Shown here one piece after another: positions 1 through 64,000 of a stretch of 64,000 nucleotides of DNA. Source of the DNA: Crambe crambe (lineage: Eukaryota > Porifera > Demospongiae > Poecilosclerida > Crambeidae); contig OZ004583.1 of assembly GCA_963924555.1 (NCBI GenBank), positions 5,737,501 to 5,801,500 on the forward strand, read 5' to 3'. The notes under the pieces are model-generated. The model was not told the DNA's origin. It did no database searches and saw only the letters and a list, made by a program, of their open reading frames with translations. A program made the position numbers and the translations under genes. How positions within the stretch are numbered: position 1 is the first letter of the stretch; each line of letters opens with the position of its first letter.

Positions 1-892
1 CTGATACAACTTCCAGCCGTTCAGGCTTCAGGCCAGGTATTCCTAGCTGTTTAAACACAGCTCTTGGTTACTTCTCCATAGCTCTAGGCAACCTGGAATA
101 AATAGTGGGTGTGTCTCGCCAACATTAATACTACTTCACATGACTGAATAGAGCAATCTGATTGGGACGCAGCTATAGCTGCGCGCGTGGGCGACACAAG
201 TAGTTGATGCTAGAGCTACCAGACCACTTTTCTTCCCCGTCCCCCCAAAAAAGAAGAAAAGCTGGGCTGGCGACGCCAGACTACACTAGGGGGAGGAAAG
301 AAGGAGGGGGCTAAGTCCCTTGAGCCACTAGGGGGAGGAAAGGATGAGGGGGCTAAGTCCCTTGAGCCACTAGGGGAAGAAAGGATGAGGGGGCTAAGTC
401 CCTTGAGCCACTAGGGGGAGGAAAGGATGAGGGGGCTAAGTCCCTTGAGCCACTAGGGGGAGGAAAGAAGGAGGGGGTTAGCCAGAATTTATTAGCTATG
501 TGTGTACCTGGATTTTCTACGAGATTTAGTTGCCGAGTCAAAGTAGGGGCTTTTCATGATCTTCTTACAGGATCGTGTGTAGCGACAGCGTGAAGGAACT
601 GCTGTAAGCAACTCCGAAGGAGACCCACTAATCTCTTCAACTTGAGCTTCCATACTTTAACTCCGCCCCCCAATGTACATGCACCTACTACCTAGCGACC
701 CTTTCCCTAATTTATCGCTACAATCGCGTTTTTGAAATAGATGACACTGTACCATGTATAACTATTCAGGGTCAGCTCCGCCAGACTAGCATTTCATCTG
801 ATTGTAGATATATTGAGGGTGGAAGTCTTTTTCTGTTACTCTGTTGCATATTTTGACTGCTTCCCTTGTACTCCACACAATAAGAATCACTG
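1..892. other. Upstream region of ISY1, no gene seen
   Basis: No convincing coding exon was found. The stretch holds a short G/A-rich tandem repeat (listed separately) and, around 228-277, a piece resembling one end of the TAGTCT-type inverted-repeat elements found elsewhere in the window, without a visible partner. The promoter and 5' UTR of ISY1 must lie in the last few hundred bases, but no clear core element stands out. Confidence 0.5.
284..480. repeat. Tandem repeat, about 41-bp unit
   Basis: Four to five direct copies of a unit containing GGGGCTAAGTCCCTTGAG followed by CCACTAGGGGGAGGAAAG. Copies differ by one or two bases. The array gives a spurious open frame on the minus strand that is not a gene. 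Confidence 0.9.
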
Positions 893-3800
893 ATGGTGAG
901 TTCTGCTGTAGTTTAAAGCTAGCATAGTTCCAAATGGAGCACAGCTGTCATTACTATACTGTACTCTTGATTATGACAGGCTCGAAATCAAGAAAAAGCC
1001 ATGTGAGTTATCTATATAAAGTAATTGTAGTTCTTAGTGTTAGCCAGTCTTGTCAGTCTGACTCTGTTAGATGACAATTCCAGCCTCTTGTGATACTGTG
1101 CACAGTGATTTCAGAACTAGAGATCACTAGCCACCATTTCAACGAATGGTCATTGGCTTAATATGAATGGAGCTGCTCTAATTTCTAGTTTTGTGATGTT
1201 ATTCCGATTGCTCTCAAAACTGTTGTCTGCAGGTTGCTCCTCAACCGCTTCTATGAAGCAAAGAAAAACGAGGGCAAGCCTGTGAAAGTGAGTGATGGAA
1301 TAGAGTGGACACTATTATCATAACCTATTGTAGAGCAGCCCTAATTTTCAGCTCTAGACCATCTAAATAATTTCAGCTTTCAAAGTTAAGGGGGCTTATA
1401 AATAGTGAATCTCTTATTTCTACCTCTGGATTTATTTATAATAATATTTCATCGCATACAGGAGAGAAGACCATATTTAGCTTCAGAGTGTGATGACCTA
1501 AAGAAAGCTGAAAAATGGCGGTTACAGGTAATATTTATTATTCATTTATTTATTTATCTCCATACCTTGGCTCTCCATACAGAGATCGCTATTTGCCTTT
1601 GGTGGCAATATTAACAGTACTTAATTTGCATTAATATTTCCTCTTTTTTTAGATCATACGAGAAATTTCAAAGAAAGTATCTCAAATCCAAAATCGTGAG
1701 TTAGTATTATTATGGTACAGGTTGGTTGTCCATATAAAAGGTCAAGCCAATTTCATGCATGTGTGTCCATTGGGTTTGTGCGAGATGAATGTTATGATGC
1801 ATTGTTAGCAGCGAGAATGCCTTGATGTGAGTGGGTGTGGTCATGCAAATTTCCTCTCAGACTGTTTTCCCTCTCCAGTAAAATCATGAAACCCTATACA
1901 CTGATTTGTAGGTTGGTTGTCACAAAAAAAGGTCGTTAATTTGCACGTATGCGCCACTGTACGTTGTAAATCTTCAACTTCTATGTGACTGAAAAGGGTG
2001 TTGAAATTTCTGGGGTGGGGCAACTCAAACTGGAGGGCCTGGGGAGGGGGGGGGGGGATTCCAGGGCATCCCTGAATCCCTGCTGCAAGTAAATTGGATG
2101 TGGGTTCTGGGGTGGGAAAACTCCAGCTGGAGGGGGGGGACCTCTGTATCAAACCCTAAAAATGGAGTTTAATCTGTACATATGTGTGTAGCGGGACTGG
2201 GGGAATTCCGTATTCGTGACCTTAACGACCACATTAACAAGCTATTGAGAGAGAAACAACACTGGCAGGAGAGAATAGTGGAGCTAGGTGGCACCAACTA
2301 CAACGTGAGTATTATGTATATGCAAGAGTTGTGGGGGGGAGGGGGGAGGGGCAACTAGATTCCAAGGCCCCCCCCCCCCAATGAGATATTTTCGTTCGTA
2401 CTTCAAACTTTGAACCGTGCATTGCATTGTATGCATGTGTGGAAATAAATTAATTTCCACTTGCATTCATAACTGACATTTATAATGCTACACAGCTGGG
2501 CATAGTTATCACTCATGGTGTATTGTTTTTTCATCTTAATTTCCATCTAAACTTTGACTAGCTGACACTATATTAGTCATGATTTAACCATCTGACTTCC
2601 TTTCTGTGTAGAAACATGGACCTCGCATGTTAGACCATGAAGGGAAAGAAGTCCCCGGGAACAGAGGATACAAGTGAGTCTTGCTCTCCCCCTCCCTCAG
2701 TCTTGAGAGTAATGCCTTCCTGTTAATGGGGTGGCTATGGGGTTCAAGGGTCAATCACATGATCTCTTGCCTGTTGCAGATATTTTGGTGCAGCAAGAGA
2801 TCTTCCTGGAGTCAGAGAACTCTTTGAGCAGCAACGTACGTAAGAGCATGTGGAATCAGAGTACACCTACAGGCCACAGCCTACTGTAATGTTGGGTTCC
2901 ATTGCTATTCCAGCTGAGCTTCATTTAGGGAATAGGACTCTTGTCTCCCCAACCAATATCCACCCTTGTGCTAACAGTGGTGTGACCTTTGTGACCTTTG
3001 TGTTGCAGCTAGCAAAGCGCCTCGCAAGACCAGAGGAGAATTGGCCAAGCTTGTGGATGCAGACTACTATGGGTACAGGGATGAGGAAGATGGCATTATA
3101 GTGCCCGCAGAGATGGAACAAGAAAAGAAAGGTGAGGAGGGTGCAAAGTGTCATATATGTACACTGCTGTGGCAGGTATGCTAGACTGTATTTATGTGAG
3201 CAGGTACTGGTGATTGCAAACAGGGAGTCATGAAATATTGAAGTGTAGACCCAGTGAAACTGATCAGAGTGGTGCTTGAATACCACATTACAGGATTTTG
3301 ATATTCTTGTGGCTATTAAAATACAATGTTTTAACCACATGAAAGAAAAATGGGCCCCCATCAGAGTGGTATTGCACCTCTCTAACACCCTTTGGGGAGA
3401 ACCTTCAAACTGTAAATTTCATGAAAAAAGATAAAATGTATATTCATACATACCACCACAGTGAGCCTTAAAATTTTCTAGATGAAATACAGTCTGTGGC
3501 CACTTTCCCTATGGCAGCATTAGGCCAATGTTGTGAGCACCATAGTGCTCAAGACTCACAGAACAAGGTCCTTGCACACACACGCAGTTTGAATCCTGGA
3601 ATGTTACGTATCTTGAGTTCCACACATTGTCTGATTAAATCTTTGTCCAATCTGCAGCAATCGCAAGAGCAGTCAGCAAATGGCAAGAGCTGAAACTCTC
3701 TGGAGCTCTGGAGGGGGCAGAGCAGCAGGTGGAAGAGGATATTTACTCGGAGGCACATATGGCCGAGGTCAGTTGCATCCTGTAGTCCTGTAGACTATAG

Positions 3801-4622
3801 GAGGGGGCTCAATATTAATTTTATGTAATTAGTACTTGAGAAAATTTAAAGCCATCACACAGTACATTAAAAGTTGAATTGTTACATTTACAAGCTAATT
3901 TTTGCAAGTATAAAACCACAAAAATTTCACACTATGCAGTCATACTAAGACTTTTTTATACTCGTACAAATGTTTATTTTTCTATTGATGCATACATAGC
4001 TTGGGGGGTCAGACAGTGAGGATGAGGATGATGAAGATGATGACAACCCAATGTCAAAAGTGGTCGTCCCTTCTCAGAAAGAGGTACGCAGCAATAACAC
4101 ATGTACAGCACAACACAGTGCAGCTGAGCTAGAAATGACTGTTGCTGGTCTCACTGGTCCTTTTCCATGTGGAAATCATGCGCAGACCAAATTTCAAAGT
4201 TAAGGAGTATAAAACAATCTAGAGCTCTCATTTCTAGCTCATGATCAGGTAGGACAGGTTCAGACACCTTGAAGCATAGGCATAGTGTAGTAGGAACTTC
4301 TATTGACAGTACTAATATAGTGTAACCCTTTACCAACTACGTTTTGTTAGCGTGCGACCCTTTACTAACTATGTTTTGTTAGTGCGCGACCCTTTACCAA
4401 CTACGTTTTGTAGTGTTCGACCCTTTACCAACTATGTTTGTATACATGTAGGTTGAAGAAATGTTGATAAGAAGAAAGAAAATGGTTCGTTGATGTAGTA
4501 TGTTCTAATAATATTTATATTTTTTATGACTATATCTTGTATAGGAACTGTTGGATAAATATGCCAGTGAGACTTTGATCCAGCAAGGAGAAGAGGCAAA
4601 GACTCTGCTAGGATACACCTGA
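893..4622 (+). CDS. ISY1: ISY1 pre-mRNA splicing factor homologue (13 exons)
   Basis: Predicted exons: 893-895, 980-1002, 1233-1287, 1462-1527, 1653-1695, 2192-2304, 2612-2673, 2780-2835, 3009-3131, 3658-3767, 4000-4083, 4452-4484, 4545-4622; every junction keeps phase and gives 282 residues (human ISY1 is about 285). The start codon forms a 3-base coding exon: ATG is followed at once by a GTGAGT donor, and exon 2 opens with ARNQEKAM, as in the family (MARNAEKAM). Other family blocks are ERRPYLASE, LGEFRIRDLND, MLDHEGKEVPGNRGYKYFG, an acidic stretch (EDEDDEDDD) and the C-terminal LLDKYASETL. ISY1 is a nuclear spliceosome component (NineTeen/XAB2-associated) acting around catalytic activation and, in animals, in some microRNA processing. 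Introns are short (about 80-530 bases); one carries a tandem repeat. Confidence 0.95.
3253..3400 (+). repeat. Dispersed repeat, inverted copy at 6538-6685
   Basis: About 148 bases in an ISY1 intron are repeated in reverse orientation at 6538-6685, with shared strings such as AACTGATCAGAGTGG and GTGTTAGAGAGGTGCAA (one orientation each). Probably two copies of a short non-autonomous element. No coding capacity. Confidence 0.8.
4328..4441 (+). repeat. Tandem repeat in ISY1 intron, about 30-bp unit
   Basis: Four imperfect direct copies of a unit containing GACCCTTTACCAACTACGTT in the intron just before the penultimate coding exon. Confidence 0.85.
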
Positions 4623-5774
4623 CTCTAGCTCTGCAAGTCATCTTCATTTAATTAACACACTCTTATTATTGGCCTTGTTTGCTGCTTTCTAATTGATTGA
4701 TGCACTCTCAACCATGCAGCTATTTTGATATCTTTTTCTCAACCCCCAAATTGATTATTATCTTGCAGGAATATTATAAATTAATATAAAGACTAGATGT
4801 GAAAGCTTTGTGATGATGTGAAAGAAGATGATATTATAGATAATGTTGCCCAGGCCAGGATGCAGTGGAACGAACGTTCAAGAGGATTTGAAATGACTGC
4901 ATATACGTAATAATAAAGAAATGATGTCTCACTGGCTTATAGGGAGTGATCCAAGTGTTGGTACTAGTAGACATAGGTGTGTGAGTAGAAAGTAAATAAT
5001 GTCATGATTGAGAAAGGGGAGTGAAAATAAGGTGTGCATGTGTGTGTGTGTGTGAGAAGGAGAAGGATACTGTACAAAGGCAACTGTATGAAAGAGATGG
5101 AGTCAGTGATAGTTGTGGGAGGACCAGAACATGATATGTTTGTGGTGGGTGAGATGCCTTGACATGTTGTGTTTGATAAGGTATGGACATGTAATGATGG
5201 TGATAGGGTCATAGGGTTCAAATTGAGATGGTGCTGTTTTGTTGTTGAATGTAGTCCGATACGCATGTATAGATTCAAGATGTGTCCATGGTAGATGAGT
5301 TCTGCATCATGTGATCCAAGTGACCCTGTATATTACATATGCTTTCACTGACTATTATTTAATTGTCATCCCATGATTAATCCAACCCTGAAACTTGACC
5401 CCGCTGCAGTCTCAGAACACTTTTTTTCATGTCCCAAGCTATGGGATTTTCCCAGGCCATATCCTAAACTAATGACTGAACACGAATGTTCAATGTCCTG
5501 ACAACAGTCCAGTCAAACAGGACAGATTTCATATCAGAAGTTGTCTCTAATCAAGTCAGTTTTGGTTGTCATAAAAAGGTTTCACATGCAGAAAAAAAAA
5601 AGAAGTTTGGTCCCCTCTTCAATCCTGCATCACATTTACGTACATATCCATCACACACGTCTTTCTCTATGTCCAAACAAATTTAGCAAATATCTAGCCA
5701 AAAATTGACTTTTGGTTGGACAACTGGTTCTTTCCTGCTCTGCTGTACTGACTTTGCAGTAGGACTTATGTACG

Positions 5775-5990
5775 TAAGGGTGATAGGTTCTCCAGAGAAA
5801 CAGTGAGGGGAAGTATGACTGGTTCTCCAGAGAAACAGTGAGGGGAAGGGTGATAGGTTCTCCAGAGAAACAGTGAGGGGAAGTATGACTGGTTCTCCAG
5901 AGAAACAGTGAGGGGAAGGGTGATAGGTTCTCCAGAGAAACAGTGAGGGGAAGGGTGACTGGTTCTCCAGAGAAGGGTGATTGATAGAGA
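5775..5990 (+). repeat. Tandem repeat, 28-bp unit
   Basis: Six to seven near-perfect copies of a unit containing GGTTCTCCAGAGAAACAGTG. It produces two overlapping repetitive open frames on the minus strand that I do not regard as genes. Confidence 0.92.
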
Positions 5991-6164
5991 CTCACTGGTT
6001 CTCCAGAGAGACAGCGAGGACATTGCATGAGGGAAGATTGCTGAGGGAGGCAACTCTCTCCATTACTCACTTTGGAAGTGAACATTACCTGCAACAGTAT
6101 TCAGAAAAACAATCCACTGAAATTGTGTGCAATTTTTCTTATGCATACCCCTTCCCAATAATCG

Positions 6165-6305
6165 GGATCCAGGATACTCTCCTCTGTCCTGATCAAACCC
6201 TCAACGTGGACTTATAATAATCAGGACAGACATTCTCGCCTGTCCTGATCAAACCCTTAATGTGGACTTATAAATAATCAGGACCGTCTGTCCTGATCAA
6301 AATGT
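6165..6305 (+). repeat. Short direct duplication
   Basis: Two to three copies of a roughly 60-base unit containing TCCTGATCAAACCCT and GTGGACTTATAA. Confidence 0.7.
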
Positions 6306-7191
6306 CGATTACTGGTTCTTCAGATGAGGTAGAGGGAGCACATGCCGTCACTCAACATTATTATACTCAATACTACCCCAATCACTAACAGCTGCAGTGT
6401 GGCACTCTCTCTATTTCTCAATTATCATTACTCTGACCCACTAACAGTAGAAGTCCTTCCTCTAATTAACCCCTCAATGTGTACACATCAATTACAGACC
6501 CCTTGGAATAACCTCATAGCAACAATAATCACAGGGTTCTACCCAAAGGGTGTTAGAGAGGTGCAACACCAACTCTGATGGGGCCCATTTTTTTCTTTCA
6601 TGTGCCTCAACAACGCATTTTAATAGCCACAAGACAAAATCCTTTAATGTGGTATTCAAGCACCGCTCTGATCAGTTTCACTAGGGAGAATCCTGAATTG
6701 CGTACTACTTCTATGAATCCTGTGCAAATCAGTACCCCCTTGAAATAACTTCATAGCAACAATAACGTACTTCCTCTATGAATCCTGTGCAAATCTGTAC
6801 CCGTCTTCTCCCTCCACAGCCACTGCAGTTAGACGCCTCCTCCTATGTAATTATAAATACTGATAAAGTTCCCTTCGATATTCGAGGAAGGCACGCTCCT
6901 AGAGCCAGCCATAAAATTTGGTGTTTTTATCCATTTGGTCAAAGCCACCTGACTAACTAAAACCGACCACTTTCAGTTGCATGATAAACCTTCCAATGAG
7001 AAGGAAATGTAAACCCAAAGTGTTCTAGCAAAAGAATGTGTCTCTCCCTATGTAAAATTTCTCTAGATACTAACCAGCTTGTCAGTTCATTCATTACGTA
7101 CATTCATTTTGTTTCTTTATTGCATAAACAATTATTCCATTTGAAATGATTGTACAACAACGAAAAGAGTGGTCCATTAAAAAAAACTTAC

Positions 7192-8160
7192 CATATTGGT
7201 AGTTAAGAGTGGACTCTCGGCAGTGGTTGCACTATGGCTGACTCCGTTGGTGATTGGAATGGTCTGGTCATTCATTTCCACGTTGTTCTCGTCTGGCAAG
7301 GAGGGAAGAGGGGAGTGGTGGTGGTGAGGAGGAGGAGGAGGAGGAGGAGGCAGTGCCTGATGAACCAGAGTCCGTGCATTCAAGTAACTGCTCTCAGAGC
7401 AAAGTCGCTGGGAAAATTGAAAGAGCATGTTACATTTTGGAATGTCAAAAGTACAATCATTAATTTAATTAGCAAGCAATTTGACCACAAATAACAATAG
7501 AGTCTAACAGGACAAAATAGACTTGAAGAAGATCAAACTCTGCTTATAAACTAACGTGTTAGAATTAGTTCTCATGTTTTATGAAGCTAACTTTTATGAG
7601 AACTAATTCTATTGAACTTGAAGATCAGCTATGTAAAAATGATAGAGAACTTGTGAGACAGCGATTGGTACACGATCGAATCAGTTTCAATTATATTGTG
7701 GGTAGTGCACATGGTACTGGAAGAAGAAAAGATCAAGTTGGAATCATGGAATGTGAAACATTAGATCTTGCAGTCAGCCAGTCCATGTAGAAATCGTGTT
7801 TTTTATTCGCTTAATTGAATTAGCTACTTCTCAAATATGATCTGATTCTCCACACCAAGGAGATTTCCGGACCATGACCACTAGTAGTGGTGAGCCAAAA
7901 TTTTAAAAAGTGGCAAAAAACAAAAATGTGTCTTCTACATACATGCATACAATACCAGGATCAGTGCCAACTATCATTACTTGGCAGCAAGCTTCTAGAC
8001 TACTTTGACACCAGTGATTAGCTTGTGTGCTGGTCAAAAGAAAGCAGCTGGTGCTGGTCTGCTACTCTCCTTCTTGTGATTCCATAATTTTGATTTCTGG
8101 GGACATAACACACCTTTGTTTTTGCTTAATTCATTTTCAGTCATCAAGAGGAGATGAAAT

Positions 8161-8214
<54 letters not shown>

Positions 8215-10041
8215 AATTTGCGCCAGCAGCTTTAAATTTGAGAGAATAATAATCAGGAGATCTATTAATTGGAAGTACTCCAATGGAATAGTTATCTCTA
8301 ATGTTGAGTTGGTATACTGTAACAATGAAACCTGCTAAGATTGGAGTACACTAGCATTGTCCACATTGTATGATACGTCCTGCATTCAGGGATGACCTCT
8401 CTTAATAAAGAGACCACTTCGCCATGTACCAATTGTGGCAATATAATATTACTCCATTCAAAGACCACTTTTTAAGCACATATTATGTGGTGACTAATGC
8501 TGTATGTGTATATTACCAACTCAACGTTAGAGGTACTGTTCCAGCATGTTTAATTAGAGGAGTACAGATCTACTGCCCCCTACTTATTATATCTCTGAAT
8601 TTAAAATTTAAGCTGCTGGCACAATTATAAATAGGGACATGCAAATTATGCCAGCCTAGTTTTGGGCATAATGGGTGAACCTCACAATGCTGGCATAATA
8701 GGGGATTTTTACTTCCAGGAGTTGGCACACATGGAGGTATTGATGTCGACTCTTGAGTTCCTTTATATAAACTGCTGAATTAGAGTAGCAGTCACCTACG
8801 TAATTGGTGGTGGTAACTCTTCTGCTGCTGTTTTCTTTATTAAATGTTCCAGCAAACTAACTTGCTGCTGATAAAATTATGATGGATGACTAAAAGAGGC
8901 TGCAATTATGATAAACCATCACTTATTAATTTTCTTACCAATTTTTAAAGCACAATAGGTTGAGCATAATAGGGCAGGGGTTCTGGCATTGGAGCATAGC
9001 ATAATAGGGAAGAAGAAGAAGAAGAAGAAAGCATAATTTGCATGTCTCTAGTTATAAATGGAGAGAGAGAGCTCCACAGTATTGAATTTCTATACCACTA
9101 GATTCTAGGTATTCTGTGTGTGTCTCAAAAAGACTATTGTCTGACCACAAGAATGAAGCCCAAATCTGACCACTTCCCTAAGTGAAAGATAACCACTTCA
9201 CACAACCTGGTTGAAAACAATCTCAGATCTGGTTGTAAACAATCTCCCCAGACCTGGTTGTAAACAATCCCCCCAGACCTGGTTGTAAACAATCTCCCCA
9301 GACCTGGTTGTAAACTATCCCCTTTTCCATGGGTCCACCCCCAACTAGTTATTGCTTTGATCAATGTCATTCTATGCATTTAGTTTATCAACACTGCCAA
9401 ATTCACTACCAAAAATTAGTTATATCTTTGGGAGGAAATTGAAATCAACCTTAGCCATTGTAATGCAGCCATTAGTCCCTTTACCACTACTAGTCCCAGA
9501 TCCCTTTACAATGCAGCCAGTGTAAATTTCATTTTTTCCATGTGATAACATCTTCACTGAATAAACACTAACACTCAGTTATTTAGCTAACTACCAAGGT
9601 TACCTTTGAGGGGATCATCAAATCTTCACAAAGACCAAGAGTGGTCTCTGCACAACATTCTGCTCCCCCACCAGCGCCCTCTATCCCATTATATTCGAGC
9701 TGCTCTCTCAGTCTCTTCACGCCATTAAAAGTAGACTGGATAATTCCACCCTGAAGGCTTTGTGAAGTCCCGTTCAAAATTTGAATTCCTAGCCCATTCT
9801 GCTGGAGGCAGCGCGAGGCTGGTGTGGGCTGAGCTGGCGCGCTCTGCTGGTGGTGCTGCTCAGCGGTGTTAGTGTAGTCTGACTCGGATAGAGCTTGCGA
9901 TACTACAGCTGGAGAAACGGTTTCTGTTTGGTCTTTGTTGTTAGCAGACAGGGCGAGAGATTCCGGCTCTGGGATGCCGAGATGGGAGAGCGAGAGAAGG
10001 GAGATGAAATCCATATGATGATCCATACCAGCATGAGCCAT
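7192..10041 (-). CDS. Unrecognised protein, first two coding exons (3' part not found)
   Basis: Exon 1 is 9604-10041 (ATG in MAHAGMDHHMDF) and ends in an AAG|GTAACC donor; exon 2 is 7192-7411, entered from a TTTCCCAG acceptor in the same phase and leaving at ATG|GTAAGT. Together they encode about 219 residues. The protein is low in recognisable domains: Gln/His/Pro-rich stretches near residues 60-80, a short charged segment GVKRLREQLEY, then an eight-proline run followed by four histidines. This composition suits a nuclear regulatory or scaffold protein, but I do not recognise the family. Later exons, if any, must lie below 7192. The 2.2-kb intron contains a TC microsatellite, an inverted-repeat transposon and a tandem repeat. 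Confidence 0.6.
8161..8209 (+). repeat. (TC)n microsatellite
   Basis: About 24 uninterrupted TC dinucleotides within the intron of the unrecognised minus-strand gene. Confidence 0.97.
8633..9051. mobile_element. Non-autonomous hAT-like element (MITE)
   Basis: The left end reads AGGGACATGCAAATTATGC and the right end, reversed, CTAGAGACATGCAAATTATG, so the termini are inverted repeats. Perfect 8-bp direct repeats TTATAAAT flank the element (8625-8632 and 9052-9059). Length and 8-bp target duplication suit the hAT superfamily. The interior has repeated GGCATAATAGGG-like strings, a GAA microsatellite and no coding frame. Confidence 0.8.
9186..9316 (+). repeat. Tandem repeat, about 27-bp unit
   Basis: Four to five copies of a unit containing CAGACCTGGTTGTAAACAAT. 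It is responsible for a spurious minus-strand open frame in this region. Confidence 0.88.
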
Positions 10042-10142
10042 TTAGTGTAGGATGTAGCAGCTGGCTAGTTAGCTAGCTGAGGTACGTATAAAAGGATAGG
10101 ATTGTTTAAACTTAACAATCTCCAATCTCCCGCGCCGCCTTC

Positions 10143-10152
10143 TTTTGGCGCG
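10143..10152 (+). promoter_or_regulatory. Possible E2F-type site
   Basis: TTTTGGCGCG lies about 100 bases upstream of the minus-strand start at 10041 and fits the E2F consensus TTTSGCGC. A single match of this length can occur by chance. Confidence 0.3.
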
Positions 10153-10549
10153 ATGATCATAATGTGAAACAAGCCACGCCTAACAGGATGCAAAATTATT
10201 AATAATAATTACTAGTAATAATCATTATTGTCCCGACCCCAAGAAAAAGAGTCGAGACTACCTATTATCTATTATCTTACTGTATTATCTAGCTATATGG
10301 TACCAGGATGTGTTATGTCCCAAACTGGTACACCCATGGCTGGAGGCACCAGCTGGTACGCCCATGGCTGTACCACCATTCAGAGTTGTTTTTGTTTTGT
10401 TTTGTTTTGTCTAATAACAATGAGTTATAAGTTAGTACATGGTATTGCCTAGATTATATATACCAGATTGAATCAATAATACTGGAGGGCATTATCAGCT
10501 CTGAATTAAGTCATCAGCCTAACATATTATCAAAACATTCCTTAAAACT

Positions 10550-11842
10550 GTGGCTATATCTAGGCTGGCTGGCTGGTTTACAATTCAGCAGAAGATGACT
10601 AGAATGAAGACAGCTATTAAGATCAGTGCTCTAATCACCATCCTAATAATTTCAGCTTCAATTCTGGTTCTGAAAGTAGTTCTATCAACAAGAATTAATG
10701 TTCCTGAAGAGGTAAAATATTATAGACCTCAGTACATCAAACATAGTCAAAAACTTGACTTGGTGAGAATTACAAGTCGAAAACCTGACTTGGTGACTAG
10801 ACCTCTACATGCTAAGATTATGAGCCGAAAATCTGAAGAGAAAAATCATGAACTTCAATATTATGATAGAATTAGGAGCCAAAAGTCTAACTTGGTGAAT
10901 GCAGATTATAGACCTCTACATACAAACAATAAAACCGAGTCATGCTGCCAGATTGCAAGGAAACACAACATCAAAAAACTTTGTCCTACAACTTCAAGCG
11001 CTGGAAACCAAGGACCAACTATGGGGAATTCCTCTTGCACTTGCACAGACTACATGCTGTGTAAACTGGTGTTTGTGACAGCTCTCTCTGGGAACCATTA
11101 CAGAGAGAGTCAGGATTTCTTTGGGTCCATTCATTATCACTTACCCAATGCAAGGATCGTTGTCTATGACCTGGGTTTGAAGAGTGGCCAACTGAAAAGG
11201 ATAGAGTCATATTGCAACACAGAAGTGAAAAAATTCAAGTTTAAGGATTATCCTCTTCACACTAAGTATTTAAAAAATTTTGCCTGGAAGCCACTGATTA
11301 TCAAGGAGACTAGTCAGAAGTATGAGTTGTTTCTTTACTGTGATACCAGTTGTCGTATCAATAAAGTCGTCCCCGGTTTCATTCTGGACGTCCTAAAATA
11401 TCCAATTTTACCATGCTCTCAATTGGCAAAGGACAGGTCAGTTATGAGATCAACACATGCTGGAATGTTCAAATATCTTCACGTTAACCAAACGAGATTG
11501 GAGCTGATAAAACACCCGACGTTTGAAGCTGGTGCTGTTCTATACTGGGCAAATGACTTCTTAAAGAAGCGATTTTTACCTCAATGGGTAGACTGTGCAC
11601 TGCATATTGAGTGCATATCGCCCATAGGGGCTGTCATACGCAAATGTGACTTCAGCAGGCCAGAGGACGTTTATGTTGGCTGTCACAGGTATGACCAGTC
11701 GGCTTTCAATGCAATACTTCTCCGTGACTTTGGTGGGTATTCAGAGCAGATAGTACAGGAGAATGGAGCAGAAATGATCAGGATTTCGCGTTCAGTCACC
11801 AATAAGTATCCGAATAAGTGCACAAGAAGTAACATTAGGTAG
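10550..11842 (+). CDS. Type II membrane, glycosyltransferase-like protein (DUF1647-like)
   Basis: One uninterrupted reading frame of 430 residues. A short N-terminal cytoplasmic tail is followed by one membrane segment at about residues 24-46, then a basic, repetitive stem (about 60-120; recurring SRKPDLV/SRKSEEK-type motifs) and a lumenal domain from about residue 168. That domain has CKLVFVTALSGNHYRES, an IVVYDLGL segment, FAWKPLIIKE and LFLYCDTSCRI; the last resembles the acidic metal or nucleotide-sugar motif of glycosyltransferase-like families. The arrangement is typical of Golgi type II transferases, and the motif pattern recalls the nematode/invertebrate DUF1647 group. Donor and acceptor sugars cannot be told. 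An alternative start at MTRMKTAIK (10595) would leave a shorter cytoplasmic tail and keep the membrane anchor. Confidence 0.75.
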   Translation: MAISRLAGWFTIQQKMTRMKTAIKISALITILIISASILVLKVVLSTRINVPEEVKYYRPQYIKHSQKLDLVRITSRKPDLVTRPLHAKIMSRKSEEKNHELQYYDRIRSQKSNLVNADYRPLHTNNKTESCCQIARKHNIKKLCPTTSSAGNQGPTMGNSSCTCTDYMLCKLVFVTALSGNHYRESQDFFGSIHYHLPNARIVVYDLGLKSGQLKRIESYCNTEVKKFKFKDYPLHTKYLKNFAWKPLIIKETSQKYELFLYCDTSCRINKVVPGFILDVLKYPILPCSQLAKDRSVMRSTHAGMFKYLHVNQTRLELIKHPTFEAGAVLYWANDFLKKRFLPQWVDCALHIECISPIGAVIRKCDFSRPEDVYVGCHRYDQSAFNAILLRDFGGYSEQIVQENGAEMIRISRSVTNKYPNKCTRSNIR

Positions 11843-12386
11843 TTACTGTATACTATATAGCTAACACTGTCAAACAAGAAATAGCTTAAGTTGGAGGGTC
11901 TCTTATTACTAGCTACAATAATTATAAAGGTTGGTCCAGCCATAGCTACATCAATGGCCATAGCTCCAGCCGACAGCTACGTACTACTAGCTAAAAACAT
12001 AAGTGCAACGGTGAAAAATCTAATGACTCTTATCTCATACCTCTCTAAGTAACTATTTGTATGATTATATATGGCCATTAATGAAATAGATGAAGGGAAA
12101 GAAGTTGCTAGATGAAGAGAAGAGAATGATTTTAAAAATATGGCCATTAATGAAATAGATGAAGGGAAAGAAGTAGCTAGATGAAGAGAAGAGAATGATT
12201 TAAATAATATGCATGGCCACTAATGAAATAGACGAAGGGAAAGAAGTAGCTAGATGAAGAGAAGAGAATGATTTAAATAATATGGCCATTAATGAAATAG
12301 ACGAAGGGAAAGAAGTAGCTAGATGAAGAGAAGAGAATGATTTAAAGGAGAAAGGAATGATGTTGAAATGTAGTAACTAGCTATTG
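11843..12386. other. Spacer between convergent genes
   Basis: 3' UTR sequence of both convergent genes plus the 75-bp tandem array listed separately. No further gene seen. Confidence 0.6.
12070..12345 (+). repeat. Tandem repeat, about 75-bp unit, four copies
   Basis: Each unit contains GGCCATTAATGAAATAGA and GCTAGATGAAGAGAAGAGAA; copies are more than 90% alike by eye. Confidence 0.92.
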
Positions 12387-14923
12387 TTACTTAATCTTCT
12401 TGACGTTTAGTTGATGGAATATTTCTATGGTAGTCTCATGACATGGACGGAGATCATGATCATGAAAGCCCAAAACAAACGTTCCCTACAAACAAAATCA
12501 AAATATGCAACTATCAGGCATCTCTAAGATTAGCTATGTGTGTAACTTTGATTAAGAATTTAAAAAAATTTACAAATGCTCTAAGAAAAAGAAGGAAATG
12601 AAAGAAAGAAAGAAAGCTAAAAACTAATTATGTCATAATACATACCTGAGGCTTCTTGAAGTAATCCAATCCTCTTCCAAGCTTTGCTATCCAACCATTA
12701 CTAAATCTTCACATGCATGTGCATGCACATATACATGGTGATATGAAATGTCCTTAATGGTATAGCGACCTACCTTATCTGTCGATCATGAAGAGAAGAC
12801 GAGTACTCAATCGACAAGACTACTCCATGCTGTTTAAGGTTCTCGGTGAGTTCCGACATACCCTGTGCCTGCATACATACACAATCATAGCAGTAAATAT
12901 CTAAACCATGATTGCAATCGTCAATTACTATAGGGGAAATGAATGACCTTAGCAACCACCTACTCTTTTTGGTAATATTAACCCCTGAAATGGTTTTATT
13001 TTGTGCAACATGTAATTTTGATGAGCTATTAAAACTGGACTTCCAAAAGGAGGATAGCATTATCTACCAACCAGCTCCAAATTCTTGTCTTTAACTTCTG
13101 TTGTGAAGATTCTGTATCCCACATCAGGTGTGCATGGAGATTATCACTAGTTACTAACAGGTCCACCATCCCTTGAAGTAGTGACCTTCACTTCCTTCAG
13201 TCTCCTACTGCGCTTCACCACCACTTCACAAAACCTGACCAAGTTGTGCACCTGGTGCCTCGCTCGGAGATACGGATCCTGAAGCTCCACCCACTCCACA
13301 TTGCTGTCAAGGCACCTATCAAACACAGAAGAGTAACTATGGCCAGTTTCTCCTTCTTTGATGTGGAGCAGATGTACACGTTCCATGGGGCCTAATGTGA
13401 TAGATCATGTGATAGATCATGTGACAGTAGTAAGTCTGCTTCCTGTGCCCTAATGTGACAGCTCATCTTTATCGGCCCTGATTTGCATATCATGTGATAG
13501 TGATGACTGAAATGCATGCATCTCATGCTTTATGAACCCAAATATGCTGCTCAACCATGTGACAGTGATTTGTCTAGAATATGAATGATGTTTGATGGGC
13601 CCGATTAAGTGCACAATGACCACTTGTGTACATTACGTATAAACATGCATGCATGCTTACAGGTACAAGTTTTTTTCTGACTGCATGAGAATACACACAC
13701 TTAAATCTGCATGATCATGTGACAGCAACAGTTACTTGTCTCCTCCACCCACGGGGGGCCTAATCAGTCCGTCAATCATTTATATGAAAAAAAGGGATGC
13801 ACTATCGAACCCATTATTATGGTAGGGAGCAACCATTTCACATTCTGTTAGCTCTTACCTTCCTGTGATTTGATGACTTGTTTCAATTCTTCAGCTCTGG
13901 TTAGGTACTCCTCGGCCTTTTTCCTGCACTCTGATTTCTCCAACTCATTCTTCAATCCTGAAGAAGAACATGATGAAATTCACCCTGTATGATTTAGTCT
14001 CGCATAGCCAGACCCGATTCTTTCCTTTTTCTTGGGGGCGGGGGGGAAAGAAAGGGTCTGGTCAAACTCGCATGAACGTTTCGTTTTGCACAGTCAGCAA
14101 TTATTTTTTAAATGCGGGCAATAATATCAAGTAATATTTTGCGCGCGCATTAGTACTATTAATGCGCATCAAATGGAAATCAATACTAGTCTAGTAAATC
14201 CAGAGCCTGTGAAGGCCAAGCAAGCCGAGGGCATATTCTTTTTGTGCAGAGTCATGATATATTTGTGTCTTTACCTACTGGTAATGGAAAGTCTTCATTT
14301 TTTGCCTGGTGAATTGACAAGATGACCAGACTTAGCTTGTTGTTCCAATATGGGTACCCACAGAAGAATTGCTTGCAGCCATCCTACTGCTATAGCGCTA
14401 GCGACCAGCCGTCAAAATGAAAAAGGAGCACTGAGCTAGCTGTGACCATACATACTTTTCTTTTGCGAGACTTAAATTCACGTAACCACACCCCTTCCGG
14501 TCGGTCAAAAATGCAGGACCTGGTGAAACGAAACGTTCATGCGAGTTTGACCAGACCCTTTCTTTCCCCCGCCCCCAAGAAAAAGGAAAGAATCGGGTCT
14601 GGCTACGCGAGACTAGTATGATTTGCTTTAAGACAAATTTATCCCACTTTACCTTATCATCCCTAGAGGAAATATGTCATTGGTTTGGGCATGCAAGAAC
14701 TCAACTGACCTATCACTTATTTGTAATACTATTAAATATCACACAATGTGACATATTGGTTTGTTAAGAAGCACTTTCCCCATGTGACCTATAGTGCTAA
14801 CTTACCTTTCATAGCTCTAAGAATATTCTGAATGCCTTCTTCATAGCAAATCAATGCTTCGGAGTATTTTCCAGCTGAATCAAGCTCCACAGCTCTCTTC
14901 AACAAGTCCTTGGCTGCGTCCAT
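12387..14923 (-). CDS. MITD1: MITD1: MIT domain protein of ESCRT-III/cytokinesis
   Basis: Six exons in phase: 14806-14923, 13859-13957, 13159-13355, 12774-12868, 12646-12706, 12387-12485, giving 222 residues (human about 249). The N-terminal MIT domain (about residues 1-72) starts [15 protein letters not shown] and includes [12 protein letters not shown]; the C-terminal phospholipase-D-like domain includes [45 protein letters not shown] and [17 protein letters not shown]. The family binds CHMP-type ESCRT-III tails at the midbody and membranes through the second domain and helps abscission. The ATG is directly preceded by an AACAG, so a further short 5' exon is possible. Intron 1 carries a 621-bp transposon. 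The gene is divergent from the sterol reductase, with about 220 bases between starts. Confidence 0.93.
13995..14615. mobile_element. Non-autonomous TIR element in MITD1 intron 1
   Basis: Inverted ends of about 95 bases: the left opens TAGTCTCGCATAGCCAGACC and the right, reversed, TAGTCTCGCGTAGCCAGACC, both continuing through CCCAAGAAAAAGGAAAG-like sequence. The 8-bp direct repeat GTATGATT flanks both ends (13987-13994, 14616-14623). No coding frame. It belongs to a family seen at least four times in the window. Confidence 0.88.
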
Positions 14924-15143
14924 TCCCTGTTGGTTCAAAGGTCAAACTGGAGGGGGCGTGGTCATGTATCACAGCCCGGCCCTTAGGCGATAGCGTTTGC
15001 GGAGGTGACTGACATTATACAAGGAGGTAAGTTGTGAATCAGTTAGTTAGGTTAATCAGCTGAGCTATATGTGTTCATCTGGGACTGATCAGTGGTCAGA
15101 TCGGCAATAATATAAATTTTTCTCTTGTAGATAAAATTTCATC
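14924..15143. promoter_or_regulatory. Bidirectional promoter region MITD1 / sterol reductase
   Basis: Only about 220 bases separate the two divergent start codons. On the plus strand a possible donor (GGAGGTAAGT, about 15023-15032) and an acceptor (TTCTCTTGTAG, ending 15130) suggest a 5' UTR intron just before the reductase ATG. No TATA box is obvious. Confidence 0.45.
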
Positions 15144-16400
15144 ATGGCTCAAAACTCACCAGCAAAGACTACAAGCTATGAATTCATGGGACCCAAGGGC
15201 ACTTTCTGCTTGACTCTGGGCCTGCCAATAGTCGTTCTGACGCTGTATACCATGTGCAATGCAGAAGACTGTACTCTCAAGATTCCTGTTCGACATTTTT
15301 CCTTCAATTGTTTATGGAATGGTTCTGCTTATGCTATCGTCCTGGGTTGGTTCATCCTTCAAGCCTTCATTTATCTGTCTCCTTTAGGCTGGACTGTGCC
15401 AGGCACTATACTGAGGAACGGGAAAAGACTCTACTACAATATTAATGGGATTCATGCTTTCGTTATTTCACATGCTTTATTCTTCTTTGGTTATTGCTAC
15501 TGTGAATTGCCTGTGACAATTGTGTATGACAAGTTCATGGCATTTGCCTCGGCTGCTTTTGTGTTCTCATTCGCATTAGCCACTTACCTCTATTCCAAGT
15601 CTTTCAATGAAGGATCTCTTCTTGCACCTGGGGGAAACACCGGCTCGTTTATCTACGACTGGTTCATGGGACGCGAATTGAACCCTCGCATAGGAAGCTT
15701 TGATTGGAAAGTGTTCTGTGAAATGCGTCCAGGCTTGATCGGTTGGGTAATGATCAACTATTGTATGATGATTAAGCAGTTTGAGACTCATGGTACGGTT
15801 ACCTCCTCCATGTTATTGGTCTGCCTCTTCCAATCCTGGTATGTCCTGGATGCCCTATGGTTTGAGGAGTCTATTCTAACGACCATGGACATAGTGCACG
15901 ATGGTTTTGGTTTCATGCTGGCTTTCGGAGACCTCTGTTGGGTTCCATTTGTCTACTCCCTCCAAGCTAGATTCCTTGTGGATCATCCAACCGAGTTGAA
16001 CAGCTTTAGAGCTGCTGGTATCTTAACCCTCCATATGATTGGGTATGCCATATTCCGTTGTGCCAATTCCCAGAAGGATATCTTCCGACGTGACCCCAGT
16101 CATCCCTATGTCCGGAACTTACGAACTATGTTCACCCATCGAGGAACCAAGCTGATAGTTTCTGGTTTATGGGGGATTTGTCGACATCCCAACTATGTAG
16201 GAGATTTGATCATGGCACTGTCCTGGTCCCTCCCATGTGGATTCTGTCACATTATCCCGTATTTTTACTTCCTCTACTTCACTGTTTTATTGATCCACCG
16301 TCAGCTGAGGGATGAACATCAGTGTAGCATCAAGTACGGTCAAGATTGGCCTAAATATTGTAAGCTGGTCAAGTGGAGGCTAATACCATACATCTACTGA
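15144..16400 (+). CDS. TM7SF2: Delta(14)-sterol reductase (TM7SF2/LBR/ERG24 family)
   Basis: A single coding exon of 418 residues with about eight to ten hydrophobic segments. Family signatures are clear: GRELNPRIGSFDWKVFCE and RPGLIGWVMIN in the middle, then GLWGICRHPNYVGDLIMALS and the C-terminal LRDEHQCSIKYGQDWPKYC, ending PYIY. The enzyme reduces the C14-C15 double bond after lanosterol 14-demethylation, using NADPH, in the endoplasmic reticulum. There is no N-terminal Tudor/globular nuclear extension, so TM7SF2 fits better than lamin B receptor. 7-Dehydrocholesterol reductase is a related alternative. The gene ends 254 bases before the stop codon of convergent squalene synthase, pairing two enzymes of one pathway. 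It lacks coding introns although its neighbours have many. Confidence 0.9.
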   Translation: MAQNSPAKTTSYEFMGPKGTFCLTLGLPIVVLTLYTMCNAEDCTLKIPVRHFSFNCLWNGSAYAIVLGWFILQAFIYLSPLGWTVPGTILRNGKRLYYNINGIHAFVISHALFFFGYCYCELPVTIVYDKFMAFASAAFVFSFALATYLYSKSFNEGSLLAPGGNTGSFIYDWFMGRELNPRIGSFDWKVFCEMRPGLIGWVMINYCMMIKQFETHGTVTSSMLLVCLFQSWYVLDALWFEESILTTMDIVHDGFGFMLAFGDLCWVPFVYSLQARFLVDHPTELNSFRAAGILTLHMIGYAIFRCANSQKDIFRRDPSHPYVRNLRTMFTHRGTKLIVSGLWGICRHPNYVGDLIMALSWSLPCGFCHIIPYFYFLYFTVLLIHRQLRDEHQCSIKYGQDWPKYCKLVKWRLIPYIY

Positions 16401-16654
16401 GTACTAACATCCCCACTTAAGGATTTAGGAAAAATAAAATGTCTCTCATATTAAATTTTATTTTTTGTTGCTGGAAAGGGATTTCACGTCACTGGTACTA
16501 CTGGAGATACTTTACCAAACTTCAATTGGTAAAGGGTAGACACAATAATAAGCAATTCTTTGCTGTGCACGTGTGGAATTAGCCAACTAATAATTTTGAC
16601 AATTGAAAGATATATTTAGATTAAAAAAATAAATAGAGAGAAATTTCATGTCAG

Positions 16655-20589
<3,935 letters not shown>

Positions 20590-20884
20590 CTTTGGTGCAC
20601 TCTAATTAGAAACATTCCCATTGGAGTCTTTCAGTAGGATTCGAGAGCCAGTAATTCCATACCTAAAATAGCTATGGGCCTGACAGAAAAAAACTATGCA
20701 AGGCTGCGCTGTACAACTCATCGCGTGCATTTTGTGGCCTGATCGATCTTGAATATCGTTGTCAGCTGACACTTCAAGAGGGGGCGTGCCAAAAATTAAT
20801 GTGGGCGTGGTATGTGCTGAGTCAGCACAATCGAGTAAAGCGAAGTAAAAGATTAAAGGATGCTTGTTGGAAAGTGACTAACTC
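20590..20884. promoter_or_regulatory. Bidirectional promoter region FDFT1 / Rab
   Basis: The divergent start codons of FDFT1 and the Rab gene are 295 bases apart, so the region must hold both promoters and 5' UTRs. It contains the palindrome GTCAGCTGAC (20761-20770) with an E-box core, two GGGCGTG GC-box-like strings and a perfect Maf element. No TATA box was recognised. Confidence 0.6.
20815..20827. promoter_or_regulatory. Perfect T-MARE (Maf/CNC/AP-1) palindrome
   Basis: TGCTGAGTCAGCA is the exact 13-bp consensus for Maf homodimers and small Maf-Nrf heterodimers, enclosing an AP-1 site (TGAGTCA). It lies 58 bases before the Rab ATG and about 225 bases before that of FDFT1. Confidence 0.7.
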
Positions 20885-23800
20885 ATGAATGAGAACCGAA
20901 CGGAACAGTCTGGAGGGTCCGTGAACTTTCCAGAAAACGACGAACCGTATGACTTACTCTTCAAGGTCAGTGTTTGCAGATCTTGTGCAGCTTAGCTAGT
21001 ACAGTCTAGCCAAGAGTGGGTTGATGATCTATTTCCAGAATGAGACCAAGATCAATGGCCAAGCAGCCAGTCCTTCACTTAGTACCCCCAGCCCTACACT
21101 ATGCAGCCAGTTTGATATTCGATGGGTTCAACATGATTGTATGCCTGGTGGGTTTCCAGATCATACAAATTTAAAACAGCTGGTAGCAATCAATGCATTC
21201 AGTGGCCACACTACAGCATCGTTTAGTTACAGCACTGACATGATGCTAACCTGGCCAAAGCATCATTAATAACATGATGCTGACTGCAGCCTGACATGAT
21301 GCTGGCAGCTGTGTTATGAATGCTACCAGCTGGAAGGGATCATTGAGCTGATGATTCGCTTCCTTCAGACTGCATGCATATGGTTAGCCTACGTGATTTG
21401 ATGCTTGCATACATGGGGATTTCCAGAACTGAATTGACTAGTTACTGGTTGTAACACCCACTTTATTTATGCCAAAACAGTTATTTCTTGCAGTAGTACA
21501 CCATTAAAATCCTGATGACTCCTGAATCATAACTGTCCTCTCTCTGTATACAGAGAGACACAACATAAAAGTTTTGAACTGCAGAATTGCTAGCCTCCTC
21601 TTAAAATTGTATCTCAGATGACAAAAATTAATTCTTCTTCTTCTTCTTCTTCTTCTTCTTCATCATCATCATCATCATCATCATCTTCTTCTTCTTCTTC
21701 TTCTTTGGTAGTCTGCTGTTATACGTATTGGCTTTTGGATAAGCATTGCATCACTTTTGCTGCCCCTATCCAGTTTTCTCCTCTGGTTTTTTCTCCCTTT
21801 AGGTGGTGCTGATTGGTGATGCAGGAGTGGGAAAGACTTGTGTGGTGCAGAGGTTCAAACATGGAGTCTACATCGAGCGGCAGGGAAACACAATTGGAGT
21901 CGACTTTATGCTCAAGACAGTGGAAGTGGACGGAAAGAAAATTAAGGTATGGACATATCCATGCATACAGTCACTGCTAAGAACAATCTGATTGGTCATT
22001 TAGAGGGAACTGGTTGACTTGTAGTGCCCTCCAAGAAACCACTAGGCCTATTAGCCCTCACTCTCAGGGTGTAGCTACTGCTTGGAAATATTAAGTTAAG
22101 TTAAACACCTCGACCAATGGGATCTAGAGTATTAAGAAACCCTTGGGCCCTTAGTAGCACCCTGCTATAAATGAATTATTATATCCAGAAACTGTTGGGG
22201 TATCCAGAAACCCTTGGGTCCTTAGTACGTAGCATTCTGCTAAATGAACACGGACTCATTGATGAGTTCTTCCTGCCCAATTGCATCATCTCTGTGGAGA
22301 AATTTCTGTTTAATTTAACTACTAACGTTAGGATAAGTCATGTGAACATTAACTTTGCCCCAAAATAGTTAGTGCTTTGTTTTCATAATAGTACCAAAAT
22401 AGCTCCATTAGCTTTTGAGTGAAGCAGTTTCAATAATAACTGTATCTGCTGCACTCACATACTCTTGGGAACAGAAAGAGTGTCCCGTGTGTGCCACAGA
22501 GAGAATTAATGTCCTCATAGCCACTTCGCAGTGAATGCTTGAGAGAAAGAAGTGTATGTAGATTGTACATGCTTTATAATATTCACGATAGGGTGAAGGC
22601 ACATCCTTTAAAGCTTTGTGTAGCCAATGGCCAACTTTTTTTGTGAAATTGACACCAAGTTCACCAAATTACGTAGCCTGATGTATGTACCTTTGCTACG
22701 TACCTTGGCTACTAGAGAGCAGTGGACTTTACACTATTTATTTCTCTTTTCATGTAGTTGCAAATCTGGGACACAGCAGGTCAAGAAAGGTTCCGGACCA
22801 TCACACAGAGTTACTACAGAGGAGCTCACGGGGTCATCATCACATACGACATCACCAATGCAGACACATTCAGTCACGTCCCACAGTGGGTGGAAGATGT
22901 TAAGAGATATGCTGGTAACTCAATAATATTATTTGGATGTGCATGCATAGTTATGTGGGTTTAATTATTCATTGCCTCCCTTATCCCATTCTCAACTTGG
23001 GAGTCACACCCACAAAAGTCAACTTTGCCTGGCCTTATAACACTCTCTTTAATTGGTAGATCCAAGATTTTTAATGAGGGGGTAGTTACACATGACAGGT
23101 ATGGGGTGGAGGAGATGGAACTACATGGCAGAATTAAGGAACAAAGCAAAATTCACTAGTTTCAAGGTTATGATTATAGCAATCATCCCCCTCTGGATCC
23201 ACCCCTGATTTATGTTACGTAACTACTGAGATAGAGGATTATATTGTGTTCCATGGCAATCATGTAAGTGATGCTGGCTGACTGATGCCATCAGCTTGTG
23301 TGCTAAGCTGCAATGATTAAAGTGCATAAGTGCATATAATGTGCAAGAGGTGATGCTGTTGCCATCAGCTTGTGTGCTAAGTAGCTGCAATGTTACAAAA
23401 GATAAATAATTATTTTCATCAGGGCTTAAAGCGTGAGAAGGATTTAAAAGTTCAAAGGTTAACATTGACAGCTAGTGGCTAGATGGGAAGGCAGAGCATT
23501 GTGGACCCCATAGTTCCCTCTTTAACTCCATTTTTGCTATGCTTGAGGGGAATAGATGAATGGGATCATCACAAGTAATTACTCCTGATAGATACTGTTA
23601 TAGGGCTGCCCAACCAATACAAGCAGCTGTAAATGCCTCCTAAAATTAATTATTGCAAAGTTACGTGAAATCTTTGAATGAAGGATACCATTTCTTCCTT
23701 GGACCAGCATGATGGAGATGTCTCCCTTATCCTATCTGTAGATCCTTCTGCCAGTAGTGTAAAGTACAAAGCTACGGATTATCTTGATGATGACTCAGTC

Positions 23801-24414
23801 TAAACTTCCATTGTTAGCAAAATTATCATGACATAAAAGAAATTTTGGGAAGTATAATAGGAATTATAAGAGTAAAATGTGCTCAAGGCTAGTGCTAAGG
23901 GCATGTGCATTAATTATGTAGCTCCAGCACCTCTGAGGTGAATGCAGTAAGTGTAATATAAACCATTATCAATTCCTTTGACCACAAAAGTTTGTGCAAC
24001 TGTCTGCAACAATGACATGCTATTAGAGTAAATAGACAGAATGTAAGTAAGTAGCCTGAGTCTGTGCTTCCCAACTTTACACCATCTTTCTGAGGTTCCA
24101 TTGCATTTATTATTATGTTGGTAGGTTCAAATGCCATAACGCTTCTGGTGGGCACAAAGGTGGACATAGCCAATAGCAATCCAACAAGAAGACAAGTGAA
24201 GTCGGAAGAAGCAAAGAGCCTTGCTGACTTGAAACACATGATCGGTGCCATTGAGACATCTGCTAAAGAGGACACCAACATCACTAGAACTTTCCTCGAC
24301 TTGGCCCTCAAGTTGAGAGAAAAGAACGAAAGACTGAGCAGCATTGGGGAGTCTGAAAAATCCATTAAACTGAGTACAGTCAATGTTAAAGAAGAAAAAA
24401 GATGTCCTTGTTAA
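20885..24414 (+). CDS. RAB43: Rab GTPase, Rab43/Rab19-like
   Basis: Four exons in phase: 20885-20965, 21803-21946, 22758-22914, 24125-24414; 223 residues. G1 is GDAGVGKT (residues 32-39), switch I has [10 protein letters not shown], switch [22 protein letters not shown]5 [29 protein letters not shown] and the [13 protein letters not shown] context match Rab43/Rab19. The C terminus is CPC, a CXC double-geranylgeranylation signal. The G4 motif reads TKVD (residues 138-141), where most Rabs have NKxD; TKxD is used by Rho proteins, so guanine binding is probably kept. Rab43/19 proteins act in Golgi and endosomal traffic. The first intron carries a TTC/ATC microsatellite. Introns 2 and 3 are 0.8 and 1.2 kb with no other gene seen. 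Confidence 0.93.
21631..21704 (+). repeat. (TTC)n/(ATC)n microsatellite in a Rab intron
   Basis: Compound trinucleotide repeat: TTC, then ATC, then TTC again. It encodes only a spurious polyserine frame. Confidence 0.95.
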
Positions 24415-24562
24415 GGTGATTTTTTAATTTTTTTAATCTAGCTAGCTAGCTAGAATAATGATATCAATAGCATTTTTTTATGACAAAATATTATAGACTT
24501 TTTATCATTGTAAAAGTATGTGCGCATGCGTCAATATTCGAAGCAAACTTGCTTGGCGCAAG

Positions 24563-25084
24563 ATGATGAAGGCGTGTTTACTGTTAGCTGTTCTTATACC
24601 AGTCGTGGTCTGTTTAGATGGCCCTTGCAACTCCTATGACAGAGAGAAACTCAACGAAGGCTATTACAAGTGCGTCTACAAGGACCCCGTTGGCATACCC
24701 ACCATTGGCGTGGGCTTCAACCTGAATAAGTTCGGTGCCAGGGAAGAAATAGAAGCCGTGGGAGCAAACTACGGTAAAGTCTTGAACGGAACGGAATGTC
24801 TGAGCGACTCTCAGATAAGAGAGCTATTCGATAAGGATATGAACTCTGCCGTGTCTTGCGTGGAATCGTGGATTAGTAATTGGTCCTCCATCGGCACGTC
24901 ACGGCAATCTGCTCTGGCCGACATGTCTTTTAATTTAGGGTGTGCTGGTATTAGGGCGTTTGTCTCGATGAAGAGCTCCATAGAGAGCGGAAATTATGAA
25001 GCAGCTGCTGAGGATATGCAGAAGTCTTTATGGTGTAGGCAAGTTGGAGGGAGGTGTGATCGTGATGTTGACTGCATGAAATAA
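24563..25084 (+). CDS. Secreted phage-type lysozyme (GH24)
   Basis: Single exon; the preferred start MMKACLLLAVLIPVVV gives a typical signal peptide (about residues 1-18) and 173 residues; an in-frame ATG at 24518 would place 15 residues in front of it. The mature protein has EKLNEGYYKC, YKDPVGIPTIGVGFNLNKFG and SALADMSFNLG. Glu32, Asp41 and Thr47 keep the exact spacing (9 and 6) of the T4 lysozyme catalytic residues Glu11, Asp20 and Thr26. It should cleave peptidoglycan N-acetylmuramyl-glucosamine links. About nine cysteines suggest disulfides and a secreted animal form. The gene lies 148 bases after the Rab stop. Such enzymes are known in bacteria, phages, bivalves and some other eukaryotes; bacterial or phage ancestry is an inference. 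Confidence 0.9.
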   Translation: MMKACLLLAVLIPVVVCLDGPCNSYDREKLNEGYYKCVYKDPVGIPTIGVGFNLNKFGAREEIEAVGANYGKVLNGTECLSDSQIRELFDKDMNSAVSCVESWISNWSSIGTSRQSALADMSFNLGCAGIRAFVSMKSSIESGNYEAAAEDMQKSLWCRQVGGRCDRDVDCMK

Positions 25085-25637
25085 GCTGCTACAGAAAGAA
25101 AAACAAAAAAAGGAACAACGTGCTATTGTTAGCTAATGCTTTAATGAACTGTAGCTATAATTTATATATACCTCCCATGCTGCTTTTATAAAACCAACAT
25201 TTATAGCTATGAATAGAATGACCTTTTTGCATGATAGCTGATATTCATAGCTTATGTGGTCTATAAAGAATCTGATAAGTGTATGAAGGTCAGGGAGCTT
25301 AGTAGTAGTCTAGATTCACCCATAATACGTCTTGGTTTAGCTATTACTGTGAAATCCTTCATCGTAATGATGAGTGGCCTGCTGCTACCTTGCCTATTGT
25401 GCCCCACTCTCAGTCCCGACTGCATCACTATTATAGGAAACCCCTGAATAGGAACACGTACCCTCAAACTTCATTCTCCAATGGTGGCCACTAGAGAGGT
25501 TCCTCTGTATTATACCTCATCATGGAGTTAGGATGGTATGTAGTTAGAACATTAACAATGCATAATAACATAAGTTCATTTACATAAGTGGTCCAACGAA
25601 AAATAGACTATTAAGTATTAACTAATAGCTAATGCTT
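25085..25637. other. Spacer between convergent lysozyme and lectin genes
   Basis: AT-rich sequence with probable 3' UTRs (AAATAGACTATTAAG and similar). No further gene, RNA or repeat recognised. Confidence 0.6.
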
Positions 25638-26660
25638 TCATTCACAATACAATACTTGAAATCCTTCTAAAACATCAGAAGCAGCCCCAGCAAGACCGAT
25701 CATATTCTTGTGAGCACGACCTAGGATAAATGAAAAAGAATCACTACCAGTTGTGCCATAAGGTCCATAATAACTAGTCTTCCTCTTTTCACTGATTGTG
25801 ATGAATGTGAGCTGGACGACCACATGCAAGGGACTGTCATCAACTTTTCCTTTGAAGCCGATTAAATGCTCATCAGATGCAAATTTCAATACAGTCAAGT
25901 TTCCCCCCTTGCCTCCATGTCTATCCCCTTTCTGTATCCCGCCACCTAATAGCTGGTATTCAGCTTGAATCGAATTTATCTGGGATCCGTGTTGTATGAA
26001 TAGTTTGCTGATTTTAACAACTGGTGGAAAACATCCATCGGGATCATCAGAAAAACCAGATGATGCGTTTGAATAGCCAAAGTATGGGCTTTTTTCTACT
26101 GGTGCCATGATATAGACACCAAGGCTGCTCAGAACATACTTTCCTGCTGATCCATGAAATCCTACGATATTTCCTTCAAATATGTAACTTTGTGTAGCAT
26201 TCAACTTTGGTGTTCCATATGGACCGTAAACATTTATTGACCGACTCAGTGGCATGTAAGTAGTTATTGTCATTTCATTGACATATTCTCCATTAGTCTT
26301 GCCTTCTATCTTTTCAACATATTCATCAGCAGCTAGGGTGATAGTGTCTGGAGTGAATATACCGTCTCCATGAATGGGTGCTTTGTAGAAGGAACCATTT
26401 GACAGTAAGTATGTGACTTGAAGATAATCTACTTGATAAAGGGAGCCAATATCAATAGAATGGATCTTGAGTATGGAAGCATTAGCGATGCTCTTTATAT
26501 CATCAAACACAGTTCCATCTTGTCCTCCATGACTAGGCAGCCTCAAAATTTGACGTGTGTTTGGAAAATTATCATCATAAGGAAGTATCTGAGATTTCAC
26601 TGGTACAACTACTAGATTAATACTTACAGTAACAGCAATCACCATAGAATAATACCACAT
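25638..26660 (-). CDS. Secreted lectin with two jacalin-like domains
   Basis: Single-exon, 340 residues. A signal peptide (about 1-24, MVIAVTVSINLVVVPVKSQ) is followed by two beta-prism jacalin-like units, about residues 40-190 and 200-339. Each has the glycine-rich strand (LPSHGGQDGTVFDDI; HGGKGGNLT), a YGPYGT motif (VYGPYGTPK; YYGPYGTTG) and a closing GFHGSAGKYVLSSLGVY / GLAGAASDVLEGFQVLY strand. Jacalin-like domains bind mannose or galactose glycans. Which pockets are active cannot be said, but the second unit keeps a G-x-x-x-D-like end (GAASDVLEGF). Several N-x-S/T sites fit secretion. It lies opposite the lysozyme, so two putative antimicrobial/recognition proteins are neighbours. Confidence 0.85.
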   Translation of the reverse strand: MWYYSMVIAVTVSINLVVVPVKSQILPYDDNFPNTRQILRLPSHGGQDGTVFDDIKSIANASILKIHSIDIGSLYQVDYLQVTYLLSNGSFYKAPIHGDGIFTPDTITLAADEYVEKIEGKTNGEYVNEMTITTYMPLSRSINVYGPYGTPKLNATQSYIFEGNIVGFHGSAGKYVLSSLGVYIMAPVEKSPYFGYSNASSGFSDDPDGCFPPVVKISKLFIQHGSQINSIQAEYQLLGGGIQKGDRHGGKGGNLTVLKFASDEHLIGFKGKVDDSPLHVVVQLTFITISEKRKTSYYGPYGTTGSDSFSFILGRAHKNMIGLAGAASDVLEGFQVLYCE

Positions 26661-27968
26661 AATGTGTTCACTTTGAGAATTATTACTTAATTATAATTAT
26701 TATTGTCATGTGATAATGTTATGTGATTACGCATGCGCGTATATATATACAACTGAGCATGCGCGTATGTAGCACTGCATCTGCAAGTAGCCATATCGTT
26801 TATTGAACAGTAGAAAGGAACAGTGGAAATCAAATTCTGTAAACATGTATCATAGTCTTCAGTCAACATCACATCTCATTCAAATTCTCTGCAGCAACAA
26901 GACTGCAGCCTATAGCTAAACACTTACTTTCTTTTGAGGATTGGAATCAGTTCTAAGTTTCTGCTACATGGCTTGTGGTAAATAAATACAAGCCCTTACA
27001 ATGTTAAGTGTATGCTTGTAAATGTAACTTTTAGCTATTACTAGTTCTTTCTGTTGGCAAGTAGCTATACCAGTAAAGGACATCTATCAACAGACTCTCG
27101 AGCTGTGGGTGCTAAACTTTTGAAATGGAGTATATAAGCAGAAATGGTCACATCCTGGAGAATGATAACAAGGTCTGGAATAGACATGCATGACCTTCAC
27201 ATTCCGAGTCCATGCTGCCTCTGATGTACTCTCCACTCCACTGAACCTGAAACGCTGGTGCTATACCAGGTTGATGCCAGATGTGAGCTTTGTAGCTCAA
27301 CCCCAATGGCTGTCCCCAGGCCCATTTTACCTGGAGACATAACAGTGTCTTCCTGAAGCTGGTGTCCTCCCTTAAACTACTTCTTCCACCAGAAGGGAAG
27401 ACCTACCGGGTGTAAGAGTTTCAGAAAACCACCCCCTCGCCACCGTACCTCCTGATATTCTCATAACATCAGCACGTCCTGACATTGTGATCATTCAGAT
27501 AAAGACACCTTCCTCATTGAACTTACCGTCCCTTATAATTCACCAGACTCCATCAAGAAGGCTGGCTGAATAGCAATTTTTGCATCCCACTCAATCTTTA
27601 TGGCCCATAGAGACTCATTTTGGAACACTGAACGCAATCTTCTCATTATGACTCAACATTCACTTTTGTTTTTTATCTCACTTTAGCTACATGTTTGTTT
27701 TTGTTTAGTTTTTTAATGTTTTCCCTTCTAACCTTACTTTGTAGCCTTGAGGCCTAGGGTAGCTTTTATTTTACACACTTTTGCTATCTTAATTCCAGTA
27801 TTCCATCCCATTCTGCGATTCTATTCACAAATAGACGAGACACCAATGCAGCTACAAGCTAGCTGGACTTCATTCCTTTTCATCATGGCATTCAAGGTGA
27901 ATAAAGATAATCACTGCTTCTAGCTATTGAATAGAATTGTAATAGTTATAGAGTTAACTAATATATAG
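26661..27968. other. Spacer, no gene supported
   Basis: Between the lectin start and the end of the large Roc-COR gene. ACGCATGCGCG-type NRF1-like strings occur at about 26731 and 26757, near the lectin promoter. Around 27200-27560 the base composition is less AT-rich and there are short broken open stretches, possibly a decayed element, but nothing I can name. Confidence 0.4.
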
Positions 27969-29054
27969 CTAGTCCAACTTTGTGATTTTAGCTGGAGGTG
28001 GCTGATCAGACTCTGCATCCTTATCATGCTATAACAAGAAAGGGGAAGCTCAATGGAGTTGAAATCATAGCTCATTCTAGAATAATACAAACCTGAATAT
28101 GTTGAACAGGAAGTGCAGACTGATAAACAGGAAGTGCAGACTGATCAGCAGAACTGTTGCCTTGCAGTGCTGGAATAATATATTATGGCATGCAAATGAT
28201 ATTAGTTAAATTTTATAGTGTCATAACTCTATAATAGTGCCCCATAAATTGTTTGGCTCTTCCATAATAATTATATTATGAGTCTGATCCTCAAATCAAA
28301 CTAAATTAGTGATATTTTTATGCTGGTTGCAGCCATATTCACTCCAGAAGATACTCACATTTCTTAATTTTTCCTGCTACTCCTTTGAGTTTGATTTTCT
28401 CGAGAGCTTTTATCAAACTGGCCCAAGTGGGTTGACCACTGGTGGCAACAACATTGTCAGCGCCATTTAGCCATCCTTCCACCAAATCCTCACAGAGCAT
28501 AGTCATCTTCTTGAGATTCGGCCAAAGCAATCCCAGAGCTGAACCAAGTTTAAGAAGCTCTTCTTTAGTCAGGTCAGATAAGTACTCAGTCACTTGAAAG
28601 TGATCCTTCATGCCTATGTAATGATGTATATAAGAAAAATAAAGATTCTGTACATAGTTAGTTACAGGTTTATAAATTTTGTAGCTAAAACACTCACCCC
28701 TATAAAGTTTAATGGGATTCATAAAACCCTTGAGAACCTATGACCTTCATGTATAAAAAATCTGACCATGCACCCAACCCAATGAAAGATTTGGCTGTAG
28801 ACTTGGATGTAGCTATTTAAATATACTAACTCAGTTCAGTATCAATGACTGCATCATGGGATGTGACATATTCCTGACTTGAGTGTCGAGCTGTGGTACA
28901 TAACAATACCATAAGTTAAAGGTTCTATGCAACTACTATGTTAATCAACTCCATACAAGTTTGGTCACAGTCTTTTAAACATCCAATTCACAGTGCATTA
29001 CCTTTATTAGTTAAAGGATGAGTTATTCTTCGATATCCACTTGACTTGAGATTC

Positions 29055-29090
<36 letters not shown>

Positions 29091-32000
29091 CACCATGTAT
29101 TACACTAGCTACTGACATGCTGACCTTTCTTTGGTCTGAACCAGGATAAGCAATCCTCAGATAAAACACAGCTCTTATGCTCACTTTCACAGTACATGAT
29201 GTAGTCGTCATCCTCGTAGTCTGGATCTTGGACTTGGTGGGTAGAGGAACATGAATCACACTTGATACAGAAGTAATGTTGGGTCTTCAGACTGTTGTAG
29301 TGCAGATCTTTTACCGAAGATTTGATACTTTTATCGACTATGTTGCGCATATCATTGCATAGATGGCTGATGTGAGGGCGACAAGACTCGCAACAAGATG
29401 GGTGCAAAACCATTTCTAGAAATGAAGACGAAAATTTGAGACTTACTCTGTCTTTAAACCGACCAACACTGAAGGATACTTGGTCTCTGAAAATAGAGTC
29501 GGGTATAAGCTCCCACTTAAGCTTGCTCTGGACTGTATTTGAAAGTAAAGTGTTTATTAAAACACCGAATATCCCTTTTGGGCAGTGATTGCATTCGAAC
29601 TCAATGTAGAGTGTGGGGATGTTAGAAACAAGTTCAGGTCTTTGAGCCACCTGGACATGGTTAAGGACACATGGGATGAAGTATCTGTCCTCTTCATTTT
29701 CTGATGAGGTAATTTGGGATATGATGCGGAGATGCACCAGTAATTTCAAGAATGAATTTGGATTGATGCCATCTTTTGCTCTTATCACTTTCATAAAAAC
29801 TGAAGCTGAAATAATGCCCCTATGCTTAAAATCCGAAAGCTCTTGTCGATAAAGCCGCTTAGAGGAAAATGTCTCAACAATGAGGTCTGTGACCTTATTG
29901 AAAAGCACTTGAGGTTCTCGTACGACGATGTTATGCAAGCCTTTTACGGGAAAATACTTGATCCTTCCAATTCGGGTGTGAAGAAATCGCAATAGGTGCT
30001 TCACTTGGTCTCTACTGATGCCATACTGAGCAGCTAGAGACACACATTCATCAAAAGAAACAATGCTCTTCTTCATATTTTCAAAATCAAGGCTGAACTG
30101 TAAGTAGCTGATAGGATAGTCAATGGTAAACTCATCTCGACCAATTACTATTTCACTGACTCTTGATCGGATGCGTTCAAAGTCCTCTTCACTCTTGCTG
30201 TAATTATCAACAGTGAACATCAACCTGTTGGATTGCTGATCTGCATACTGAACCAAGTGCTGGTATCCATGCTTACAAACTAGATCATTCAACTGTCGGT
30301 CTATCTCACTGATTTTCTCTTCAGCATTGGAACCAAGCAGATCCTTGTGTGTGCCTACGATGAAAACTAGAGGCTGATGGGTCTTGACTTCGCTTTGGCC
30401 AGTTACGTCCATGGCATCGACACTAGCAAGGCACTGCAGCAGAGCATCCTCTGTGCTGATGGAAGATACATATGAATTGATAACTGTTCTGTCTTTTTTT
30501 CGATACGATATTTTGAATTTGCTGCGGAGATCTTGATCGATGCGAAATAGGAAGAAAAATATGGATGGTCCAGATATCAGGAGAGGCACCATCTCTTGGA
30601 ACTCCACTTGACCACCAGTATCAGTCAAATAAATTGAATAGGAGTTCTTTAGATACCTTTGAACTCTGCTGTAGCCATATTTTCTTATTACAGATGAAAT
30701 GTTCTGGATTGATGGTGGAGGTGGTGGTTGCAAAAGTTGTCTCCTTGAGAGATCTACTCCATCACTTGTTAACATTTCTGAAGTGGCAGAGCCACTGGTT
30801 TGACATGGATTTGCAGACTGTGATACAAGTGGAGATGGTATTGGTTGAGGTGGAGCAATCGTAGTGGTGCTAGTCTGCACTGGTGATGCACTCTCACTAG
30901 CAGTGGATGGTGCAGGAGGAGGCACTGCTTTGGGTGTCATTGTTTTGGGTGTGATTGTTATGCTTTCCTTGTTCATTTGCCTCACAACAGACACCTCAAA
31001 CTCGGCTTCGGACCACTCTCCAGCCTGCAGTAGAACTGTAACTGATGCATGTTTGGCAGAAGAATCTTCTATTCCAACATCCACTATAACGACAGGTTCA
31101 CAGACACCAGTGGAGGGAGAGAAGTCCTTTAGTTCTTTGCGAACAAGGCGAGTGATTAACGAACTCTTTCCAGAACCAGGAGAACCTAGAAAGACAGAAT
31201 GTACTAATTTTCGTTTTATCACTCCAGATTTGTTGATGGCTTCTTGAATCACTTTGAGAAATTCTTTTTCATCTACTTCATCCTGACCAGAATCGTGGTC
31301 TCCTACAAGTATAGTAAGAAACCATTAATAAAATGTTTCTGGACAGATAACATACTGATGTGGTAACTATAATTAGTATATTAATCATTACTAGGCAACA
31401 TTTGACAGCAAGCAAGAGAGCAAGTATTTCTATAGCTTTTAGAGCTGATAGGCTCCAATTAATTTGTACTGAAAGACTGTGGATGATACTGGGAAAAATC
31501 TTCTAAGTTCATCAGCAGTCTTATAGAGGCACCTGCTAAACTGAATGTGACAAGCTATCAAGCTAGCACTATGAACCCAAGCCATCAGTTCTACACTTGG
31601 GTCAGAGAACCCAGAGACACCAGAGGTTAGCAATGAAAGGAAAGTAGCTGTCTCTAAAGTGGCCATGATTGATATGGACAGAGTCATAATCTAAGCAACA
31701 GTTAGCCTTCAGACTTTGGATTTTCTACTGTTAGATAGCCTAAAGAATCCTCTTTTGATATACTGCGAGTGCAAAAAATTTCTTCTAAATAATAATGCTA
31801 AATAGGGGTGGCCCCAAATTTAGCTGGACTATGACTGCAGCATCATATCAAACCAAGCCGTATGGTCCCAAAATCTATGCACTTTGACTGCAGCACATAT
31901 CAAACTGGGCTTGGATTGATACGATGTTGCAGTCAAAGTAGTACATAATCTAGCTAGATTTTTTGGGGCCATACGGCTTGGTTTGATAATTATGATGCAG

Positions 32001-35000
32001 TCATGGCCCAACTTTTACCAGTCAGATTTCATGACACATAATGGAATCCCCATACGAGTGGGGTCCAGTAACCTTCCATTTTAAGTAAACCAGATCACCA
32101 ACAGCAGACGTACAAAGAGGTTTCTTTGAATCATGCAATTGTTTCTGCATTAACTGTTGATTTTGAACTTTTGGTGTGAAATAGTAAATCAAGTCTGGAT
32201 CAAAGATGACGACCAATAAGAAGTTCTGCCGGATAGAACTGTCTTTGATACTTTTGATCCCCAATTTGAATGACTGGATTGTTAACAGGTAGAGGTAGCT
32301 ACAGGTTTAGCCCTGGAAATATGCTAGCCAGTATGGTGGAGGTGCAGCTGCTTAGGGAGCTCAAGCAGAAAGTGACCGAGTCAACTGTTCACCCCATCAA
32401 GAAGGACTTCATTGAAAGATTAAAAAGAAAAAAAAGTACTGAGGATGGTGATGTGAAAGTCTTGCCATGGAGAAAGCAAGGCAGACCACTTCTCCTTGGA
32501 GAACATTTGTACCATAGAGTTCAGTTATATTTGAAGAAGGTTAGGGATAAATCATTCAGTGAACCAATACAGCAGTTGCTAAAAGCGAGGTCAAAATAAA
32601 GTCCAAAAAAGAGAATATTTCAAACACGGGTTCCAGTTTAGCTAGACTTCGAGGGATAAAGTTACTCTAGCAAAATTCAAACCTTTTGATCACATGGCAA
32701 GAGCTCTTGATTCATTATAGTTCATTCAAACTGGCTGTTAGAAAACAGCTGCTAAAATCGGTCAATTTTTTTGGCTGCATTACACCTATGGGGGACACAT
32801 GTGGAGGAAGAAAATGTTTCCCATAGGCATAATACATGGAGCAAAAAAATATTTTCAATTCAATTTTGACTGGAGCAGTAGCTAGTTTCTGAAAAATGAG
32901 GACAGTATTCCACTGACTCAGCCAAAATGTGACTGGATTTAAAATTTCTTGCAAGTTGTTAGAGCCTGTTAAAGTTTAAAAGCCACATACAAAATGTACA
33001 TGAACTTTAATAATGAACCAAATTGGTTTTGATCTTGATAGGATTGATTCTGAATTCATAATAATTATTATGCTTATCTGCGTGAAATTGTACCTTTCAG
33101 AACAAAATCAACACCTGCTTTGAAGAAGATAATTATGTGTGTAGACCATGTTCTAATTATAAGAACAGTACTTGCTTCAAAACTTTTCAAAAAGTTTTCA
33201 GATTCATACCTTTGAGCCTGGTATCCAAGCAATAAAACATTTTAATATGAAGTTGATTAGTGTGTTGACCTGCTTTGAAACATTAGTTAGTGTGTCTGTT
33301 TGCTTCAACACTCATGGGTAGCTTTTCAAGCAAGATGTTATATATGATATAATATTCCACTGACACAGGTAGAAATTGCCAGTCTGCCAAATGGTACTAA
33401 ATGTACAATTTCAAGCAAGATGTTATAAGTTGTTAGAGCTTGTTAAAGTTTACAAGCTACATACAAAATGTACATGAAGCCTAATTTTCAAACCAAGATG
33501 ATCAAATTAAGATCTTGATATTATTCTGAAATCCATATAATTACATGCTTCAAATATGTTATCTGAGTGAAGTAGTACCTTTAGAACAGTGAGTCACTTC
33601 ATCAATGAGGGTCAATGGTATACTATTAACCCAGGTTAATAGGCATATGGAATGAGCGTGGGCAGGTTGCATAGGCACATGTAGGGGTGATATTCAAGCA
33701 GTGGTCAGACTGAGAAGCAGAAGGCAAGCGTATGATAGCAGAGCTGAAAAATTAACCCACCCGCCCACTTCCTGTGTAGCCTAACAAGGCTTGGGACCAA
33801 GTGCTGGGCACAGCATGGGTATTCACCATCCCAACATGTCTCATCTAAGCTGACTAAGTAGCAGAGGTGGGGCATGACCTGATATAGCAACCACATTGGT
33901 TGCTAGGACTACACCCATCCTGTCCACTAGCCTAACAAGGCTTGGGTCTTGTTAAGACCAAGTGCTGGGTATTCACCCAACATGTCTCACCCAAGCTGAA
34001 CTTGAGCAGCATAAAACAGGACAGGGTGGGACATAACCATATAGCTGGAAATATTGATGGGAATTATATTTACCATTTCATAAAATAATTTGACAGAAGG
34101 AAACTGTGCAAAATAAATAATGCGCGTGCGTTGCACATGTGTGCTGTGTACAGCTAGCTATCATCATTTAGCATGGATACTTTCAAGTTCTCTAGTTGTG
34201 TGAGGGGCCATCACGTCTAAGAAAGCGTATGAACTCCAGAAGAATTAGAGTGTAGAAGAGCAATCCTTATGCTGTTGCTGTTCTTAAGGCGGCTGCAATC
34301 GTTGGACACGTCCCTTGAAGAATTTCAGCCGCTTGTTCTCTCTTTCTTTACAGTGATGGCTTTGCAGGTTCAAGGCAGTACTGCTCTAATTTACCCCAGG
34401 GAAGGTCTATCAGTGTGACTTCTCTTCTTTGGTAGAATATATTTCAGCAAAGACACACAGTATGGCAGCCGCATGTAGTGGTGTGCAATAAATGGCACGC
34501 AATATGTGCATGTGTACATATCGCATGAACTTAATTAAACAATGCGATTTTTTGACGGTTTTATTTTTGGTGATATGATACTTAAACCGCCAAAGCATCA
34601 AATTAAAATCTTTGTATACATTTCCGGCCACACAGTAGCAACCACATCAGTTGCTAAGGGGGAATTGCAGCAAAGCACTCGAGCCCGTGCCCAGCACAGG
34701 TGTGTACAAGGGGGCTATATAATATTGTAGGCAAGATATTAAACAATCATACACCCTCATCTCTTTCTGTACATAAATATGCACAGTATGTGAAACGTAA
34801 TGAAACCATGCATGACTGTAATAGCAGCAACATTACCCCTTTAAGTTTCAATGCTAATAGGCAGTTATTGGTGTGTGTAAGTCTCACCTTTGACATACTT
34901 GGTGGTCACATCCTCAGCAAGTGCATCATAACCTGTACACCTGAGTGCCCAGGCCAAGTCATTCCAATCAATAATAACAGGGTTAAGACGCACCATGATC

Positions 35001-38000
35001 TCAGCTAAGGCTTTCTTTGGTGTAGTATTCTCATCGATTCTTTCCATTAGAAAATCAGAAAGAGGTAGATTTCGTGCCACTTTCTCCCAATCTTCCACTT
35101 CCTCCAACACCTTGTTTATTCTCTCAATGCTGAAGTTGGAATCTGTCAATGATGAAATGAAGATGTACAGGTATAATTATTCCAACATGATTACTCAAAA
35201 ACTAAGTGACTATCCCATGCACTGTAGAATGAGAATTAGAATAGTATTGTGCACATAGCTACACATCATACATGAGTCAATAAATTTCCCCTACAACATG
35301 TGCACACCTGTACTGATCATTCTGGCTATAGCTGTAATGGATCACTAAAAACAACTAACTCACCTCTAGTACAATAATCACAAGCTTTAATGGCCACATC
35401 GACTTCCACAACTATAATATCTTCTCCATAGAGTGCAGATGTAGCAATTGCCTTCCAAGTAGGTTGATCTGGATGGCTACTGATGTAACACATGGCAGCT
35501 GCCTTCACTTGCTGCTCCACACTGGGTATACAGGATATACGCTCCATTACTTCAGAGAATGGTCTGTAGTCACCAGAATCTTCCACGTTGGATATAATGT
35601 CCAATGGTGACTTCTTTGCACTCATCAGTACAGTTGTCAGGTTCTCAACTGTCATTGTGGGGTCTGCAGGGAAAACTTGATTACAGCTAGAACTGAATGG
35701 AAATAATGACCTATGACACAATAGCTACTTTAATCACTTAAAGGGAATTGTCTATGGAAGGGATAGTTTGTGTCATGAAACCATAGAGTCATTTTGGATT
35801 CCACTGTATCCCATATGAACCATACACTGCAATTTAGTTGCTATGGCATGTACACATGCTATTGAGATCTTATAACTCTAACAAAGCATGGAAAGGGTTT
35901 TAATAGAGGGTACAAAGTTGAATTCAAGTGATCCATATACACTGTTTGAGAATAAGTGTGTTCTAATTGTATTGCAGCCATACAGCTAGCTGATGGGATG
36001 TAATAGTTGACAGAGTCAGTCACTATGAAATGGAAACAAGTTCCATCAGTTTACACTCAACACTTAATACAGTTCTTAAAATAGTCCAGCTATATGTACT
36101 ATAATGGGAGGGGTCAAGTGAGAATCTGAGAATACAATCATCTAATGAATCAATCTGCCTGAGCCAATTACAAAAACTCTGAGGAGTATGCCATGGGTAG
36201 AATCTTAATAAAGATATTAGCTAGCACACAGTCAGTCAATTAGTCTAAAGTTAGGAGAGGTATGTGTGTAATGGAATAGGGGATTTCCCCTAAATTACCT
36301 GTCACTGGCTCTGCAAAGTTTCTGATGCTGTCAGCATACTTGCATCGATCAATTCTATCCATTATGCTTATGAGTTCTCTCCATGTAGTGATAGCATAAG
36401 CAGTCAGGAATTCGTCCCAAGAGTAGTAGTAGTAGTCATCATACTCGTCTATAAGTACATATGTATATTTCTGCACATTCTCAACAGAGAAATCTGATCC
36501 TAAAAGAGAATAATAATGTTACTTAGTCAGGATTCTAAGCATGCAATGTACGTATGCAGGGCCTAACTTTTTAAAACTCCAGGAACTATAATTTTAAGTA
36601 TCAGTTCTGATATTAGATAAGTATGAATGCTATTAATGCTACTATTATTATGCATATGAGAAATTTTATAGGAATCCCATTCCTTAGGTTATATAGGCTA
36701 ATGAGATTCTAGTGATCACATGGTCATACCAAAAAGATATAGTCCACTTAGATTTCACTTGGTAAGTCAAAAGACAACTCAAGAGTTTCTAAACTACAGA
36801 ATCTTTGCAACAGAGCTTGAAGACTGAAGACCCAAGACCAGTCCTTATTTGGAAGTAGTGGTAGCTAGAACAATAGGCCTGGACCACACTATCACAACAA
36901 TTTGAGCCTATTCTTGTTGCAAAGATTCTGCAAAACCCTGTATAGCCAGCCACTCACATCAAGATCATTACATTCCTGGATCCTATATGGATCATATCAA
37001 TACTACTAGAATTTCTTACACTGTTAGCTTACAAAGTATCAACAAGAAATGTATCTCTCACCATTAGGAAGGTACTTTGATGCCTGTTCAGCTGCAATCT
37101 CCTCCCCACAGTGAGACAGTGCTGTCACCACATTCCCCCAGGTCACATAGGGGCACACATGGACTAGGTGATGAACGAGGGCTCCTTTCTGATCGTGAGC
37201 AGACTTGATCTGTGATATAGTATGGTCAGCGATCCCCATGTACTTTGATATGGTCTTCCAGTCCTCCACCTCCTTTAATATCTCACTTAACAACTCAGCA
37301 GTAAATGTTGGATCTGCTAAGAGGAAAACGTAGTCTCAAGTGTATGCCCAGGAACAGTGATGACTACGTATGTCGTACTCATCACTTTATTTATATGTAT
37401 CATATAGCACTAAATTTTCATGGTTTTGCAATAGAAGTGTGAACCTCTAATTATTTTGCAATACCACCAAATCTGCAAAAAAATTACCCCATGAAAAATT
37501 CCTGCAATATGGTAGCTTACTGTCCCCTGACCTTTTGAGAAGTTAGTCATGGCACTCTCAGCAGCCTTCATCTCTCCAACTTCATAGAGCATTAGGGATA
37601 ATAACTTCCAAGAGGGACAACCATGACTGGTTATGTAAAGAGAGGCAGCAGCTCGTATCTTCTCTCCACTTAGGGATGAGATGCGGGAGCAAACTAATGG
37701 AGAATAGCCACCAATAGAAAACTCCTGTTTCTCCAGCACTGATGACACATCTCCCTCTATCTGCATGAGTACTGCTGCTACATTCTCTACACTCAAGGTG
37801 GATTCTACAGGAGTAAACACAGCATGTTGCATGACATGGATCATAAAGTACAACCATGCAGGTTAGGTGCTATTCAGATGGCTGCATGTATGAATGAATC
37901 ACACTCATCAAGATTTAGTGAAGTCTGCATGTGCTCATGTAGTCATCCTTGTATGTCTCATGCAAACATTTCTCATAAGATAATGCATGGAGGTAAAGTA

Positions 38001-41000
38001 TAGAGCTCATTAAGTTCGTATTGTGTAGCATTTTATTTTCAACTTTTTTGTGGATCTTAAAATATGAAAATGGAAATAAAACAAATACTCAAATCTTCCT
38101 ACCAGTGCCACCTGGCTGGGTACTGATACTAATTGTCAGTACTGAATCTGCAGTTGATTAAGTTTTAAGTTTTCTTGTGACTGTTAATTGCTCAGACTTG
38201 CCATTTTCATTCTGGGTGCACATTATTTAAAGTACTGTGCAGCAATTAGCTGGATTGATATTTGATACAAATGTAGTCTATAGTCAGAGCGGCAAGAAAA
38301 CCAGAACACACAAACACATTTGTATGAATATAGCCTGCTGCATAAGGGGTAGGTGCCAAGATTTGTTAAAATACTAGATGGTCAATCTGCAAAAGTTGTA
38401 CAGTGGAACCTCCAATAAAGGACCCTCCAAGAAAAGGACAACCTCCCAACAAAGGATGCTCTTTTGGGCCCCTTTCCCATAGCATTAGTACATTTTTAAC
38501 CTCCGAGAAAAGGATAGCCTCTCTGCAAAAACAAAGTGGCTGATCCCAAAGTGTCCTTTACTCGGAGGTTCCACTGTAATGAAAATTGAGCTCCTCCATT
38601 ACAAATTACTATGTAGTATCTATAGGTGGGCATTAATATAAGGGGTCATGATGGCAAAATAAAGTTATCTTGGCAATGGACTCTTCCAGATGATCATCAC
38701 CCTGACATGCTTCAAACAATGTTCAAACTTATGCAACTTTCTCAGGACTTCAAGCTAAAGTCAGGTCACACACATCAGGTCACACACAGAGAGACCTGAA
38801 CTCTGGGCTATAATAATATCAGCTAACAATACAGTCATGCATGATGATCAAACCTTGTGGTGGCTCAGCAAACTTTCGTATGTTATCAGCAACACTCCCT
38901 TCTATTGAATCGAGAGCCCAAATAAGTCTCCTCCAGGAAGAAGGTGCTCCCTTTCCTTCTAGCCAGGCATTGAGAACGAATTCAACACTAGATGCAGGAG
39001 CATCTTTCACTGCTAATCTATTTTGCAAAAGTGCTGCCTCTGCCTCCAGTATTTGTGGGATGTACTTGGTGATGTTAGGTAGTGTCAACTGTGGGACTGC
39101 ATGGGAACACAAAATAGTAGAACACATGATCACTACATGATCCAGTCAGAACATAATACCAGACAGTTCATCATTGCAGTGCATACCATGGTTAGTACAT
39201 CACTGCTCACTAAACATAGGGATAGTACATTACTACACACTGTACTTCACTCCACACCATATAGGAATAGTACTTCAGGATTTTATGTAGGGGGAGGAAT
39301 TATAGGGAGGTTTGTGAGGTTATAGGGGGGCAGGAAGTCTTGATGTCACTATTATTTTAGACCTTGGTTACATGTGATTTGTGTATGTAATATTAGCAAG
39401 TTTAACTTTGATGTGTGTACACTGAAAGTATGTGCAACACATTTACATAGTTCTCTTGATACACACCCCTAAGGAAGATATGGGATCATAACTGCATGAC
39501 AAGGAGATGCTGAACAACCTGAACACTTTAGCTAATATCTGTCTTCTATTGTTGTTGGAATAGAAAGACAGACCACAGATGAAGATAGAGAAAACTCACT
39601 TACTGAGAGAGAAAAACTTGATTAAACTTATTAATGAAAATAGCTAGTGATAGAACTAACAGATAATGATTTAGAAAAAGATGTATGGATGTATGGAATA
39701 AAAGGAAGACTAGTTGTGTGATTTTACAAGGGGGAGAAACACTCTTGAAGAAACCCAGATCACTGCACACCATATAGGGATAGTACATCACTGCACACCA
39801 TATAGGGATAGTACATCATTACACACCATATAGGGATAGTACATCACTACACACCATATAGGGATAGTACATCACTGCACACCATATATGGATAGTACAT
39901 CACTGCACACCATATAGGGATAGTACATCACTACACATCATATAGGGATAGTACATCACTACACACCATATAGGGATAGTACATCACTGCACACCATATA
40001 GGGATAGTACATCACTGCACACCATATAGGGATAGTACATCACTACACACCATATAGGGATAGTACACCATAATATAGGGAGACTCTCAGCTCTTCAAAT
40101 TATGAGCATTTCAGGTGACTCTTAATAAGTGATAATTTTATAAACCACTTACTCTGATCAGGATGGACTGGTGTCACCACTTGGAACACACGAGGAGGAC
40201 GCACTTGGAACACAGGAGAAGAAGGACCCACTTGGAACACAGGAGGAGGAGGAGGAACTGATAAGACCTATACATAATTATGGTAAAACAGTAACTTGAA
40301 TCCTACGTATCTTTCCTAAATCCTTTCATGAAAAATGCATCAAAACCTTCAATTGAGTTATTGACTGACCTCTGGTCTGAAGGGATTGGTCCACTGAGGG
40401 TTTTGCTGGAAGAGGGAGGAGTCAACTGGAGAGGAAAAGGAAGTGGGTGCAGACCTCACTAATTGGGTGGGTGGAGTCTGGAGTGGGAGCTGTGAGAATG
40501 GGTTGAGGTGGGTGGGATGAAACGGGCCCTGTGGGTGTGGTGGAATGGACAGGGGTTGAGTGGAGAATGAGGAAGGTGGTGAGGTGAGTGAAGGAGGCAT
40601 ACATCCAGTGAAGTGAGTAGGTTGGAGGGACACCTGTAACAAGTTTAATTGAAGTCATGTGTCATACATAGACCACCAAGTTATAACGAATATTCTATTT
40701 CTAATTTCACAAGTGAGCGCAAAAAATTTCTTCTAGGTTAAGTAGGGATAGCCTAAAATCTAGCTGGGCTGTATAATGTACTGCAGCCTCATATGAAAAC
40801 AATCCCTACTTTTACATCCACTGCCTATAGCTAGCTATGGCAGTTGTAAAAGTAGGGATTGTTTTCATACGAGGATGGAGTACATTATACAGCCCAGCTA
40901 GATTTTAGGCTATCCCTACTTAACCTTTTTATTTAGAAGAAATTTTTTGTGAACCAAATTAAACCACATGACTTTTTGATGGTTTTATTTTTGGTGATGT

Positions 41001-44000
41001 GATGCTTAAATTACCAGCTATACGGTATGTCCATCCCTTGAGTCTCTCATTCATTAAAGCTTTTCCATTACAACTTGATTTACTATGTATAAAGATCTCC
41101 TCCTCCCCCCTCCCACCAACCTCGTCCTGGATTGAAAATAGGGAACCAGGTGTCTTGGGTTTATGTTCTGTGTCTATTACTACTTCCAGTTATCTGGTGA
41201 CCCTTGGGACTTGTCCTGGTTACAGGGGTGGCAAGTGACCCAAATTTCAGGGATCCAGATTAGAGGGATATAGCACATTTGCTCCAAAAACATTTATAAC
41301 ATGAAATCAGGATCCAGTTATCATGAGTATGAAAATACACGTGCTTAGTCATGGCCATCACATCCAGACTTATCTAACCACCATTGTCTCTTTGTAGTAG
41401 TGTATGCTCCAAGAGCCTTTGCTACATGAATATGATCTGATTACTGGGAGTGTGCAAGCAAATATAAGCAGAACTCTAATACTAGTTTAGCACACACAAA
41501 CATGTACGTAGGTGGTCTGACATATACTGTATGGCCGGAAATATTGGCAGAAATTAAATTTAATGGATTGCTCTCATTCAGGAAAAATTAAAACTTGGTG
41601 GATTTAATATTGGTGGAATACTTGCACACGTGCGAGCACATGGAAGTGGTTATAAAGGGTACAACTTTATATACCCCTCCCTCCCTCCCGAACTTTGTAA
41701 GTTTGTCTGATGGGGCCTGGTTTCAGGTAGGTGTGGTTGGCATCTGATGCCTGTGGGCATGCATATAATCACTGGACATGAAGTCTATTCCCTATAGGAG
41801 CTAATACTGTGGAAGCATCACAATGCATGATAGAATTATTATGTATGTATGTCACAAAAATCATACACTGGTCAGGAGTTTCACTACTCCAACTCCATTG
41901 CACTTTTGGAGCAGCCAATCTCCACAAACCAAAGGTCATAGAGAGGTGATAACACAACACATTTAAACTGCTCTAGCCAGCATAATTATTCAGAATCCAG
42001 TGAGTAGCATGTGAAAATTCCTAATTGGAGCACACCAAAAGGGGGCTAGGGATTCTATATTCAAGTCTTATACTTCCTAAGATGTATTCAATTTCACATA
42101 AGCAATACCTTGGTTGAGTTATGCATGGCTGGGTCAGTTGTCAATTTTGCTATGGGGAAAGTAAATCTTTGAGCATGCATAACTCATGAATGTAGTAACC
42201 TATTAGTGATATTATCATTATGGCTACTGTTATGGTTTGAATATTGAACCCCCTAGACCCATTACAACACTACTAGTTTGGAACCCATGAAAATTCATAA
42301 CATTTACTACACTTTTCATGTGTTCACCAAAATGTTAACATTTCATAGCACGAGTATTATGTGAAAAAGGAACGAAAAGGCAATGAATTACCAAATGAAA
42401 AAATACAATTTTGCATATGGTCCATTGTGGTGAGTAAAGCGAGTCCCCTACTAGGAAGAGATTTATATATTTCCGTTCTATCATTGGAATTTCTTTGTGA
42501 ATTTGTTGACTGACCTCTTTTCTGATGAAAGGTGGTGGATTGGTCCACTGAGTGATATGCGGTGTGGGCCTCACTAATTGGGTGGGTGGAATCTGCTGTG
42601 GGTGGGAGTAAGTGGGAGGAGTTGGGCCCTGAGGGTGTGGTGGAAGGGACGGGTGTTGAGTGGAGAATGAGGAAGGTGGTGAGGTGAGTAGGGAGGAGTG
42701 TGAAGGAGGCATATGTCCAGTGAAGTGAGTAGGTTGGAAGGAGATCTGTAATAAGTTTAAAGTCATGTGACATACATAGACAGTTAAGTCATTACAGCCT
42801 GCTCAACTTCATAAGTGAGCAATACGATGTGGACAGTGTACATGTAATTATGTTATGTCCATCCCTTGAGTCTCTCATTCATAACTGTGTACTTTTTTGC
42901 CTCGGCAACGAAGTGCCGAGGCACAGTGCTGAAGGCAACTATGGTGGTACATTATTAGTAGCACGTGCAAATAGTTATACACATGCGCATGACCAAGCCA
43001 CATGTACATGCATGTATAAGTGAGAAAGTAACAGCAGGCTGGGCAAGTTAACGACTGTCTGAGAGCAAACAGCGAGAGCAGAGTGCACAACCTCAAGATT
43101 TTATGAATGTCTGAACAGCAAGAGTGAGCCTTAAATAGCGAATAACAGAAGCTACAAAGTCGAGTTGAGACTCTGAGTTGTGAGAAAACAGAAGGAGAGC
43201 CAAGCTGAAGACCAGGCATGTTATAATAACAGAAAGTAGGCAAGAAAACCAACATGAAAGCCATAAATAGCGAGACCAGAGGGTACAAAGCTCAAGATCA
43301 TCTAGCAGAGCCTGCAAGAAAGCCTTAAGAACAGAAGCTACAAAGTCAAAAGTAGGCTGAGAAAGCTGAAAGATACCCAAGCCATAGCTATGACCAAGAG
43401 TTTGTAGCCAATGGTTAACCAAAACTCTGGTTAGGCCAGTGTTAATGTTAATGACATTCATGTTTCTAGTCAGGATTTTTCCTCACAACCATGCCCGGGG
43501 GGGGGGACATTGTCATAGGATGCTAAAAAAAAAATCAACTGTATGGTTACTGGGCCCATTTTCGTATGCAACCATTATGAGGTTAAGTAACTGTTACATT
43601 GCACTGGGGGTAGCATCATGAAGGTATGGACGGATATAAAAGTATGCTTTATTTCCCCCCTCCCCCAACTGGATTTCATCCTCCCCCCTCCCACCAGGAT
43701 TGAGAATAGGGAACCAGGTGTCTATATAAATAGGGAACCAGGTGTCTATATAAATAGGCTAGAAATTCACTGGATTCTGTTTATTCAAGTACTACTTACA
43801 GTTATCTGGCCACCCTTGGGACCTGTCCTGATTAGAGGGGTGGTCTCATTTTGTGGGTAGATTTGTGTTGGAAATAGCTACTTAAATATTGGGACATTTA
43901 CAAGTGACCTTATAGGGTGGTCTAATTTGGTCCAGATTAGAGGGAGTTCACTCATGCTACAAAAACCTTTGTAACATCAACATGATCCAGTTTATTAGGA

Positions 44001-46750
44001 GTATGAAAATACATGTACTTACAAAGACTCAGTCATGGCCAACACAATGTATGGGACTTCAGAATGTTACCTATCTACATCTAAGCATACATAGCATAGA
44101 ATTGTCTGTCTTTAAGTCTTTGTAGTAGTGTATGCTCCAAGAACCTTTGCTACATGAATATGATCTGATTACTGGGAGTGTGCAAGCAAATATAAGCAGA
44201 ACTCTATAAAAGTTTAGCATAATATATGGGACTTAGGGAATTTCCCCACTTCCATATACATGGTCACACTTAGCCTCGTTCCCAGGCCCATTAAAATAGG
44301 GCCTGGTATACACTGATTGCGCATGCGCAAGATTAAATGGTTATAATGACAGCACGTGGTTATTATGACGTAGAAATCAATACTATTAGTATTACTAGGC
44401 TTGTCAGAGTATCCCTCCACTATAGATCTTCAGGATCACAAAAGAAAGTACTGTCAGTGCAGAGGTTCGAGTCTGAAGCAAGAGATACCGTTTTGAGATG
44501 AGATGACTACCGATTTTATGCCTCTCAGTCTCTTCCTAAGAGTTTAAACCTGTCAACCATCAGAGCGATGAGTGGAAACACTACCAGCACAGCGCTGGTC
44601 TTCAAACTGCCAGCCAGGAAGCAAGCCAGCCAGCCAGCCAGCCAGCCAGGAAGAGAAGCACTTGGTAGCACAGACTCTTCCCAACATCTGGTTTGCGAGA
44701 CTACCTGTGGGGAGACACACACGAAGACATCTTTACTCTCGTAAATGGTTGAGTGGACAGGTGCTGTTCTTCTTTCAAAGCAAGAATGCTCCAAAAAACG
44801 ATCTTAAGAAATTAACCACACCCATTATTCTTACGTAGTAGTAAAGGTATACGGATGACATTACGATGTAGTATACGGAGGCCCTGGAATGCCGGGGCAT
44901 TTTAGCGCATGCGCAATCAGTGTATACCAGGCCCCTCCCTCCCTCCCCCCCCCCCCCCCCCCCCAAAAAAAGCCTGGAAACGAGGCTAGGTCACACTGAG
45001 AAGCTTATCAATCTCACAAGTATGCTATTGGTCAAATTGAAGTGGGTAGAACATGAAATCAGGGCTATAGCTGCAGAGACCATATGGATGACCTACCTGA
45101 GGTGGGTGTGGAGGATGCATGTGAGCCGTAGGAGGTTGTAATGTAGGATCGAGTGTTGGATGAAAACCAGGAGTAAGAAGTCCAGGAGGAGGGTCTGGAA
45201 GGATACAAAGTAAACAAAAAGAGGTTGTCTCTATGAGAACTTGTCTACAACCAAAATATCAAGTTTGCCTTTTTAACTTTGACCTTACTATGTATATGGC
45301 CTCTCATAGAGTAGTAAAAACCACACCCAATAGCTACACCCACCTGTTCAATTTCAATTGGGTCTATCATTTAAAGTCATTCAATACTTGATGACCATTA
45401 CCTAATATCATTGATCAACCTTAGCAGCTTTAATGGAGACTCCGACCCTGTTACTACTTACTGTTTGGCATTGAAAGTGTTGGAGGAGACGAGTGTAGTG
45501 AAGCAGAGACTCCTTCAGGGAGACAAGTGGGAGTGAGGGTTTTTGATAATGGGACTGGAGGGTTATAAGACATATGAGAAGTCAAGGGGACAATATCACA
45601 ATTATTCATTAAGAAATTGCAAAAATAAATGATTGGGTGATAATAAGGTGGCAGTACAACTTTTATCTTTGGCATAGTAATAGAACAATCCCTACACTTT
45701 GTTTAGCTACATTTTGCTCAATCTTAGGCCAGGCAAAGTTGATTCCTTGTTCCGCATCACATATTTTCAGTGAGGGAGGGAGGTCACAAATTGAGCCCAA
45801 TAAAAGCTGTATTTTGTGGGGGTGTGGCTCCTTTAGTGAGGGAGGTGTCCAGAAATACATTTTTTAGGTCTCACCTTCAAGCTTCGGTTTTTTAGTACAA
45901 GGTAGGTCTTCACTCACTTCAGTTCCTGAATCAGGAAATGATAATAAATTGGTAACTAGGTATGAAACCACCACACCAGAAGAAGATTGCTGTGATACTT
46001 ATGGCATCATCAATATCGTATAGCACTCTATTTAAGAGGCACTAATATTTCAAGGATAGCTATTTCTAAATATTTCGTGGAATGATTTTAAACCCCACCT
46101 ACAAAATGAAAATAATAATTATAGTGTGCACACATAGAATTGAATGCTTTTGTAGCTCCCCTTGATAGTAGCTGCTGTCTCACTCCCAGAATTTGCCAGC
46201 ATAGTGAACGTTCTACTGCTCTTCTTCCTATTTCAGCCTTTTTATTTGACGAAAATCTAGTGTATGGCCCTCTGGTGGTAGATCCCTGCTTCAAAACGGC
46301 AGAGATTTTTGAGTTTGCTGCTTCAATAGAAGAGGACGAACTGTCAGTGACATTTTACCACTAGGATCTAGATTTGTAGGTTGCTTTGAAGGATTTTTAG
46401 AGCTAAAATAACGACAGAGCATGACAGCTGCATGGCTACTTAGGCAAAATTATTCGAGGGCATAATTTTTGTTTTTTGAGCAAAATCCATGAAAACCTCG
46501 AAAATAAAGAACCTCAAAAGTAAAGCGCTATACGGTAGATTCACTGTATAGTTAACTAATAGGATGAGGTTATGTGATCTCTCTGACTATCCATCATTGT
46601 TCCATTCATAGCCTATGGAGTATTGTAGTCACAAACTACATTCCACAACCAGCTGATACCTTTATCAGCTCCTCTCCTAGTCTTTGGTCCAGGGTTCAAT
46701 TCTACATCCCCAGAGAACAACAGTATACCTATAAGGAACAATACTGGCAT
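27969..46750 (-). CDS. 2A-leader, multi-Death-like, Roc-COR GTPase protein (19 exons)
   Basis: Exons: 46660-46750, 45875-45925, 45462-45554, 45097-45194, 42515-42745, 40370-40633, 40153-40267, 38851-39096, 37532-37804, 37062-37313, 36299-36499, 35364-35663, 34888-35142, 29125-31302, 29002-29055, 28831-28890, 28359-28613, 28093-28169, 27969-28028. Every junction keeps phase; about 1,717 residues. Order: hydrophobic leader with DVELNPGP (15-22); Pro/Gln-rich region with KKPKLE (to about 314); six modules in the order C-B-A-C-B-A (315-824; A is Death-like, VEDWxxI/V), a Roc-type GTPase with P-loop GSPGSGKS (about 862-869), a Pro/Ser/Thr insert, DTGGQ and GTHKDLL; a COR-like region; a Death-like domain (about 1588-1673). 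Likely an intracellular immune or death-signalling switch. The single-gene model is my inference; transcripts could split it. Confidence 0.75.
29056..29086 (+). repeat. (GA)n at a splice acceptor of the Roc-COR gene
   Basis: In the transcript the repeat reads (CU)n directly followed by the AG of exon 29002-29055, so the microsatellite itself serves as the polypyrimidine tract. Confidence 0.85.
31738..32016. mobile_element. Palindromic non-autonomous element in a Roc-COR gene intron
   Basis: Starts with GAGTGCAAAAAATTTCTTCT, an end shared with the elements near 40711 and 48413. From about 31801 two arms pair: CATATCAAACCAAGCCGTAT on the left and its near-complement ATACGGCTTGGTTTGATAAT on the right. 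No coding frame. Confidence 0.7.
32270..32599 (+). mobile_element. DNA-transposon transposase fragment (pogo/Tigger-like HTH part)
   Basis: About 109 codons antisense to the host gene. Segments ESTVHPIKKDFIERLKRKK, STEDGDVKVLPWRKQGRP and LLLGEHLYHRVQLYLKKVRD resemble the N-terminal DNA-binding part of pogo/jerky-like transposases, in which a KKxGRPLLLGEELDxxV motif precedes the catalytic domain. The frame ends soon afterwards and no DDE core follows, so it is a relic. Family assignment is from memory of the motif. Confidence 0.55.
33640..34060 (+). repeat. Local direct duplication in the same intron
   Basis: Segments with CCTAACAAGGCTTGGG, CCAAGTGCTGGG and CCCAACATGTCTCA occur twice (about 33779-33845 and 33931-33990), followed by related GTGGGGCATGACC/GTGGGACATAACC strings. 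Surrounding intron sequence 31303-34887 shows no other gene. Confidence 0.75.
34888..39096 (-). repeat. Tandem duplication of a three-exon Death-like block
   Basis: Exons 38851-39096 (C1), 37532-37804 (B1), 37062-37313 (A1) are repeated as 36299-36499 (C2), 35364-35663 (B2), 34888-35142 (A2). Pairs share entry motifs and structure: A, LxEVEDWxxI/V...; B, TxSVENVAAVLM / TMTVENLTTVLM ... CPSWK/QPTWK; C, SWRRLI..IRKFAEPPQG / TWRELI..IRNFAEPVTG. B and A copies lie about 2.15 kb apart. All borders are phase 1, so block duplication keeps frame. Confidence 0.8.
38401..38576. mobile_element. Tc1/pogo-like MITE
   Basis: A 176-bp element with inverted ends CAGTGGAACCTCC and GGAGGTTCCACTG flanked by TA on both sides, as expected of Tc1/mariner-pogo elements. 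It contains paired AAAGGACA/TGTCCTTT strings. It lies in the intron between the C1 and B1 exons. Confidence 0.88.
39770..40075 (+). repeat. Tandem repeat, about 28-bp unit, eleven copies
   Basis: Unit contains ACCATATAGGGATAGTACAT followed by CACTGCAC or CACTACAC. Diverged copies also occur near 39185-39260. Intronic to the Roc-COR gene. Confidence 0.93.
40370..44220. repeat. Tandem duplication of a proline-rich exon with its intron
   Basis: Exon 42515-42745 and exon 40370-40633 are copies: both begin QPTHFTGxMPPS, share SPPSSFSTQ, PPHPQGP, PPTQLVRxxP and QWTNP, and end at GAG|GTCAGTC. The similarity runs into the introns: ATGTCCATCCCTTGAGTCTC, ATAGGGAACCAGGTGTCT, and AGTAGTGTATGCTCCAAGA occur in order after both exons, up to about 41490 and 44220. 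The second copy is longer because of extra sequence around 42890-43600. Confidence 0.85.
40711..40950. mobile_element. Long near-perfect palindromic MITE
   Basis: Arms of about 105 bases pair almost perfectly around a short loop (CTATAGCTAGCTATGG): AGTAGGGATAGCCTAAAATC on the left, its complement GATTTTAGGCTATCCCTACT on the right. The outer ends read GAGCGCAAAAAATTTCTTCT and AGAAGAAATTTTTTGTG. In the host pre-mRNA it would form a long hairpin. Confidence 0.88.
44271..44988. mobile_element. Non-autonomous TIR element with 9-bp target duplication
   Basis: Ends TAGCCTCGTTCCCAGGCC and, reversed, TAGCCTCGTTTCCAGGCT. Perfect 9-bp direct repeats GGTCACACT lie at 44262-44270 and 44989-44997. Subterminal inverted strings include GCGCATGCGCAA and a C18 homopolymer near 44947. 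No transposase frame. It sits in an intron of the Roc-COR gene. Confidence 0.9.
46080..46375 (-). mobile_element. Transposase N-terminal fragment (pogo/Tigger-like)
   Basis: Minus-strand frame with SSSIEAANSKISAVLKQGS (adjacent frame) then GPYTRFSSNKKAEIGRRAVE, the helix-turn-helix start common in sponge and cnidarian pogo/jerky-type transposases. It breaks off after about 40 codons. It lies in intron 1 of the Roc-COR gene and could belong to the same family as the fragment at 32270-32599. Confidence 0.5.
46660..46750 (-). other. First exon with 2A-like ribosome-skipping peptide
   Basis: Ninety-one bases encode a short hydrophobic leader (LFLIGILLF) running straight into SGDVELNPGP, which matches the 2A consensus D-V/I-E-x-N-P-G-P exactly; skipping would fall between Gly21 and Pro22 (about 46687). 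The donor after AAAG|GTATC is phase 1 and joins GA-ACT of exon 2 in frame. The frame is open upstream to 47116, so the start at 46750 is a choice, made because it yields a signal-like leader. Such leaders are known in some invertebrate NLR-type proteins and at the start of certain non-LTR retrotransposon ORFs; no reverse transcriptase follows here. Confidence 0.75.
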
Positions 46751-49700
46751 GTTGGAGTGGGACTTTCTCACTACCCTCCTCCAAAGTCGAGTCTTCCTCA
46801 AGCAGTTACTCAAGAGGTGTTTGACAGCTGTACGATCATAATTAACTTGCCACTCCCCCTCATCACACCATTGCCACAGCAGAGACACAATCAAAGCAAA
46901 CCGAAAGAATAATACGCTGCCAGAACAAGATGACATGCTCGTGGCATTAGAATTAGGATATGCTTGCAGTAATTGCGCACGTGCAGAATCTGAGCATGCG
47001 CAAAAATAGCGGGACTTTAAAAATAAAGTGTATGTTGTAGTAATAATATGTTGATGGAAACATAATACTTCAAAAATGACCGATGTCCGCCTGTTATTTT
47101 TAGCTCTGCATACCACTCAGGTTACAGGTATTATGGGGAAGAGTCTGACTAGTGAGACTAATTTGCCTGACTAATGCACAAAACGCTGCTACAGTGAGAG
47201 GTGCCGGTAAGCACTACTGGCAGCCCGCAACAATGACGTATGAGCAGAGATGCATATGGAACAAGGACACTTGAAATGAAATGACAATGGGTCGTCTGAT
47301 GAGAAGTTCAAAAAGAAGTAAGACCAGAGAACAGATATTTTCCTAATGGTGACTAGATTCACATAGGTAGTTGTACAAAACATTATCCTCGCTTCATGAA
47401 ACTCGTGTTGCAATGTTCGAGAATTTAGTGAGACTACTAAAGCTGGGCTGTTCTTGATCAGAACGCTAGCTTTCATTTCTAAATAATGAACACCTCATGG
47501 GCAGATCATGAACTTGAGCATTACTTACCATTCAAAGTGTACCAGCCGTCCATAGCTAATAGGTACCTAGACTAGCTTAGTTCTGACCTCTGAAGAAATG
47601 CTTTTTGTTGAGAACTTCAAGAATTCGAGAGTCATAATAAGTTTTTACACATGCACGCGTTATGCTTAATAGCTACTTTGTAGAGCTGACTCTACTGAGG
47701 AAGCAGCTTTTTATCTGAGTGAATTAGATGCTAACACACTGCACAAAATGCTACACATTCAATCATCATGACATGGAACAAAGCTATAGTGCGGCCCAAT
47801 TTTGAGAACAAGAAACCATGAAAAAGTGTGTGCTTCCGTGTTTAGTCATTCAGCCTCCAAAATTCTCCTGCATGATAAGAATGTGCATAAAATACACATA
47901 GCAATGTTTTCTTAGAAAATCCAACTTTATTTTATATTAGTCCTATGGAAGGTCATAGGTCATCCCTACATACGTAGAGAGTGCTATCGCACTCTCTGAT
48001 ATCAGTTACATATATATGATGCGCAGCGATGCGCATCGAGCACGTGCATTAGCAGCTCTAGCTCTCTAGCTAGCTAGCCAACATAACTTCAAGCTCTACT
48101 ACAGTACTAAAGATAAATAGACAGGCTCAGGCTCGCAGTCACTACGCAGTAATGCTACACCGTGAAGAGAGTGCTGATGCTTCTTGGCCGTCTTTGTCAA
48201 CAAATCAAGCCCATGCAGAGAAGATAAAAACAACAAAGACAATGTACACAAACTAGGTGATCGTTAGAAGTGCCAAAGAGAGAACCATGTTGAAGGAGAA
48301 TCTAATGAAAGAACACATACTTCAATCAAGCTATGCGTGAGAATCATTCAAAATGGCAGTTTGAAAGCATTGAACAGCAAGAATACTAGCTGTGTAAATA
48401 CCAACCTTACAATGAGCGCAAAAAATTTCTTCTAAATCAAAAGTGAAGTAGTAGGGATAGCCATAAAATTCAGCGCTACATTCCTATCACTCCTAGCCCT
48501 CCTAATTTTAATAACCACGCCTCCCAACTCTTCACTCCCCCTTCAGCAATAAGTAACCACTACCCGTACCCATCACCAAACTCAAGAATCACAGCAATAA
48601 TATTATTACAAAATTACTATTCCTACTTCACTCCTAAGGAGGCCTAGGAGTTTTTTTTTAACTTTTTTTACTTTTAGCAAAGATTTTAAACAAAATTTGT
48701 GTAGTTGGAGGTGCACACACTGGCATGATAAAGTGAGCAGACTAGCTATACGTACAGCCATGTAGGATGAGCATCTGTACTGAGGAGTGGGGGGGGGGGG
48801 GGGGGGGGGGGGGCTAGGGCTAGGGCTAGGGCTAATATATGCAGGCTTGCATTGATACATTTTGAGGCCATCCCTTTTTGCACTCACTATTTCCATTCTT
48901 TTTCTTTGTAATTTAGCTATAGCTATGACAATTCACTGAACACTTTCAAGGTATTTTTGTTGCCTGTTGTCTTGAGGGAGGAGAGTATGACCACCTTGAA
49001 GGAGTGACTGCAGCATAAAAGCTTTATTGTAGAATACTGTCTGATCAGAATCACTAGCTAAACACATTTATATAATGGCTGCTGAGATTTGGTTGTCTTG
49101 CTTGAGGGAGGAGAGTATGGGGGGTGAGCATCTGCAGTGCAAATGAGCATTGCTATAATGAAAAGCGCTGAAGTGCTAACCCTCTGCGCACACTATGTGT
49201 GTGTTTGTGGATATTGAGCAGAGATGTTTTAATCGATAAAGCATTCAATACTGTTGAGCTAGCTAGCAGTGTCTGTACTACAGACTCCACATTCTCATTT
49301 TGAATTATCGGATGTAAAAATATACTGCTTGGAGGACTGCACAGATATGATTAAGCATGCAGGTAATACTGCAGCAGCTAGATAATGCATAAAGCCGTCG
49401 TAGACTTGTAACTAAAGATACTCCAGCTATCTGAGATTTATGCTGTTCTAATCAACTCACCTTGTAGTATAGCCTAGATGAAGTAGGTAATGGTCGGCAG
49501 CACAGAGTGTACATTATATGGAGTATAGGCTATATAGTACACAGCTGGAATCGTGCCTTTTTTCTGGAGTAAAGCCTTTCTAGTTTTAATAAATAGCTGC
49601 AGCCAGTAAGTCTGTACACTGATCTGAAATTATTATTATGAACAAAAGTCAATTTTAGATGTCGTTTTTTTTTCTCGTATGTTAGCGAATGAATTTTAGG

Positions 49701-49797
49701 TTTTTGAGCACTTTCCTCTCTTCTTTGTAGATGTAATGATTCACTGTAGCCTTCTGAAAACCTGTAGAGTAAGGGTAGAAGAGAAAGAAGAGTTTTT
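46751..49797. other. Upstream region of the Roc-COR gene, no gene supported
   Basis: Contains GCACGTGC and GAGCATGCGCAAA strings about 230 bases upstream of the proposed start (possible promoter elements), a GAGCGCAAAAAATTTCTTCT transposon end at 48413, a G-homopolymer (about 48789-48813) followed by four GGGCTA copies, and the palindrome AGAGTGCTATCGCACTCTCT at 47979-47998, repeated as AGAGTGCTAGCGCACTCTCT at 50468-50487. No coding exon is convincing. Confidence 0.45.
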
Positions 49798-50417
49798 TAG
49801 CCTCGTCCCCCCAGGCCCTCTTTTTAGTTATGAATGTGGAGGGCCTGGTACGCGAAGTTTCGGGGGGATAGAACTGGGGTAGAACTGTCTTAATTGGGCG
49901 TGGACAGTGCACGAGAGTATTATGACCATGCCCACACATTTGGGCTACGGACTGGAGCGACTACAAGATCGACCTAAAGGCACCAGGTGTTCAGAAGAAC
50001 TTCTGCTGTTTCGCTACAACTAAAAGACCAATTCGCTATGGCTATACAACCAAGGACTTACTAAAACTCGTGAAGAATTCTGAGGCCGATCTATATATAA
50101 TCTAGCTAAGCCTAAAATCTAGACTACTCGATAGCTTTACTATCTAGACGATAGGCAGCTCCGATACTATCTGCTGCTAGGCTAGCAAAGCTCGAATTCA
50201 GTGGCAGCTCAATGGCTCAACGCCTCTTCTTTCTAAGGCCTGGCCAGGTCATATGCTAGTGCGTGGTCGTAGCACCGATTCGTCATGGTGACGTATGCGA
50301 TGGGAATGCATTTCCTTGGACACACCCACGCTATGGGGTTTCTACGGTTTTGCGATATTTTCGCGTACCAGGCCCTCCATAATCATAATTAAAAAGGAGG
50401 GTCTGGGGACGAGGCTA
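49798..50417. mobile_element. Non-autonomous TIR element, third member of the TAGCCTCG family
   Basis: Ends TAGCCTCGTCCCCCCAGGCC and, reversed, TAGCCTCGTCCCCAGACCCT. Perfect direct repeat GAGTTTTT at 49790-49797 and 50418-50425 (a ninth base, A, can be counted). No coding frame. Confidence 0.88.
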
Positions 50418-50578
50418 GAGTTTTTAGTTTATACAGTCCTATGGACTTTGACCTGCCATCCCTACTTGAGAGTGCTAGCGCACTCTCTGATAAGCCATGT
50501 TGCTCAGTGCACATTATTTAGAAAGTTTAATAATAATAAAGGTTGCACTGTAGTCGTGCCGAGGCATTCCTAGTCTTT

Positions 50579-51090
50579 TTAAAAGACTAACTTGTTTATC
50601 TTAGTGAGAATGTCAGCTTCTACACAGTCAGATAGGACGGCCAAAAAGTCATCAATCATCCAATGAGAGGTATAGCTAGCATTTTTAGCAACTTCCAGCT
50701 CAGATAGATAAGAGCATCCAAGAAACTTTCCTAGCTGTAACAAGGAACTAAACTTTGTCTGACGAGCTATTTCTTCCTTTGCAAGCCAGTATAAGCATTT
50801 TAGAGCTCCTTTGATTGCCTGCCGTTGGAAGAATACTTGCTCACTCAAATAAGAACCAATGCCACCAGAGAATCTGGTGCTAAAGTTTCAGGTTTAGTGG
50901 CATCAATGTGACAAGATCGTTCATGCTCTCGAAGCTTGTCTTTACGGAATTGCTTGCAAGGTACAGATATCCATGCCATCCGCTTTGTAGACTCGTTATA
51001 CTTCTGGCAAAGTGCACAAAACATTGATGGCCCACTTACATGGTGAGGATCATAATGGAGCCAAGGGAATAGCTCTCCCCACTTAGTCAT
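50579..51090 (-). pseudogene. hAT-type transposase / ZNF862-like fragment, frameshifted
   Basis: Two overlapping minus-strand frames read as one ancestral protein. 51090-50845 begins MTKWGELFPWLHYDP, then MFCALCQKY and FRKDKLREHERSCHIDA, the TTF/BED-like zinc-finger opening of ZNF862/KIAA1586-type hAT transposases. 50848-50579 continues with IKGALKCLYWLAKEEIARQT, KFSSLLQLGKFLGCSYL and ends at a stop. The catalytic core and dimerisation domain are missing. It is a truncated, frameshifted copy of a plain DNA transposon or a domesticated relative. Confidence 0.65.
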
Positions 51091-52100
51091 AGTTGTCCCT
51101 ATGCTTATTCAACTTGGGTCCTTTTGCTGGCTATAGTACTTACTGGTACTGGAGTAGTCAATACTTTCATCAGTGCTACTGGTGCCAGATCCACCAGAGA
51201 AATATATAGAAATATTTTCCTTTTCTTAGACATAGCTACAGCTTCAAATACAAACTAGCTCCTACTGTCCATTGCCGGTTGGTTGTCAGGAAGGTTAGGG
51301 GAATAGGTGGATACAATTTGTCCTATGGTTTACACAACTGCATGGATTGTATAGGACATGAAAGGATCAGGTTTCTTGGGTCCTTGTAAGCCACTACCTA
51401 TTTCTCATTCCTTACTGACAACCATCCTGAAATCTACAGTACTGTAGCTAGCTAGCTACACATGCAAAAAAAACAACCTCACAATGTAAGTGCATAGGTC
51501 AAACCAATGTTTTCATAAGAGCTATTCAAGTAAATGTTCTTGTGTAAACTCAATCAGGGCAGACAGCCATGTATTTCATATGCTAGGGGAAACATTGTGC
51601 TTTGTGGTAAGCTTTCATGTATATAGCTGCCTGCCAATCAACAGCAAAATCTTCTCCTGGAGTTGAGCATAAATGAATATCAGCTCAAAAAGCCTATAGG
51701 AATACTAGCTCGCTCGCTGTGACTTAAATGTTGCACATTGCCCTAGTCTTAAACACTAAACCGTAATTCATACCTGAATTCAATAAATGCTCCATCTTGA
51801 GAGCATACAAAAAGATGACTGCTATCAGTCCTGATCATTCTCCCAGATCTGACAAAAAATAAAAGCTTGTAAATTTTAGGTTAGTAAAATAATTTGCCTA
51901 CCTCTAGACAAGCAACAAAAAAATGATCACAGGCCAGGCCTGTCAATTCTGAAGGTAGCATCGAACCAGTCTCCTTTTACCTTTCACAGTAGCTAGCTAG
52001 CTAGCTAGCGAGTGCTAGTAGCTAATGCACGTGCTCGATACGCACCGCACCGCGGTGTACCGCCGCGCCGCCGCGCCGCGCCGCTCCGGCACCTGCACCG
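51091..52100. other. Spacer before the HECT-bearing transposon
   Basis: AT-rich; no gene supported. GCTAGCTAGC runs and a very GC-rich CCGCGCCGCC stretch (52045-52085) precede the left end of the transposon; the latter is not part of the matching inverted repeat. Confidence 0.5.
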
Positions 52101-52330
52101 TATGGAGCGCCATCGTGGACAATATTCGATATTCTACGAATCAGCGGTGTATAGGTACTGAAGGTCGATCTACTGATTCGATCATCTATCTAGATGAGCG
52201 GTGTATTGTTATTGAAGGTCGACCTGCTGATTCGATCGATGAGCGGTGTATAGGTACTGAAGGTCGATCTACTGATTCGATCATCTATCTAGATGAGCGG
52301 TGTATAGCTATAGTCGCGAAGGGCATAACT
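52101..52330 (+). repeat. Left terminal inverted repeat with internal subrepeats
   Basis: Pairs with 57370-57611. Begins TATGGAGCGCCATCGTGGAC; contains three subrepeats around GATGAGCGGTGTAT. Confidence 0.88.
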
Positions 52331-52438
52331 GACTCAATGCGCACGCGCACTAGGTCTATTTATTATTATGTCATCTTGTAAAAACACGTGGAGCGGAGCT
52401 TTAGATCATAGAGACCAAGTGTAGTGCAGTTGCTTGAT

Positions 52439-55294
52439 ATGGGGGAGGAAGGAGATAAAATTCAGCAGGCCATTACCATTTTAACCGCAGTGGCTCAATC
52501 CCAACAATCTCAACCTCAATCTCAACCTCAAGGCAAGCTTATTTTATTGCTATTCTTTTTTGTTCTTAGACCTTGGCATTAAATTTTCTTGTCAAAAACT
52601 GTCCACAAATTGGAGGGACATGTATAGAGAGATAATTGTTTAAAAAGTGATCAAAGCAAGTAGATATCTTCAATTTTTAACGTTGACCATAGCTTGGGGA
52701 GGCATCATAACTTGAGGGAGGGAGAGAAGGCCTGAGAAACCATTATTTAATGAACATCTTTTATCCAAAGGTTCAAGGCAGAGGGCTACTGGTTCGTGCA
52801 ACCGAGCCCTTGCTGCTGTTCGGTCTATACGGGAGAGGCTAGGGTCAACTAGTGAAGTGGCAAGAGAGCAGAGGTCAAACTTTTCTCCATATGGGTCATC
52901 TAATAAAGGAAAGAAACCCCGTAGCTGGACCACGAAATTTTTTTGCCTTAGCAACCGTGATTCTTTAAAAGTTCCTTGTGGTCTCCAAGAAAGAGATGAT
53001 TTAGTTCAGGCTGGCTTGGGAGAGAAGAAAGTTGTAATCCCAGACATTGATTGCAGCCAGAAAGAGTTTTATGATGTTCTAATTAAAACTTTTCCGAAAC
53101 TACAAGGGATCGGTGGATTTGATTTGTTACGCTGCATTCCTAATAGTAAAGAACTTGAACCACTTTCAACCACTGTATCCCAGTCACCAAAGTTATTAAA
53201 ATCAGTTCTTGGTAATGGTCGAATCTTTATCCGTCCCATCCAAAGAAATATTGATCTGGATATCGATGAGGGCTTAGCTTCATCAGCTGATGTGGTATGA
53301 AGATGTACAAGTTATTTCATGATTAATAGTCTGGCTTAGTGTCTACCCTTATAAGCTGTTGTTTAGTACTGACTTATTTTTAATTGTAGATTAAGGAAAA
53401 GTGCATCCATTGTGGGACTGAAATTCCAATACGGGATTTAAGAAAACATGTTCGTGGCTGTAAATTTGAGAGGTAAAATGACCTGCTTCATAAGCTGAAG
53501 TTCATTAAGTTTGTTGCTTATTATAGAATGAAATTTGATTCATCAAGTGATTCTGACTTTGAACCTATCTCAGCCAAACAGTCTTGTACCAGGCCAGTGC
53601 GTGTTGTATTGTCATCTTCTTCGGATGAGGTATACTTTAATTTTAGTGAGGACAATCATGGTGTGTTTAGTAGCTCCTTACAACTAGAATGATGTAACCG
53701 AAACAGAAAATGCAATTCTAGACCATGTGATTGTGATATCATCGGAAACAAAGTATATTAATTTTGTTGTTTTGTTTTGTTTACTTATCATAATGGGCAA
53801 TATCTAATAGTGATCAACCATCTCCAGTCATAGCTCCCAGGACTCTCAGAGACATAGTGAAAAAGTTATCACAAAGTATTTCAGACAAGGAGGTTGTTCT
53901 TCCAGTGCGAAGGGATCACGTACTTGATGATGCACTACTTAGTGTCAAGCGCAAGAGCTTCCCACATAGTTATTTTTTGAAGGTTCAAGTGCTGGCTTGT
54001 ACTTTCACTTTCCTATTAATATTTGAATACCTACTTAGGTTGCTTTCATTGGGGAGGCTGCTCAGGATGGTGGAGGGCCTGGAAGGGAATTTTGGAGCCT
54101 ACTTTCAAAGGAAATTAAAAATTCCCTTTTTGAAGGTGTGGACAATTGCTGTGTATTGAGGCATGATGCAGTGGGATTGCAGGTAACTACTGATTAATAA
54201 ATTTTTGGAACATTGGTATTGATCAATATCACAGGCCAGGAAATTTTTCTTTGTGGGTAATCTCATGGCAATGGGATTTGTTCAAGGCTGCAGTGGTTTT
54301 CCCTTCATGGCCCCTCCAGTATATGAATACTTATGTGGAAAAGACATCTCTACTATCTGTGTGAAGAAAACAGATGTACCAAATTGTGAAGTTCAGCTTC
54401 TACTTAAAAAAGTACAGATATAGCTACGTACCACTCTGGGTTACCCATTGATTTGGAGCTTACCATCCACAATGATTATTTCAAGAGTGCCCAACTGATA
54501 TTCTAAATAATGCACAGTTAATCTAAGTGATGGGTTCTAATTTTTAGATTGAGGAAGCAGCAAATGATGGAGACCTTCAGAAGATTTGTTTACAAGATAT
54601 CGATATGATTCTGGATGCTGGCTATTCAAAACCTATTACTACTATTACATCTTTGGGGGTTGATGAGCTGGTATCAACATTGACGTGTCACTACACATTA
54701 TATAAAAACAAAGCAGTTTTGGACCAGTTAAAAAGTGGATTAAACATTCTAGGGGTATATGATGCCATGCACAGCCATTCCGATATCATTGAATCTTTTT
54801 TTGTGTGTGGGAAGCAACCACCCCTTACTGGAGGTAGGTATTAAAAATTATTGGCTTTAATATAAGAGTTTTAACATGACATGCAGCTGTGATCAAAGAT
54901 CTTTTGCAAACAGTACATTACTCTGAGCCTGGTTCTTCACAAAGGATCAGAGAAGAAGCTACTTACATGCTATTTCTTGATTTTGTATATGATCTTGAAG
55001 GCAAGTCGTTTGTTTCATTGAATTGAGTATTTATGAGTGTTGTTTATGGTTACAGAGAATGAGGCCAATGGTGTTTCACTGGGACACTTGTTGAGTTTTT
55101 TTACAGGAGCCGATTATCCTCCACCAATGGGGTTTCATGTAAAACCAGAGTTGCGGTTCAATGGTAGTAATGATTTTCCCACTGCATCAACATGTGCATT
55201 GCAGTTAACACTGCCAACAAAACACCAAGCTAGTCAATTTAAACAAAAAATGATTTATGCTTTACTTAACCATGGTGGATTTGGGGCATTGTGA
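52439..55294 (+). CDS. Transposon-borne HECT-type E3 ubiquitin ligase
   Basis: Spliced gene inside the transposon. Exons read with confidence: 52439-52532 (Gln-rich start MGEEGDKIQQ; apparent GC-type donor), 52771-53294, 53390-53472 with a zinc-finger-like CIHCGTEIPIRDLRKHVRGC, several between 53528 and 55010, and a last exon ending 55294. The HECT domain spans the second half: AFIGEAAQDGGGPGREFW-like N-lobe start (53990-54120 across a junction), NLMAMGFVQG, and the C-lobe FPTASTCALQLTLPTKH, in which the Cys of STC is at the place of the catalytic thioester cysteine, followed by the closing HGGFGAL. It could ubiquitinate host factors or its own transposase. Whether the zinc finger binds ubiquitin is unknown. 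Confidence 0.75.
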
Positions 55295-55442
55295 GTTATT
55301 TTGCCCCCCTACTGTTTCATTCATACTGACTTTATCTTTTTTTCCTCCCTCTCCTTCTTTTGTGTACATGTACACACACACAAGAACAAGTTTCTTAATG
55401 TATTGATGCAAAATTAAAAATATATATTGGGTATAATGTACT

Positions 55443-56858
55443 TTACATAGTAATGCTGGAAACAAATGCTCGCGTCATCATGTAAATAGAAATGCCAAGG
55501 TCATCACACTGTTCCAATGGATCCACAGATCGTTTCAGTTCATCCATTTGTTGACATGTGAAAGGGCACACTGTGGCAGGAATCACAACACTCTCATCAT
55601 TCTCAGTGTTCAGTGGTCCACTTAAGTCAATTCCATACAAATCCTGTGGAGATAGAAAAGTCATAATCCTCAGATATAAATAATTATTTACAATTACCAT
55701 GGCATCATCAAGAACACCTTGCAGTGCTTCATCATCTCCTGATCCTTGTGATAAACCTCTAATCCACAGCTGAAAAGGACTGCGGTTTTTTTCAGTACGT
55801 AAACGGTGGTGACTATATGATTGCTGAAATATGTTAAGTTGATGATTTATTCGAGGAATAAATACATAGTGCAGAGAAAATAGATCACTATTACTTGATG
55901 GATTAAGCATTCCATTATCTTCAAGAGTATAAAATAGATGGTAAAACAGTGATGCACAGCCCATGTATAAGTCTCTCCATAAGCGCTCAATCCGCTGGTT
56001 GTGCACACTTTTACCCGTTATACAACTTCCTCTGCCAGGTCCCCTATCAGGATGATTGAGCATATACTCGGACACTCTTACATTCTCACCACCACGATCG
56101 CACCTGACCCTTGAAGGTAATCCAAATTGTTGCACAGCTTCAATGAAGCAATTGAGTACAGTTTCTGCTTCATTATTAGTAGAAGCTCGGAGATACACAG
56201 GTAATCTTGAATACCCATCTATTCCACCATGGATAACGATACGCCATCTAATCAGTTTATGATAGCCATCTATGTGCCATAAACTGTTAGGCATACAAAC
56301 ATTGTAGCGTCTCCGATGAAGAACCCGTCTAAATCTTGTCTGTACTCCTCTGGGATCAATCCTCAATAAGCTCTCTCTGACTCTGGAACGCTGAATCCGT
56401 ATCCCCATTCCCCTTAAGAATCCAGCTAAAGATCTCCCTCCTGATTCCGGGTGAGAATTCACGAACTGACTGGTAATGGCATCTAACTCTGCATCATCCA
56501 TCTCTGTGTAGTTGGCTTCCTCTTGCAAACCATATTGAATTATCCTTCTTCTGACTGTTTTAGGGGATACTTGCAATAAGTTAGCTATGTCTCGGGTTGA
56601 AAATTGTAGTTCTAATAGTGCTATGAGTTGCTCTTCACTAACTTGAATTTGAGGACGTCCCCTAATGTGACTACAATGATTTATGTCAATAACGAGCTGT
56701 ATATCTCGAACTAAATCCACAATAGCCTCTACAAGTATGTCCCCATCTGGTTGAAGCAGCTCTTCAACTAACACCACATCTCTTAGAAGAAGTTCTGCTT
56801 GCACTAGCAAACCATCAATATCCATTTCTATTGATAATAATTCCATATGACAAATCAA
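55443..56858 (-). CDS. Integrase-like DDE transposase
   Basis: An open frame of 471 codons. An N-terminal helix-turn-helix (LLELQFSTRDIANLLQ, VSPKTVRRRIIQYGL) precedes an rve-like core: WHIDGYHKLIRW with the first Asp, GGIDGYSRLPVYL, RCDRGGENVRV with the second Asp, and HNQRIERLWRDLY with the catalytic Glu. The start is uncertain; a short exon at about 57177-57258 (MENVLDFVVEVEDV) could lie upstream. Bases 55645-55698 look like a 54-base in-frame intron (ATG|GTAATTGT to CTCCACAG|GAT), so the spliced protein would be about 18 residues shorter. It is convergent with the HECT gene inside the same inverted repeats and is the likely mobiliser of the element. Confidence 0.8.
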   Translation of the reverse strand: MICHMELLSIEMDIDGLLVQAELLLRDVVLVEELLQPDGDILVEAIVDLVRDIQLVIDINHCSHIRGRPQIQVSEEQLIALLELQFSTRDIANLLQVSPKTVRRRIIQYGLQEEANYTEMDDAELDAITSQFVNSHPESGGRSLAGFLRGMGIRIQRSRVRESLLRIDPRGVQTRFRRVLHRRRYNVCMPNSLWHIDGYHKLIRWRIVIHGGIDGYSRLPVYLRASTNNEAETVLNCFIEAVQQFGLPSRVRCDRGGENVRVSEYMLNHPDRGPGRGSCITGKSVHNQRIERLWRDLYMGCASLFYHLFYTLEDNGMLNPSSNSDLFSLHYVFIPRINHQLNIFQQSYSHHRLRTEKNRSPFQLWIRGLSQGSGDDEALQGVLDDAMVIVNNYLYLRIMTFLSPQDLYGIDLSGPLNTENDESVVIPATVCPFTCQQMDELKRSVDPLEQCDDLGISIYMMTRAFVSSITM

Positions 56859-57369
56859 CTACTGTAGCTGCTGTAGTAAAACCTATTATTCATATTGATT
56901 CTTACAATACAAGAAAGCCAAAAAACTATGAAGACATACACAACCCATACCAACCAAATTAGATCATAATTCTTTTTGCCCTGAAATCATGTAATCATTT
57001 TGACTTTCTTTTTTTTTCTCTCTCTCTCTCTCTAAAATTTTCTGTACAAAACTTAATTTAAGAGTCGATATTCTGGTAGACAGCCTAATAAATTTAATCT
57101 ACCACACCTTTTTCCATAGTATAAGTTTTCAAAACTTGAATTTGTCAACCACAAATTGATAATGATAATCACGTACCTTCATCTGTATTACTAATAATGG
57201 ATAGCATCCTTGTAATCACATCTTCTACTTCCACCACGAAATCTAGAACATTTTCCATAATACAACTAGCTACAAGGTTGATCACATGCTAATCACATGC
57301 TGATCACATGTCAATGGTGATATCCTGCGCATGCGCAATGCCTAGCGCGGCCAGCTACGGCTGGCTACC

Positions 57370-57611
57370 TATGAAGATAGATGATCGAATCAGTAGATCG
57401 ACCTATACATCGCTCATCTAGATGATATCAGTAGATCGACCTTCAGTACCTTTACACCACTCATCTAGATAGATGATCGAATCAGTAGGTCGACCTTCAA
57501 TAACAATACACCGCTCATCTAGATAGATGATCGAATCAGTAGATCGACCTTCAGTACCTATACACCGCTGATTCGTAGAATATCGAATATTGTCCACGAT
57601 GGCGCTCCATA
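57370..57611 (-). repeat. Right terminal inverted repeat with internal subrepeats
   Basis: Inverted counterpart of the left end, with four subrepeats around ATCTACTGATTCGATC. Slightly longer than the left end by one subrepeat. Confidence 0.88.
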
Positions 57612-57639
57612 GTACCGTACCGGTACCGCGCGCGCATTA

Positions 57640-57720
57640 GCCTCTCTTTTCCTTTTTTTGGGGCGGGGGAAAAAGAGAGCCTGCATGGTATCCACTGTTT
57701 GCGCATGCGCCAGTTTTTCC
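57640..57720 (+). mobile_element. Solitary end of a TAGCCTC-type TIR element
   Basis: TAGCCTCTCTTTTCC followed by a GGGGCGGGG tract and GCGCATGCGCCA resembles the left ends of the TIR family in this window. No matching right end was found nearby. Confidence 0.5.
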
Positions 57721-57963
57721 CAGAAATCTGGGAATTAGGATATCACTCGGATATTTCCGCTACACGATCGTCATAATTAATGGGCGCGGTTGCACAACTA
57801 GTACAATGCTGCATGCTAGCTATAGTTTTGCTGCTGCATGCTCTACACACTGCCTACGATGGGAAGGATACTTCTACCAAACTGGTTATAGAAAGATCTG
57901 TTCTACCAGACTCTCCCCTTCATAATGATGCTGGTGAAGCGTTGTTCTGACCATAGATATATG

Positions 57964-58433
57964 TAGTCTGGGCGAGCAGACCTTTCGACCTTTGGGGGGT
58001 GGGGCGGGAGGAAAAGAAAGGTCTGGAGACTCTTGACACTACTATTCCGTGTTCCGGAGGAATGTAATTAAAATCAATATCACATGGAAAGAATGCACGT
58101 GCGCCCGCGCGCTCACACCCACGCACCATAGGCATAGCTAGCTAGCTAGCTAGCTATAATTATCTAGCTCGAGCTCGATCGATCGATGAGAGATAAGTGT
58201 GTCTGGTAGATTTACCCATAGCTAGCAAAAGAAGAAGACCGCTTACTAGCTTCACGCATGTACTGTGCTCATACATGCGCGCTTATTATTATCTGGTCAT
58301 GTGACTACTCGAATCTGATTGGCCTATCGAAATTCCTGCAGCAGAGAACACAAAACCATGTCGAGTGTCTCCAGACCTTTCTTTTCCTCCCGCCCCACCC
58401 CCCAAAGGTCGAAAGGTCTGCTCGCCCAGACTA
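57964..58433. mobile_element. Non-autonomous TIR element, TAGTCTGG type
   Basis: Inverted ends of about 75 bases opening TAGTCTGGGCGAGCAGACCT on both sides and running through CTTTGGGGGGTGGGGCGGGA. Flanks AGATATATG and AGATATAAT agree only partly as a target duplication. Interior is non-coding, with GCTAGCTAGC and CGATCGATCGATC runs. Confidence 0.85.
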
Positions 58434-59985
58434 AGATATAATTATGCTCTGATGATCGACCAACGATGTTTTGGCCAGTACTACCTCGCTACATCTGCCA
58501 GTCTTAGATCAGATAGCCTTCTCTTCTGTGCCAATCACCAGACTACCGTGTTCTAATTATTACATAAGTGCTCAAAAAGCAGTAATTATTGTCCAGGCAA
58601 GATACTTCCTAGCCCCCTGATACTTCTGATGCCCCAGGAGGATCTAAGCATTCTCGAAATATGGGGCTAGTGACCCAGGGCCGCCGGAACCGCTCCAGCT
58701 GGTCAGGCGCTAGGCCAAAACCGGACCACTCGTCGATCGAACAACATTGGTAATGGTCGTCAACATTAAAAAATTGCCCACGTATATAATATAGGCGGGT
58801 CCGGGTGTGGTTATAAAGTGGGCGTGGTCAGTATTTTCTCATGCACAATAGGTAACACATTTTCATTGCACTGGGCAGCATTAGGCTCTATTCCCTGCAC
58901 TAGGCAGATTCATTCATGCACTATAGACCGATTTCAGAGCCTAATTTTAGTCGCCCAAAAAATCCAGTGCAAGTTTGCAAGTATCCATGATGGTAGCTAA
59001 TCTGGATGGCCATGAGAACCAAGCATGTCCTCCTTCACTGTCCCAGCATGGAAAGTTAAGGTTGGGAAACAAGCTGACCTTTTGCACTGTCTGGAGAACT
59101 GCATAGAGCTGAATGATAAACCAGAAGCAGGGTAACTACAAAAATAATTTGCTTTCTTGGTGAAGCCCCCTTGTGACTATGAGGAGGCTGATACACCTGT
59201 TAATAAGGGCTACAAGAAGATCCAGATGAGGATGTAGGTATGCTGGAGCGATTCACTATCCTGCTTTATGATCTATAAATTGATGAAGCTCGCCGAGAAT
59301 TGTTCACCCATAGATGGACAATGCAGTGCTGGATCAGTCCAGGGGTGAGGTTGAGGGGCCCCTTTTTGTTCCCAAGCTATTATAAAATGAAAATGCAATT
59401 CGACCATGCCTATCTAGCCATGTCTATTTTTCTTTGACAACTTGTGTTTCTCCTCTAAAGTAGTGTAAGTTGAAGAGAGGACATGTTTCATGTGTGGGTT
59501 AACTAAACTAGGAACTAATGCAGTTACTATGGTTACAGTCAAAGAAAGAAGCAATCTATGTATACATGACACATCTATTCTGGCTTTCACTTTCAAGGTC
59601 ACACATTGGATAACTTGGTGCATACTAGCTTACATTTTCAAGGTCACACATTAGATAACTCAGTGCTGTGATTTGAGGTATGACCTTACATGTCAGTGAA
59701 TGGCCCACATGGGTCCTCCAAATAACTATGCTCCTTCCCTCATGGTCCAGTGTTTGAGCTGTTAGTCCTGCAACCCCACCTATCTAAAAATCCTGGATAT
59801 CCATGCAGTGTGATTCATAATGGCTGCTGTGAAATGAACAATAAAATGAGCAGCTTTAATAAGCTAGCCTAAGAATTCAGATGAGTTCAATGTTCCATTT
59901 CCAAATGGAATCTCTTTCTTGCCTCCTCCCTGCATGATGTAACATTGTAACATTATAATCTTTAGCTTGATAGCTAGGTAGACAG

Positions 59986-60020
<35 letters not shown>

Positions 60021-60149
60021 AAGAAGACTTCGTCTAGAATGCTTTCTTTTATCTTTGAAACAAACAGTATCTCTGTGGGTGAATGATACCTCCTTCAACC
60101 TATGTAGCCAGCTATGTATTGTTTTGAGTATAACTATATAGTAGTGGTT

Positions 60150-60182
<33 letters not shown>

Positions 60183-60220
60183 TCTTTACACCCTGGTTTT
60201 ATAGTGAATCAGCTAGCTAT
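58434..60220. other. Spacer with a small coding relic and homopolymers
   Basis: Mostly non-coding. At 59239-59345 (+) a frame reads LERFTILLYDL, one stop, then DEARRELFTHRW, which recalls an ORF repeated in cnidarian and sponge mobile elements; too short to name. G homopolymers of about 30 bases lie at 59989-60018 and 60151-60180. Confidence 0.4.
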
Positions 60221-61806
60221 CTATTCTGGATGAGGACCAGTTATAATAGATTCTATATCTATAGCTAATAAGAATTTTCCATACTTTTCATTGTCTCTGA
60301 TGAAGTAATGGACAAATGGCTTTGGAAATCCACAGAATGGCATCCACGCAGACTGGCTGTATGATCCCATATTCTCGTAGAATACCCAGTCACCTTGATC
60401 CAGAGCCGATATCTCAGCAGACTCAACTTTACCAATCTTATCAGCTGCAGACACAGAGCCCCACATATAAACAGTCTTGGACTTTTCATTTGTGGTTTCT
60501 TGACGATCTAGAGTCTGAACAAAATAAATACTGGTAAGCAGAACAACATCACAGTAAACAGCTAACACTGTAATATCTAGTGGCTGGCCATACCACAGAC
60601 CCCCATAGCTGGTTAGCCAATAGTCTGGAGACCTTTCATTTGTACATAGAAACCCACAGAATTGGTCTTTAGTATAAAATACAATAGGCTAGGATTTATG
60701 CATTAGCTATAACATAGTGACCTGAGGAATTGTAAATTGCAATAGTAACTCTGTAGCTAATGTGTCCAATGGTGGACTGACAGACTTTATAGCTGTAGAT
60801 TTTTCAGAATATTGCTTTGGGTGCATGTATTGGACTTTGAAGTATGATAATACATGTACAGTAACTATAGCAACCAATAGTTAGCTGACAGCTTCTTCAA
60901 TATGCAGATAGTACAAATTTTTTCTGGGGTAAAATATTGTATTAACACACTTCAATTTATTTTGTTACACAGCAGTCATCTATAGATAACAGTTGTCTAT
61001 GTGGTTACTTACTTTCTTCAATTTGAGTGGGATAGGTGTGAGAGGATATGAAGGAAAGTAAGACAATGCGTTGAATGAGCCATACTTCCCATCTGAGAAG
61101 ATGCAAATGGTTGATCCATCCTCAGCATATTTCTTACAGACCAAACATATGGCTATCGTATAGACAGAACAGCAGAAAAAGCGACCTAGAATTACATCAT
61201 TGGATAAGGTAAGGTTTGGTAAGTTCATGATCTTTTATCTTTTGGATGGGAATCTTCCAGATAATTAAAAGGACGTACTCATTCTTTATATTGATGCCAT
61301 ATAGCTAGCTAGCTATTATTAACTATATTATTATAAGTCTTCAACTACTATAACACAAAAATTAATAGAGATCCAATATAATTTTATTATGGAAGAGATA
61401 TGGAATTAGCACCATGGACTAAAGCACACACATGCACTACTGAAAGGAAATTCCGGATTAGGGATTACATGTATAGCAATGACTAAATGAGCACATGCAC
61501 ATAACATTGGTAAGATTACATAATATGTCTATACATAGCATCATACCAGGTTCAGCAATGACTTTGCTTATGTGAGGGTATTTGCTGACTATCTCATCCA
61601 CGCGAGCATTGATACTGGGACTCAATTCCTCCACACCCTTCAGGAGGTGCAAGTGCCCTGAGTAGCCACCTCCGATATCGATGACTGTGAATTCATAGCC
61701 GATTTCTGCACCATAACCAATCAGCTCTTCACAGAGTGTGAGAGTAGCTATGTAAGAAGAAGAGGAGCTACAACCAGACCCGTCCACTCCTACACCTAAA
61801 TGGAAA
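60221..61806 (-). CDS. Ornithine-decarboxylase-like protein, C-terminal three exons, catalytic motif lost
   Basis: Exons 61547-61806, 61013-61185 and 60221-60514 join in phase (about 241 residues). They align in order with eukaryotic ODC: FHLG with the PLP-stacking His, GSGC, VIDIGGGYSG, IAEPGR across the first junction, FSDGKYGSFN with the Asp of the substrate site, then GDWVFYENMGSYS. Where ODC has WGPTCDGLD, this protein has WGSVSAADK, so the catalytic Cys-Asp-Gly is missing. ODC makes putrescine from ornithine. This copy is more likely an antizyme-inhibitor-like pseudoenzyme or an enzyme with another substrate. The N-terminal exons, including that with the PLP lysine, were not found above 61806 and may lie in the repeat-rich stretch or be missing. 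The C terminus lacks the long mammalian tail. Confidence 0.7.
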
Positions 61807-63304
61807 CTGTATGAAGGAAAAGTCACGTATACAATCAGTCTGGAGGAGAATTTCTTTGAACATAATAAATTAATATTATTTTGATGTGAGAAATTTTGAT
61901 GTGGGATTTGAACTTTAGAAGTGGACAGTTGAAGCATTGGTAAGAGAAGTGGATAATTAGCTAACATTGCTTAGTTTAACAAACATTGAACGTTACATTG
62001 TTGAATTTCATGCAGTAGTTACTATAATGAGTTAATTTTGTGGTTTTGGGAAAATAGGGAGCTCAGTTTTATGTGACACTCCCAGGTAATTTTTGGACAC
62101 TTTAGCTCACCATAACTCATGGTTACTAGTGGCTGTGGTCTTGAAATTTGGTGTACAGTCCTTACAGAACACATGACAGATGAAAATTGTACTCAAAATA
62201 TATACATTTATAACCCTTCATACTTATTATGTCTTTAATACATGCCAAACACTACACAATGTACTAGAGCTAGAGGCTTTAGACCAAGCACTTTTGTGCT
62301 CAAAGAAATCACCCAGGTCTACAGTAGTTTGCAGAACAGTTGTCATGCATAAGGCAGAGATAGGCAGTGGCTCTGGAGTAGCTAGTGGCTAAGAACAATA
62401 GGGCTATGAAAACATTTTATTGTTCCCCAGCCACAAATACTTCAAAGCCACCACCTATCCCTGCCTGATGCATGACAACTGTTCTGCAAACTACTGTATG
62501 TACACTGTGACTCAGTAGAACAAAAGGTTTGTGTCAACTGTGGTTTTAAGACCTCTGGCTTTGCAAGGAAAATCAGCTGTGTACATACCACTAAGTGGTG
62601 GTCATTCACACTTGAATAGCTTCCAACTACATGTTGATACAGTTAATTCCCTCATACGTTGTGTTATAAATGTATATATATTATTTTGAGATATCAGTTT
62701 AACAATTTTCCAAAATATTTTTGCTATCTCGGTCATGGTTGGACTTAGGGGTTTTTTTGAATAGACCATTGGAAAGCTCTTTTAAAAAGCTGCATTTTGG
62801 TGGTAAAAAAAGGTTCTAGGGGCATGTATGAAGGCGGTATGAAGCCTAGAAGTTCGACGAAATATTTTCGAAATCACCAAAATTGTGGGTAAGAACTCCC
62901 TTAACAAGCAAAACACTCTTTTTAAAAAATTATTCTCTTTAGGGGTTAATTATGCTAGCACAATTGGCTCAGGCCTAGTCAGTGAAAGTGGAGTCTTACT
63001 TCTGTTCAAGTACATGTGCTTGTAGAAACTGAATATGCACATAGTACCAAAGAAATAAAAATGGAAAATTTAAAATAGCTAATACAAAAGTCACATTAAT
63101 TTTACTAAAGTAGCTAGCTAATGTTCTGAAGTTCAACTTTTGGCAAACAAAATTTGTAGTTATAAGGACACTGTTACTATTAGAAGGTTCATGAGTTCTG
63201 GGCAAGTCAGCTTCCTCATCACACTATAATGAAAACAAAGGAAAGTACATGTAGATGAATAGTTATATTTGAAAGAGGGTGTGATACTGTGGCCAAAGTA
63301 GAAA
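61807..63304. other. Region upstream of the ODC-like exons, hairpin repeat, no exon identified
   Basis: AT-rich. The expected N-terminal ODC exons could not be read here. The inverted repeat at 62200-62690 is listed separately. No RNA gene recognised. Confidence 0.4.
62200..62690. repeat. Inverted repeat (probable MITE)
   Basis: Arms include TACAGTAGTTTGCAGAACAG (about 62320) against CTGTTCTGCAAACTACTGTA (about 62480), with ATGCATAAGGCAGAGATAGG paired to CCTATCCCTGCCTGATGCAT. Outer strings ATATACATTTATAAC and GTTATAAATGTATAT also pair, suggesting a palindrome of roughly 490 bases. Confidence 0.75.
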
Positions 63305-63857
63305 TTAAGAAGCCCCATAGTTATTAAACTCACAAGATTTTGATGTTCCACTATGGAAGAGCTCAGAAGAATCAGATGAAGTAGTACCCTGCAGTGCTAA
63401 AACAAGATACAGCTGCTGTCATGACTGTGTCATTAGGTAATAATTTATACTCACATTTTGATATTTTGTCAGCTGTTCCTTTCTGACCGATCTCCTCTAG
63501 AGCTTTTATCAAACTCTTCCAAGTGGGCTGACCGCTAGTTGCAAGGACATTGTCAGCTCCATTTAACCAGGCTTCCACTAATTCTTGACAGAGCAATTTC
63601 ATCTTCTTGAGATTTGGCCAGTACAATCCAAGAGCTCCACCAAGTAGCAGAAGTTGATTTTCAGTCAGGTCTCTCAAGCACATGGACACTTGATGGTGGT
63701 GAGTCATACCTGCAGGGTGAGTAGAGCAGTACAAAATATCTTGATAGCAGCTTTTCAATATAGCTAACTGGGCTATACAACTGGGGACACTTACCCAGAG
63801 CAGTATTCAAAATTGATGGTTGAACTTCTTGGATTGTTGAAACAGGCTCACTGCATT
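63305..63857 (-). CDS. 3' end of a paralogous Death-like protein gene (partial)
   Basis: Three exons in phase: 63795-63857, 63455-63709 and 63305-63396; the gene continues beyond the right edge. The middle exon encodes an 85-residue Death-like domain that is a close copy of the last one of the Roc-COR gene (exon 28359-28613): both have LGxALGLxWPNLKKM, WLNGADNV, ATSGQPTW and SLIKALEEI/EKI, the same 255-base length and the same phases. The next exon also begins alike (CACTGCAxGG, giving LQG). The stop at 63305 assumes no further splicing; a GTGAGT at 63330-63335 could be a donor instead. Probably another receptor of the same family, its GTPase part outside the window. Confidence 0.75.
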
Positions 63858-64000
63858 CTGAAAGGGTGAGAGTTCATAGCAGCCAAAATCATAAATTCGT
63901 AAGTTAATGATTTAAAAACATGTTCCTAGATTAGGGGATTTCCCTTTTTCGAAAGCAGTTACTGTCCCTTTACTGATAAACAGTAACTTCGCCCTGCTAC

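Follow-up and report, generated by a model that had tools for sequence, protein, structure and literature searches.

A tandemly arrayed ROCO gene family with putative Death-type modules and variable patches in the sponge Crambe crambe

What does a sponge gene encode that appears to join a 2A-type leader, a row of Death-like modules and a GTPase, and what might its product do? We addressed this question at a locus of Crambe crambe in a window of 64,000 nucleotides (the whole stretch of DNA analysed, C5:5737501-5801500 in a 143-Mb assembly, C5 being contig OZ004583.1). A sequence-only reading had proposed a single minus-strand gene of 19 exons without phase conflict, and this model was largely borne out at sequence level, with AG/GT borders where expected and agreeing phases at the coordinates given below. 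Splicing by hand from the proposed start at 46750 gave a coding sequence of 5,151 nt and 1,716 aa with 0 internal stops. The start itself had to be revised: its methionine is absent from both paralogs compared (at 4.56 Mb and 6.3 Mb on C5) and the upstream frame is kept in both, so we moved it to the ATG at 46936, which is present in the two paralogs together with the frame after it (indels of 9 and 12 nt). The protein thus probably begins 62 codons upstream of 46750 and has 1,778 aa. The leader lies in exon E1, modules D1 to D6 in E8 to E13, the Roc-COR switch in E14 and a terminal module, D7, in E17; the other exons are:

45875..45925, minus strand: E2, short basic/acidic exon, placed by splice signals and phase, with a look-alike in one paralog seen by eye
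45462..45554, minus strand: E3, low-complexity exon, 74% match in two paralogs, whose exon is 42 nt longer
45097..45194, minus strand: E4, proline-rich, 73% match with the same borders in one paralog and more matches on C5
42515..42745, minus strand: E5, proline-rich, 89-96% matches at six further places on C5
40370..40633, minus strand: E6, proline-rich and E5-like, 69% and 86% matches in two paralogs
40153..40267, minus strand: E7, proline-rich, 82% and 59% matches in two paralogs
29002..29055, minus strand: E15, short exon, placed by splice signals and phase only
28831..28890, minus strand: E16, short exon, placed by splice signals and phase only
28093..28169, minus strand: E18, short tail exon, placed by splice signals and phase only
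27969..28028, minus strand: E19, last exon, ending in TAG, placed by splice signals and phase only

Fourteen exons (E1, E3-E14 and E17) have a counterpart in at least one paralog. Matches were counted for these exons only, matches of short exons being mostly chance, and the E4 row of the four-gene comparison, which contains a chance piece from gene D, was left out. Among 11 copies, the window gene included, the six module exons are open between their splice sites in 64 of 66 cases, the remaining two being E13 in copies where it runs off the end of the DNA compared. An open reading frame at 46091-46354 was rejected as exon 2: it misfits the frame when spliced by hand and has no Pfam match at 0.001. 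In the intron between E7 and E8, a minisatellite with a unit of roughly 33 nt was seen by eye at about 39750-40080.

The gene belongs to a large family. A query with the Roc-COR exon returned at least 69 matches (62 of 646 candidates scored), among them at least 19 close loci at 78% identity or more, all on C5, and a looser family at about 38-53% on C3, C12, C19, C15, C17, C14, C6 and C1 and elsewhere on C5. By the coordinates listed, D1-D2-D3-D5 stand in this order upstream of Roc-COR at 16 or more of the 19 close loci; the other parts listed are the 2A-type leader (at least 11 loci), the proline-rich exon (at least 9), D6 (at least 9), D4 (at least 2) and D7 downstream (at least 14). D4 was found in all 11 copies read when the search was bounded by splice sites. 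Among the matches listed, nothing stands upstream at two of the 19 loci and the leader alone at one. Four of the close loci deviate: one is interrupted by a stop in frame, another is divided between two frames, a third is partial, and the middle of a fourth is rearranged and partly repeated. A query with D1-D6 gave 88 listed matches, all on C5 (84 of 178 candidates scored). Within the window, 63453-63710 on the minus strand is the D7 exon of the next array member, whose Roc-COR lies at C5:5801690, so the window contains the end of a second paralog.

The model might also have fused two or three neighbouring genes (leader and proline exons; modules; Roc-COR with D7), and several features would suit this: in-frame ATGs lie near the starts of E8 and E17, the E17 methionine is invariant in 13/13 rows, the intron between E13 and E14 is 3.6 kb long, E15 and E16 are unsupported, and tandem duplication of adjacent genes would also preserve their order. 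We nevertheless consider a fusion very unlikely, as phases match at all joins and the order is common to 16/19 loci. Furthermore, E14 of the window gene has no methionine before its P-loop and must therefore be spliced to something upstream; such a methionine is absent from nine of 15 close loci (window gene and its near-identical copy included) and stands at the start of the open frame in the other six. The 3' border of E14 is G|GT in 15/15, and the tails that reading through this border would add are unlike one another, which led us to reject read-through in place of splicing.

The hydrophobic 2A-type leader claimed for the N-terminus is present, and longer after the correction of the start:

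46660..46936, minus strand: E1, leader with two hydrophobic stretches and a 2A-type motif; frame and splice border kept in 2/2 paralogs
46685..46708, minus strand: 2A-type motif DVELNPGP, residues 77-84, DVEVNPGP in two paralogs; candidate skipping site by sequence

The motif follows the D(V/I)ExNPGP pattern of N-terminal 2A-like leaders, and DVELNPG/P has the known 2A form. Skipping at this site would allow one mRNA to give a separate 83-residue leader and a cytosolic receptor, and failed skipping would leave a leader-bearing form routed to membranes, i.e. dual targeting. In sea urchin, N-terminal 2A-like sequences are reported to serve as both recoding and signal sequences (PMC4981915). The sea urchin NLRs described there are likewise a large family of immune type whose N-terminus has a 2A-type motif together with a hydrophobic stretch; those proteins, however, combine NACHT with LRRs behind a leader of 26 residues, whereas here the switch is Roc-COR and the leader has about 83 residues (PMC4981915). 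Elsewhere on C5, at 9049632-9049994, 80 nt separate a match to the 2A-type leader from a Pfam Death match, both in open frames of 251 aa, and similar leader/Death pairs occur at 9012910, 9022677 and 9038859.

The proposed GTPase with a COR-like region was strengthened on the COR side, where COR-A exceeds its Pfam cut-off as expected of a ROCO protein, while Roc is represented by its motifs and a profile match below the cut-off:

29125..31302, minus strand: E14, the Roc-COR exon; 25/25 relatives match COR-A and Roc
31160..31186, minus strand: P-loop GSPGSGKSS, most positions invariant in 25/25 rows
30608..30622, minus strand: DTGGQ motif, invariant in 25/25 rows
30341..30352, minus strand: THKD motif, invariant in 25/25 rows
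29663..30115, minus strand: COR-A region, 39.8 bits against a Pfam cut-off of 35.3

Pfam Roc scored 23.1 bits under a cut-off of 27, with sub-threshold Roc matches in 25/25 relatives, and in the comparison of Roc with solved structures no relative fell below an E-value of 0.02. The 25 relatives are the window gene and 24 of 30 loci; the window's own locus and its near-identical copy were left out, as were a locus with a stop and three that are partial. Purifying selection acts on Roc-COR (pN/pS 0.30 in 15 genes), and the corresponding value for D7 is 0.47 (10 genes). The gene scored 12.2 bits for NACHT against a cut-off of 26.7, which does not make it an NLR, and the ten exon pieces scanned gave no match to a protein kinase or to ankyrin repeats, the parts that a DAPK would have. 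Because COR-A lies above its cut-off, the Roc motifs are present and D3 and D6 match Death, the sequence supports a nucleotide-switch ROCO protein with Death-type modules. DAPK1 and other animal Death-ROCO proteins likewise carry Roc motifs followed by COR-A, and Death-type modules, in one protein, and N-terminal death domains in ROCOs are mentioned in PMC11378527. Unlike in DAPK1-type proteins, kinase and ankyrin parts are absent from the ten scanned pieces, six modules stand ahead of the switch and one behind it, and the modules are patch-variable. Two Roc-like matches on the plus strand, near 21.8 and 22.8 kb, were considered as related genes and rejected; they are probably the front of a Ras-like gene, because the open reading frame just downstream (24097-24414) matches Ras.

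Six Death-like modules and a terminal one had been claimed, and the profile matches distinguish between them:

38854..39096, minus strand: E8, D1, with hypervariable patches
37532..37804, minus strand: E9, D2, with one small variable patch
37062..37313, minus strand: E10, D3, Death, conserved
36299..36499, minus strand: E11, D4, with hypervariable patches
35364..35663, minus strand: E12, D5, with hypervariable patches
34888..35142, minus strand: E13, D6, Death, with a small variable patch
28359..28613, minus strand: E17, terminal module D7, Death/PYRIN resemblance weak

For D3 and D6 the Death assignment stood: Pfam Death matched in all 14 members scanned (drawn from 20 available exons; best 1.2e-6), the window's own D3 (19.9 bits) and D6 (16.2 bits) both lying under the curated cut-off of 22.6. 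Against solved structures the best values for this type were 0.026 (THO complex subunit 1), 0.095 (TRP channel) and 0.19 (FADD), and an NCBIfam scan of D3/D6 gave nothing above chance. No Death-type profile match was obtained for D2 and D5, and D1 and D4 are putative Death modules at most, the D1 type having matched no Death-type Pfam family and being weakly linked through a profile comparison of D1 with D7 (89% over 36 columns). With hhalign, D2/D5 reached 53% over 19 columns with D7 and 59% over 35 columns with D3/D6, the other three of the six comparisons between module types giving 0.5-5%. D7 in turn resembles the PIDD Death domain weakly (E 0.2-0.33), and among 13 members of its type one matched Death (0.018) and one pyrin, both weakly. 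A match of D1 to ubiquitin (best E 2.1e-11) was taken as chance, being a sum over tandem ubiquitins; single chains gave E 0.34 and 1.7. Within genes, D2 resembles D5 at 34-39% and D3 resembles D6 at 28-32%, and in one paralog a 30-residue stretch of D1 is similar to D4, so that the row appears to consist of two copies of a three-module unit (D1-D3 and D4-D6). A large lineage-specific expansion of proteins with several Death-like domains is also reported for Amphimedon, with one to three such domains and TRADD-N (PMC8195603); in our case, by contrast, TRADD-N (PF13820) is absent among the Pfam matches of the exon pieces and the switch is Roc-COR.

The stronger finding is the diversity of patches within these modules rather than the domain layout, and one window alone could not have revealed it. 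We compared pN, pS and 150-nt intron flanks in 11 copies (nine for E13). Divergence was high in D1 (E8: pN.115, pS.144, flanking intron.021), D4 (E11:.149,.099 and.045) and D5 (E12:.115,.101 and.009), and the values were.052,.044 and.047 for D2 (E9),.016,.019 and.057 for D3 (E10) and.080,.073 and.073 for D6 (E13). pN exceeded intron divergence in 54 (E8), 44 (E9), 10 (E10), 47 (E11) and 54 (E12) of 55 pairs and in 27 of 36 for E13; the pairs are not independent and the copies are related, so p-values are guides. Segregating columns were in excess over one neighbouring intron in E8, E11, E12 and E13, with no excess in E9 (p 0.2) or E10 (p 1); E13 stands above the neighbouring intron 12-13 and not clearly above its flanking introns. 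Patches delimited in one half of the copies showed pN.266 and pS.218 in the other half; the remaining parts of the module exons gave.048 and.053. They make up 28% of E8, 12% of E9, 0% of E10, 27% of E11, 23% of E12 and 6% of E13, and the small patch of D2 (pN.241, pS.158) lies in an exon which as a whole is not above introns. Patch variability is thus clear in D1, D4 and D5, slight in D2 and D6, and absent from D3. Positive selection in the patches is not proven, because their pS is nearly as high as their pN.

Splice-site anchors, applied without a frame rule, placed 63 of 66 module exons, and all 63 either equal the window exon in length or depart from it by a multiple of three, whereas in four of the five introns the lengths fall into all three classes modulo 3, and in the fifth into two. 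The kept frame, together with the conserved D3 and Roc-COR, speaks against pseudogenes or relaxed constraint as the cause of the variability.

The modules are furthermore mosaic across the array. Four-gamete conflicts were found in 171 of 378 informative pairs in E8, 27 of 55 in E9, 2 of 3 in E10, 118 of 253 in E11, 210 of 703 in E12 and 89 of 325 (27%) in E13, although such conflicts could also stem from recurrent mutation. Distance matrices of five modules (8-10 genes, E10 and the near-identical copy left out) were uncorrelated in 10/10 comparisons (r -0.40 to 0.19, p 0.18 to 0.97), and the nearest relative of a gene shifts from module to module. Whole introns of the module cassette differ by.009-.038, versus.335 for the intron flanks of E14 (four genes), indicating that the cassette has been homogenised relative to the switch half. 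Between the window gene and its near-identical copy at a distance of 168 kb, 32 of 10,754 sites differ outside the cassette (0.3%) and 9 of 3,167 in the cassette introns; in the module exons the differences number 25 of 243 in E8 (10%), 7 of 273 in E9, 4 of 198 in E11 and none over the 807 sites of E10, E12 and E13 together. The duplicated block takes in 24.4-27.4 kb (98%) and 50-53 kb (99%) of the window but not 13.5-16.5 kb, and is either a recent segmental duplication or a misplaced haplotype; if it is a misplaced second haplotype, the difference in D1 would be allelic and no less striking.

How can this diversity be explained? One account takes the patches as a by-product: frequent conversion would keep the cassette uniform, and long-standing module variants, or the effects of a local mutational bias, would circulate neutrally in an ordinary Death/ROCO signalling scaffold that has no diversified recognition. 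The strong mosaicism would suit it, and so would a patch pN/pS of only 1.22 and a patch pS far above intron divergence; indeed, with pS nearly equal to pN, a neutral conversion or local-mutation account keeps a place. We think it unlikely, given that the patches are confined to certain segments of certain modules while D3, the other exon parts and the introns are alike, and that every length change keeps the frame.

We hold with moderate confidence that this tandemly arrayed, recombining and diversifying ROCO family encodes intracellular recognition or assembly receptors. The reading builds on the observed array, exon order, variable patches, mosaicism, Roc-COR constraint and motifs, and the layout, with several mosaic modules carrying variable patches ahead of a constrained nucleotide switch, is by analogy that of a diversified receptor. 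The two three-module units would form the specificity region, with patches (strong in D1, D4 and D5, small in D2 and D6) exchanged between paralogs, possibly through gene conversion, whereas D3 and Roc-COR are constrained. A ligand, or a matching partner module, might cause Roc-COR to dimerise and to switch between its GTP- and GDP-bound forms, and D7, a type that also precedes NACHT, may recruit NLR-type partners. Our confidence is no higher because D2 and D6 are weaker, D2 as a whole not exceeding introns and D6 doing so against one intron only, and because several loci look broken: at least four of the 19 appear broken or incomplete, and three have no listed D modules.

The sequence-only reading had gone as far as a nucleotide-controlled platform for cell death or immune signalling. 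The ROCO protein with Death-type modules stands, and an immune-type role gains support from the tandem array, from patch-variable, recombining modules beside a constrained switch and from the D7 type upstream of NACHT; cell death was inferred, and the ten exon pieces scanned with Pfam contain no effector domain.

The patches might also be homotypic tags, by which matching modules of the same or neighbouring cells co-assemble, so that the family would mark identity, not microbes. Death-type modules usually work by self-assembly, and the many paralogs with mixed module combinations would fit. We regard this as quite unlikely, since an intracellular tag would have to meet that of another individual, although the leader might route a form outward. 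A bolder version of the receptor reading, which we consider unlikely but worth stating, is a recognition system with a Death-type variable region: as many as five of the six modules would carry patches that arise by targeted conversion or mutation, are shuffled across the array and are read out by a conserved ROCO part. Such a system could underlie self/non-self recognition genetically, and the combination of patches would differ from copy to copy and perhaps also between the haplotypes of individuals.

If the receptor reading is true, candidate intracellular receptors would include a second large class alongside the NLRs, and sharp patch differences between neighbouring copies are what would be expected of a family recognising microbes or self/non-self. 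In immune proteins, Death domains of the adaptor type usually form the conserved end that passes the signal on; here the Death-type modules seem to be the end that diversifies, and the switch is a ROCO GTPase instead of NACHT. Specific exons and patches are now named for testing. In a search of titles and abstract openings, with subscription journals mostly outside its coverage, we found no published description of such a system in an animal. A comparable layout is that of the brown algal LRR-ROCO genes, whose LRR exons are reported as shuffled and positively selected: there too a ROCO switch stands beside shuffled, diversified, exon-encoded repeats in proposed immune receptors (PMC11378527). 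The repeats in brown algae are, however, LRR exons in dispersed genes, whereas here they are Death-like modules in arrays (PMC11378527). Both this and the sea urchin 2A parallel are analogies, not tests.

At the genome-wide level, COR-A exceeds the Pfam cut-off at 149 places or more (150 of 339 candidates scored), which are exon-level places rather than annotated genes. Many of them sit in arrays on C1, C3, C8 and C11, pointing to a very large ROCO repertoire; a brown alga has up to 47 ROCO genes, and brown algal ROCO sets are described as larger than those of other reported organisms (PMC11378527). A D7-like place lies within 4 kb downstream in at least 32 of the 109 COR-A places compared (of 150). 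When 150 listed D7-like places were compared with 64 of 103 NACHT places, a D7-like module was also observed to precede NACHT by 1.7-2.2 kb, on the same strand, at no fewer than eight places, seven on C9 (7.13-7.53 Mb) and one on C16 (2.09 Mb). Judged by sequence, Roc-COR proteins and NLRs thus have a Death-like module type in common.

Around the window gene, the block from about 24.4 to at least 53 kb that recurs at 98-99% some 168 kb away includes a lysozyme-like open reading frame at 24500-25084 on the plus strand (Phage_lysozyme, 3.1e-12) and a jacalin-like lectin open reading frame at 25641-26690 on the minus strand (2.9e-33). A further open reading frame of 471 aa at 55446-56858 on the minus strand carries an integrase core domain (Pfam rva_4, 2.4e-82).
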